The position numbers and the translations under genes were made by a program. From Bacillota bacterium (GTDB lineage: Bacteria; Bacillota_E; Symbiobacteriia; Symbiobacteriales; Symbiobacteriaceae), in the NCBI GenBank assembly GCA_003242675.1, contig QGVE01000006.1:1-45626 (forward strand): a DNA stretch of 45,626 bases, in the 5' to 3' direction. Under the pieces are notes generated by a model, which was given only the letters and a program-made list of their open reading frames with translations, had not been told where the DNA came from and made no database searches. Positions 1 through 45,626 of this stretch are shown one piece after another (positions within the stretch are counted from its first letter, which is position 1; each line of letters starts with the position of its first letter).

Positions 1-1352
1 TTCGGGGTCCGCCGCGCAGGGCCCGGGCTTCCCGCCGCCGACGGCAGCGGCCACGGCCCGCAGGACGCCCGCCGTCTCCGCCGGCTTCAGGGCGATCCGG
101 GCGTGGCGGCTCCGGTAGTGCGGCAGCACCGACCCGATCGCGGCGACCTTCGCCAGCTTGCGCTCGACCTTGTAACGGATGCGCAGGTCCATCACCGGCG
201 CCGTCTCCGCCGGGTCGGCGTCGACGATGAGGATCACGTCGGCGGCGGAGAGGTCGGTCTGCCGGCCGGCGTACGCCCCGACCGAGGCCGCGATCCGGCC
301 GTCCACCCGGTGGTCGACGTTGTTGGTCTGCAGCACCAGGCGGGCGAACTTGGCGAGCAGGTACGCCTCCTCATTCGCCAGCTTCCCGCCGCCGATGACG
401 CCGAAGCCCCGGCCGCCCTTGGCGGCGGCGACCGCCTTGAACCGGTCGGCGACGACCCGCAGCGCCTCGGCCCAGGTGACGGGCACAAACCGGCCGTCCT
501 TCTTGACCAGCGGGCGGGTGATCCGCTCCCTGTTCTGGAGATACTTGTAGTTGAACCGGCCCCGGTCGCAGAGCCAGCCGTTGTCAATCGCTTCGTTCTC
601 CCGCGCCGTGATGCGCAGGAGCTGGCCGTGCCGGTACTCCAGCCGCACGTTGCACCCGACCGAGCACCCGGTGCAGATCGCGTCGGCCTTGGAGAGGTCC
701 CAGGGGCGCGCCTTGAACCGGTACGGCTCGGAGGTCAGGGCGCCCACCGGGCACAGCTCGATGGTGTTGCCGCTGAAGTAGGAGTTGTACGCGTGGCCGT
801 CCATCGTCGTGATGACGTTCAGGTGGCCGCGATTTTCGATGATGAGGTTGCCCTCCGCGGCCACCTCGTCATCGAACCGGACGCAGCGGCGGCAGAGGAT
901 GCACCGCTCGTTGTCCAGGATGATGAAGTTGCCCAGCTCCACCGCCTTGTCCTTGCGGACCTTGGGGTCCTGCAGCCGGCTGGTGGCCGGCCCGTAGGCG
1001 AAGGTCAGGTCCTGCAGGTCGCACTCGCCGCCCTTGTCGCAGACCGGGCAGTCGAGGGGATGGTTGAGCAGCAGGAACTCCAGCACGCCCCGGCGCAGGT
1101 CGGCGACCCGCTCGGTCTGGGTGTGGACCACCATGCCGTCGCTGACCCGCGTGGTGCAGGCGGGCTGGGGCTTGGGCACCTTCTCGATCTCCACCAGGCA
1201 CATGCGGCAGACGCCCACCGGAGCCAGCTTCGGATGGTAGCAGAAGACCGGGATGTCGATCCCGACCTGCTTGGCCGCCTCCACGAGCAGCGTTCCCGGG
1301 GGAACCCGCGCGGTGCGACCATCGATCGTCACGGTGACCAGATTCTGCTCGC

Positions 1353-1356
<4 letters not shown>
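1..1356 (-). CDS. nuoG: NADH-quinone oxidoreductase subunit G (partial, 3' end outside window)
   Basis: This is the 75-kDa iron-sulfur subunit of the peripheral arm of complex I, which relays electrons from NuoE/F to the quinone site. The 452 residues visible carry the ligands of four clusters: a 2Fe-2S set (C39, C50, C53, C67), the His-ligated 4Fe-4S set (H99, C103, C106, C112), a 4Fe-4S set (C152, C155, C158, C202), and the extra N7-type set C228-x2-C231-x3-C235-x27-C263. The start of a molybdopterin-oxidoreductase-like domain follows. The GTG start at 1356 overlaps the nuoF stop as GTGA, which implies translational coupling. The frame is open to base 1, so the C-terminus lies outside the window. 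The N7 ligands occur in only some lineages of the family. Confidence 0.95.
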
Positions 1357-2630
<1,274 letters not shown>

Positions 2631-2645
2631 GTCTCTGCCTCCTCT

Positions 2646-3413
2646 TCACTCGCCCTCAACCGATCGGGAGCCCTCGCCGGCGGAACCGGCCGGGGCTTCG
2701 GGGGAGGGCTGTTCGGCAGGCCCGGCCGCCGGGGCTTCCGCTCCGGCGCCGGGGGCAGGATCGCCGGGCGAACCGGCCGCCCCGGCAGCGGAAGGCGCAG
2801 GCTCGACGAAGCCCGGCCACTCGTCCTGGCTCTCGCCGTTCATCAGCGGCAGCTTCTCCAGGAACCGATCCGGGCCCTCGCCGGAGCGCAGCGCGGCGAC
2901 CAGGGCGTCGAACTTCTCCGGCGTGAGCTTCACCACGTACTCGCCGTCGACCTGGATGACCGGCGCCAGGTCGCAGGCCGCCAGGCACTCGCCGGTCACC
3001 TCCAGCGTGATCAGCCCGTCCGGCGTCGTCTCGCCGACCTTGATGCCCAGGGTCTCCTCCATGTGCTTCACCAGCTTGTCGCCGCCGGCCAGCAGGTGGC
3101 AGGCCATGTTGCCGCACACCGTGATCAGGTACTTGCCGACGGGCTGCCGCCGGAACATGGTGTAGAACGAGCAGACCGACTGCACATAGGCGGGCGGCAC
3201 GCCGCAGATCTCGGCCACCGCCTCGATGTCGGACTGGGCGATGAACCGGCCTTCCCGCTCGCGCATGGCCAGGTGGAGCAGCGGCAGGATGGCCGACCGC
3301 TCCCGGCCCTCGGGGTACCGGCGGAGGATCGCCTCCACCTCTTCCCGGCAGGTCTCGGGCCAGCGGGGCGGGTGGACCTCCTGAATCGTTGCCTTGCGCG
3401 CGTCTTGAGCCAT
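2646..3413 (-). CDS. nuoE: NADH-quinone oxidoreductase subunit E with a Pro/Ala-rich C-terminal tail
   Basis: NuoE is the 24-kDa thioredoxin-fold subunit that holds the 2Fe-2S cluster N1a beside NuoF. The ligands are the standard C100-x4-C105 and C143-x3-C147. The family domain ends near residue 190. The remaining roughly 60 residues (195-255) are almost entirely Pro, Ala, Gly, Ser and Glu, look disordered, and make the protein longer than the usual 160-180 residues. The ATG at 3413 directly follows the nuoD stop (TAAATG), with GGAGGTGG about 8 nt upstream. The tail has no frame break and keeps the base composition of its neighbours, so I read it as genuine. Confidence 0.93.
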   Translation of the reverse strand: MAQDARKATIQEVHPPRWPETCREEVEAILRRYPEGRERSAILPLLHLAMREREGRFIAQSDIEAVAEICGVPPAYVQSVCSFYTMFRRQPVGKYLITVCGNMACHLLAGGDKLVKHMEETLGIKVGETTPDGLITLEVTGECLAACDLAPVIQVDGEYVVKLTPEKFDALVAALRSGEGPDRFLEKLPLMNGESQDEWPGFVEPAPSAAGAAGSPGDPAPGAGAEAPAAGPAEQPSPEAPAGSAGEGSRSVEGE

Positions 3414-4631
3414 TTACCGGTCCACCTCCCCAAACACGGGATCGATGCTGGCGATCGCGCCGACCATGTCCGAGAGCAGGTAGCCCTCCAGGAGCACGGG
3501 CAGCGAGTAGACGGCGTAAAACGAAGGCGGACGGACCCGCACCCGCATCGGCTTGTTCCCGCCGTCGGAGACGACGTAGAAGCCGATCTCGCCGCGGGGC
3601 GACTCGATCGCCACGTACACCTCGCCCGCCGGCACGTCGAACCCGTGATGCACCAGCTTGAAGTGGTGGATCAGGGCCTCCATGGAGTGCCGCAGCTCCT
3701 GCTTGGGCGGCAGCACCAGCTTCCGGTCGTCGATGATGTGCCGGTCATCCCAGGGCAGGTTGTCCAGCGCCTGGCGGATGATCTTCAGCGACTCGAACAT
3801 CTCGTCGAAGGTGATCGCCACCCGCGACCAGGAGTCGCCGTCGGTGTACACGGGCACCTTGAAGTCGTAGTTCTCGTAACCCAGGTACGGGTAGTACTTG
3901 CGCACGTCGTAGTCCGAGCCCGTCACGCGCAGGTTGCGGCCGGTGAGGCCGTAGCGCAGGGCCTGCTCGTAGGTGATGACGCTCACGCCCTTGGCCCGGT
4001 CCACGAAGACCGGGTTGTAGAGCATGACGTCCCGCAGCTCCTCGATGCGGCCGGGGGCGATCTTCAGGAACTCCTCGACCATCTCCTTGAAGTTGTGCGG
4101 CAGGTCGTAGGCCAGGCCGCCCACCCGGATGTAGCTCGGGTTCATGCGCTGGCCGGTGGTGTGCTCGAAGATGTCGAGGATGCGGTCGCGGAGCTCAAAG
4201 GCCCAGAAGATCGGCGTGCCGATGTTGCCGTAGTCCAGGCCGCCGGTGCCGAGCCCCACCAGGTGGGAGGCGATGCGGTTCAGCTCCAGCAGGATGACGC
4301 GCGCGACCCGGGCCTTCTCGGGGATGCGGTCCTCGATCCCCAGGAGCTTCTCCACCGCCAGCACGTACCCGGTGTTGTTGGAGATCGGCGACAGGTAGTC
4401 CATCCGGTCGATGACCGTCGTCGCCTGGTTCCAGGTGAGGTGCTCGGCGGTCTTCTCGATGCCGGTGTGCAGGAAGCCCGTCTCCGGCTCCGCCTTGACC
4501 ACGGTCTCGCCCTCGAGCTCCAGCTTCACCCGCAGGACGCCGTGCGTGGCAGGGTGATGCGGGCCGATGGAGAGCGTCATGCGCTCAGGGCGCTGCTCCT
4601 CCTCCAGGTTCAGGTCCTCTGCCATGCTCAC
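3414..4631 (-). CDS. nuoD: NADH-quinone oxidoreductase subunit D (49 kDa)
   Basis: NuoD shapes the quinone-binding cavity together with NuoB. The 405 residues match the hydrogenase-large-subunit-derived family from end to end, including the HHPATHG motif at 25-31 that lines the quinone pocket. I chose the GTG at 4631 because AAGGAG lies 6 nt upstream. An in-frame ATG two codons later (4625) would put that site 12 nt away. The gene is one base downstream of the nuoC stop and runs directly into nuoE. NuoC and NuoD are separate proteins here, unlike the fused NuoCD of enterobacteria. Confidence 0.95.
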   Translation of the reverse strand: MSMAEDLNLEEEQRPERMTLSIGPHHPATHGVLRVKLELEGETVVKAEPETGFLHTGIEKTAEHLTWNQATTVIDRMDYLSPISNNTGYVLAVEKLLGIEDRIPEKARVARVILLELNRIASHLVGLGTGGLDYGNIGTPIFWAFELRDRILDIFEHTTGQRMNPSYIRVGGLAYDLPHNFKEMVEEFLKIAPGRIEELRDVMLYNPVFVDRAKGVSVITYEQALRYGLTGRNLRVTGSDYDVRKYYPYLGYENYDFKVPVYTDGDSWSRVAITFDEMFESLKIIRQALDNLPWDDRHIIDDRKLVLPPKQELRHSMEALIHHFKLVHHGFDVPAGEVYVAIESPRGEIGFYVVSDGGNKPMRVRVRPPSFYAVYSLPVLLEGYLLSDMVGAIASIDPVFGEVDR

Positions 4632-4632
4632 C

Positions 4633-5235
4633 CTACTCTCCTTCCTTGGCGGGCTCCGTCTCGACGAACGGGTGGTACCGGTTCTCGTCGGCGGGCAGCT
4701 CGGGGTTGATCAGGGCGCGCGGCCCGCGCAGCGGGTAGTCGCGGCGCAGCGGGTGGCCCTCCCAGTCGTCGGGGTTGAGGATGCGCTTCAGGTTGGGATG
4801 GCCGACGATATTGAGGCCGAACTGGTCCCAGATCTCCCGCTCCGCCGGGTTGGCCATCTCCCAGATGTGGCTGAGGCTCTGGATGGGATCCTTCTCCGAC
4901 AGCTTCACCCGCACCCGGATCATGCCGAGCCCCTTCTCGCCCTTGGGGTCCTTCTCCGGCATCTCCCGCAGGTGGTAGACCAGCTCAAAGCGCGGCTCCC
5001 GCTTGGGCCAGTAGTCGGCCGCGGTGATGTCGACGAGCATGTGGAAGCCCCGCTCTTTCAGCCACCGGGCCACGGGCTCGTGCACGTCGGGGGCGACGTA
5101 GACCTGGGGAATCTGGTCGTTGCTCGGGGGGATCCGCTCCACCTTGCCGGGAAAGGCCTCCATCAGAGCGGGGATGATCTCGTTGTTCACGCGCTCACGG
5201 GCGGCCGCCAGCCGCTCCTGGATGTTACTCGCCAC
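4633..5235 (-). CDS. nuoC: NADH-quinone oxidoreductase subunit C (30 kDa)
   Basis: NuoC is the 30-kDa scaffold subunit on the side of the NuoB/D core. The protein shows the family signature around ERExWDQFGL and the GHPxLxRIL region, then the RRDYPL stretch near the C-terminus. The reading frame is open back to 5280, but that would overlap nuoB by 56 bp. A GTG at 5235 gives a 200-residue protein with a GGGGAGG site 11 nt upstream and only a short overlap with the nuoB stop. I prefer this start. It remains an inference, since an ATG at 5262 is also in frame. Confidence 0.92.
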
Positions 5236-5728
5236 GGACGATGATGCCTCCCCTCGGATCATCCCGGCGGATACGCTCACGCAGCTTCTGCACCGCGTAG
5301 ATCACGGCCTCGGGGGTCGGCGGGCAGCCGGGGATATAGATGTCCACCGGGAGCAGGTTGTCGACGCCCTGCATGATGGCGTAGTTGTCGAAGATGCCGC
5401 CGGAGGAAGCGCATGCGCCCATCGCCACGACCCACTTGGGCTCCAGCATCTGGCTGTAGACCCGCTTGATGACCGGGGCCATCTTGTTGGACACGCGGCC
5501 GGAGATGAAGATCAGGTCCGCCTGGCGTGGCGATGCCCGGAACGCCTCGGAGCCGAAGCGGGCGATGTCGTAGCGCGGGCCCGAGGCGAGATTCATCATC
5601 TCGATCGCGCAGCAGGCGAGGCCGAACGTCAGCGGCCAGATCGAGTTGGACTGCGCCCAGCGCAGGAACGAGTCCACCGTGGTGGTCACGAAGCCACCCT
5701 GTTCCAGGAAAACGCCGTCCCCCTTCAT
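5225..5728 (-). CDS. nuoB: NADH-quinone oxidoreductase subunit B (cluster N2)
   Basis: NuoB binds the terminal 4Fe-4S cluster N2 that reduces quinone. All four ligands are present: the tandem C39-C40 in GLACC, C106 in MGACASSGG and C135 in PGCPPTPE. Starting at the ATG at 5728 gives 167 residues and a classic ATGA overlap with the nuoA stop, with GGGAGG upstream. The frame extends 9 codons further to 5755, but that start would sit inside nuoA. The order A-B-C-D and tight spacing show a single translationally coupled transcript. Confidence 0.95.
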
Positions 5729-6078
5729 CGCCAGTCGAAGCCTCCCTTCTTCCACACGTAGGCGTACCCGATGGCCAGGACGACCATGAAGGCGATCATC
5801 TCCGCCAGGCCGAAGGCGCCCAGCTGGCGCAGGTTGACCGCCCAGGGATAGAACGACGCCGCCTCGACGTCGAAGATGACGAACAGCATCGCCACGAGGT
5901 AGAACTTCACCGGGAAGCGCCCGGCAAACGGCGCTGTGGGGTAACCGGACTCATAAGGCTGCAACTTGTACGGTTCCGGCTTCTTGCGCCCAAAGCTGGT
6001 GCCCAGGACGCTCATGGCCGCGGCGAACAGCAGCGCGACCAGGAGGTAGATGAGCACGGGCAGATAGGGATGAACCAT
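5725..6078 (-). CDS. nuoA: NADH-quinone oxidoreductase subunit A (membrane)
   Basis: NuoA is a small membrane subunit at the junction of the peripheral and membrane arms. The protein has 117 residues with three hydrophobic segments at about 5-27, 60-80 and 86-107. The conserved loop between the first two carries the KxxPYESG-type motif (LQPYESGY). The ATG at 6078 has GAAGGAGG 7 nt upstream. An in-frame extension to 6111 adds 11 residues with no better site. It is the first gene of the operon, about 130 nt downstream of a clear promoter. Confidence 0.94.
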
Positions 6079-6155
6079 GCGCCAGCCTCCTTCTGGTGAC
6101 AATCCGCACACAAGAGGGCCAACGGCCTAAGCTTGTGAACGATAGCACGTAGGTG

Positions 6156-6180
6156 GGGCCAGGGATGCCAGAGCTGGCCC
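6156..6180 (-). promoter_or_regulatory. Stem-loop in the nuo leader
   Basis: A perfect 7-bp inverted repeat (GGGCCAG / CTGGCCC, 11-nt loop) lies between the nuo promoter and nuoA. It is not followed by a T-run, so it looks like an RNA structure in the leader or an operator, not a terminator. The rest of the gap between nuoA and the upstream gene (6245-6358) shows nothing further that I can recognise. Confidence 0.4.
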
Positions 6181-6214
6181 GACGGGTGAAAAAGTAGGAC
6201 CGACCCTCCTAGAC

Positions 6215-6244
6215 AGTATACCAAGGTGCCATGTAAAATGTCAT
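6215..6244 (-). promoter_or_regulatory. Promoter of the nuo operon (sigma-A type, extended -10)
   Basis: Read on the minus strand, an ATGACA -35 (6239-6244) is followed after 18 bp by TATACT (6215-6220). The -10 is preceded by TGG, giving an extended -10 element. Both hexamers match the consensus at five of six positions. It lies in a relatively AT-rich patch of an otherwise GC-rich gap and points into nuoA, leaving a leader of about 130 nt. Confidence 0.7.
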
Positions 6245-6358
6245 CCTTTATGTGAATGGGATCCCAAGCAAAAGACGGGGTCGGGGCCGCCGCAAGTGCT
6301 GGACCGCGTCTCGCCGAAGCCTCCCATCTTAGACTGTCGAACAAGATACATGTTACCG

Positions 6359-7567
6359 TTAATGACCCAATATATTCAAGTTCAACTGCCATTCCAGTTC
6401 CACCAGCGCGACCAGCCCCCGGTACACCCGGTCCAGCCAGGTGGCCTTTGGCATCGCCTCGGCCGCCACCAGGTCCACCCGCCGCTGAGCGCCCCCGGGC
6501 AGGGGCACCCACGCCGTCCCGACCACCTGGCCTTCCCGCAGCGGCGCCCGCAGGGAGCCCAGCAGGTCCACCTGCACCGCGGGCAACGCCCCGCCCTTCC
6601 GGGGCACCACCACCGCCAGCGGGTCGCGCAGGGCGACCGGCACCGCCCGCCGCTTTCCGCCCCGCACGGGCAGGTGCAGCAGCACCTCGCCGGACCCGCC
6701 CAGCCGCGCCAGCGCAAAGTTCCGGAAGCCCCACTCCAGGAGGGCGGTGGACTCCCGCCACCGGTTGGAGGCGTTCAGCACCACGGCAATGAGCTTCTGG
6801 CCGTCGCGGGTGGCGCTGGCGATCAGGCACGCCCCCGCCGCCGCCGTGGTGCCCGTCTTCACCCCGTCGGCGCCCGGCAGACCGCCGCGCAGGAGCCGGT
6901 TGGTGTTGTACAGCACCACCTCGCGGCCGAGCTCCTCGTACGTCAGCGCCTTCTCCGGGGTGGCGACGATCTCCGCCAACAGCGGGTTCTGCAGGGCAGC
7001 CCGGGTGATCACCGCCAGGTCGTAGGCGGTGCTCAGGTGGTCGGGATGGGTGAGCCCGTGGGGGTTGACGAAGTGGGAGTTGCGGGCGCCGAGGCGCCAC
7101 GCCCGCTCGTTCATCAGGTCGGCGAACGCCTCCACCGACCCGGCGATGGCCTCGGCGATCGCCACGGCGGCGTCGTTGCCCGAGAGCATCAGCAGCCCGT
7201 GCACCAGGTCGTAGAGGGTGTGGACCTCCCCCTCCCGCAGGTGCATCGAGCTGCCCGGGGTCTGCGCCGCCCGCTTCGAGATCGTCACCCGGGCGTCCAG
7301 GTCGCCCCGCTCCAGTGCGATGAGCGCCGTCAGCACCTTGGTGGTGCTGGCCGGATGAAGCCGCATGTGGGCGTTTTTCTCCCACAGCACGTCGCCGGTC
7401 GTGGCGTCCATCAGGATCGCGCCGTGGGCCCAGAGGCTCGGCGGCGATTCGACCACGTCGCGGTAGTGCTCGACCAGCGGCTGCGGCGCCGCCAGCGCCT
7501 CCCCACTCGGAAGCGCCAGCAGCAGCGCGGCGACCGCGGCAGCGACCACCCGGCGGACGCAGTTCAC
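6359..7567 (-). CDS. dacF: D-alanyl-D-alanine carboxypeptidase (DacF/PBP5 family)
   Basis: This serine DD-carboxypeptidase trims the terminal D-Ala of peptidoglycan stem peptides outside the membrane. The 402 residues begin with a signal peptide (hydrophobic stretch 7-20, cleavage near ALA-AP). They carry the three penicillin-binding motifs: STTK at 74-77 with the nucleophile S74, SGN at 129-131 and KTGT at 237-240. A C-terminal PBP5-type domain and a final hydrophobic stretch (VALVELEWQ) follow. The GTG at 7567 has GGAGGTGG about 7 nt upstream. The name dacF is used for the sporulation-related homologue in Bacillus; dacA or dacB remain possible. Confidence 0.9.
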   Translation of the reverse strand: MNCVRRVVAAAVAALLLALPSGEALAAPQPLVEHYRDVVESPPSLWAHGAILMDATTGDVLWEKNAHMRLHPASTTKVLTALIALERGDLDARVTISKRAAQTPGSSMHLREGEVHTLYDLVHGLLMLSGNDAAVAIAEAIAGSVEAFADLMNERAWRLGARNSHFVNPHGLTHPDHLSTAYDLAVITRAALQNPLLAEIVATPEKALTYEELGREVVLYNTNRLLRGGLPGADGVKTGTTAAAGACLIASATRDGQKLIAVVLNASNRWRESTALLEWGFRNFALARLGGSGEVLLHLPVRGGKRRAVPVALRDPLAVVVPRKGGALPAVQVDLLGSLRAPLREGQVVGTAWVPLPGGAQRRVDLVAAEAMPKATWLDRVYRGLVALVELEWQLNLNILGH

Positions 7568-7653
7568 AAAACACCACCTCCACGGGCGTAGTATGGTGCG
7601 GTGCGCTGCGCGGCTAACCGCGCCATCTCCCGGCTGAATCGCCTGAACATGGA

Positions 7654-7679
7654 GCGTCCGGCCCCGCAGGGCCGGACGC
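7654..7679 (-). terminator. Strong hairpin downstream of the RodZ-like gene
   Basis: A perfect 11-bp stem with a 4-nt loop (GCGTCCGGCCC / GGGCCGGACGC) begins 18 bp after the stop of the RodZ-like gene. No T-run follows it, so it may act as a weak or Rho-assisted terminator, or as a 3' stability element. Confidence 0.5.
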
Positions 7680-7696
7680 GTTATGACAAAATGCCG

Positions 7697-8635
7697 TCAC
7701 TGCGATTCGCTTTCGGTCTTGATGCGCAGACCGTACGGGCCGCCCGCCTTGAGGCCGTAATCCACCGGCTGGCCGTTGATGGTCAGCGAAAAGCTGTCCA
7801 CATTGCCCAGCCACACCCGGAACGCCTGGCCCTGAAACTCAACCGTGCCGCTCGCCATGGCGTAGTACAGCGGCTCGTCGTTCGGGCCGTACACTTCGAG
7901 CCACGTGGGAGCGGCGAAGTTCAGCCGCAGGTCGATCGTGGGCGCGGCGACCGCGATGTCAATGTAGCGACCCTGCAGCGCTCCCACCGTGATGACGGGC
8001 CCCTCCGGTTTCTGCTGCTCGGGCGGGGGCGCCGGCTCCGGTTCGGGCTCGGGCTCCGTCTGGGGCTCCGGCTCCTGGGCCGTGGGCTCGGGCTCCTGCA
8101 CGACAGAAGCATCCGGCGGGGTCGGGGCGTCCGCCTGCAGCCCCCAGAGCCAGTAGCCGAGCCCCGCCAGCGGCAGGAGGACGACCAGGGCGACCATGAG
8201 CCGCCGGACAAGGTAGACGCCCGGGCCCGGGCCGCCGCGGCGCCGCTTGGCCCGGCTCCGGCTCGCGCGGCGGGGAGGCGTGACGAAGGCCGGCTGCCGG
8301 TATTCCGTGGCCGGGCGGGCCGCCGCGCTGGCCACGGCCGCTTCCGGCTCACGGGCGGGAGCCTCGGCCGGAGTGCCGTTGGAGGCGCCCTCGGCGCTCG
8401 GCCGCGCCTTCAGCGCCTTGTACTCCTCCACCAGGGCATCGCCGTCCAGGCCGAGGAAGTTGCCGTAGCTCCGCAGGAAGCCCTTGACGTAGACCTCGCC
8501 CGGGATGAGGTCTGTCCGCCCGGTCTCCAGCGCCTCCAGGTACTTCCTGCGGATGCGGGTCTCCTCCTCCACTTCCTCGAGCGTGAGCCCTTTGGCCATC
8601 CGGGCCGCCTTCAGGCGCCGGCCGATCTCCTCCAT
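7697..8635 (-). CDS. RodZ-like membrane protein (N-terminal helix-turn-helix, DUF4115)
   Basis: RodZ proteins link the MreB cytoskeleton to the cell-wall machinery. The 312 residues start with an HTH_25/Xre-type domain (about 1-70, beginning EEIGRRLKAARMAKGLTLEEV). Next come a basic linker, one transmembrane helix (about 160-180, ending GYWLWGL) and a periplasmic Pro/Glu repeat linker dominated by PEPE units. A C-terminal beta domain of DUF4115 type ends the protein. The ATG at 8635 has GGGAGG 8 nt upstream. The longer frame uses a TTG at 8662 without a better site. The gene stands apart from mre genes in this window, beside a nicotinamidase. Confidence 0.85.
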   Translation of the reverse strand: MEEIGRRLKAARMAKGLTLEEVEEETRIRRKYLEALETGRTDLIPGEVYVKGFLRSYGNFLGLDGDALVEEYKALKARPSAEGASNGTPAEAPAREPEAAVASAAARPATEYRQPAFVTPPRRASRSRAKRRRGGPGPGVYLVRRLMVALVVLLPLAGLGYWLWGLQADAPTPPDASVVQEPEPTAQEPEPQTEPEPEPEPAPPPEQQKPEGPVITVGALQGRYIDIAVAAPTIDLRLNFAAPTWLEVYGPNDEPLYYAMASGTVEFQGQAFRVWLGNVDSFSLTINGQPVDYGLKAGGPYGLRIKTESESQ

Positions 8636-8749
8636 ATCATCAACCTCCCGTTGCGGAGACAACCCGGGTGGTGCGCGCGACCTCCAGTTGCACCCATCTT
8701 CTCCAGCAACGGGCGAAATCCCTCCCAGCCTGTCACAGCTTTGTGAATA

Positions 8750-8785
8750 GGGGCGCCAAACGGGACAGCGCCCGCTGTGCGCCCC
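8750..8785 (-). terminator. Hairpin at the end of the nicotinamidase-like gene
   Basis: An outer 7-bp stem (GGGGCGC / GCGCCCC) encloses an inner 5-bp stem (ACAGC / GCTGT, loop GCCC), with an 8-nt bulge on one side. It overlaps the stop codon of the minus-strand gene. There is no T-run, so terminator function is uncertain. The rest of the 149-bp gap to the RodZ-like gene shows nothing else. Confidence 0.35.
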
Positions 8786-9477
8786 TAGTTCCCGCTCCCG
8801 GCCGGCACCACGATCCCGCCCGCCGCGGCGATCCGCTCCAGGCCCTGGCGGTGGCTCTCTTCATCGTAGGAGTCCACCAGCCGCTCATCGACCGTCACGC
8901 GGAAGCCGGCCCCCACGGCGGACTCCGCCGCCGCCAGGACGCAGACCGGCGTGATCAGGCCGCTGACGATGACCTCCTGCACCCCCTGCCCCTTCAGGAA
9001 CTCCAGCACCTGGACGCCCGTGCGGCCGATGAGGGCCGCGGGGCCCTTCATCACGCAGCCGTCCACCAGCCGGTAGGTGGGCTTCTGGATCAGGATCACG
9101 TCGTCGCCCAGCCGCTCAAAGGCGGCCCTGATCACGGCGGTGGGCTGCCACCCGGGCGTGCCGTACTCGCAGTGGGGCGGGTAGAGCTTCAGTTCCTCCC
9201 GGTAGGCCTCGAAGGCCTTGTCCATGTACGCCTCGAAGCGGTCCGGCCCCAACGTCTCCTGCAGCATTCGCCGGTACGTGACCAGGTGTTCGGGGTGATG
9301 CAGCGGCGGGTGGGTGTCGAGGGTCGCCACGACGAACCCGCCCTCGCGGTGCACCTCCTCCATCAGGTCGGCGATGTGCTGCATCTTGGGGTCCGACCGC
9401 CGGAAGCTGGTCAGGCTCCCCTGCTCGTCGTTGAAGTCGACCTGCGTGTCGATCACGAAAAGCGCTCGCTTGGCCAT
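8785..9477 (-). CDS. pncA: Isochorismatase-family cysteine hydrolase, probable nicotinamidase
   Basis: Nicotinamidases convert nicotinamide to nicotinate for NAD salvage. The 230 residues have the family catalytic triad D10, K132 and C179 (motifs VIDTQVDF, QKPTYR and GLITPVCV). A metal-binding-like cluster D54-x-H56 with H60/H61 is typical of nicotinamidases and absent from plain isochorismatases. The ATG at 9477 has GAGGAGGG 6 nt upstream. It sits 42 bp downstream of asnS and may share its transcript. A niacin-transporter-like gene occurs at 26087, consistent with salvage. Other amidase specificities of the family cannot be excluded. Confidence 0.75.
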   Translation of the reverse strand: MAKRALFVIDTQVDFNDEQGSLTSFRRSDPKMQHIADLMEEVHREGGFVVATLDTHPPLHHPEHLVTYRRMLQETLGPDRFEAYMDKAFEAYREELKLYPPHCEYGTPGWQPTAVIRAAFERLGDDVILIQKPTYRLVDGCVMKGPAALIGRTGVQVLEFLKGQGVQEVIVSGLITPVCVLAAAESAVGAGFRVTVDERLVDSYDEESHRQGLERIAAAGGIVVPAGSGN

Positions 9478-9519
9478 CGAGGCCCTCCTCTCCGTGTCCG
9501 AGTGGTCGCGCCGGCCCTC

Positions 9520-10833
<1,314 letters not shown>

Positions 10834-10873
10834 GACAGACGTTCCTCCTGCGGTGGGATCAGCATCTCCCCTG

Positions 10874-10882
10874 ATGATACCA
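10874..10882 (-). promoter_or_regulatory. Extended -10 promoter element of asnS
   Basis: On the minus strand TGG-TATCAT (five of six -10 matches, with the TGn extension) lies about 40 bp before the asnS ATG. No good -35 box is found 16-18 bp upstream, which is tolerable for an extended -10 promoter. I saw no T-box features in the short leader. Confidence 0.45.
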
Positions 10883-10970
10883 CGCGAGGCGTCGATCTGG
10901 AAAAGGAAGTGGCGACGTCTCGGCAAAATTCCGTGCCAGAAATGAATGGAGTCGAAACTAGGAGATAGGT

Positions 10971-10976
10971 TATAAT
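10971..10976 (+). promoter_or_regulatory. Candidate -10 box of the YkuD-like gene
   Basis: A perfect TATAAT lies 42 bp before the plus-strand ATG at 11018. No convincing -35 hexamer is present at 16-18 bp. The assignment rests on the hexamer, its position and the locally lower GC content. Confidence 0.35.
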
Positions 10977-11017
10977 CAAGACAAAATATGGAGTGAAGCA
11001 TCCGAGGAGGGAGCCCC

Positions 11018-12085
11018 ATGTCCCACCGGCACGACCCCCTCGCGCGCCGCTCCGCCCGGCGCGAGTGGCGCCGGCGTGAGGCTCGGCGCAGGCGCTACGC
11101 CCGCAGACGGGCCCTGGCCTTGCTCGTCCTGATCGGCGTGCTGGTGGGGCTGGGCTTCGGCGTGCGCTGGGCCGTCATCCGCATCCGCCAGGCCCTGGCA
11201 CCTGAGCCCGACGCCCCGGCCGCGTCCGCGCCGGCAGCCCATGCGCCCGAGGCCCTTCCCTTTGCCCCCGCGGTTGTGCTGGAGGCCCCGGACCTCACCG
11301 GCGACGGCGAAGCCGAGCGGGTCGCGGTGTCCGCCCCCGACAGCGGCCGGATCCAGCTGGCCCTCGTCGCCGGGTGGGGGCGCGAGGCGCCGCTGCTGGG
11401 CCAGCCGGTCACCGCTCCGGAGGGCACGGTGTCCCTGATGGACCTGCCCCGGGCCCAGGACCTGCTGGTCTGGCGGGGATCCCTCCCCGCCGCGGGCGAA
11501 CCGCTGGAGGTCTCCGTTGGCGGGGAGATCGCCCTGGAGGCCCGGGGCGGGGAGCCCATCTTCCGGGCATGGGCCCTGGATCCCGAGCAGGGGCTGGTGC
11601 CGGCGGACTACTACGCGGCGCTGGCGCCGCTCACGCCCCCCGAGCCGACGGTGATCCTGGTCGACAAGGGGCTCAACGTGCTCTGGTACTACGAGGGCGG
11701 CGACCTGGTCCAGACCGCCCGCGTGTCCACCGGACGGCACATCGCCGGTCCCGACCCCTCGCCCGACAACTGGGAGGAGAACTGCCTGACCCCCGCGGGC
11801 CGGTTCACCGTCACCCTGAAGGTGCCGGGCATGCCCTACTTTAAGGAGGGAATCCCCGCCCTGGACCCCGCCAATCCCCTGGGCACCCGCTGGATCGGCT
11901 TCAGCGTCTTCGAGGGCGACGACGGGTCGCTCTGGGCCATTCACGGGACCAACGCCCCCGAGGCCCTGGGGCGGTGGAACTCGGACGGGTCCATCCTGAT
12001 GAGCAACGGCGAAGTGGAGCGGCTCTACGACCGGGTGGAGCTGGGCACGCCGATCCTCATCACCAACAGCCTGGAGGGGACGTAG
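11018..12085 (+). CDS. Membrane-anchored YkuD-fold protein with altered catalytic motif
   Basis: The 355 residues start with a strongly basic cytoplasmic segment (1-33, rich in Arg). One transmembrane helix (about 34-52) and an Ala/Pro linker follow, then a beta-rich region and a C-terminal L,D-transpeptidase (YkuD) domain from about 205. The domain keeps the HGTNAP motif (H309) and the trailing V-x-x-L-Y-D and G-T-P-I-L-I elements. Where active enzymes have S-H-G-C-I-R-M it reads S322-D323-G324-S325-I-L-M. The nucleophilic Cys is thus Ser (codon 11990-11992) and the preceding His is Asp. The ATG has GAGGAGG upstream. It may be a non-catalytic peptidoglycan-binding relative or a serine variant. 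Confidence 0.8.
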
Positions 12086-12166
12086 CCGCCTTTCGGGCGT
12101 CCCCGGGAGCCCCACAGGCACCCGACCCGGAAACGGAGCCGCGTGCCCCGGCCGGGAGAACGGAAC

Positions 12167-12198
12167 ACCGGCGACCGCCCTGCCGAGCGGTCGCCGGT
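12167..12198. terminator. Shared terminator between convergent genes
   Basis: A perfect 12-bp stem (ACCGGCGACCGC / GCGGTCGCCGGT) with an 8-nt loop lies between the convergent YkuD-like and DUF4349 genes. On the plus strand it runs into a short T-rich stretch (TTTCGGTTTCG). It probably serves both directions. Confidence 0.75.
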
Positions 12199-12209
12199 TT
12201 CGGTTTCGC

Positions 12210-13247
12210 TTACGGCGCCTCGGCTCCCGGGCCGCCCGCGTCCTCCCGTCCGCCGGCCGGCTCGCCGCCGCCCTCCGCCGGCGCCGTCGGGGCATTCGCC
12301 GCAGTCGCCGCCGGGCCGGGGCCTCCGCCGGTCGGCGGGCTGCGCCGCGCCCCCCGTCTGCGCGCGGCGAGCCAGATCAGGAGGGCGAGGATCCCGCCCA
12401 GCACGGTCAGGAAGAGCAGACCGGGGATCATGCCCGCGACGGCCACCAGAAGCCCTTCCGCCAACTCCAGGGTAGCGTTCCACGAGAAGAGGAAGCTGTC
12501 GCGCATCCGCTCGCCCAGGGTCTGCGGGTTGCGGGAAGGCTCCGGCGCCCCGGGCTCGTACAGGTTGACGCTGACGGTGCTGAAGGCCACCTGGTTGGCG
12601 AGGACGCTAAAGCGCCCCTTCAGCGACTCCAGTTCGGCCGTCACGCGGGCGATCTCCCGCTCCAGCTCGAGCATTTCGGAGATGGTGCCGCTCCGCTCGT
12701 ACAGCTTGTTCAGCTGGGCAAGATGGGCCTCGGCGGTCGCGATGCGCGCCTCCAGGTCCACGTACTGCTCGGTGACGTCGTCGGTCCACTGGCGCAGGCT
12801 GCGGACTTCGCCCAGCCCCCGGATGAGCTCCAGCAGCGAGCCGAATTGCCCGGCTGGCACCCGCAGCCGCATCGTCACGTTCCGGCCGTACTCCCGGGTG
12901 CCGCTCATCTCGCTCTCCTGGACGTAACCCCCCACCCGGGCCAGGGCGGCCTCGATCGCGCGCTGGGCCTCGTCCACGTCCCTGACGTGCAGCTCGACCT
13001 CCGCGTTTCGGACGATCTTCCGGTCCGTCACCGCGGCGCTGGCCTCGTCCACGGCGGCTTCCGCGGTGTCCCGGATGGTCAGGGCCCTGACCCCGGCGTC
13101 TGCCGCCGGCGCCCGGGCGGACGTCGGCGCCCCGCCGCTGGCGGCTTGACCCGAACCTTGCGGGGCCGCAACCTCCCCAGCGCCGCAGCCGCTGAGCACG
13201 AGGGACAGGACCACCAGGAGCGCGAGCCAGATCCTCTTCTTTCCCAT
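12210..13247 (-). CDS. DUF4349 lipoprotein
   Basis: The protein has 345 residues from the ATG at 13247 (site AGAGGGG 9 nt upstream). A lipoprotein signal ends in the lipobox LSGC with C21 as the modified residue. After an Ala-rich spacer, a DUF4349 domain (about 70-270) contains the typical RxAEVELHV strand, the GGYVQESE turn and a long coiled coil (about 170-215, DLEARIATAEAHLAQLNKLY). A C-terminal transmembrane helix at about 265-290 is followed by a basic, Pro/Gly-rich tail. It would thus be tethered at both ends. Function is unknown for the family. An in-frame ATG at 13277 would add 10 residues before the signal peptide. Confidence 0.85.
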   Translation of the reverse strand: MGKKRIWLALLVVLSLVLSGCGAGEVAAPQGSGQAASGGAPTSARAPAADAGVRALTIRDTAEAAVDEASAAVTDRKIVRNAEVELHVRDVDEAQRAIEAALARVGGYVQESEMSGTREYGRNVTMRLRVPAGQFGSLLELIRGLGEVRSLRQWTDDVTEQYVDLEARIATAEAHLAQLNKLYERSGTISEMLELEREIARVTAELESLKGRFSVLANQVAFSTVSVNLYEPGAPEPSRNPQTLGERMRDSFLFSWNATLELAEGLLVAVAGMIPGLLFLTVLGGILALLIWLAARRRGARRSPPTGGGPGPAATAANAPTAPAEGGGEPAGGREDAGGPGAEAP

Positions 13248-13318
13248 GGCGGGCAACCCCTCTCTGCGCTTGTGCATCTTGCCCTATAGACGGCGGCGGT
13301 GCGGCGCCGGTTTCCTGG

Positions 13319-14845
13319 CTACACCGGCGTCACGGGCCGCTTCTTCGCCGGCCAGTTCTGCTGTCTCGTCTCGTAGAAGGCGAATCGGGCCAGCAGCTCC
13401 TCCCGCACCCGCTCGAAGGGGATGAGCGCGTCGACGACCAGCTCCGACGCCAGCCGGTAGATGTCGATGTCCCGCCGGTACTCCTCCCGGAGCCGTTCGA
13501 CGTAGGCCGGCCGCTCCTCCGGAGGCAGCTCGGCGATCTTGTTGGCATAAACGGCGTTGACCGCCGCCTCGGGCCCCATCACGGCGATCGAGGCGGTGGG
13601 CAGGGCCAGGGTGCAGTCCGGGTCGAAGGCGGGGCCGGCCATGGCGTAGAGGCCGGCGCCGTACGCCTTGCGCACCACCAGGCAGATCTTCGGCACCGAG
13701 GCCTCGCTGACCGCGGCGATGAACTTCGCCCCGTGCCGGATGATGCCCTGCCGCTCCACCTTCGTGCCGATCATGAACCCCGGCACGTCGGCCAGGAACA
13801 GCAGCGGGATCTCGAAGGCGTCGCAGAGCCAGATGAAGCGGGCCGCCTTGTCGGCGGAGTCGACGAACAGCACGCCGCCCTTCACCCGGGGCTGGTTGGC
13901 CACGACCCCCACGACGCGGCCGCCGATGCGGGCAAGGCCGGTGATCAGCTCCGGGGCGAAGCGCTTCTTGATCTCGAACCACGAGCCCTCGTCGATGATC
14001 CGGTCGATCAGCTCGTACATGTCGAAGGGGGCGTTCTGATTGGCCGGGACGATCTCCTCCAGCGGCCGGCCGGGTTTGGGGTCCACCGGCGGGGCCGGCG
14101 CCGGCCGCTCCCCGGTGCGCTGCGGGAAGTAGCTGAGGTAGCGGCGGGCGAGCCGGATGGCCTCCTCCTCGGTCTCGCACAGCACATCGCCGCAGCCGGA
14201 GACGGCGGTGTGCATCTCCGCGCCGCCCATCTCCTCCAGCGTCACCTTCTCGCCGATCACCATCTCGGCCATGCGAGGCGAGCCCAGGTACATCGAGGCG
14301 TTGCCCCTGACCATGAAGACCACGTCGCAGAAGGCCGGGATGTAGGCGCCCCCGGCTGCGCTGGGGCCGAAGAGCAGGCAAACCTGCGGGACGAGGCCGC
14401 TCAGCCGCACCTGGTTGTAGAAGATGCGGCCGGCGTGGCGGCGGCCGGGGAACATCTGCACCTGGTCGGTGATGCGCGCCCCGGCGGAGTCCACCAGGTA
14501 GAAGATCGGAATGCGCAGCCGCTCGGCAGTCTCCTGGATCCGCAGGATCTTCTCCACCGTGCGGGCCCCCCACGAACCCGCCTTGACGGTGGAGTCGTTG
14601 GCCATGATCGCCACCGGGCGCCCGTCGATCCGCCCGAGCCCGGTGATCACGCCATCGGCCGGCAGGTCGGGGGCCTCGCAGTTGGCGAACAGGCCGTCCT
14701 CCACGAAGGAGCCCTCGTCCAGGAGCAGCCGGATCCGCTCCCGGGCGAACAGCTTCCCCTTCGCCCGCGCCTGCTCGTGGTACTTGGGCGCGCCCCCTTG
14801 CTTGATTTGCGCCTCCCGCGCCTTCAGCTCAGCGTCCAGACTCAT
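13319..14845 (-). CDS. Biotin-dependent acyl-CoA carboxylase, carboxyltransferase (beta) subunit
   Basis: This is the 508-residue carboxyltransferase that moves CO2 from carboxybiotin to an acyl-CoA. It has both crotonase-like halves: the N-half with YLVDSAGARI and GPSAAGGAYIPAF, and the C-half with ADVPGFMIG and KAYGAGLYAM. It resembles methylcrotonyl/geranyl-CoA carboxylase beta subunits and B. subtilis YngE more than the shorter AccD of fatty-acid synthesis. The ATG at 14845 has GAGAGG upstream. It is the last gene of the operon. A small biotinyl protein lies at 19618-19824, but no biotin carboxylase is in the window, so that partner must be encoded elsewhere. Confidence 0.9.
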   Translation of the reverse strand: MSLDAELKAREAQIKQGGAPKYHEQARAKGKLFARERIRLLLDEGSFVEDGLFANCEAPDLPADGVITGLGRIDGRPVAIMANDSTVKAGSWGARTVEKILRIQETAERLRIPIFYLVDSAGARITDQVQMFPGRRHAGRIFYNQVRLSGLVPQVCLLFGPSAAGGAYIPAFCDVVFMVRGNASMYLGSPRMAEMVIGEKVTLEEMGGAEMHTAVSGCGDVLCETEEEAIRLARRYLSYFPQRTGERPAPAPPVDPKPGRPLEEIVPANQNAPFDMYELIDRIIDEGSWFEIKKRFAPELITGLARIGGRVVGVVANQPRVKGGVLFVDSADKAARFIWLCDAFEIPLLFLADVPGFMIGTKVERQGIIRHGAKFIAAVSEASVPKICLVVRKAYGAGLYAMAGPAFDPDCTLALPTASIAVMGPEAAVNAVYANKIAELPPEERPAYVERLREEYRRDIDIYRLASELVVDALIPFERVREELLARFAFYETRQQNWPAKKRPVTPV

Positions 14846-14896
14846 CGGCCTCTCCCCCTCTGCCCGTTCTCCCCCGAAGTGGTGGCGCTCCCTGCC

Positions 14897-15862
14897 CTAC
14901 GGGAGCGCCCGCAAGGCCCGCTCGATGGCGCTGATCCCCTCTTCCTCGGCCGCCAGGGCCCGGTCCAGGCAGGCGGCCACTTCCCGTCGGCGCTCCGCCA
15001 GGTGCTCGCCCGGGTAGGGCGCCAGCTTCACCGCCTCCCCCAGCGCCTCCGCAGCCCGCCGGTAGGCCTCGGCGGCCCGGCCGAGCGTCTCCGCCTCCGG
15101 GTACTTGCCGGCCAGTTCCCTCAGATAGGCCGCGGCGTCGGTGCGGGCCGCGTGCAGCACGGCGAGGTTGTAGCTGTGGCCCCGCCCCGGCTCCGGACCG
15201 TGCAGCGGCAGCCCGGCAGTGGCGAGGGTGGTGCGCCAGTACTGGTAGGCCTTCCGGCCGTGCTGCAGCCACATGTCCCGGGAGGCCGGCGCCCAGAAGT
15301 GGTCGACGGCAAAGCGCAGCGAGGCCACCTCGGCCGCCCGCCGGTCGAAGTCAGGGCTCAGGTCCAGCAGGGTGATCACCTCTGCGCGGGTGAACGGCGC
15401 GTGGTCCGCCGGCGGCCAGCAGTCCACGTCCATCCACCGGGGCTCCGCCGGCGCCTCCGGCGTCAGGCAGGCCCAGCGGCCTCCCTCGACCCCCACCACC
15501 AGGCCGTACTCCCCGCAGCCCAGCAGGTCATAGACGATCGCGGGCCGGCCCCCCTCCACGGCCCGCGCCACCCGCTCGATCACCTCTTCCCGCACGCCGG
15601 CGTAGCCCGGATCCCCGGGGCGGGCGGCGACCCGCTTGAACCAGGCCCCCAGCCGCTCCCAGAGCGGGAAGACCTCGTGGAAGTTCAGCTCGTGCGGCGC
15701 AGAGGGCGAGATGACCAGGTCCAGCGTGAGGCGGAAGGCGTGGCCCGTCACGCCCATCAGGTATGCCGGCTCCAGCCTGCGCCCGGCGTGGGCCAGGAGC
15801 CCTCCCAGGGCGCCCACCAGGGTGACTCGGTGCTCCAGCATTGCGACATCCTGCAGCAGCAA
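14897..15862 (-). CDS. Unrecognised protein of the acyl-CoA operon (possible C39/BtrH-like fold)
   Basis: I do not recognise this 321-residue protein with confidence. The N-terminal 190 residues are mixed alpha/beta, with notable stretches YLMGVTGHAFRL, LLGCGEYGLVVGV and FTRAEVITLLDL. These recall the papain-like C39/BtrH-N fold, but no catalytic Cys-His pair stands out. The C-terminal part (about 210-320) is helical, with YNLAVLHAARTDAAAYL followed by Ala/Glu-rich helices. I place the start at a TTG at 15862 because GGAGG lies 7 nt upstream; an ATG at 15841 is the alternative. The 51-bp gap to the carboxyltransferase and the shared strand put it in the same operon. Confidence 0.6.
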   Translation of the reverse strand: MLLQDVAMLEHRVTLVGALGGLLAHAGRRLEPAYLMGVTGHAFRLTLDLVISPSAPHELNFHEVFPLWERLGAWFKRVAARPGDPGYAGVREEVIERVARAVEGGRPAIVYDLLGCGEYGLVVGVEGGRWACLTPEAPAEPRWMDVDCWPPADHAPFTRAEVITLLDLSPDFDRRAAEVASLRFAVDHFWAPASRDMWLQHGRKAYQYWRTTLATAGLPLHGPEPGRGHSYNLAVLHAARTDAAAYLRELAGKYPEAETLGRAAEAYRRAAEALGEAVKLAPYPGEHLAERRREVAACLDRALAAEEEGISAIERALRALP

Positions 15863-15988
15863 GTTGCTCCCTCCGGTTGTCCGTCTTCCTGTGCGAGCGC
15901 GTGCACTCTCTCCCGTGCGGCCGCTGCGCCAGTGCTGCGGGTTCATCGCCCGGGAGGTGCGGCCTCCCCGCCCCGTCCGGGGCGCCGG

Positions 15989-16759
15989 CTACTCGCCGCG
16001 GAACTCCGGCGGGCGCCGCTCGGCAAACGCCCGCAGCCCCTCCAGCCGGTCCCGGGTCGGGACGATGGAACGGTACTCCTGCCACTCGGCCGCCAGGGCG
16101 GCCGCGAGCCCGGGGGCGGCATCGAGGGCCCGCTTGGCCGCGCGCACGGCGAGCGGCGCCTGGCGCGCGATCTCCTCCGCCAGGGCCCGGGCGGCGGTGA
16201 GCAGCTGCTCCCGCCTGACCACCCGGTTCACCAGCCCCAGGGCCAGCGCCTCCTCCGCCGTGAGCCGGCGCGCGGTGAAGATCAGCTCCTTGGCCCGCGC
16301 CGGCCCGACCAGGGCCGCCAGCCGGGCGCAGCCGCCGGCGCCGGGGATGATGCCCCAGCCCACCTCCGTGAGCCCCATCTGCGCGTCGTTCGCGGCCAGG
16401 CGGATGTCGCAGGCCAGCGCAAGCTCCAGCCCGCCGCCGAACGCGGCGCCGTGGATGGCGGCGATCACCGGCATCGGCAGCTGGGCGATGCTGTCCACGG
16501 CCGTGCGGAGTGCCTGCACCGTCTCCAGCACGGCCGGCTCGTCCATCCCCTGCCGCTCCTTCAGGTCCGCGCCGCTGCAGAACGACCGGGCCGCGCCGCC
16601 ATGCACGACCACCGCCCGCACCGACCGGTCGACCGCCAGCAGGTGCGCCGCGGCCTGCAGGTCCCGGATCAGCGCGCGGGACAGCGCGTTGTGCCGCTCC
16701 GGGTTGTTCAGGGCCAGCCACGCGACGGGCCCCTCACGGGTCAGGATCACCTTCTCCAT
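15989..16759 (-). CDS. Enoyl-CoA hydratase, methylglutaconyl-CoA hydratase-like
   Basis: This crotonase-fold hydratase has 256 residues. The oxyanion-hole motifs are CSGADLKER (61-69) and HGAAFGGGLELALACD (103-118). The two catalytic glutamates are E132 (GLTEVGWGIIPGAGG) and E158 (AKELIFTAR). That AKELIF-x-AR signature is the one found in AUH/LiuC/YngF methylglutaconyl-CoA hydratases, and this fits the adjacent carboxylase subunit. The ATG at 16759 has GGAGGAGG 8 nt upstream. The 126-bp gap after this gene contains no feature I recognise. The exact substrate is inference. Confidence 0.87.
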   Translation of the reverse strand: MEKVILTREGPVAWLALNNPERHNALSRALIRDLQAAAHLLAVDRSVRAVVVHGGAARSFCSGADLKERQGMDEPAVLETVQALRTAVDSIAQLPMPVIAAIHGAAFGGGLELALACDIRLAANDAQMGLTEVGWGIIPGAGGCARLAALVGPARAKELIFTARRLTAEEALALGLVNRVVRREQLLTAARALAEEIARQAPLAVRAAKRALDAAPGLAAALAAEWQEYRSIVPTRDRLEGLRAFAERRPPEFRGE

Positions 16760-16827
16760 CCCCAAGCCTCCTCCCCCATGCCGGCCACGATGAGCCCGAC
16801 CGGGCCGGGCCCCCGGCCCAAGGCTCG

Positions 16828-17715
16828 CTAGCCGGGGGCGATCAGTCCGAACCCCCGGAACGCGCGCAGCGCCCCCAGGGTCGCCTCCACCCGGTGAGCC
16901 CCCTCCGCCGGCCAGCCGCCGTCCGGCTCCTGCAGCCCGGCCAGCCGCTCCAGGAGTTCCACCGCCAGGCCCAGGTGGCGCGCCTCCAGGCCCAGCTCGA
17001 CGAAGGTGGTGAGCCACAGGGTGAGCTCCCCGGCCGTCAGCGCCCGGCCCCTCAGCAGGCTGCGGAGCGCCTCCGCCCCCGGATCGACCGGTGCGCCCAC
17101 CGGCGGCCGGCTCCACAGCGCCGCCGCAAAGATGAGCGTGGGGCTGTCCGCCCGTTCCGGGCCGCCGTTCAGGGCGGCCCGCAGCCACCGAGCGCTGCGG
17201 ACGATGGGGTCCGGGTGCTCGGGCTCCATCACGAGCAGCGTGTATGCGGCCAGGGCGGTGACGTGCTCCGGCGAGGGCGCGCCGGCGGAGTGCCCCGGCT
17301 CCACCCAGGACCCATCCACCTGCTGGGACCGGCGCACGAACGACACGCCCCGCCCCGCCATCGGCGCGCCGGCCAGGGGCGGGATGTCCCGCAGCCAGAC
17401 CAGCAGGGTGCAGGTCGCCGCCACCGACGACGCTGCGGCCGTCTCCTGCGGGCCCGGCAGGGCGTCCGGTGCCTGATCCGGACCGACCGCGAGCTCCGGT
17501 GCAGCCCCGGCGCCGAGACCGGGGGCACCACGCCGGGAGACGGCGAGGGCCGGGAATCCGCCGTCCCGGTTCTGCACCCCTTCCAGGGCCTTCACCACCG
17601 ACCGGTCGGGCTCTTCCCGGCCGAGGATCCCTTCCAGCCGCGCGACGTCCACCGCGCTGCCGTGGGCCCGCACAAACGCCGCGGCCCGTGCCACGTCGAT
17701 CTGCGGAAGTGCCAC
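16828..17715 (-). CDS. Prenyltransferase/squalene-cyclase repeat (alpha/alpha-toroid) protein
   Basis: The 295 residues contain three QW-type repeats of the terpene-cyclase/prenyltransferase toroid: at 41-55 (ALEGVQNRDGGF), 124-137 (FVRRSQQVDGSW) and 252-268 (ERLAGLQEPDGGW). Helical pairs separate them. There is no signal peptide and no DxDD or other acid motif of active cyclases. The length is about half that of a squalene cyclase, so it may be a single-toroid binding or scaffold protein. The GTG start at 17715 is only 6 nt after the stop of the AtuA C-terminal-like gene, with GGAGGAG overlapping that stop, so translation is coupled. A role in handling isoprenoid acyl chains is my inference. 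Confidence 0.7.
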   Translation of the reverse strand: MALPQIDVARAAAFVRAHGSAVDVARLEGILGREEPDRSVVKALEGVQNRDGGFPALAVSRRGAPGLGAGAAPELAVGPDQAPDALPGPQETAAASSVAATCTLLVWLRDIPPLAGAPMAGRGVSFVRRSQQVDGSWVEPGHSAGAPSPEHVTALAAYTLLVMEPEHPDPIVRSARWLRAALNGGPERADSPTLIFAAALWSRPPVGAPVDPGAEALRSLLRGRALTAGELTLWLTTFVELGLEARHLGLAVELLERLAGLQEPDGGWPAEGAHRVEATLGALRAFRGFGLIAPG

Positions 17716-17721
17716 GAAGAA

Positions 17722-18045
17722 CTACTCCTCCACCGTGATCTCCATGCGCAGCAGGGCGGCGGCGAAGGTCTTGCCCAGGTTGTCGCTGCGCAGGGAGCGC
17801 GGCGCGCCGCCGCCCAGGGCGCCATGTACCACGAATTTCAACGCCTGGACGTTGGGCACCTCCCACCGCTCCACGGGCCCGCTGGCGACCGGACGGAAGT
17901 ACTCCGCGACCCGCTCGGCCGTCACGTGCTTGCGGATGATCTCCCAGGCCTCGTCGTCGTTGGCGAAGAGCGAGATGTCCGAGGCATCGCCCTTGTCGCC
18001 GGAGCGGGCGTGGCAGATGTCGATCAGGCGGATCCGCCTGGCCAC
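17722..18045 (-). CDS. AtuA C-terminal-like protein (ferredoxin-like fold)
   Basis: The 107-residue protein begins with the signature IDICHARSGDKGD and ends in VHGALGGG plus DNLGKTFAAALL. I know these motifs from the C-terminal domain of AtuA proteins of acyclic terpene utilisation. In longer AtuA proteins this domain is joined to the DUF1446 domain. Here it is a separate gene starting with GTG, 3 nt after the stop of the DUF1446 gene, with GAGGAGGTG as its ribosome binding site. The two products very probably form one complex. The biochemical activity of the family is not established. Confidence 0.82.
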   Translation of the reverse strand: MARRIRLIDICHARSGDKGDASDISLFANDDEAWEIIRKHVTAERVAEYFRPVASGPVERWEVPNVQALKFVVHGALGGGAPRSLRSDNLGKTFAAALLRMEITVEE

Positions 18046-18048
18046 CGG

Positions 18049-19416
18049 CTACACCTCCTCGACCGTGATCTGCACGTGCGGTTCGACCAGCTCCCGGGGG
18101 ATGAGCGTCGACCAGAGCCCCATCAGCTCCCGGGGCTGCGGCGTACCCGCGACCGCCGAGGCCGTGGGCGGGCCGGAGAGGAGCAGCGGCGGGAACTCCC
18201 GGGCCAGGATCTCGCAGTCCTGCTTGTTGCGGGTGCGGATCGCGATGCGCAGCCGGACCTCGTTGATCCGCTCCTCGTCCACCGGTTCGGGGGCCAGCGG
18301 TCCCCACAGGGAGTTGATGCCGATGTACTCCTCATGGATCTCCTCGGGCCGCACCCCGTGCATCTCCAGCCGCCTGCGGATGATCTCCGCCGCCCGCTTC
18401 GCCTTGCTGTAAGCCTTGGGCCAGCTGAACGAGATGTAGCCTTCCCCCATCCAGCCGTCGCTGTACCCCAGCAGGGCCTTCAAGGTCGGCGGCGCGGGCC
18501 GGCCCTTCGTGCCGCTGACCCTCACCCGGTTCTCGCCGACCTGCTCCAGCCGGGTGGTGGTCAGGTCGCAGATCACGTCGGGGGTGACGTAGCTGGTGGG
18601 GTCGTGGACTTCGTAGAGGAACTGCTCCTTCACGCCTTTCAGGTCGACCCGGCCGCCGGTGCCGGGGGCCTTGGTCAGGACGAAGGTGCCGTCCTCGCTC
18701 ACCTCGGCGATGGGGAAGCCGATCCGGTGCAGGTCCGGGATCTCCTCCCAGCCCACCTGGTAGTTGCCGCCGGTCACCTGGCCGGAGCACTCCATCAGGT
18801 GGCCCAGGACGATGCCCTGGGCCAGCCGGTCCCAGTCGTCCCGCGCCCAGCCGAACTCGTGGATCAGGGGGCCCAGGAACTGGGCGGTGTCGGTGGTGCG
18901 GCCGGTGATCACCACGTCCGCCCCGGTGGCCAGGGCGTCGGCGACGACGCCCGCGCCCAGGTAGACGGAGGCGAAGAGCACCCGGTCCCGCACGTCCTTC
19001 AGCGCCTGCCCCGTCTCCTTGTCGGCGAAGGTGACCCCCCGGGCCTCCAGCTCGTCCAGCCGGTCGTAGATGTCGTCGCCCGTGACGCAGGCGATCTTCA
19101 GCCGGATCCCCAGCTCCCGGGCCACCTGGGCCACCGCCCTGGCCGCGCCCCGGGGGTTGATGCCGCCGGCGTTGGTGATCAGCCGGATCCCCTTCTCCTT
19201 GGCGATGGGCAGCAGGTTGCGCATCATCGGAACCACGTCGCGGGTGTAGCCCCCCGAGGGGTCCCGGCGCCGGCCCTTCTCCAGGATGGCCAGGGTCAGC
19301 TCCGCCAGCGCGTCGAAAGCGATGTACTTCACGTCGCCGTACCGGGCGACGTCCAGCACCGGCAGGAGCGAGTCGCCGTAGAACCCCTGCCCGGCACCGA
19401 TGCGAACGGTGCGCAC
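18049..19416 (-). CDS. AtuA-family protein (DUF1446 domain)
   Basis: The 455-residue protein matches the DUF1446 domain of AtuA, named from the citronellol/geraniol (acyclic terpene) utilisation cluster of Pseudomonas. Typical stretches are IGAGQGFYGDS at the N-terminus, ITNAGGINP, CVTGDDI and GADVVITGRTTDTA. AtuA is required for terpene catabolism, but its reaction is unknown. I place the start at the GTG at 19416 (GGGAG 7 nt upstream). The open frame extends to 19464 with no better start. The 3-nt gap to the next gene shows coupling. A non-coding 200-bp gap separates it from the biotinyl gene. Confidence 0.85.
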   Translation of the reverse strand: MRTVRIGAGQGFYGDSLLPVLDVARYGDVKYIAFDALAELTLAILEKGRRRDPSGGYTRDVVPMMRNLLPIAKEKGIRLITNAGGINPRGAARAVAQVARELGIRLKIACVTGDDIYDRLDELEARGVTFADKETGQALKDVRDRVLFASVYLGAGVVADALATGADVVITGRTTDTAQFLGPLIHEFGWARDDWDRLAQGIVLGHLMECSGQVTGGNYQVGWEEIPDLHRIGFPIAEVSEDGTFVLTKAPGTGGRVDLKGVKEQFLYEVHDPTSYVTPDVICDLTTTRLEQVGENRVRVSGTKGRPAPPTLKALLGYSDGWMGEGYISFSWPKAYSKAKRAAEIIRRRLEMHGVRPEEIHEEYIGINSLWGPLAPEPVDEERINEVRLRIAIRTRNKQDCEILAREFPPLLLSGPPTASAVAGTPQPRELMGLWSTLIPRELVEPHVQITVEEV

Positions 19417-19617
19417 GCTATCTCCCCCTCTGCCTTTCGCCGTTGCGTTCCCCCGCGGCGCCACACGGGCCCGGAAGCCGCGCGGCGCATTCGGACCGGA
19501 CAGGTTGTGGTCCGGCCTCCGGGCCTCGCCGCTCGCGCAGGGCTGCAGCCCTTGCCCGGGCTCCGGGCCTGTCCGCCGCCCGCGCAGGGCGGCCGTGGCC
19601 GGTGGCCCGTGCCCGGG
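19417..19617 (-). repeat. Non-coding gap with a short imperfect direct repeat
   Basis: This 201-bp gap within the operon holds no plausible gene. It contains an imperfect direct repeat: copy A at 19517-19542 and copy B at 19561-19589, starting 44 bp apart. The copies share an identical CTCCGGGCCT start and an identical CGCGCAGGG end. Between them is the 12-bp palindrome GGGCTGCAGCCC. These could be RNA structures that set relative expression within the operon, but that is only a guess. Confidence 0.4.
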
Positions 19618-19824
19618 TCAGCCCAGCTCCACCAGGACGTCGCCCTCGTTGACGAAGTCGCCCTCGCCGACCCTGACCGCCGTCACGGTGCCCCCCACCT
19701 CGGCGGCGATGGGGATCTCCATCTTCATCGACTCGAGGATCACCACGTCCTGGCCGGGGAGCACCGCATCCCCCGGCTTCACGAGCACCTTCCAGACCGT
19801 GCCCGCCATGCTCGCCCGGATCAT
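19618..19824 (-). CDS. Small biotinyl (BCCP-like) carrier protein
   Basis: This is a 68-residue stand-alone biotinyl domain, comparable to YngHB of B. subtilis. The biotin-accepting lysine is K34 in ESMKMEI, flanked by the two symmetrical halves KPGDAVLPGQDVVILE and VGEGDFVNEGDVLVEL. The ATG at 19824 has GGAGGAGGG about 10 nt upstream. An upstream open frame to 19926 overlaps the dehydrogenase and has no domain. It should carry carboxybiotin for the carboxyltransferase at 13319. That requires a biotin carboxylase, which is not in this operon. Confidence 0.9.
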   Translation of the reverse strand: MIRASMAGTVWKVLVKPGDAVLPGQDVVILESMKMEIPIAAEVGGTVTAVRVGEGDFVNEGDVLVELG

Positions 19825-19849
19825 CGCCTCTCGCCCTCCTCCACCGACC

Positions 19850-20995
19850 TCAGCACCCCAGCTGCCGGGCGATGACCAGCCGCTGGATCTCGCTGGTGCC
19901 CTCGCCGATCTCGGTGAGCTTCGCATCCCGCCAGTAGCGGGAGACCGGCAGGTCCTCCATGTAGCCGGCCCCGCCGTGGATCTGGATCGCCTGGTTGGCC
20001 GCGCGGACCGCGGTCTCGGAGGCGAACAGCTTCGCCATCGCCGCCTCCCGGGTGAACGGCCGCCCCTGGTCCTTCAGCCAGGCGGCCTTCAGCACCATGT
20101 TCCGGGCGAGCTCGATCTCCGTGGCCATGTCGGCCAGCTTGAACTGGATCGCCTGGAACTTGGAGATGGTCTGGCCGAACTGGACCCGCCGCTTGGCGTA
20201 GGCCAGGGCCGCCTCAAACGCCGCCTGGGCGATGCCCACCGCCATGGCGCCGATGGAGATCCGGCCGCCGTCCAGCGTCGCCATGAACTGGCGGAAGCCC
20301 TCGCCCTCCTGTCCCAGCAGGGCGTCCGCCGGCAGCCGCACGTTGTCGAAGAAGAGCGGGCGGGTGTCGGACGAGCGGAGCCCCATCTTGTCATACGCCG
20401 GCCCGATGGTGAACCCCGGGGTCGGGTTGGGGACGATGAAGGCGCTGATGCCCCGGTGGCCCATACCGGGCCGGGTGACGGCGGTGCAGACGATGTAGCC
20501 GCAGTAGCTGGCGTTGGTGATGAAGGCCTTCGAGCCGTTCAGGACCCACCCGTCGCCGTCCCGGACCGCCGTGGTCTTGGTCGCGGCCGCGTCCGAGCCG
20601 GCCTCGGGCTCCGTGAGGCCGAAGGAGGCCAGGTACTCGCCCCGGGCGGCCCCGGGCAGCCAGCGCAGCCTCTGCTCTTCGGTGCCGAACTGGAAGACGG
20701 GCCCCATCCCGATGGAGCAGTGGGCCGCGAGGGTGAGGCCCAGCGACCCGTCCACCCGGCTGATCTCCTCCACCGCGAGCACGTACGACACCGTGTCGCC
20801 GCCGGTGCCGCCGTACCGCTCGGGAAAGGGGATGCCCATCAGGCCCAGCTCGCCCATCCTGCGCACCAGCTCGATCGGAAACCGTCCGGTCTTGTCCCGT
20901 TCCGACGCGCCGGGGGCGACCTCGCCCTCGGCAAACTCGCGCGCCAGGTCGCGGATCATCCGCTGCTCCTGGCTGAGCTCGAAGTTCAGGCTCAT
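19850..20995 (-). CDS. Acyl-CoA dehydrogenase
   Basis: This FAD-dependent dehydrogenase introduces the alpha-beta double bond into an acyl-CoA and passes electrons to ETF. The 381 residues are the normal length. The FAD/substrate motif is FGLTEPEAGSD (125-135), with the GHRGISAF strand, the RxQFGQ segment and IHGGAGYMEDLPVSR. The catalytic base is E365 in IGEGTSEIQ, the position used by short- and medium-chain enzymes; isovaleryl-CoA dehydrogenases use a different one. The ATG at 20995 has a GGAAGG-type site upstream. It is the first gene of the operon and is preceded by a 203-bp region with inverted repeats. Confidence 0.9.
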   Translation of the reverse strand: MSLNFELSQEQRMIRDLAREFAEGEVAPGASERDKTGRFPIELVRRMGELGLMGIPFPERYGGTGGDTVSYVLAVEEISRVDGSLGLTLAAHCSIGMGPVFQFGTEEQRLRWLPGAARGEYLASFGLTEPEAGSDAAATKTTAVRDGDGWVLNGSKAFITNASYCGYIVCTAVTRPGMGHRGISAFIVPNPTPGFTIGPAYDKMGLRSSDTRPLFFDNVRLPADALLGQEGEGFRQFMATLDGGRISIGAMAVGIAQAAFEAALAYAKRRVQFGQTISKFQAIQFKLADMATEIELARNMVLKAAWLKDQGRPFTREAAMAKLFASETAVRAANQAIQIHGGAGYMEDLPVSRYWRDAKLTEIGEGTSEIQRLVIARQLGC

Positions 20996-21054
20996 CCGTC
21001 CGCCCCTTCCTTCCCCGCGTCCAGGATGCGCCGCAATCGTTGTTCTTTTGTTTA

Positions 21055-21084
21055 CTGTTGTTTTATTCTCATTCCCCACAACAG
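21055..21084. repeat. Second inverted repeat in the divergent promoter region
   Basis: CTGTTGT (21055-21061) and ACAACAG (21078-21084) form a perfect 7-bp inverted repeat with a 16-bp spacer in an AT-rich patch. It lies just upstream of the acyl-CoA dehydrogenase start and could be another operator or part of the leader. Confidence 0.35.
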
Positions 21085-21094
21085 ATTCCTGCCG

Positions 21095-21136
21095 GATGTG
21101 ACAAAATATGCGCCGTCGGCGGAAAAACGTCACATC
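21095..21136. promoter_or_regulatory. Inverted repeat, candidate operator of the acyl-CoA operon
   Basis: A perfect 8-bp inverted repeat, GATGTGAC (21095-21102) and GTCACATC (21129-21136), with a 26-bp spacer lies between the divergent acyl-CoA operon and the gene at 21199. On the minus strand a weak TATTTT -10 candidate falls inside the spacer, next to one half-site. The layout suits a dimeric repressor. The regulator is unknown. Confidence 0.45.
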
Positions 21137-21198
21137 ACATGCCCGGGGGCCGGTCCGCATAAGGTCATCTGGAAGCGAGTAGACGGGAGGGATTCGCC

Positions 21199-22587
21199 AT
21201 GGCAGTCCATCCGCCTGTGGGCCTGGCGGTCGCCAGGCTGACGGAACTGAGACCGGCCTGGTCCCACCGGTACCACGAAGGCAGGCCGCTGGAAGGGTAC
21301 TGCCTCGTAAGCTGCGACCCGGGCTTCAGCCGGGTGACGCTGCTCGTGGAGAACGGCCGGACCCTGACCGACCGATCCGGCAGCGGCGGCTTCTATTACG
21401 AAGGTTGGCTCGTGGGGCCCGCGGGCGCCGTGAGCCTGGGGGCGTTCAACGTGGGCCCGGACGGCCGCGGCGCCGCCAGCCGGGTCATCGCCGCTTCCCA
21501 GGTGATGCAAGGGCGGGCGGAGCTGGTGCGCGTCACCGTCGAGCCCTTCGGCGGCACTCCGTCAGGCGGCGAGGCCATCCTGGAGGGGAAGCTGGTCTGG
21601 CTGGAGGCGCCGGCGGCCGCACCGGAGCCGACGGCCGCGCCGTCCCCGGAAGCCGCCCGGGGCCCGGCAGCCCCGGCCTGGAATGCGGGTCCGGCCGTCG
21701 GCGCCGCCGGTGCCTCCGCCGCCCCCGCCGCGGCGGAGGCGCGCGGCGCGGCTTTCCCGTCCCGCGCCGAGCCGGCGGTGAACTGGGCGAACCCCTTCAC
21801 CGGCACATCTCCTGCGGCCGCCCCGGAGAAGCCGGTCGCCGCCGGCGCCGTGGGGGTGCTGACCGACCAGCCGGCGGGCGCGGCCTCCGCGCCGGACGCC
21901 GCCCAGCTCGGCGCTGACGCCGCGGGCGACCGGGCACAGACGCCGGCCCCTGCGGTTCTGCCTACCGCCGAAGGCGGTGAGGCTTCCTCCGGCCAGGACG
22001 CCGCGACGGACGGAACAGCGCCAGCCGTCGCCGGTCCGGGCACACCCGGGACCCCGCCGGCGGCCGATCCCGCCTTCGCCTTCCCCACCCCCGGTCCGGG
22101 CTCAGCGGCCTCCGACCTCGCCAGTGCCTCCGCGCAGGCCGCCGCCGATGCCGCGCCGGGAACGGACACGGCGCCGCCGCAGCCCGCGCCGCGCCACGTG
22201 AACCCCCTGTCCCTCCAGGTGCCCCTGGTCCAGCGCCACCCGATGGCCCCGCGCGCCGTCGGCACGGCGACCCTCAACCTGCGCCGCGGCCACCTCCTGC
22301 TTTCCCTGCGCGGCCTGCCCAGCCCCACGGCGCTCGGCCGCGACAGCAAGAGCGGACGCCCGTTCAACGCCTACCGCGTCTGGCTCATCAACCAGAAGAC
22401 CCAGATGCGCACCCCGGCGGGCTACTGCGAGCGCGTCTGGGGCGAAAACTTCCGCTTCGAGGCAGACGGCCTGCCGCTCAACCGCTGTGACACGATCCTC
22501 GTCACCGCCGAGGACCGGTCCGTCGCCACGACCGCCGGCCACCCGGCCCCCCAGGTCCTCATCGGCACCTACGACCCGCGGCTCTGA
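21199..22587 (+). CDS. Protein with two similar terminal domains joined by a long Ala/Pro linker
   Basis: The 462 residues have an N-terminal domain (about 10-135) and a C-terminal domain (about 345-462) joined by some 200 residues of Ala, Pro, Gly and Thr. Both ends look alike. Each has a GxxLLLxL-like or VTLLVENG strand, an RPFNAYRVWLI or GFYYEGWLV strand and a GxFxVxxDG turn, which is the pattern of the anti-sigma-K (RskA C-terminal) fold. There is no signal peptide, membrane helix or sigma-binding N-domain, so an anti-sigma role is doubtful. The ATG has GGGAGG 8 nt upstream. The function is unknown to me. Confidence 0.6.
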   Translation: MAVHPPVGLAVARLTELRPAWSHRYHEGRPLEGYCLVSCDPGFSRVTLLVENGRTLTDRSGSGGFYYEGWLVGPAGAVSLGAFNVGPDGRGAASRVIAASQVMQGRAELVRVTVEPFGGTPSGGEAILEGKLVWLEAPAAAPEPTAAPSPEAARGPAAPAWNAGPAVGAAGASAAPAAAEARGAAFPSRAEPAVNWANPFTGTSPAAAPEKPVAAGAVGVLTDQPAGAASAPDAAQLGADAAGDRAQTPAPAVLPTAEGGEASSGQDAATDGTAPAVAGPGTPGTPPAADPAFAFPTPGPGSAASDLASASAQAAADAAPGTDTAPPQPAPRHVNPLSLQVPLVQRHPMAPRAVGTATLNLRRGHLLLSLRGLPSPTALGRDSKSGRPFNAYRVWLINQKTQMRTPAGYCERVWGENFRFEADGLPLNRCDTILVTAEDRSVATTAGHPAPQVLIGTYDPRL

Positions 22588-22630
22588 GCCTGGAAGGGAC
22601 TGCCCGCAGGGGAAACGGCCGCGCGCCTTG

Positions 22631-22650
22631 AATCACCCCTCGGGGTGATT
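22631..22650 (+). promoter_or_regulatory. Hairpin enclosing the ribosome binding site of the YerB-like gene
   Basis: AATCACCC and GGGTGATT form a perfect 8-bp stem with a CTCG loop, ending 4 nt before the ATG at 22655. The right arm contains GGGGTGA, the only Shine-Dalgarno-like sequence of the gene, so the site would be masked when the stem forms. It may also act as a weak terminator of the preceding gene. Confidence 0.5.
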
Positions 22651-22654
22651 CGCA

Positions 22655-23689
22655 ATGCGACGACTCCTGCCGATCCTGCTGACCCTCGCACTCCTCGCCG
22701 GCTGCGCCAGCCGGACCGCGGCCCCCGCCGAGCCGGCGCCGGAGCCGGCCGAACCGGGCGAGGCGGCGCCCCCTGCGGAGCAGCCCGAGTCCCCGCCGGA
22801 GCCGGCCGCGCCGACCCTGACCGGCGAACCGGTCTATCTGCTGGGGCCGGCGCCCGACGCCCTCTGGGCCGGTCCGGTCTCGGTCGTGGTCGAGAACTCG
22901 CCCGGCGCCCGCCCCCAGGCCGGCCTCAACCAGGCCGACCTGGTGGTGGAGACGCTGACGGAGGCCGAGATCACGCGGTTCTTCACCCTCTACTGGACTA
23001 CGCCCGCCGCCAAGATCGGGCCGGTGCGCAGCGCCCGCCAGGGTTTCGTCGACATGGCGGACGCGTACAACACGCCCTTCGCCCACGCCGGCGGCAGCAT
23101 GGAGGCCCTGGCCATGCTCCGGGCGGCGTGGGGCCCCCGCAACCTCGACGAAATCTACACCGCGGGCGGCTACTTCTTCCGGACGTCGGACCGGGAGGAA
23201 CCCCACAACCTGTACACCAGCACCGATCTGCTCGGGCAGGCGATCGTGGACCGGGGGATCGAGATGACGCCCGTGCCGACCACGGAGCGCTCCGCCGCCG
23301 TGCCCGCGGTGGGGGAGCACACGGCCGTCGACGTGAACTGGCACCGGCTGAACCACGCCCGCTGGGTGTGGGAGGACGGCCGGTACGTGCGGTACACCGA
23401 CGGCGCCCTCCACGTGGATGAGGCCGGCGAGCCCCTCCGCGCGGTTAACCTTCTCTTCTTCGAGGTGGGCGGCGTCAACCGGGGCGTCGACCTCGGCTGG
23501 ACCCTCTACCTCTGGGACGGCGGTCCGGCGACGATTCTGGTGGCCGGCCACCTCTTCGAGGGCACCTGGCGGCTGGAGCCGGGCGGGTTCGTCCTCTATC
23601 CGGCAGAGGGCGGACAGCTCCCGCTCCTGGCGCCCGGGCCCACCTGGGTGCACCTGATCACGGCGGAATCCGACTTCGCGGTGCAGTAA
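22655..23689 (+). CDS. YerB-like DUF3048 lipoprotein
   Basis: The 344 residues start with a lipoprotein signal whose lipobox ends LLAGC (C17). A Pro/Glu/Ala spacer (to about 55) is followed by the DUF3048 N-terminal domain, with the signatures VVVENSPGARPQAGLNQADLVVE, interrupted here as family motifs, and GPVRSARQGFVDMA. A C-terminal DUF3048 domain lies after about 220. YerB-type proteins are extracytoplasmic lipoproteins of unknown function. The gene lies 67 bp after the previous plus-strand gene and probably forms a transcript with its neighbours. Confidence 0.85.
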   Translation: MRRLLPILLTLALLAGCASRTAAPAEPAPEPAEPGEAAPPAEQPESPPEPAAPTLTGEPVYLLGPAPDALWAGPVSVVVENSPGARPQAGLNQADLVVETLTEAEITRFFTLYWTTPAAKIGPVRSARQGFVDMADAYNTPFAHAGGSMEALAMLRAAWGPRNLDEIYTAGGYFFRTSDREEPHNLYTSTDLLGQAIVDRGIEMTPVPTTERSAAVPAVGEHTAVDVNWHRLNHARWVWEDGRYVRYTDGALHVDEAGEPLRAVNLLFFEVGGVNRGVDLGWTLYLWDGGPATILVAGHLFEGTWRLEPGGFVLYPAEGGQLPLLAPGPTWVHLITAESDFAVQ

Positions 23690-23700
23690 AAGGCCGTCCG

Positions 23701-23750
23701 TCCCTCCGCCCCGGCGTATACTCCTGTGACGCGACTGGCGGACGGAGGGA
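23701..23750 (+). promoter_or_regulatory. Long-range pairing that could mask a ribosome binding site
   Basis: TCCCTCCG (23701-23708) is perfectly complementary to CGGAGGGA (23743-23750), which contains the Shine-Dalgarno site of the beta-lactamase-fold gene. The loop is 34 nt. A TATACT -10-like box at 23717-23722 lies in the loop, so a transcript starting there would lack the masking arm. Confidence 0.3.
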
Positions 23751-23758
23751 TGGTGCGC

Positions 23759-24544
23759 ATGCCCCGACTCAGACCGTTCCGGCCGGCGGACCTGACCGCC
23801 ATCCTGGAGCGCATGACCCGCGGCCTGCCCGGCACGATCGGCATCTACGTGACCGACCTGATCACCGGCCGCTCCGCCGGCCTCAGCCCGATGGCGGAGT
23901 TCTACGCCGCGAGCACGATCAAGGTGCCCATCGCCATGGCGGTCCTATGGCTGGTGGACCGGGGCCGGCTCAGCCTGGATCAGACCATCGCTTACCAGCC
24001 GGAGGATTACGAGGCCGGCACCGGCATCCTGCAGGCGACGATCCGCCCGGGCGACCAGGTGTCCGTGCGGCGGCTCCTGGAACTCATGATCACGGTTTCG
24101 GACAACATCGCCCGCAACATGCTGGAGCGCTTCATCGGCAGCGGGACGATCCGCAACTACATGCTCTCCCTGGGCGTAGCCCCCGCCTACGACCCGCATG
24201 AGACCCCGGTCACGCCGTACGGCATGAACCAGGTGCTCCTCGCCCTGGACTCGGGCCGGTCGGGCCTCTCGCCGGCTTCGACCCGCATGCTGCTCCGCTG
24301 GATGGAGGAGGCGGTCTTCCGGCGCCGCATCCCCCGGTATCTGCCGGAGTCGGTGGTTGCCGCCACCAAGATCGGCAGCCGGGACGACGAGTTTCACGAC
24401 ATCGGCCTGGTCTACGCCCCGGACCGCTCCTTCGCCATCTCGGTGTTCACCAAGGGCATGACGGAGGCCCGGGCGGAGGAGGCCATCGCCCGCATCGCCG
24501 AAGCCGTGTACTGGTACATGGACTCCCTCACGCGCCCGGGGTAG
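23759..24544 (+). CDS. Class A beta-lactamase-fold serine hydrolase
   Basis: The 261 residues contain the class A serine beta-lactamase/penicillin-recognising motifs: S52-T-I-K55, S114-D-N116 and K204-I-G-S207 (KTG-like). An E148 occurs in the DPHETP region, where class A enzymes have their deacylating Glu. There is no signal peptide, which is unusual for a true beta-lactamase, so substrate and location are uncertain. I chose the ATG at 23759 because GGAGGG lies 9 nt upstream; the ATG at 23750 would abut that site. Confidence 0.8.
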   Translation: MPRLRPFRPADLTAILERMTRGLPGTIGIYVTDLITGRSAGLSPMAEFYAASTIKVPIAMAVLWLVDRGRLSLDQTIAYQPEDYEAGTGILQATIRPGDQVSVRRLLELMITVSDNIARNMLERFIGSGTIRNYMLSLGVAPAYDPHETPVTPYGMNQVLLALDSGRSGLSPASTRMLLRWMEEAVFRRRIPRYLPESVVAATKIGSRDDEFHDIGLVYAPDRSFAISVFTKGMTEARAEEAIARIAEAVYWYMDSLTRPG

Positions 24545-24560
24545 CCGGGGGAGCAGAGCA

Positions 24561-24591
24561 GCAGGGCCGGCGGTCACACCGCCAGCCCTGC
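24561..24591. terminator. Shared terminator hairpin between convergent genes
   Basis: GCAGGGC-x-GGCGGT and ACCGCC-x-GCCCTGC form a 13-bp stem with one mismatch and a 3-nt loop. It overlaps the last codons and stop of the minus-strand LysM/M14 gene and lies 17 bp after the plus-strand stop. There is no T-run. Confidence 0.55.
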
Positions 24592-25920
24592 AAGCATGAC
24601 GCCGATGGTGCGGCTCCAGATCGGCCAGAACTGGGTCATGGGGAGCGGGTTCACGCCCCGCCCCACCTCGATCGTGAACCCGGGCCGCCGCCAGTCCTGG
24701 ATGAACCAGTCCTTGTACCCGGCCCAGCTCTCCAGGTAGCGCACCGGCCGGTAGCCCGAGATGTCCGCAAACAGGTTGGTGATCTGCTCCGACTCCGGCG
24801 GCTCCAGCCCCTCGTAGCCCCAGTAGATCTCCTCCCCCTGGCTGTGCCAGGCGATGACCAGGCGGAAGTCGTGGGCGCGGGTAAAGTCGGCGAGGGCGAT
24901 GGCCTCCGGCTCGGTGAGGGGGCCGGTGCCGGAGTAGTTCCGCGGGGCCGGGCTGCGCGGCCCGCGTGCCGCCTCCCGCTCCCAGCCCGCCGGAAACTGG
25001 TTGTTGAGGTCCACGCCCCGGGCGTTGGCCGCCCAGGTGCGGAAGTTCGTGGACCCGCCGTTGGCCTGGATCAGCAGGTCGTAGTACGGGTTATCCCGGC
25101 TGACGCCTTCCTGGGAGATCTCCACGCCGTCGGGGTTCACCATGGGCACAATGTAGAGGGAGGACTGCTCCCACAGCGCGGGCACGTCGAAGTTGCCGAT
25201 GCGCTCGCCCCGCTCCCGGGCCCGGGCGTACACCTCGGTGAACTTCATCATCAGCACCGCGGTGACCCATTCCTCGCCGTGGATGGCGGCGTTGTAGTGG
25301 ACCTGCTTCGGCCCTGTGCCCAGCCGGACCACCGGGATGTCCCTTCCCAGGACGCTCTGCCCGATGGTGCTGACCTCGATGAAGGGGTACCGCTCCCGCA
25401 GGCGGGCCAGGTCGGCCATCATCTCGTCGTAGCCGTAGTCCTCCCGGGGCACGACGATCGTCTCGCCGCCGCCGGACGCCGCCGGGATGGTCAGCCGCTG
25501 GCCGATGCGCAGCTGGTAGGGGTTGACGCCCGGGTTGGCCTGCAGGAGCGCCGCGACCGTGGTGCCGAAGCTCTGCGCGATCGCCCAGAGCGTGTCGCCG
25601 GGCTGCACGATGTACTGCTGCGGCGGCCGTGGGGGGATGGAAAGCACCATCCCCGGCCGGATGACATTCAGATCCTCGACCTGGGGGTTCGCGGCCGCGA
25701 GCGCCTGCACGCTGATGTTGTGCCGCTGCGCGATGCGGTAGAACGTATCGCCCGGCTGGACGACGTACCGCCCGAAGCCCGGGACGGAGAGCCGCTGGCC
25801 CGGGTAGATCAGGCTCGGATTCTGCAGCTGCGGGTTGGCTGCGATGAGCTGCGCCAGACTGACGCCCAGGCGCGCCGCGATGGCCCAGAGCGTGTCGCCG
25901 GGCCGAACCACGTAGGACAA
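24574..25920 (-). CDS. LysM-M14 gamma-D-glutamyl-diamino acid endopeptidase
   Basis: The protein has three LysM peptidoglycan-binding repeats at about 2-46, 51-95 and 103-147, each beginning Y-x-V-x-PGDT. A zinc carboxypeptidase (M14) domain follows from about 155, with the zinc ligands in IHGEE and WHSQGEE and the catalytic Glu in FTIEVG. This is the layout of endopeptidase I of Lysinibacillus sphaericus, which cleaves gamma-D-Glu-diaminopimelate bonds in sporulating cells. There is no signal peptide. Two TTG starts are possible; I take 25920 (9 nt from GGAGG) over 25926 (3 nt). A SigK-like promoter motif precedes it. Confidence 0.87.
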   Translation of the reverse strand: MSYVVRPGDTLWAIAARLGVSLAQLIAANPQLQNPSLIYPGQRLSVPGFGRYVVQPGDTFYRIAQRHNISVQALAAANPQVEDLNVIRPGMVLSIPPRPPQQYIVQPGDTLWAIAQSFGTTVAALLQANPGVNPYQLRIGQRLTIPAASGGGETIVVPREDYGYDEMMADLARLRERYPFIEVSTIGQSVLGRDIPVVRLGTGPKQVHYNAAIHGEEWVTAVLMMKFTEVYARARERGERIGNFDVPALWEQSSLYIVPMVNPDGVEISQEGVSRDNPYYDLLIQANGGSTNFRTWAANARGVDLNNQFPAGWEREAARGPRSPAPRNYSGTGPLTEPEAIALADFTRAHDFRLVIAWHSQGEEIYWGYEGLEPPESEQITNLFADISGYRPVRYLESWAGYKDWFIQDWRRPGFTIEVGRGVNPLPMTQFWPIWSRTIGVMLAGLAV

Positions 25921-25952
25921 AGCCAACCCCCTCCTTTCCGGTGTCGCGTAAA

Positions 25953-25980
25953 GATACTATGCGGCCGGAAGGCAGGGGGT
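25953..25980 (-). promoter_or_regulatory. Candidate SigK-type promoter of the LysM/M14 gene
   Basis: On the minus strand AC (25979-25980) is followed after 17 bp by CATAGTATC (25953-25961). The mother-cell SigK consensus is AC-N16/17-CATAnnnTA, so one of the defined positions differs. The implied start leaves a leader of about 26 nt containing GGAGG. The motif is short, so chance is possible. Confidence 0.4.
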
Positions 25981-26000
25981 CCCCGCGCACGGTGCGGCCT

Positions 26001-26029
26001 TTGACACGGGCGCCAGACAGTGCTAAATA
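26001..26029 (+). promoter_or_regulatory. Promoter of the ECF S-component gene
   Basis: A perfect TTGACA (26001-26006) is followed after 17 bp by TAAATA (26024-26029), which is preceded by TGC as in an extended -10. A second -10-like TATAGT at 26031-26036 is too far for this -35. A 10-bp palindrome GAAGCGCTTC (26047-26056) lies between promoter and gene and could be an operator. Confidence 0.55.
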
Positions 26030-26086
26030 GTATAGTATGTTCCACAGAAGCGCTTCAGCGACATCTAGCAGAAAGGTTGGGATTCC

Positions 26087-26599
26087 GTGCGGCGCCGCAT
26101 CCGTGTGGGGGATCTCGCGGCCACCGGCATTCTCACCGCCCTGGCGCTGATGATCCCCATCGTCTTTACCTTCCTGCGGATCACCATTCCGCCGTTCTTC
26201 ACCGCCACGCTCATGTCCCACGTGCCCAGCATGCTGGCGATGCTGATGGGCCCGTTTGCGGCCATCGGGGTCGGGCTCGGGTCTGCGCTGGGGTTCACGA
26301 TCTTCGTCGGCCCGGCCATCGGGGCGCGGGCGCTGTCGCACGCCCTCTTCGCCTGGGTCGGCAACATGGCCTGGAACCGGGGGACGCCCCTCTGGCTGGT
26401 GCTGCTCATCGCCCTCCCCTTCCACGCCGCGTTCGAGATGCTCGTGGTGTGGCTGATGAGCGGCAGCCTGTCCATGGCCCTGATCACGCTCCTGGGCACG
26501 GCGATCCATCACTCCATGGACGGCGTCATCGCCCTCGGCCTGGTCGCCGCCCTGCGGCGGACCGGCGTCCGCTGGTTCGAGCAGCCTGTGCACTCATGA
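26087..26599 (+). CDS. ECF transporter S component, niacin (NiaX)-like
   Basis: The 170-residue membrane protein has five to six hydrophobic helices. Its signatures are IPIVFTFLRITIPPFFTATL early on, then SHVPSMLAMLMGPFAA and RALSHALFAWVGN. These match the substrate-binding S subunits of group II ECF vitamin importers, closest in my reading to NiaX for niacin. S components work with a shared EcfA/A'/T module that is not in this window. The GTG at 26087 has AGAAAGG about 10 nt upstream. The gene is monocistronic, with its own promoter and a strong terminator. The niacin assignment is inference, supported weakly by the nicotinamidase at 8785. Confidence 0.75.
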   Translation: MRRRIRVGDLAATGILTALALMIPIVFTFLRITIPPFFTATLMSHVPSMLAMLMGPFAAIGVGLGSALGFTIFVGPAIGARALSHALFAWVGNMAWNRGTPLWLVLLIALPFHAAFEMLVVWLMSGSLSMALITLLGTAIHHSMDGVIALGLVAALRRTGVRWFEQPVHS

Positions 26600-26632
26600 A
26601 AAAGTCCCCGCCGGTCCCGGCGGGGACTTTTC
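26599..26632. terminator. Bidirectional Rho-independent terminator
   Basis: A 10-bp GC stem (GTCCCCGCCG / CGGCGGGGAC, loop GTCC) is flanked by a run of A on the left and TTTT on the right. It starts at the stop codon of the ECF gene and serves the convergent UbiA gene as well. Confidence 0.92.
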
Positions 26633-26663
26633 TGCTTCGGCGGCTTATCCGGGCCGAACGCCC

Positions 26664-27569
26664 CTACCTCAGCACGATCGCCGTGATGGTCAGCAGGGAG
26701 AACGCGACGCTGAGGTATCCGTTCACGTTGAAGAAGGCCGTATCCACCCGGCTCATGTCCTGCGGCGAGATGATGCTGTGCTCGTAGTGGAGCAGCCCCG
26801 CCACCAGCGCCCATGCGGCCAGGTACAGCCACGAGGCCAGCGGCCAGGCCGTCGGAGGCCAGAGCGCGCCGGGCAGGAGCCCGGCCACGACGCCCAGCAG
26901 CCCGGCGAGCCCGACCACCCCCAGGTGCAGGGCCCGGGAGATGTGCAGGGCGGCGGCGAGCCCGAAGCGGGCCGGGATCGAATGCACCCCGTTGGCCCGG
27001 TCCGCCTCCATGTCCTGCGTGCCGTAGATGATGTCGAAGCCGGCGTTCCACAGCGTGATCAGGGCGACCAGGACGAGGAGCTCCGGCCCCACGGCGCCCC
27101 GCACGGCGATGTACGCCCCGAAGGCCCCCCACGAGACGGCGAGCCCGAGCCACACATGGCAGAGCCAGGTGAACCGCTTGGTGAACGGGTAGATGGTGAA
27201 GGTCAGCACGGCCAGCGGGAAGAGCTTCACGGCCAGGGGGTGCAGGTTGGCCGCCGCCACCAGGAGCAGGACCAAGGCCACGGCCACGTAGGCCCAGACC
27301 TCGCCCCGCGTGATCTTCCCGGACGGAAGATGGCGCATGGCGGTCCGGGGCGTCTTGCGGTCGATGTCCTCGTCGAAAAGCCGGTTCATCGCCATGGCCG
27401 CGGTGCGGGCGCCCGCCATGGCGACCGTGATCCAGAAGAGCTGGCGCCCGGTGGGCCAGCCCCCGGCGGCCAGGAAGGCGCCCAGGTAGGCGAACGGCAG
27501 GTTCAGGACGGTGTGCTCGAACTTCACCAGCTCGGCGAAGGTCTTGACCTTCCGGAGGCCGGCGCTCAC
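26664..27569 (-). CDS. mqnP: UbiA-family prenyltransferase (menaquinone, MqnP-like)
   Basis: This integral membrane prenyltransferase attaches a polyprenyl chain to an aromatic ring. The 301 residues have about eight hydrophobic helices. The two Asp-rich motifs are N62-R63-x2-D66-x3-D70 and G-T-Q-D186-x3-D190. In the futalosine menaquinone route MqnP prenylates the naphthoate intermediate, and a UbiD decarboxylase gene lies two genes upstream, which supports this role. The GTG at 27569 overlaps the stop of the acetyltransferase gene (GTGA), with AAGGGG 6-7 nt upstream. A TTG two codons earlier is the alternative. UbiA itself (ubiquinone) is less likely in this lineage. Confidence 0.87.
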   Translation of the reverse strand: MSAGLRKVKTFAELVKFEHTVLNLPFAYLGAFLAAGGWPTGRQLFWITVAMAGARTAAMAMNRLFDEDIDRKTPRTAMRHLPSGKITRGEVWAYVAVALVLLLVAAANLHPLAVKLFPLAVLTFTIYPFTKRFTWLCHVWLGLAVSWGAFGAYIAVRGAVGPELLVLVALITLWNAGFDIIYGTQDMEADRANGVHSIPARFGLAAALHISRALHLGVVGLAGLLGVVAGLLPGALWPPTAWPLASWLYLAAWALVAGLLHYEHSIISPQDMSRVDTAFFNVNGYLSVAFSLLTITAIVLR

Positions 27570-28117
27570 GCGCAACGCCCCTTTCCGGCCCGGTACTCGT
27601 CGCGCAGGATCGCCATGATCAGCGCGTCGTAGTACCGGCCGTTGATGTAGCCGTAGGAGCGGAGCAGCCCCTCCCGCACGAAGCCGGCCTTCTCGTAGGC
27701 CCGGATCCCCGCCGCGTTCTCGGCGTTCACGATCAGCCAGATCCGGTTCAGGTTGAACTGCTCAAAGCCCACCTGGACGAGCAGCCGCACGGCATCGGTG
27801 CCGTAGCCCTTTCCCCGGTACTCCCCCTCGCCGATCAGGATCGCCAGTTCGGCGGACCGGGCGACGTGATTGAAGTTGCGCAGGGTGCAGCCCCCGATGT
27901 GCTTGCCGTTCTCCAGCGCCTCGATGGCCCACTCCACGTGGCTCTGGGTGGAGGAGGCCGAAAGCTCCAGGTACTGGCGAATCTCCTCCCGGGAGAGGCG
28001 GCCGGGCCGCATCCCGAGGGTATCGGTGACGGCCGGGTCGTTCATCCAGCGATAGCGGTCCTCCAGGTCCCGGACGGGATCGACCCGGCGAAGCCGCACA
28101 AGCCGGCCCGTGTACAT
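27566..28117 (-). CDS. GNAT-family N-acetyltransferase (RimJ/SpeG-like)
   Basis: The 183-residue protein has the GNAT acetyl-CoA loop as GEYRGKGYGTDAV (about 97-109), preceded by the AELAILIGE strand and followed by NAENAAGIRAYEKAGF. It resembles RimJ/RimL and spermidine acetyltransferases; the acceptor cannot be read from sequence. It is translationally coupled to the prenyltransferase by a GTGA overlap and lies 24 bp after the UbiD-family gene. It is thus embedded in a menaquinone operon with no obvious reason. The ATG at 28117 has GGGGAGGGG upstream. Confidence 0.85.
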   Translation of the reverse strand: MYTGRLVRLRRVDPVRDLEDRYRWMNDPAVTDTLGMRPGRLSREEIRQYLELSASSTQSHVEWAIEALENGKHIGGCTLRNFNHVARSAELAILIGEGEYRGKGYGTDAVRLLVQVGFEQFNLNRIWLIVNAENAAGIRAYEKAGFVREGLLRSYGYINGRYYDALIMAILRDEYRAGKGRCA

Positions 28118-28141
28118 GTCAACCCCTCCCCCCGTCGCAAC

Positions 28142-29596
28142 CTAGAAGCCGTATTCCTTCCAGCGGGCGGTCACCCGCTCCTTGATCTCCGGCGACATCT
28201 CGATCTCTTCCGGCCACGGGCGGGGGTGCCCCTCCTCCGGCCACTTGCGCGTGGCGTCGATGCCCATCTTCGAGCCGTAGCGCCAGACCGGCGAGGCGTG
28301 GTCGAGGTCGTCCACGGGCCCTTCGGCGAAGAAGACGTCCCGCTTCGGGTCGATGTTGCCCGCCACGTACCAGAAGACCTCGCTGTAGTTGTTCAGGTCG
28401 ATGTGCTCGTCCACCACGATGATGCACTTGGACAGCATCATCAGCCCGAGGCCCCACAGGCCGTGGACGACCTTGCGGGCGTGGCCGGGGTAGCGCTTCT
28501 TGATCTTGACCAGCACGCAGTTGTGGAAGCCGCCCTCGACCGGCATGTTGTAGTCGATGATCTCGGGCATGAAGAGCTGCAGGAGCGGCAGGAAGATGCG
28601 CTCCGTGGCCTTGCCCAGGTACGCGTCCTCCATCGGCGGCTTGCCCACCACCGTGGCCGGGTAGATCGCGTCCCTGCGGTGCGTGATGGCGGTGACGTGG
28701 AAGACCGGGTAGGGATCCACGGGGCTGTAGAACCCGGTGTGGTCGCCGAAGGGGCCCTCCGGCCGGAGCGGCTCGGCGGTGTCCACGTACCCCTCCAGGA
28801 TGAAGTCGGCGTGCGCGGGGACCTCGAGGTCAATGGTCTTGCACTTCACCAGCTCCACCGGCTCGCCCCGCAGGAAGCCGGCGAACATCAGCTCCGGAAT
28901 CGCCGGCGGCAGCGGGGCGCTCGCCGTGTAGATGGTGACCGGGTCTCCGCCCAGCGCCACGGCCACGGGCATGCGGGTGTCCCCGTAGGCGTCGTAGTGG
29001 CGCTGCCCGTCCTTGTGCTTGTGCCAGTGCATCCCGGTGGTGCGCTTGTCGTACACCTGCATCCGGTACATGCCGATGTTCCGGATCCCGGTCACGGGAT
29101 CGCGGGTGATGACGTTGGGCAGCGTGATGAACGGCCCGGCATCCTTCGGCCAGGTGGTCAGGATGGGCAGCTTGTACAGGTCCACGTCGTCGCCGGTCAG
29201 CACGACCTCCTGGCAGGGAGCCCGGCTGACCAGCCGGGGCGCCATGGACTTGGCGATCTCCATCAGCTTCATGCCCTGGCCGAGCTTGTCCAGCAGGCCG
29301 CCGCCAGCGGTCGGCAGCTTCAGCAGCTCGCGGATGCGCTGGGCGATCTCGTCCAGGTGGTTCACGCCCAGCGCGAGGCAGATCCGCTCCATGGACCCCA
29401 GGGCGTTGGTGAGCACCGGGAACTCGGAGCCCTCGACGTTCTCAAACAGGAGCGCCGGACCGCCGCCGGGCATCTTGCAGACCCGGTCGGTGATCTCGGC
29501 GATCTCCAGGTAGGGGCTGACCGGCGCCTTGATGCGCTTCAGCCACCCCCGCTTCTCACAGGCGGCGATGAACTCGTGGAGGTCGCGAAATGCCAC
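28142..29596 (-). CDS. mqnL: UbiD-family decarboxylase (menaquinone, MqnL-like)
   Basis: This prenylated-FMN-dependent decarboxylase has 484 residues, the usual length. Recognisable UbiD segments are GGGPALLFENVEG near the N-terminus, YRMQVYDKRTTGMHWH in the middle, and EGPFGDHTGFYSP around the active site. It probably decarboxylates the prenylated naphthoate in the futalosine pathway, acting after the MqnP-type enzyme encoded in the same operon. The GTG at 29596 has GAGGGG upstream. The 120-bp gap to the upstream spoIIIE gene holds a small hairpin only. MqnL versus other UbiD substrates is inferred from context. Confidence 0.87.
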   Translation of the reverse strand: MAFRDLHEFIAACEKRGWLKRIKAPVSPYLEIAEITDRVCKMPGGGPALLFENVEGSEFPVLTNALGSMERICLALGVNHLDEIAQRIRELLKLPTAGGGLLDKLGQGMKLMEIAKSMAPRLVSRAPCQEVVLTGDDVDLYKLPILTTWPKDAGPFITLPNVITRDPVTGIRNIGMYRMQVYDKRTTGMHWHKHKDGQRHYDAYGDTRMPVAVALGGDPVTIYTASAPLPPAIPELMFAGFLRGEPVELVKCKTIDLEVPAHADFILEGYVDTAEPLRPEGPFGDHTGFYSPVDPYPVFHVTAITHRRDAIYPATVVGKPPMEDAYLGKATERIFLPLLQLFMPEIIDYNMPVEGGFHNCVLVKIKKRYPGHARKVVHGLWGLGLMMLSKCIIVVDEHIDLNNYSEVFWYVAGNIDPKRDVFFAEGPVDDLDHASPVWRYGSKMGIDATRKWPEEGHPRPWPEEIEMSPEIKERVTARWKEYGF

Positions 29597-29685
29597 GCAG
29601 CGTCAACCCCTCATCAGAACCTTGGCGCAAGTCGCCCCCCAGTGTAGCGCCGGCGGGGTGCGGCGTCAACGCGCGCCGCGCAGGC

Positions 29686-29701
29686 TGTCCGCTTCCGGAC
29701 A
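29686..29701 (-). terminator. Weak hairpin after spoIIIE
   Basis: TGTCCG and CGGACA pair as a 6-bp stem with a CTTC loop, 15 bp after the stop of the translocase gene. No T-run follows. I see nothing else in the 120-bp gap. Confidence 0.3.
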
Positions 29702-29716
29702 CAAGTTGGCAGCCGC

Positions 29717-32170
29717 CTACTCCTCGCCCGTCGAGGCCACTTCCGCCTGCGCCCCGGCCTTGCCGAACAGCTCCTGCCACTGGGGCATGGTCAGGTAGAC
29801 CTCCCGCGGCTTCGAACCCTGGTGCGGGCCGATGAAGCCCCGCTCCTCCATCATGTCGATGAGGCGGGCGGCCTTCGTGTAGTTGCAGCGCAGGCGCCGC
29901 TGCAGGAGCGAGACCGACGCCTGGCCGTGCTCGACCACGATGCGGCACGCCTCCGGGAAGGCCTCGTCCAGGGCCGAGGTGGACTCCCGATCGGCGGAGC
30001 CCTGGGCGCGGCGGGAGGCGCCCTCCACCTCCACCTCCTGTGCGGTGTAGACGGGCTGCCCCTGTGCCTTGACGAACTGGACGATCCGGTCGATCTCCCG
30101 CTCGTCGATGAAGGCCCCCTGCACGCGGATGGCCTTCGAGTGGCCGGCGGGGTGGTAGAGCATGTCGCCCTTGCCCAGCAGCCGCTCCGCGCCCGCGTAA
30201 TCCAGGATCACCCGCGAGTCGACCTGCGAGGAGACGGCGAACGCGATGCGCGAGGGGATGTTGGCCTTGATCAGGCCGGTGATGACGTCGACCCGCGGCG
30301 ACTGGGTCGCGATCACCAGGTGCATGCCGCAGGCACGGGCCATCTGGGCCAGGCGGCAGATCGAGTCCTCCACGTCCACCGGCGCGACCATCATCAGGTC
30401 CGCCAGCTCATCGATGAAGATGACCACGTAGGGCAGCGGCTGGCGCGGATGCTCCGGGTCGGGTCCGGGATCCTCCCGCACCAGCTGATTGTATTGGGCG
30501 ATGTTGCGCACGCCGGCGGCCGCGAAGAGCTCGTACCGGTTCTCCATCTCCTTGACGGCGCCCTTCAGGTAGCCAGCGGCCTTCTTCGCATCGGTGATCA
30601 CCGGCGCCATCAGGTGCGGAATGCCGTTGTAGATCGAGAGCTCGACCATCTTCGGGTCGATCATCATCATCTTGACCTCGTCCGGCCGGGCCCGGAACAG
30701 CAGCGAGCAGATGATCGTGTTCATGCAGACCGACTTGCCGGACCCGGTCGAGCCCGCGATCAGAAGGTGCGGCATCTTGGCCAGGTCCCCGACGACCGGG
30801 TTGCCCGCCTGGTCCTTCCCGAAGACGACCGCCAGCTTGGAGGTGGCGTTCAGCCAGGCCGGCGTCTCCATGACCTCGCGGAGGTACACCGGGAGCCGCA
30901 CCTTGTTGGGCACCTCGATGCCCACGGCGGACTTGCCCGGGATCGGCGCCTCGATGCGGACCTCCTCCGCCGCCAGGGCCAGGGCGATGTCGTCGGCCAG
31001 CGACGTGAACTTGTGCACCCGCACCCCGGGGCCGGGCTGGAGCTCGTACCGGGTCACCGCGGGGCCCGGGCTGATCTCCACGACGCGCGCCTCCACGCCG
31101 AAGCTGGCGAGGGTGCGCTCCAGGAGCTGCGCCTGGGCCAGGTGGTCCTGGTGGCTCTGCTGCCCCTTGTGCTCCGGCTTCGACAGCAGGGTGATGGGCG
31201 GAAGCTGGTAGGGCCGGCCCAGCCTCTCCGGGTCGATCGCCAGCTGCCCCTTCTCGCCCTCCACCAGCGGCAGGGACGGCGTCCCCGCGGAAGGACCCGG
31301 CGCTGCGGCCGCATCCGGCCGGGGCGCCGTCCCGCCGTTGGCCGCCGGGGCCTCCCCGCCGGCACCTGCCGGCACGCCGGCCGCGCCCGCCGCCCGGGCC
31401 GGTTCTGCAGCCGCGGGCTCGGGCTGCCGGATGACCGGCGCCGGCCGTTCCTCGCCCGGCGAAACGCCGGTCTTGCCCTTCCGGTCTTCGATCGTGTTGA
31501 GCTCCTCCGTCGCCGCCTGGCGCACGCGGCGCGGCGGCTCCTCCGCCTCCGCCTCGCTTTCCTCCGGCTGCGGCTTCATCAGCTCCACGAAGTCGTCGGC
31601 CAGCGCCCGGGCGCCGCGGGCACCGGCGACGAACCGGGCCCTGACCCACTCCAGCAGGCCCCCCAGCGAGAGGCCCGTCGTCAGGACCAGCCCCACCAGG
31701 GCCGCGGTCGCGGCGAAGACCCAGCGGCCCGCCTCGCCGAAGGCGCGCGTGAGCGGGGCGGCAAGGCCGAGGCCGACCAGCCCCCCGCCCAGGCCCCGCC
31801 GGGCGTTCTCGATGTCGCCGCCTCCCGGGACGTGGCCCTGGGTCACCAGCTGCAGGATGAGCTCAAACGCCAGCAGGAGCAGGACGAAGCCCCAGGCCTG
31901 CCGCCCCCACCGGAGAGGGCGCCGGTGGTAGCGCAGGTAGATGAGGTACAGCCCGAGCCAGACCAACAGGGCCGAAAGCACCCAGGCGCCCACCTGCCCC
32001 GCGAGGGCCCTCAGGCCCAGGCTGAGCAGGTCACCCAGCGCGCCGCCGCCCTTGCCGGCCAGCGACAGCAGGAACCAGGCCCCCAGCGCGGCGATCAGGA
32101 GGCCGCGCACCTCCTGGTGGAGTCCCGCTCCCTCCTGCCCCGCTTTGCCGGCCGTCCGCCGCTGCGCCAC
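29717..32170 (-). CDS. spoIIIE: DNA translocase FtsK/SpoIIIE
   Basis: This septal DNA pump moves the chromosome during division or into the forespore. The 817 residues have an N-terminal membrane domain with about four helices (to about 180). A Pro/Ala/Glu linker (about 190-310), the alpha/beta motor and a C-terminal gamma winged-helix domain follow. The motor has Walker A GSTGSGKS near 475 and Walker [12 protein letters not shown] near 585; the gamma domain contains [19 protein letters not shown] use the GTG at 32170 with GGAGG 8 nt upstream and discard an open-frame extension to 32245. Its place after rnj-tepA-ylzJ matches the SpoIIIE locus of Bacillus. Confidence 0.93.
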
Positions 32171-32213
32171 ACTCGACCCCTCCGAATCTCCAAAGGTTGG
32201 ATGCCATGGGTTC

Positions 32214-32222
32214 ATTATACCA
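32214..32222 (-). promoter_or_regulatory. Extended -10 promoter of spoIIIE
   Basis: TGG-TATAAT on the minus strand gives a perfect -10 with the TGn extension, 44 bp before the GTG start. No -35 match is visible. It lies just after the T-rich end of the fur terminator. Confidence 0.6.
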
Positions 32223-32224
32223 CA

Positions 32225-32259
32225 CAGAAAAGGACCGGTGCGCACCGCTGCGACCGGCC
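32225..32259 (-). terminator. Probable terminator of fur
   Basis: Downstream of the fur stop a GC-rich imperfect hairpin (core CCGGT / ACCGG, with further internal pairing) is followed by CCTTTTCT on the minus strand. The stem is short, so confidence is moderate. Confidence 0.45.
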
Positions 32260-32269
32260 CGTGCCTGCC

Positions 32270-32734
32270 CTATCCGCTTGCTTCGCTTGCGCCTGCTGCC
32301 GCCTGCTGGCACTCCGCACAGACGCCGTAGAACTTGGCCACGTGATCGGTGATCTGAAACCCCGTCTTGCGGCGGATCGTCTCCTCCAGGGCGACCAGGA
32401 GCTCGTCCTCGAACTCCGTGATCTTGCCGCACTTCTGGCAGACGAGGTGGTGGTGATGCGGGCTGTCATCGTCGCGGATCTCGTACCTGGCCCTGCCGTC
32501 GCCGAAGTCGACCTTCTTGAGGACGTCGATCTCCTCCAGCAGCTCCAGCGTGCGGTAGACCGTGGCGATGCCGTTGGTGGGGTGCGTCTCCCGCAGCATG
32601 GCGAACACATCGTCGGCGGAGAGGTGGCGCCCCCTGTTCATGAGGAAGATGGCAATAATCGCCCAGCGCTGGGGCGTCAGCTTGTGGCCCCGCTCCAGCA
32701 GCCGGGTATAGACGTCCTTCAACATCAGGGCCAT
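32270..32734 (-). CDS. fur: Fur-family metal-dependent regulator
   Basis: The 154-residue protein has an N-terminal winged helix (about 1-85, with LTPQRWAII and NGIATVYRTLELL) and a C-terminal dimerisation/metal domain. The structural zinc ligands are present as C99-x2-C102 and C139-x2-C142. A run of four His at 93-96 provides regulatory-site ligands. Fur, Zur and PerR cannot be told apart safely; the HHHH run and general form fit Fur best. The ATG at 32734 has GAGGTGATC upstream; a frame extension to 32818 lacks a domain. A Fur-box-like palindrome inside its own promoter suggests autoregulation. Confidence 0.87.
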   Translation of the reverse strand: MALMLKDVYTRLLERGHKLTPQRWAIIAIFLMNRGRHLSADDVFAMLRETHPTNGIATVYRTLELLEEIDVLKKVDFGDGRARYEIRDDDSPHHHHLVCQKCGKITEFEDELLVALEETIRRKTGFQITDHVAKFYGVCAECQQAAAGASEASG

Positions 32735-32823
32735 ACTGATCACCTCTTTCTCCAGCCCTTCCCCTGCACACTTCGGGCGAGGGGGGCTGGATTCCTTCCT
32801 TCTTCCGGCCAATCTCACTTCCC

Positions 32824-32852
32824 ATGGTAAACGAGAATCATTCTAAATACAA
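32824..32852 (-). promoter_or_regulatory. fur promoter with a Fur-box-like operator in the spacer
   Basis: On the minus strand TTGTAT (32847-32852) and TACCAT (32824-32829) are separated by 17 bp. The spacer holds AGAAT-C-ATTCT (32834-32844), a perfect 5-1-5 palindrome that fits the core of the 7-1-7 Fur/PerR box. Binding there would block RNA polymerase. The leader to the ATG is about 80 nt. Confidence 0.55.
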
Positions 32853-32896
32853 GGGCCGGCTGCGCGCAAAATGCGCGGGCCTGCCCGGTTTCACCG

Positions 32897-33133
32897 TCAG
32901 CCCGGCCGCAAGGGCACCCGGGCGCCGGGCTGGAAGCGGGGATCCAGGTAGTCCCGGGCCTGGCCGGAGATCAGCCGCATCACGGTACCCAAGCCGTCCG
33001 GCCCCGGCAGGACCAGCACCAGCCGCCCGTCCACCACCGCCTCCTGCAGCCGGGGGGGATCGCCGCCCGCCCCGGCCATGACCACCTCGATCGGCACGAC
33101 CGACCACAGGAGCACCGGCCCGCACTCCGTCAT
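32897..33133 (-). CDS. ylzJ: YlzJ-like small protein
   Basis: This 78-residue protein starts at an ATG at 33133 that overlaps the tepA stop as ATGA. It contains [10 protein letters not shown], an LVLVLPGP strand and the ending [16 protein letters not shown], which is how YlzJ-like proteins of Bacillota end (DYLDPxFQPG). The function is unknown. The gene is easily missed because its reading frame is open far upstream through tepA. Its position directly after tepA is conserved with B. subtilis. Confidence 0.82.
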
Positions 33134-33918
33134 TGGGCCACCTCCGGCCGCGCCCCGCGCCGGGCGGCGATCAGCTGGTTCAGCTTGGCGATGGCGTGGG
33201 ATAGGCCGCCGACCTCGTCGATCAGCCCCTCCCGGACGGCGTCCGGCCCGACCACGACCGTGCCGACGTCCCGCGCCAGCTCTCCCGTGCGGAACATCAG
33301 CTCCCGGAACCGCTCCTCCTTGATGCGGGAGTTGTTCACCACGAAGCGGATGACCCGGTCCTGCATCTTGTCCAGGTACTCGTAGGTCTGCGGCACCCCG
33401 ATCACCAGCCCCGTGAGCCGGATGGGGTGGATGGTCATCGTCGCGGTGGCCGCGATGAACGAATAGGTGGTGCTCACGGCGATGGGCACGCCGATGGAGT
33501 GCCCGCCGCCCAGCACCAGGGAGACGGAGGGCTTCGACAGGCTGGCGATCATCTCGGCGATGGCCAGTCCGGCCTCCACGTCGCCGCCCACGGTGTTCAG
33601 CACCAGCAGCAGCCCCTCGATCTCGGGGCTCTGCTCCACGGCCACCAGCTGCGGGATGATGTGCTCGTACTTCGTCGTCTTGTTCTGCGGGGGCAGGGCG
33701 AGGTGGCCCTCGATCTGGCCGATGATGGTCAGGAGGTGGATGTTGGACGTGATCTGGGGCACCCGGGCCGTCCCCAGCGCCTCCAGGTTCTCCAGGGGCT
33801 CGTTCTTGGGAAGCAGCGGCACCTCCGGAGCCGGCTGGGTGGGCGCTCCGGGATCGGGGTCCGGAAGGACGCCGGGGACGGATTCGGACGGGGAATCCTG
33901 TGCATCGAACAACCGCAT
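33130..33918 (-). CDS. tepA: ClpP-like protease TepA
   Basis: The 262-residue protein has a ClpP/crotonase-like serine protease fold. The nucleophile is S141 in GGGHSIGVP, the His is H164 in TIHPIR, and the oxyanion loop is [10 protein letters not shown]. The N-terminal 40 residues are Pro/Asp-rich and look disordered. TepA of B. subtilis is a cytoplasmic germination and secretion-related protease. The ATG at 33918 has GAGGAGC upstream. The gene lies downstream of the rnj terminator, so it probably has its own promoter, which I cannot identify in the very GC-rich 33919-34030 gap. Confidence 0.88.
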
Positions 33919-33992
33919 TCACGCTCCTCGGGACTAGTATCCGCCGCCGGCCCGGCGAGCATCCGTCCCGCCGGGCCCGGCGCGCGGAAACC

Positions 33993-34010
33993 GCCCGGCG
34001 CGCGCCGGGC
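33993..34010. repeat. 18-bp GC palindrome upstream of tepA
   Basis: GCCCGGCGC followed by its own reverse complement forms a perfect palindrome in the gap between rnj and tepA. Everything in this stretch is G or C. It could be an operator or cruciform, but base composition alone makes such palindromes likely. Confidence 0.3.
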
Positions 34011-34030
34011 GCGCCGGCGCCCCGGACACG

Positions 34031-34057
34031 GAAAAGGGGCGAGGTCGCCCTCGCCCC
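34031..34057 (-). terminator. Rho-independent terminator of rnj
   Basis: A perfect 9-bp stem (GGGGCGAGG / CCTCGCCCC) with a 4-nt loop is followed by TTTTCC on the minus strand, 17 bp after the rnj stop. Confidence 0.85.
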
Positions 34058-34073
34058 GGGAAAGCATGATTTC

Positions 34074-35750
34074 CTAGATCTCGATGATAATCGGAAGGAT
34101 CATCGGCCGGCGGTGGGTCTTCTCGTACAGGTACTTGGAAAGCACGTCCCGAACGGAGCTCTTCAGCACCGCCCACTCCGGCAGGCCCCGCCGCATCTGC
34201 TCGGCCAGGGTGCGCCGGACCCGCTCCTTCGCCTCCTCCAGCAGTCCCTCGGACTCCCGCACGTAGACGAATCCCCGGCTGACGATGTCGGGACCGCCCA
34301 CGATGGTCCCTTCCTCCTGATCCACCGCCACCACGACGATCAGGATGCCCTCCTGGGCCAGCTGCTTGCGATCCCGCAGCACGATGTTGCCGACGTCGCC
34401 GACGCCCAGCCCGTCCACCAGCACCTGACCCGACGTCACCTTCCCGGCGATCTGGGCGGAGTTCCGGGTGAACTCAAAGACCGTCCCGTTCTCGCCGATC
34501 AGGATGTTCTCGCTGGGGATGCCGCACTCCTCGGCGAGCTGCTTGTGCTTCAGCAGCATCCGGTACTCGCCGTGGATCGGCACGAAGAACTTCGGCCGGG
34601 TGAGGTTGATCATCAGCTTCTGCTCTTCCTGGCTGCCGTGGCCCGAGACGTGGACGCCGGCATTGCGGTCGTAGATGACCTCCGCCCCGCGCCGGTACAG
34701 GTTGTTGATCGTGCGCGCGACCGATTTCTCATTGCCGGGAATGGCGGTGGCGGCGAAGAGCACGGTGTCGCCGGGAAAGAGCTCGATGGCCTTGTGGTCG
34801 TTGACGGCCATCCGGCTCAGCGCGGCCATGGGCTCGCCCTGCGAACCCGTGGTCAGGATGACCTGCTGATTGAGCGGCAGGCGCCGCAGCTCGTCCACGG
34901 AGACGATGACGCCGTCGGGCACGTGGAGGTAGCCGAGATCCAGCGCGATCCGCACCGTGTTCTCCATGGAGCGGCCGACGACCGCGACCTTCTTGCCCAT
35001 CTCGGCGGCGAGCTCCATCGCCTGCTGCAAGCGGTGGATGTTGGAGGCGAAGGTCGCCATCAGGATGCGGCCCTTGGCCTGCCGGAACACCCGCTCCATG
35101 TTCGGGCGGACCGAGCGCTCCGAAGGCGTGTACCCCGGCCGTTCGGCGTTGGTGGAGTCGGAGAGCAGGGCCAGGACGCCCCTCTTCCCCAGTTCGGTGA
35201 GCCGGCGGTAATCCGCGGGCTGGCCGTCGATCGGCGTTTGATCGAACTTGAAGTCGCCGGTGTGGATGATCGTCCCGACGGGTGTGGTTACGGCGATCGC
35301 ACAAGCGTCGGGGATGGAGTGGTTGACCCGGATGAACTCGCAGGTGAAGGGGCCGAGCCTCACCTGGTCCCCGGCCCGGACCGCCCGCGACTCGGGCGGC
35401 AGCTTCATGCCCATCTCGGCGAGCTTGCCCTCGATGAGACCGAGCGTCAGGCGGGTCGCGTAGACCGGAATGCTGATGTTGCGCAGGAGATAGGCAACGG
35501 CGCCGATATGGTCCTCGTGACCGTGCGTGATCAGGATTCCGCGGACCTTTTCCTTGTTCTCCAGGAGGTAGGTGAAATCCGGGATCACGATATCGATGCC
35601 GAGCATCTCCTCCTCCGGGAACGCGAGACCGGCGTCGATAACGATGATGTCATCCCTGTACTGGACGACCATGCAGTTCTTGCCGATCTCACCAAGTCCT
35701 CCCAGAGGAATAACGTACAGCTTCTCACTCTTTCCGCGGTGACGCGCCAA
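34074..35750 (-). CDS. rnj: Ribonuclease J
   Basis: RNase J is a metallo-beta-lactamase/beta-CASP nuclease with 5'-3' exonuclease and endonuclease activity in mRNA decay and rRNA maturation. The 558 residues contain LGGLGEIGKN at the N-terminus, the zinc motif H76-x-H78-x-D80-H81 and the HTGDFKFDQTP segment. The beta-CASP region (SDSTNAERPG, ATFASNIHR, TTGSQGEP, VSGHGSQEE) and a C-terminal domain ending in PIIIEI follow. I choose the TTG at 35750 with AAGGGGG upstream. A TTG at 35810 would add 20 residues that the family lacks. Its place before tepA corresponds to rnjB in B. subtilis. Confidence 0.93.
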   Translation of the reverse strand: MARHRGKSEKLYVIPLGGLGEIGKNCMVVQYRDDIIVIDAGLAFPEEEMLGIDIVIPDFTYLLENKEKVRGILITHGHEDHIGAVAYLLRNISIPVYATRLTLGLIEGKLAEMGMKLPPESRAVRAGDQVRLGPFTCEFIRVNHSIPDACAIAVTTPVGTIIHTGDFKFDQTPIDGQPADYRRLTELGKRGVLALLSDSTNAERPGYTPSERSVRPNMERVFRQAKGRILMATFASNIHRLQQAMELAAEMGKKVAVVGRSMENTVRIALDLGYLHVPDGVIVSVDELRRLPLNQQVILTTGSQGEPMAALSRMAVNDHKAIELFPGDTVLFAATAIPGNEKSVARTINNLYRRGAEVIYDRNAGVHVSGHGSQEEQKLMINLTRPKFFVPIHGEYRMLLKHKQLAEECGIPSENILIGENGTVFEFTRNSAQIAGKVTSGQVLVDGLGVGDVGNIVLRDRKQLAQEGILIVVVAVDQEEGTIVGGPDIVSRGFVYVRESEGLLEEAKERVRRTLAEQMRRGLPEWAVLKSSVRDVLSKYLYEKTHRRPMILPIIIEI

Positions 35751-36009
35751 ACGAAATGGTTCCCCCTTCGTTGGACCCCTGGGATCCGTTCTGTAATCAC
35801 TGCACAGCAAAACAAACCCCCATCACCATCCCCACCAACGCCACACCGCGGTGCGCCACGTCGAGGTGGATAGGGGGCAGGAGGAAGAGCAACCGCATCG
35901 GTTGGGGCGACCGCCGCCGCAGCGCACCACCGCCGTCCCGGTGCGAGGGCACTCTGGATCGGCCGCCGTTCTCTTCTCCTGGTTCGCCGTTCAACTGACC
36001 TTCCTTCGG

Positions 36010-36038
36010 ATTATACCCGAAAGCCTATGCGCTTACAA
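36010..36038 (-). promoter_or_regulatory. Promoter of rnj with a long leader
   Basis: On the minus strand TTGTAA (36033-36038) is followed after 17 bp by a perfect TATAAT (36010-36015). The next gene in that direction is rnj, so the leader is about 250 nt. The leader holds no gene I can support; a 33-codon ATG frame (35797-35898) lacks a ribosome binding site. Confidence 0.7.
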
Positions 36039-36061
36039 GCGAAGGTGCCATAATTTGCGGA

Positions 36062-36097
36062 CGGGCGAGCCGCCGAAGGGGATGGGCGGCTCGCCCG
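36062..36097. terminator. Terminator hairpin after the VOC gene
   Basis: A perfect 13-bp stem (CGGGCGAGCCGCC / GGCGGCTCGCCCG) with a 10-nt loop starts 14 bp after the stop of the VOC gene. A T-run is lacking. It insulates the rnj promoter from upstream transcription. Confidence 0.65.
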
Positions 36098-36110
36098 AAG
36101 CATTGGCTCT

Positions 36111-36473
36111 TCATCCGACCGGCTGCAGGAACTCCAGCCGGTTGCCGAACGGGTCACGGGCGTGCAGCCTCCGGTACCCCGGCAGCGGAACGTCTTCCGC
36201 CACTTCGACACCGGAGCGGATGAGCAGCTCCCGCAAGCGGTCGAGGTCGGTCACCAGAAAGGCCGGATGCGCCTTGCGCGCAGGGCGGAAGTCCTCCTCC
36301 ACCCCTACGTGGACCTCCTGCCCGCCGCAGCGGAACCAGACGCCGCCCCGCTCCCGGAGGCCGGCGGGCTTCGGAATCTCCGGCAGTCCGAGCAGGCCGC
36401 CGTAAAAGGCCCTGGCCTCCTCCTCGCACCCCGGCGGTGCGGCGATCAGCACATGGTGCAGCCCGACGAGCAT
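36111..36473 (-). CDS. VOC (glyoxalase/bleomycin-resistance) superfamily protein
   Basis: The 120-residue protein is one VOC module pair. The first strand is GLHHVLIAAP and the helix is EEEARAFYGGLLGLPE. Strands with WFRCGGQEVHVGVE and a second half ending DPFGNRLEFLQPVG follow. The metal ligands would be the N-terminal His, H in EVHVGV, and E in LEFLQ. Substrate is unknown; lyase, dioxygenase and resistance proteins share this fold. The ATG at 36473 follows GAGGTGA by about 8 nt. It belongs to a short accessory patch between dapA and rnj. Confidence 0.85.
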   Translation of the reverse strand: MLVGLHHVLIAAPPGCEEEARAFYGGLLGLPEIPKPAGLRERGGVWFRCGGQEVHVGVEEDFRPARKAHPAFLVTDLDRLRELLIRSGVEVAEDVPLPGYRRLHARDPFGNRLEFLQPVG

Positions 36474-36581
36474 GCGCGTCACCTCACTCCCCCGCCCTGG
36501 CGGCGGTCCGGGAGCGCCCCCTGCGGCGACCGGGACCGCCGCCCGAGTCACCGTCACCGTAACACGGGCCGGCTCCTCTGC

Positions 36582-36860
36582 CTACTGCCGGATGCGCATA
36601 TGCCCATGCAGGGTCGGAAACGGCGCCGGATCTTCGCGCTGCATCAGGTGCACACACAGGGCTGGCTTTGGATCATCCTGTTCTCGCTGGGCGTCACGGC
36701 TACAATAGAACTGGTCCCGGGACAGGACGGGCTGCAGCGCCTGCCGGATGCGCAGGTAGTCGCAGGCGCTGACGATGTGCAGGGTGGACCGCATCAGCAT
36801 CGGCTTGACCAGCCTGCGTGCAGAGAGGGCCTGATCCAGGTCCTCCCGCCGGAAAGCCGA
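36582..36860 (-). pseudogene. Remnant of a winged-helix DNA-binding (HTH_42/YcaQ-like) gene
   Basis: The minus-strand frame around 36725-36860 reads LDQALSARRLVKPMLMRSTL, then HIVSACDYLRIRQALQPVL. I recognise this as the central part of winged-helix proteins of the YcaQ/HTH_42 family (consensus R-L-V-R-x-x-L-M-R-x-T-L-H-x-V). The rest of the domain is absent. Upstream the frame turns into low-information sequence, and downstream it runs into unrelated residues and a stop at 36582. The family protein has about 350-400 residues, so this is a small remnant. No start or ribosome binding site fits. Confidence 0.55.
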
Positions 36861-37068
36861 GCATCCTTCGGCGACCCCCCTGCGGCGGCCGCCCCGGCGG
36901 GGAGCAGCCAGACGATGCCACGTGAAAGCCGGCCGTGTGCCCGACGGGCTCCTCAGCCCACGGTGCCGCGGCCACGATGGCAGTAACGCCGGGGTGGCCC
37001 CTATGCCGGCCCCGCCCGTGAACCGCGGGGACGGACGGCCCGTCTTTATGGCGAAGGGAGGCTCCGCC

Positions 37069-37386
37069 ATGCGGAAGATCGGACTGGGACTGTTGATCCT
37101 ACTGGCCTGCGCCCCGGCGCTCTACTGGGCGCCGTGGCTCAGCGCGGACGCGGCGCAGCAGCGGGCGGAGGCCTCCTTCACCTCGGGCTTGACCGGCGTG
37201 GCGGACGGCTGCGGGATCAACTGCCAGGGCTGCGGCGCGGTGGGGGCTGAGCGCGTCCCGTTCGGCTGGCGGGTGGAGCTTGAGTACGCCTGCGGACTTC
37301 TCCCGGCGGACCTGCCGGAACACCACCGGCGCACCGTGCTCTTCGTCTCTGCCTTCGGCACGGTGCACAGGGTCAACCGGCAGTGA
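37069..37386 (+). CDS. Small secreted or membrane-anchored Cys-rich protein
   Basis: The 105-residue protein starts at the ATG at 37069 with GGGAGG 9 nt upstream. A hydrophobic signal/anchor (3-21, IGLGLLILLACAPALYWAP) is followed by about 80 exported residues. These contain C-x4-C-x2-C (GCGINCQGCG) and one later Cys in EYACGL, a possible disulfide or metal site. The end GTVHRVNRQ abuts the next gene (stop TGA within CAGTGAAGG). I do not recognise a family. The long open frame upstream of the ATG overlaps the winged-helix remnant and is not coding in my view. Confidence 0.6.
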   Translation: MRKIGLGLLILLACAPALYWAPWLSADAAQQRAEASFTSGLTGVADGCGINCQGCGAVGAERVPFGWRVELEYACGLLPADLPEHHRRTVLFVSAFGTVHRVNRQ

Positions 37387-37400
37387 AGGAGGCGCTGGCC

Positions 37401-38336
37401 GTGGCGCAGATTCGCGACTACCGACCCGAGGACGCCCCCGCCCTGCAGGACCTCCTTCGGCAGATCTGGGGCCAGGACACGTGGACCGTGCAGTATTACC
37501 GCTTCGGCGCCAGCGCCCCGACGGCACAAGGCGGCTTCCTGCGCACGCTGGTGGCCGACGAAGGCGGAACGCTTGTCGGATTCGGCTCCGCCTGGACCAA
37601 CCCGTTTCATCCACACGCCCTGTACGTGGGGATCAACGTGCACCCGCGGTTCGGGCGCCGGGGGCTGGGCACGCGGCTCTTGATGGCGCTGGCGCAGCGT
37701 AGCCCCGGCCGTCTCCCCCTGCAGGGCTCCACCTGGGAGCACAGCGAATCCGGCATGCGCTTCGCCAGGCGCCACGGCTTCACGGAGGTGCGGCGCACCT
37801 GGGAGCCCGAGCTGCCGCTGGGGGACCCGCAGGAGGACCTCCACGTGGACTGCGAGAGCCGCTGCGCCGCGCTGGGTTACGCGATCGTCCCGCTGGCTGA
37901 CCTGCAGGCTGCGTCCGACGGGCTCCGGCAACTGGCACCCCTGCTGGCGGAGATCTACACGGCGACCCACGGCCCGAACCCGCCCCGGACCATGGACGCG
38001 GACGGGTGGACGGACCTCCTCCGCCGGGACCCGCCGGACCCGGAGGCCAGCTTCATCGCCCTCCGGCACGGACGGCCGGTCGCCATGAGCGCCGCGCACC
38101 CAGACCCCGACGCCGGGCTCATCCTCTCCTGGCGGGGCGTCGCGGCAGGCCACCGGGCGCACGAGCGCGACCTGATCCTGGCGCTCACCCCCAGGCAGGT
38201 CCTGCCTGCGCACCGGCGGGGACTCCAGGCCGTGAAGGGGGGGTTCAAAAGCACCGCCCCCTGGGCAATGATCCAGATGGAGGCGTTCCCGTTCCGGCCC
38301 GCGCCGTGCTGGGTGACCTTCCGGCGCGCACCCTGA
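37401..38336 (+). CDS. GNAT acetyltransferase with a second, divergent C-terminal half
   Basis: The 311-residue protein has an N-terminal GNAT domain (about 1-150) with the acetyl-CoA loop HPRFGRRGLGTRLL and a GMRFARRHGF helix. A second half (about 150-311) has the remains of another GNAT repeat (RHGRPVAMSAAH, LILSWRGVAAGHR). There the expected glycine-rich loop is replaced by GHRAHERDLILAL, so it probably does not bind acetyl-CoA. Such tandem GNATs acetylate small molecules or antibiotics; the substrate is unknown. I take the GTG at 37401, which has GGAGG 8 nt upstream. It follows the Cys-rich protein gene by 14 bp. Confidence 0.8.
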   Translation: MAQIRDYRPEDAPALQDLLRQIWGQDTWTVQYYRFGASAPTAQGGFLRTLVADEGGTLVGFGSAWTNPFHPHALYVGINVHPRFGRRGLGTRLLMALAQRSPGRLPLQGSTWEHSESGMRFARRHGFTEVRRTWEPELPLGDPQEDLHVDCESRCAALGYAIVPLADLQAASDGLRQLAPLLAEIYTATHGPNPPRTMDADGWTDLLRRDPPDPEASFIALRHGRPVAMSAAHPDPDAGLILSWRGVAAGHRAHERDLILALTPRQVLPAHRRGLQAVKGGFKSTAPWAMIQMEAFPFRPAPCWVTFRRAP

Positions 38337-38435
38337 TCCCGTCCCGTGCGCTCGCCTGTCTCTCCCTGAAGCACGTGCGTGCGGGGGTCGTCCCTCGTGC
38401 CGATCGCACTGCCGGGGACAGCTCTGAGAGAATTC

Positions 38436-38463
38436 GAGGCCGTGGCCTGCCGGCCACGGCCTC
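38436..38463. terminator. Bidirectional terminator hairpin between GNAT and dapA
   Basis: A perfect 12-bp stem (GAGGCCGTGGCC / GGCCACGGCCTC) with a TGCC tetraloop begins 8 bp after the dapA stop and about 100 bp after the convergent GNAT stop. Only short T tracts flank it. The remaining 38337-38435 gap shows nothing else. Confidence 0.75.
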
Positions 38464-38471
38464 TTCCGTAT

Positions 38472-39353
38472 TCAGAGCACCCCCGCCTCCACGAGCACCT
38501 CCCGCAGGGCCTCCTCCTGCTCCTCCGTGGCGTCCACCAGCGGCAACCGCACGGGGCCCACGGGGAAGCCGGTGAGGCGCAGCGCCGCCTTGACCAGGAT
38601 CGGGTTCGTGACGGCGAACAGCCCGCGGAAGACCGGCAGGAGCCGCCGGTGCCAGGCGGCGGCCCGGGCGGTGTCGCCGGCGAGGAAGGCGTCGATCATC
38701 TCCCGCATCTGCGGGCCGACCACGTGGGACGCGACGCTGATGATGCCGTAGGCGCCGACGGTCAGGTACGGGAGCAGGTTGGCGTCGTCCCCCGACCAGA
38801 CCCGGAAGCCCTCGGGCGCCCCGGCCAGGATGTCCGCCAGCTGGCCGACGTCGGCGCACTCCTTGATGCCGATGATGTTCGGCACGTCCCGGGCGAGGCG
38901 GAGGGTGATCGCCGGCAGCATGTTGACCGAGGTGCGGGACGGGACGTTGTAGAGGATGCACGGCAGCTCCACGGCCTCGGCCACGGCCCGGAAGTGGCGG
39001 TACAGCCCCTCCTGCGGCGGCTTGTTGTAGTACGGCGTGACGAGGAGCAGGCCGTGGACGCCGGTGCGCGCGGCCTCCCGCGAGAAGCGGATCGTCTCCG
39101 CGGTGTTGTACGAGCCCGTTCCGGCGATGACCGACACCTGGTCGCCCACCGCGTCGACAACCGTCTCAAACAGCCTCAGCTTCTCCTCGTGCGACAGCGT
39201 GGGCGCCTCCCCGGTGGTGCCGGAGACCACCAGGCCCTCCGACCCCGCCGCCACCAGGCGTTTCGCCAGCTCCCCCGCCCGCTTGTAGTCCACCGCACCG
39301 TCGGGGGTCATCGGGGTCACCATGGCGGTCAGGAGTCGTCCAAACGTCGGCAC
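38472..39353 (-). CDS. dapA: 4-hydroxy-tetrahydrodipicolinate synthase
   Basis: DapA condenses pyruvate with aspartate semialdehyde. The 293 residues form the usual TIM barrel. The Schiff-base lysine is K164 (IGIKECA), and the triad residues are T47 (GTTGEA), Y108 or Y109 (VTPYYNKP) and Y135 (ILYNVPSRT). The GTG at 39353 has GAGGAGG about 9 nt upstream. It is the last gene of a dap/asd/dpa cluster, so its product feeds both diaminopimelate synthesis through DapB and dipicolinate synthesis through DpaA/B. Confidence 0.95.
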   Translation of the reverse strand: MPTFGRLLTAMVTPMTPDGAVDYKRAGELAKRLVAAGSEGLVVSGTTGEAPTLSHEEKLRLFETVVDAVGDQVSVIAGTGSYNTAETIRFSREAARTGVHGLLLVTPYYNKPPQEGLYRHFRAVAEAVELPCILYNVPSRTSVNMLPAITLRLARDVPNIIGIKECADVGQLADILAGAPEGFRVWSGDDANLLPYLTVGAYGIISVASHVVGPQMREMIDAFLAGDTARAAAWHRRLLPVFRGLFAVTNPILVKAALRLTGFPVGPVRLPLVDATEEQEEALREVLVEAGVL

Positions 39354-39397
39354 AGGAATCCCTCCTCAGCGGATTGGGAGATCCGAAGCGCTTCCCG

Positions 39398-40618
39398 TCA
39401 TTCCCGGCCCAACTCGAAGGCGTCGTGCAGGGCCTTCACGGCCCGCTGCACGTCCGCGGCGGGGACCAGGCAGGAGATGGTCACGTGGGAGTCGGCCGTC
39501 TGCCAGATGGGCACCTCCGCGGCGTAGAGCGCCTCGGCCACGGTGGCCATGACGCCGGGCCGGCCCCGCATGCCGGAGCCCACCACGGTCACCTTGGCGC
39601 AGCCATGCCGCACCTGCAGGTCCACGAGGCCCAGCTCCGTCAGGATCATCTCGGCCTGGGCCGCCCGCGCTTCCGGGATCGAGAACGCGCTGGACTCCAT
39701 CGAGACGGAGATCAGGTCCACCGAGATGCCGGCGTTGGCGAGCCGCCGGAACAGGCGCGGCGTCGCCCAGTCGCGCCCGGTCTTCACCACCACCTGGGCG
39801 AGCCCGACCTGGTGCGTCACCGCCGTGACGACCCGGTCGGAGAACGGCTCGCTCCAGCTGACGCCGGCCTCGGCGCTGTAGGTGATCAGGGTGCCGGGGC
39901 TGTCGCTGAACGTCGACCGCACCCGGATCGGCACCCGGTGCTGCATGGCGATCTCGACCGCCCGCGGATGGACCACCTTCGCGCCGTAGTGGGCCATCTG
40001 GGCGATCTCATCGTAGGTCGTGACGGCCAGCGTGCGGGCCTCGGCCACGAGGCGCGGGTCGGCGGTCTTTACGCCGTCGACGTCCGTATAGATCTCTACG
40101 ACCTCGGCCCGGAGGACGCCGCCGAGGGCCGCCGCCGTGGTGTCGGAGCCCCCGCGCCCCAGCGTGGTGACCTCCCCCGCAGCGTTCACCCCCTGGAAGC
40201 CGGCCACGACCACGACCAGCCCCTCCCGCAGCCGGCTGAGCACCGGCGCGGGGTCGACCTTCACGATCTGCGCGTTTCCGTAGTTATTATCGGTCTGGAT
40301 CCCGGCCTGGCCGCCCGTCAGGGCCACGGCGGGGATGCCGGCGGCGGTCAGCGTCGCCGCCATGAGTACGCTGGAGATGATCTCGCCGCACGAGAGCAGC
40401 AGGTCCATGTCCCGGGGCGCCAGGTCCGGCGAAGCGCTCTGCGCCATCTGAATCAGCGTATCGGTCGCGTAGGGGTCACCTTGGCGTCCCATGGCCGAGA
40501 CCACGACGACCGTCGCGTAGCCGTCGTCCACCGCCTGCTTCACGCGGCGAACCACTGCCTGGCGGCCCTCCGGCGTGGCAACGGAGGTGCCGCCGAACTT
40601 CTGGACGATGATCCGCAT
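39398..40618 (-). CDS. dapG: Aspartate kinase (DapG type)
   Basis: This enzyme phosphorylates aspartate, the first step towards lysine, diaminopimelate and dipicolinate. The 406 residues have the kinase domain (KFGGTSVA at 7-14, TLGRGGSDTTA, YTDVDGVKTADPR). Two C-terminal ACT repeats begin at about 260 and 340 and contain AGISVDLISVS and RPGVMATVAEAL. The family member in dipicolinate operons of spore formers is DapG, which is diaminopimelate-sensitive; I assign it by context. The ATG is at 40618. It lies 44 bp before dapA and 54 bp after asd. Confidence 0.92.
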   Translation of the reverse strand: MRIIVQKFGGTSVATPEGRQAVVRRVKQAVDDGYATVVVVSAMGRQGDPYATDTLIQMAQSASPDLAPRDMDLLLSCGEIISSVLMAATLTAAGIPAVALTGGQAGIQTDNNYGNAQIVKVDPAPVLSRLREGLVVVVAGFQGVNAAGEVTTLGRGGSDTTAAALGGVLRAEVVEIYTDVDGVKTADPRLVAEARTLAVTTYDEIAQMAHYGAKVVHPRAVEIAMQHRVPIRVRSTFSDSPGTLITYSAEAGVSWSEPFSDRVVTAVTHQVGLAQVVVKTGRDWATPRLFRRLANAGISVDLISVSMESSAFSIPEARAAQAEMILTELGLVDLQVRHGCAKVTVVGSGMRGRPGVMATVAEALYAAEVPIWQTADSHVTISCLVPAADVQRAVKALHDAFELGRE

Positions 40619-40672
40619 GCCGAGCCGCCGTCACTCCTTTCCGGTCTGCGACGAACCCGGCACGGGCGCAGC

Positions 40673-41686
40673 CTAGATCAGCTGCATCTCCAGGAGCTTC
40701 TCGGCGATCTGTACCGCGTTGGTGGCCGCGCCCTTGCGCAGGTTATCGCTGACGATCCAGAGCCAGAGCCCCTTCTCATTGGTCAGGTCCTCGCGGATGC
40801 GGCCCACCAACGTCTCATCCGTGCCGGCCGCGTCGATGGCCGTGGGGAAGACGAACTGGAGCGGGTCGTCGACCACCCGCACGCCGGGGAAGCGGCTGAG
40901 GGCTTCCCGGGCCTCGGCAGGGGTGACCTTGCGCTCGAACTCCACCAGCACCGACTCGGAATGCCCGACGAAGACCGGCACGCGCGTGCAGGTCATGGTG
41001 ACCGGCAGATCCGGGAGGCCCATGATCTTGCGCGTCTCCGCCGAGAGCTTCAGCTCCTCGGTCGTGTAGAGGTTGTCCGTGAAGGTCTCGGCGTACGGCA
41101 GCACGTTGAACGCGATCTGCCGCTTGTAGACGGTATGCGGCAGCTCGCCCCGGTGCCCCTCCACCCAGGCCCGGACCTGCTGCTCCAGTTCCTCGATGGC
41201 CTCCTTGCCGGTGCCGGAGACGGCCTGCATCGTGGTGACGATGACCCGGGTGATGCGCGCCAGGTCGTGGAGCGGCTTCAGGGCCATCACGAGGCCGATG
41301 GTGGTGCAGTTGGGGCTGGCGATGATGCCCTTGTGCTTGCGCAGGTCCTCCGGGTTCACCTCGGGCACGACCAGCGGCACGTCGGGGTCCATGCGCCACG
41401 TCGACGACTTGTCGATGACGACCGCCCCGGCCCGGACGGCCGCGGGCGCCAGCTCCCGGGAGAGCGAGCCGGTCGCGGCGAAGAACACCAGATCCATGCC
41501 CTCGAAGGCCTCCGGCGTCGCCTCCCGGACGGTGAGGCTCTCCCCCCGGAACGTGACGGTGGAGCCGGCGCTGCGGCTGCTGGCCAGGGGCAAGAGCCTC
41601 CCGACCGGGAAGTTGCGGGCCTCCAGCAGCGCGAGGAGTTCCTGGCCGACGGCACCGGTTGCGCCGACCACAGCGATGTTCTTCAT
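40673..41686 (-). CDS. asd: Aspartate-semialdehyde dehydrogenase
   Basis: Asd reduces aspartyl phosphate to the semialdehyde with NADPH. The 337 residues begin with the dinucleotide loop GATGAVGQELL (8-18). The catalytic cysteine is C127 in SPNCTTIGL, and the substrate-binding/catalytic segment includes GHRGELPHT. I take the ATG at 41686, 6 nt after GGGGAGG; the ATG at 41692 abuts the site. The frame is open further upstream without coding character. The gene lies between dpaB and dapG. Confidence 0.94.
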   Translation of the reverse strand: MKNIAVVGATGAVGQELLALLEARNFPVGRLLPLASSRSAGSTVTFRGESLTVREATPEAFEGMDLVFFAATGSLSRELAPAAVRAGAVVIDKSSTWRMDPDVPLVVPEVNPEDLRKHKGIIASPNCTTIGLVMALKPLHDLARITRVIVTTMQAVSGTGKEAIEELEQQVRAWVEGHRGELPHTVYKRQIAFNVLPYAETFTDNLYTTEELKLSAETRKIMGLPDLPVTMTCTRVPVFVGHSESVLVEFERKVTPAEAREALSRFPGVRVVDDPLQFVFPTAIDAAGTDETLVGRIREDLTNEKGLWLWIVSDNLRKGAATNAVQIAEKLLEMQLI

Positions 41687-41747
41687 GCTCATCCTCCCCT
41701 TGCGTCCACTTGCTGTGCCCTTCGCGCCGGGGGCCCGCCCGGTCCGG

Positions 41748-42353
41748 CTACGCTTGCTTCGGCCCGAGGAGCAGCGGCTGCATCTGCCGTCCCTCCATCG
41801 CCGCAAGGACGGTGGGGATCAGGTAGTTCTCGATGTCGGCGTCGATCGAGGTCGGCTTGCCGAAGGGGTCATCCTGGCGGAAGGGCACGAAATAGATGTT
41901 CCTGGCCACCAGCAAGGTGCCCAGGTTGCGGGCGTTCATGCCGAGGCCGTCGTTGGTGGTGACGGCCAGGACGACGGGCCGGTGGTTGCGCATCTGGGCC
42001 TTAGCGGCCATGCACACCGGCGTGTCGTTGATCGCGTTGGCCAGCTTGGCCATGGTGTTGCCCGTGCAGGGCATGATCACGAGGCAGTCGAGCTTGACCC
42101 GCGGGCCGAAGGGCTCGACCTCCGGAATCGTCATGAGGGGCAGGCGGCCCGTGATCTGCTCGATCTGGGTGATCCAGTCATCCGGTTTCCCGAACCGGGT
42201 CTCCGTGGTCCGCACATTGGTGGAAATGATCGGGACGATCTCGGCCCCCTCGTCCCGCAGCCTGCGGAGCTGGACCATCGCCCGCCCCAGGTTGCAGTGG
42301 GACGCGGACATCGCCACGCCGATCCGCTTGCCGGCCAGCTGCTGCACGCTCAT
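41748..42353 (-). CDS. dpaB: Dipicolinate synthase subunit B
   Basis: DpaB (SpoVFB) is the flavoprotein-like subunit of dipicolinate synthase, active in the mother cell of sporulating cells. The 201 residues show the flavodoxin/UbiX-like start KRIGVAMSASHCNL, the segment CLVIMPCTGNTMAKLAN and the ending NYLIPTVLAAMEG. The ATG at 42353 overlaps the dpaA stop as ATGA. The frame is open a long way upstream through dpaA, which hides the true start. Together with dpaA it marks this genome as that of a spore former or a recent descendant. Confidence 0.93.
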   Translation of the reverse strand: MSVQQLAGKRIGVAMSASHCNLGRAMVQLRRLRDEGAEIVPIISTNVRTTETRFGKPDDWITQIEQITGRLPLMTIPEVEPFGPRVKLDCLVIMPCTGNTMAKLANAINDTPVCMAAKAQMRNHRPVVLAVTTNDGLGMNARNLGTLLVARNIYFVPFRQDDPFGKPTSIDADIENYLIPTVLAAMEGRQMQPLLLGPKQA

Positions 42354-43246
42354 CGCTCCCCCTCCAAGGCGTCGGTCCGACGGAGGTGGCGAACGACGAG
42401 CTCGGCGATGATGCGCCCTGCGGTCACCGGAGCGACGATGCCCGGCAGGCCCGGCGCCAGCCGGGCCGTGAGCCCGAGCTCCCGCGCCGCCTCGAAATCG
42501 GTGCCGCCGGGTGCGGCGGCGACGTCGATGATCACCGCGTGGCGGGGGGCGCGGCTCAGGACCTCCCGGGTCAGGACCAGGGCCGGCACCGTGTTGAAGA
42601 TGATGTCGGCCTCCGCCGCCGCGTCGGGCAGCTTCGCCCACTCCACCGGCCGGTGGCCGGCGGCCCAGATCCGGGCCTGGTCCAGCTCGCTGCGCGCCGC
42701 CACGGACACGTCGCTCATCAGGCCCCTGAGCAGCATGGCGATCGCCCGGCCGGTCCGGCCGAAACCCAGCACCAGGGAGCGGCTGCCGAAGATCGTAAAG
42801 GGCGTGGACTCCATCGCCATCTGGATGGCGCCCTCGGCCGACGGGATCGAGTTCCACGTGGCGAAGTGGTCGGCCTCGCGGTACTCGATCAGGGGCAGCC
42901 CGGCCTCCTCGCAGAGCTTGTTCAGGTGGGGGTTGCTCAGGCCGACGAAGACCGGAGCCCCCCGGGCGACCCGGCGCAGGCCGTCGAGGTCGATCACGCA
43001 GGGCGGGACGTCGCCCTCGGTGTACACCGTGCCGTCCGGCCTGACCCCCTGCACCGGCAGGATGACGACCTGGGCCCCGGCCAGAGCGTCAGCGGCGGAG
43101 GTGCAGACCTCCACGCCGGCGAACCGGTCCTCCCACTCCAGCCCCGCCACGCGCACCCGGGCGCCGGCCCTGAGCAGGAAGTGCACCGCTTCCGCCATCC
43201 GCCGGTCTCCGCCGATGACGGCGATGATCTTGCCGTAAACGCTCAT
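42350..43246 (-). CDS. dpaA: Dipicolinate synthase subunit A
   Basis: DpaA (SpoVFA) oxidises the DapA product to dipicolinate, the spore-core chelator of calcium. The 298 residues have the N-terminal IAVIGGDRRM, the ENHFA-like YREADHFATWNSIPSAEGA segment and a Rossmann loop LVLGFGRTGRAIA (about 160-172). IDVAAAPGGTDF lies towards the C-terminus. The ATG at 43246 has GGAGG 9 nt upstream. A SigK-like promoter motif lies just upstream, which would separate dpaA expression from that of dapB. Confidence 0.95.
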   Translation of the reverse strand: MSVYGKIIAVIGGDRRMAEAVHFLLRAGARVRVAGLEWEDRFAGVEVCTSAADALAGAQVVILPVQGVRPDGTVYTEGDVPPCVIDLDGLRRVARGAPVFVGLSNPHLNKLCEEAGLPLIEYREADHFATWNSIPSAEGAIQMAMESTPFTIFGSRSLVLGFGRTGRAIAMLLRGLMSDVSVAARSELDQARIWAAGHRPVEWAKLPDAAAEADIIFNTVPALVLTREVLSRAPRHAVIIDVAAAPGGTDFEAARELGLTARLAPGLPGIVAPVTAGRIIAELVVRHLRRTDALEGER

Positions 43247-43280
43247 CCAGCCAGTCCTCCAATCCTGTCGAACCTCATCC

Positions 43281-43308
43281 CATTCTATGGATGCGGTTCA
43301 GGCAGGGT
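43281..43308 (-). promoter_or_regulatory. Candidate SigK-type promoter of dpaA
   Basis: On the minus strand AC (43307-43308) is followed after 17 bp by CATAGAATG (43281-43289), one change from CATAnnnTA. The implied leader to the dpaA ATG is about 28 nt. In B. subtilis the dipicolinate genes are known to be transcribed by SigK in the mother cell, which raises the prior for this short motif. Confidence 0.5.
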
Positions 43309-43358
43309 GCGGAGGGGAGCGGCGGGAAGCCGGCCTGCGGATGCAGCGCAGCGGCGCT

Positions 43359-44123
43359 TCAGGCGCGGGGGAAGGCCACCTCCTCCAGGTCGAAGGCCAC
43401 CCGTTTCTCGCGCAGGACCCAGCGGCAGGTCATGAGCACCCCAGGCACGTAGGCCTCCCGCGTCGGGGCGTCGTGCCGGATGGTCAGCGTCTCGCCGAGG
43501 CCGCCGAAGATGACCTCCTGGTGCGCCACGAGGCCCGGCAGCCGGACGCTGTGCACGGGCACCTCCGGGGCGGCAAGATCGCCTCTGCCGCGCTCCAGGC
43601 GCGCTTTCGTGCGCAGGGCGGTGCCCGACGGGGCGTCCAGCTTCGTCTTGTGGTGCATCTCGATGATCTCCACATCCGGAAAGAACCGGTGCGCCTCCTC
43701 CGCGAAGCGCATGAGCAGCATCATGCCCACCGCGTAGTTCGCGATGAAGGCGCCGCCCAGCCCGCGTTTTCGGCACATCTCCGCCCATGCCTCGGTCTCC
43801 CCCGGCCGGAACCCCGTCGTGCCCACCACCGGGGCGATGCCGGCCTCGATGGCCGCGGGGATGGTGCGCCGGGCCGCCTCGGCGACCGAGAAGTCGACCA
43901 GCACGTCCGCCTGGCCGCCGGCCGCCAGAAACTGGTCCAGCGAGCCGTGGATCGTCGGCCCGGGGCGTCCCCCGAGGCTGACCAGCTCGCCCAGGCTGCG
44001 GCCGACGCCCTGCCGGGCGATCGCCCCCGACAGGGTGAAGCCGGGCTCCTGCAGCAGGGCCCGGGCCAGGACCTGGCCGACCTTGCCCGTCGCCCCCGCG
44101 AGGACTACGCGAATCGGTTGCAA
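43359..44123 (-). CDS. dapB: 4-hydroxy-tetrahydrodipicolinate reductase
   Basis: DapB reduces the DapA product towards diaminopimelate, competing with dipicolinate synthase for it. The 254 residues contain the dinucleotide loop AGATGKVGQ (9-17), VGTTGF, and the catalytic/substrate motif EMHHKTKLDAPSGTA (about 158-172). The TTG at 44123 has GAGGTG about 7 nt upstream. It is the first gene of the cluster. The 150-bp gap upstream to cheX (44124-44273) holds no gene; its only visible structure is a short GGTATG / CATACC inverted repeat around 44219-44250. Confidence 0.94.
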   Translation of the reverse strand: MQPIRVVLAGATGKVGQVLARALLQEPGFTLSGAIARQGVGRSLGELVSLGGRPGPTIHGSLDQFLAAGGQADVLVDFSVAEAARRTIPAAIEAGIAPVVGTTGFRPGETEAWAEMCRKRGLGGAFIANYAVGMMLLMRFAEEAHRFFPDVEIIEMHHKTKLDAPSGTALRTKARLERGRGDLAAPEVPVHSVRLPGLVAHQEVIFGGLGETLTIRHDAPTREAYVPGVLMTCRWVLREKRVAFDLEEVAFPRA

Positions 44124-44273
44124 TCCTACTCACCTCTGAATCGGAATGGATAGCCCATATGAGAAAACGGCTGCGAACAAACCCACCGGGGCTTGATCGC
44201 GAGCCGTTCCACTGGCTTGGGTATGAGACCGGCCCGTGCAGTGGTTTTACCATACCGCTGCCGGTGCCTCGTG

Positions 44274-44738
44274 TCAATACGTCTCCCGCAATGCCACATG
44301 GACGGTGATCGACCCCAGCTTCGTCTCGAGGGGGATCACCAGCCGTTTGATGGACAGCGTGGAGATGGCCGTGCCCTTGCCCAAGACGACCGAGGGCGGC
44401 GCGATCTTGCACGGGTACCCTGCGGCCTCGAGCTCGCCCGAGGCGAGCCCGGTGATGACATTGCCGAGCTCAGCCACCGCGGACTCGCACATGTCGTCGA
44501 ACACGGTGACTTCCTCGCCCGTCATGGCGGAGACGAGATTCCGACCGGTCTCCTCGCTCATGCCGTACAGGACCAGGCCCTGGACGCGGCCGACGACGCC
44601 GATCAGGACCGTCACCTCGTCGGACACCAGGGGGGAGTCCTCCACGCGCACCTCGCCCTGCACGACCTCCATGCCGGTCTCCGTCTGCAGCACGTGGCCG
44701 GCCGACACCAGGAAGGGGTTGACAAACTCAGCCTTCAC
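44274..44738 (-). CDS. cheX: CheX-like CheY-P phosphatase
   Basis: CheX-family proteins dephosphorylate CheY-P in chemotaxis. The 154 residues include the catalytic helix pattern E-x2-N in AVAELGNVITG (about 87-97), preceded by DDMCES, and the typical N-terminal VNPFLVSA helix. I place the start at the GTG at 44738 with GGAAGG about 5 nt upstream. The frame is open to 44792 but would run into the cheR stop. It follows cheR by 50 bp on the same strand, supporting a chemotaxis role. The CheC branch is less likely because only one E-x2-N helix is present. Confidence 0.85.
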   Translation of the reverse strand: MKAEFVNPFLVSAGHVLQTETGMEVVQGEVRVEDSPLVSDEVTVLIGVVGRVQGLVLYGMSEETGRNLVSAMTGEEVTVFDDMCESAVAELGNVITGLASGELEAAGYPCKIAPPSVVLGKGTAISTLSIKRLVIPLETKLGSITVHVALRETY

Positions 44739-44788
44739 CAAGACCTTCCATCCCTTCTCGCACTGCTCGCCGCGCCCTGCCCCTCGCT

Positions 44789-45625
44789 TCACTTCTCCGC
44801 CCGGTAGAAGAACGGGGAAGCGCTCGTAAACCCAAACTCCCGGGCCTTGAGCAGGCTCTCCGTTCCGCCGACAAACAGGATGCCCCCGGGTTTCAGCGCG
44901 GCGTGGAACTTGCGGTACAGTTCGTCCTTCGCTTCTTCGGTGAAATAGATGACGACGTTGCGACAGAGGATGAGATCGAGATCTCTGGGGAATGGGTCAG
45001 AGAGCAGGTTGTGCTGCTCGAACCGCACGCGCGCCTTCAGCCGGTCGATGACGGCAAAGCCGTCGGCCGTCTGTCGGAAGTACTTCGCCCGGCGCTCGGG
45101 GGAGACGTTCCGGATGTCCTTCTCCTGGTAGACCCCGGCGCGGGCGACCTTCAGGATCTCGGCGTCGAGGTCGGTGGCCCAGATGTCGTGCCGCCCGAAC
45201 GGATCGATCTCGTCGAGCAGCATCGCCACCGAGTAGGGCTCTGCCCCGTTGGCGCACCCGGCGCTCCAGATGCGCAGGACAGGATTCCTTTTCAACAAGT
45301 CCGGCAGAATGACCTTCTGAAGTTCCTCAAACTTATCGGGATTTCGCAGCCACTCCGAGACGTTGATCGTCAGGAAGTCCTGGAACTCCTTGACGCGCGC
45401 CGGCGTTGTGGCCAGCAGCCTGGCGTACTCCGCCAGGTCGCGCACGCCCGCCCGGCGCATGATGGTCTGGAGCCGTCGCTCCATCTGCGACCCCTTATAA
45501 CAGTCCAGGTCGATCCCGGTCAGCTTCAACACGGTACGCTGAAAGCCCGGGTAGCCGGCAAGATTGCCATTAACACCTTCCCCACGCCCCGGGGGATCAA
45601 TAGGGGGATTATGGCCAGGGAGCAC
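44789..45625 (-). CDS. cheR: CheR-type protein methyltransferase (start uncertain at window edge)
   Basis: CheR methylates glutamates on chemoreceptors using S-adenosylmethionine. The 278 visible residues have the helical N-domain (about 28-90, KLTGIDLDCYKGSQMERRL) and the SAM loop RIWSAGCANGAEPYSVAM (about 118-135). DIWATDLDAEIL, DLILCRNVVIYF and the final FVGGTESLL follow. The frame opens with a GTG at 45625, one base from the window end, and no earlier start can be checked, so the gene may begin outside. The first 20 residues are Pro/Gly-rich and not typical of the family. Confidence 0.88.
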   Translation of the reverse strand: MLPGHNPPIDPPGRGEGVNGNLAGYPGFQRTVLKLTGIDLDCYKGSQMERRLQTIMRRAGVRDLAEYARLLATTPARVKEFQDFLTINVSEWLRNPDKFEELQKVILPDLLKRNPVLRIWSAGCANGAEPYSVAMLLDEIDPFGRHDIWATDLDAEILKVARAGVYQEKDIRNVSPERRAKYFRQTADGFAVIDRLKARVRFEQHNLLSDPFPRDLDLILCRNVVIYFTEEAKDELYRKFHAALKPGGILFVGGTESLLKAREFGFTSASPFFYRAEK

Positions 45626-45626
45626 C

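What the first reader, a model, noticed from the sequence alone, without database searches (positions are those of the whole stretch)
13319..20995. Acyl-CoA operon combining yng/liu/atu parts with an AtuA-toroid module
Eight minus-strand genes encode acyl-CoA dehydrogenase, lone biotinyl protein, split AtuA, QW-repeat toroid protein, methylglutaconyl-CoA-hydratase-like crotonase, an unidentified protein and a carboxyltransferase. The core reactions (dehydrogenation, carboxylation, hydration of a beta-methyl enoyl-CoA) are those of leucine or acyclic terpene catabolism. The usual biotin carboxylase, lyase and acyl-CoA ligase are absent, and AtuA plus toroid take their place. The gene set as a whole is new to me. 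It may be a pathway for an isoprenoid or branched acyl chain in a spore former.
Basis: partly seen in the sequence, partly recalled or inferred. Interest (0 to 1): 0.75.

Follow-up and report, generated by a model that had tools for sequence, protein, structure and literature searches.

The report
Bacillus-like acyl-CoA operon, lyase swapped
A Symbiobacterium-like gene cluster that probably breaks down a branched acyl-CoA resembles a Bacillus operon in which the usual lyase gene has been replaced by a two-part AtuA protein, with two extra proteins whose named relatives come mostly from the same bacterial family.

Summary
The eight minus-strand genes exist as described. The contig comes from a Symbiobacterium-like spore former. 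Four genes (acyl-CoA dehydrogenase, 70-residue-type biotinyl protein, crotonase, carboxyltransferase) are 61, 59, 47 and 68% identical to the genes of a Bacillus yng-type operon, in the same order. In Bacillus, HMG-CoA lyase sits between biotinyl protein and crotonase. Here that slot holds AtuA, its small AtuA_ferredoxin partner and the toroid protein. AtuA is tentatively called a lyase in print, and a remote AtuA relative in the PDB is deposited as citramalate lyase subunit A. Best reading: a yng-type operon whose lyase step was taken over by the AtuA pair. It does not pass as a terpene (atu) operon: carboxyltransferase, dehydrogenase and AtuA fail the atu tests. Split AtuA is common. The unusual parts are the toroid protein and protein X. 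X has the fold of C39-like amide synthases (AziU3/U2, CtaG, CcbD) without a conserved thiol in its first helix. Of 11 relatives of these two that carry a taxon name, 8 are Symbiobacterium or Symbiobacteriaceae, and both proteins share contigs with AtuA far above chance. The substrate and the roles of toroid and X are unproven.

The parts
19850..20995 (-). acyl-CoA dehydrogenase (yngJ-like; Glu at the SCAD/MCAD catalytic position, not the isovaleryl-CoA dehydrogenase pattern)
19618..19824 (-). 68-aa biotinyl carrier protein (yngHB-like), ESMKME biotinylation motif
18049..19416 (-). AtuA (PF07287), 455 aa, GTG start, proposed lyase large subunit; in the slot of Bacillus HMG-CoA lyase
17722..18045 (-). 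AtuA_ferredoxin (PF23544) small partner, 3 nt after AtuA
16828..17715 (-). alpha/alpha-toroid protein with three Q..DGxW/F repeats; no DxDD/DxDT, thioester or DxC motif in 25 sequences
15989..16759 (-). crotonase (yngF-like), both catalytic Glu positions kept
14897..15862 (-). protein X, 321 aa, TTG start; predicted C39-like/AziU3-CtaG-CcbD fold without a conserved Cys in the first helix
13319..14845 (-). acyl-CoA carboxylase carboxyltransferase (yngE-like, 68% identical to Bacillus)

Best explanation
This is a yng-type branched acyl-CoA catabolic operon of a Symbiobacterium-like bacterium in which the HMG-CoA-lyase step is carried out by the two-subunit AtuA/AtuA_ferredoxin enzyme. Proposed flow: the dehydrogenase makes a 2-enoyl-CoA; the carboxyltransferase with the biotinyl protein, and a biotin carboxylase encoded elsewhere, makes a 3-methylglutaconyl-type diacid thioester; the crotonase hydrates it to a tertiary 3-hydroxy-3-methylglutaryl-type thioester; AtuA plus its partner cleaves that tertiary alcohol, releasing acetate or acetyl-CoA and a 3-oxoacyl product. 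Toroid and X are lineage-restricted accessory proteins, most likely binding or scaffold parts and not extra steps. Shown: gene identities, relation to the Bacillus genes, order, slot, predicted folds of X and toroid. Inferred: the reactions, the lyase role of this AtuA pair, the external biotin carboxylase, the roles of toroid and X.
For: Collinearity: Bacillus amyloliquefaciens L047 reads dehydrogenase, ligase, biotin carboxylase, biotinyl protein, HMG-CoA lyase, crotonase, carboxyltransferase; the window reads dehydrogenase, biotinyl protein, AtuA, AtuA_ferredoxin, toroid, crotonase, X, carboxyltransferase. Identities 61, 59, 47 and 68%, against 23 to 54% in the other loci. Window and Bacillus carboxyltransferases group together (96/97). 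AtuA as lyase: PMC4847356 (passages), PMC12016498 (passages, AtuA-like lyases thnQ and thnS), PDB 9erq/9evf titled citramalate lyase subunit A, matched by the AtuA profile at 2.5e-9. AtuA lies within 5 kb of a carboxyltransferase in 8 of 19 Pseudomonadota genomes with strong AtuA hits and of a listed HMGL-family (PF00682) gene in 0 of 19; of 47 full-length carboxyltransferase places 13 have HMGL within 8 kb, 8 have AtuA, none both. AtuA with DUF4387 in one row with a fumarate hydratase in Klebsiella L063 fits a citramalate-type lyase.
Against: No activity is measured. The AtuA lyase role is tentative or speculated in the papers seen, and 9erq is a remote relative known here by its PDB title only. 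The dehydrogenase lacks the isovaleryl-CoA dehydrogenase pattern, and the carboxyltransferase has Ala, not Phe, at the methylcrotonyl-CoA carboxylase gate and a shorter N-terminus, so leucine as source is not shown. An HMG-CoA lyase could lie elsewhere in the genome, which is not held. The zero overlap of AtuA and HMGL restates the known liu/atu division and is small (about 2.2 expected from 13 and 8 of 47). In 11 of the 19 genomes AtuA is not within 5 kb of a carboxyltransferase, and 6 of 13 plasmid AtuA regions have a citrate or TRAP transporter next to AtuA, so AtuA substrates vary.
Confidence: 0.5

Rival explanations
1. The carboxyltransferase works like propionyl-CoA carboxylase (alpha-carboxylation of a saturated acyl-CoA), and crotonase plus AtuA act on a different C-methylated diacid (citramalate or methylcitrate type). 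The operon then serves another branched acid, not an HMG-CoA route.
For: Best PDB relatives are propionyl-CoA carboxylase-type. The N-terminus is as short as in propionyl-CoA carboxylases (29 residues against 30 in two of three; 50-51 in 8 of 10 liu and atu frames) and the C domain has the PCC-like insertion. The window/yng clade lies on the PCC side of a midpoint-rooted tree. Six of 13 plasmid AtuA regions have a citrate or TRAP transporter next to AtuA.
Against: The active-site stretch FPGRRHAGRIFYNQ carries the three extra residues of methylcrotonyl types, absent in the PCC types aligned. The Bacillus operon with the same kind of carboxyltransferase includes an HMG-CoA lyase. The tree tool warns that long branches meet.
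Confidence: 0.25
2. An acyclic-terpene (atu) pathway for citronellyl/geranyl-type acids.
For: AtuA is present, and Ala in place of the methylcrotonyl Phe may leave a wider pocket (PMC4673880, passages).
Against: Carboxyltransferase 31-33% identical to five atu ones and outside their clade; dehydrogenase keeps a Glu that is Gly in three and Ala in one of four atu-cluster dehydrogenases (but the Sulfitobacter AtuA operon also keeps Glu); crotonase keeps a first Glu absent in all nine liu, atu and Rhodococcus crotonases aligned; AtuA outside the atu clade. Bacillus has the same Ala beside an HMG-CoA lyase.
Confidence: 0.08
3. Toroid and X form their own device (for example an acyl- or protein-binding or regulatory pair) that merely shares the operon, and AtuA is a lyase acting elsewhere.
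For: Both lack catalytic motifs of their fold families. Of 12 X contigs of 20 kb or more that also list AtuA, 10 list no toroid.
Against: Toroid, X and AtuA share four contig lengths, the shortest 7334 bases, and AtuA, its partner and toroid are spaced 3 and 6 nt apart.
Confidence: 0.15

Closest known systems
Bacillus yngJIHGFE operon (with yngHB; letter-to-enzyme map recalled)
   Same: Dehydrogenase, 70-residue biotinyl protein, crotonase and carboxyltransferase of the same lineages and order as in L047
   Different: No acyl-CoA ligase, biotin carboxylase or HMG-CoA lyase in the cluster; AtuA pair, toroid and X added
Pseudomonas atu operon (acyclic terpene utilisation)
   Same: AtuA with carboxyltransferase, dehydrogenase and crotonase
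   Different: Carboxyltransferase, dehydrogenase and AtuA of other lineages or patterns; AtuA fused in the eight atu-like clusters seen, split here; no toroid or X
AtuA operons of Rhodococcus gordoniae (L041), Sulfitobacter dubius (L043), Natrinema halophilum (L049)
   Same: AtuA with carboxyltransferase and dehydrogenase (split pair seen in L041 and L043)
   Different: Fused biotin carboxylase-biotinyl subunit in L041 and L043; no toroid or X
Citramalate lyase subunit A (PDB 9erq/9evf, AtuA family)
   Same: Same family at profile level (E 2.5e-9)
   Different: Remote; other substrate; known here by PDB title only
AziU3/U2, CtaG, CcbD (C39-like amide synthases and relatives)
   Different: 7-13% identity; no conserved Cys in the first helix, Glu118 where the papain-like pattern has His
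Squalene-hopene cyclases, drimenyl diphosphate synthase, thioester domains
   Different: DxDD/DxDT and thioester motifs absent in 25 of 25 sequences

Membership tests
yng operon | yngE-type carboxyltransferase, yngHB, yngJ and yngF relatives in order | tested here: met
   68/59/61/47% identity to L047, collinear
yng operon | ligase, biotin carboxylase and HMG-CoA lyase in the cluster | tested here: not met
   tblastn of the Bacillus three against the window: best E 0.66, 1.2, 0.25
atu operon | AtuA family protein | tested here: met
   PF07287 504.7 bits, cut-off 22.8
atu operon | geranyl-CoA carboxylase-type beta subunit (gate Gly, clade) | tested here: not met
   Ala with the methylcrotonyl-type insertion, and another clade
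atu operon | AtuD-type dehydrogenase and atu-clade AtuA | tested here: not met
liu (leucine/isovalerate) operon | isovaleryl-CoA dehydrogenase pattern (Ala at the SCAD Glu) | tested here: not met
   window EIGEGTSEI against EIGAGTSE in 5 of 5 liu loci aligned, of 9 fetched
liu (leucine/isovalerate) operon | methylcrotonyl-CoA carboxylase beta: gate Phe, three-residue insertion, longer N-terminus | tested here: not met
   insertion present, Phe and N-terminus not
AtuA/AtuA_ferredoxin pair | PF07287 and PF23544 in adjacent genes or fused | tested here: met
AtuA-type lyase | C-C cleavage of a tertiary hydroxy acid or thioester | not testable with these tools
   needs assay
class II terpene/triterpene cyclase (toroid) | DxDD/DxDT acid motif | tested here: not met
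   0 of 25
C39-like amide synthase/acyltransferase (X) | overall fold | tested here: met
C39-like amide synthase/acyltransferase (X) | catalytic Cys-His (CtaG C11, H128; CcbD C19, taken from PDB titles) | tested here: not met
   no conserved Cys at X positions 8-27; Glu118 in 29 of 30 at the pattern position of His (pattern reading, no residue-level structure alignment)

The most novel reading that the evidence does not exclude
AtuA, its ferredoxin-like partner, the toroid and X together form a new multi-subunit, lineage-restricted lyase or metabolon that replaced HMG-CoA lyase in a yng pathway, the toroid shielding a long or reactive acyl chain and X (an enzyme-dead or re-purposed C39-like acyl-handling protein) delivering or docking the thioester.
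Probability: 0.15. Interest if true: 0.65.

Novelty: new variant of a known kind. Interest (0 to 1): 0.42.

Why it matters
It offers a natural replacement experiment: an AtuA pair sits in the position of HMG-CoA lyase in an otherwise closely related operon. That makes the long-tentative lyase role of the widespread AtuA family directly testable, for example by complementing a Bacillus yngG deletion. It also names two uncharacterised protein families tied to acyl-CoA metabolism.

Tried and rejected
Terpene pathway as main reading: set aside on lineage and residue tests. Toroid as a terpene cyclase or thioester protein: motifs absent; fold hits are generic to alpha/alpha toroids. A toroid profile over 200 Pseudomonadota genomes gave weak partial hits in 7, the listed ones in open frames of 658-854 residues, squalene-cyclase size. 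Viral contigs held no confirmed relative of X or toroid. Rfam gathering search of the window: nothing. Promoter scan of 12000-22700: none; one terminator-like site, below the shuffle mean of 2.3. Sequence profile of X against the PDB gave only hits of E 0.4 or worse, mostly antibodies. Paper searches for citramalate lyase/AtuA mostly returned Portuguese medical papers; no paper for 9erq was seen. The first Pfam scans of flanking frames hit 14 frames without a family; ten alternative frames were scanned later, seven with a family.

Limits: contig co-occurrence rests on exact equality of longest-contig lengths listed (120 of 3808 AtuA rows listed; one search used 90 of them, all 120). Clustering at 90% identity and capped candidate lists make it a lower bound. 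Neighbourhoods of Neobacillus, Limnochorda and Caldinitratiruptor AtuA could not be fetched. One search warns that long branches meet and roots at the midpoint; flags L040 as a long branch and two rows for odd make-up. In some searches, 5 of 9 fetched liu loci were aligned (4 for the crotonase). Of the 13 AtuA plasmid regions, small partners were tested by Pfam in five and by blastp in one more; the rest are read from gene layout, one of them annotated DUF4387.
Full report
The genes. All eight minus-strand genes are present. Pfam and NCBIfam place the dehydrogenase, biotinyl protein, AtuA, AtuA_ferredoxin, crotonase and carboxyltransferase; the toroid protein reaches only a weak squalene-cyclase repeat and X has no family. 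Homologue lengths and start contexts give refined starts; gaps are 25, 201, 3, 6, 68, 126 and 51 nt. A DUF4349 gene follows on the same strand, its longest open frame starting at 13277, 41 nt after the carboxyltransferase. Named near relatives are Symbiobacterium: X is 84% identical to an S. thermophilum protein, the toroid 65%, AtuA 93%. The window also holds dipicolinate synthase and FtsK/SpoIIIE genes, in keeping with a spore former. No whole genome is held.

The operon is yng-like. In the plasmid collection the carboxyltransferase has its best match, 68% identity, in a Bacillus amyloliquefaciens record. That record reads dehydrogenase, AMP-binding ligase, biotin carboxylase, biotinyl protein, HMG-CoA lyase, crotonase, carboxyltransferase. 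That this is the yng operon, and which yng letter is which enzyme, is recalled; the record gives no yng names. The four shared genes are 61, 59, 47 and 68% identical to the window's and in the same order. The other three Bacillus proteins find nothing in the 45.6-kb window (best E 0.66, 1.2, 0.25). AtuA, AtuA_ferredoxin and toroid lie between biotinyl protein and crotonase, where Bacillus has the lyase; X lies between crotonase and carboxyltransferase. PMC517825 (passages) names yngJIHGFE, expected to govern lipid catabolism, among genes expressed early in the mother-cell programme of sporulation.

AtuA as the lyase. [quoted passage not shown] PMC9973270 (passages) says this was speculated; PMC12016498 (passages) lists two AtuA-like lyases, thnQ and thnS, for anaerobic naphthalene degradation. 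A profile of 22 AtuA proteins matches PDB 9erq/9evf, titled AtuA family / citramalate lyase subunit A, at 2.5e-9; the single window sequence reached only 0.14. In a Klebsiella plasmid an AtuA-DUF4387 pair lies in a row of genes that includes fumarate hydratase; PMC4682846 (passages) leaves the fate of (S)-citramalate in E. coli O157:H7 open. AtuA was found in 29 of 150 Pseudomonadota genomes; the 19 with strong matches were followed, the 10 with weak ones dropped. In those 19, AtuA lies within 5 kb of a carboxyltransferase in 8 and of an HMGL-family gene in none; in 11 it is not near a carboxyltransferase (two of these at 17-18 kb; several on short contigs). Of 47 full-length carboxyltransferase places, fragments dropped, 13 have HMGL within 8 kb, 8 have AtuA and none both; about 2 would be expected by chance, so this is weak on its own.

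AtuA pairs elsewhere. Twelve of 13 plasmid regions fetched through an AtuA hit show a split AtuA by layout; Rhodococcus ZPP is fused. In the 19 Pseudomonadota genomes 12 are fused by open frame and 7 have a separate small partner. Six of six small partners tested, the window's included, are PF23544. Three of the 13 regions also hold a carboxyltransferase and biotin carboxylase. Six have a citrate or TRAP transporter next to AtuA; L043 has both. No toroid or X was found by blastp in 26 AtuA-bearing loci (L022-L046 and L049, some cut short by contig ends), and none is annotated in the seven regions.

Not an atu or liu operon. By the rules in PMC4673880 (passages) methylcrotonyl types have a gate Phe after a three-residue insertion, geranyl types a Gly, and propionyl types lack a long N-terminal helix. 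The window and Bacillus proteins have the insertion, Ala at the gate, a short N-terminus and a PCC-like C-domain insertion. The tree puts window and Bacillus together (96/97), with Rhodococcus L048 and two haloarchaeal forms next (98/97), apart from liu and atu. The dehydrogenase keeps the SCAD-type Glu that is Ala in five liu and one atu-like locus and Gly in three atu loci; the Sulfitobacter AtuA operon also keeps Glu. The crotonase keeps two Glu. Window AtuA groups with Symbiobacterium, Caldinitratiruptor and a Symbiobacteriia protein plus three rows without such a name (94/89), beside a mixed group of Limnochorda, Neobacillus, other Firmicutes labels, Rhodococcus ruber and one Pseudomonadota genome (99/99 together), and outside the atu clade. 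So AtuA appears to have joined this carboxylase lineage separately from the atu operon. Leucine itself is not shown as the source.

Verdict. A yng-type acyl-CoA operon with the AtuA pair in the HMG-CoA-lyase slot and two lineage-restricted proteins: a new variant of a known kind. The substrate, the AtuA reaction here and the roles of toroid and X remain inferences. No paper describing this operon was seen in the searches, which cover open-licence papers only.

Noticed in passing
L063 7542-9261 and 14057-15601: Klebsiella plasmid row of AtuA, DUF4387, several dehydrogenases and fumarate hydratase; fits a citramalate-type lyase and the open question on citramalate fate in PMC4682846.
   Followed up: partly
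L045 4562-7667, L064 6643-9674, L065 5664-8690, L068 5654-8654: AtuA with a small gene behind it, directly after a citrate:proton symporter in four plasmid regions, without a carboxylase annotated in the stretch shown.
   Followed up: no
L041 5991-7037 and L042 9122-10030: A gene annotated phosphate acyltransferase lies next to or near AtuA in two Rhodococcus plasmids.
   Followed up: no
L043 5995-12352: Sulfitobacter AtuA pair with a carboxyltransferase that has the methylcrotonyl-type gate Phe and insertion, and no HMG-CoA lyase annotated in the 13-kb stretch: independent hint that AtuA pairs can follow a methylcrotonyl-type carboxylase.
   Followed up: partly
window 19417-19617: 201-nt G+C-rich gap between biotinyl protein and AtuA, the longest of the cluster; no Rfam match.
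   Followed up: partly
window 12210-13277: DUF4349 gene on the same strand close behind the carboxyltransferase; may be co-transcribed.
   Followed up: no
window 38472-43246, 26664-29596 and 1353-5755: Dihydrodipicolinate synthase family, aspartokinase, semialdehyde dehydrogenase, flavoprotein and dipicolinate synthase A genes in a row; UbiA and UbiD family genes; complex I genes at the other end.
   Followed up: no
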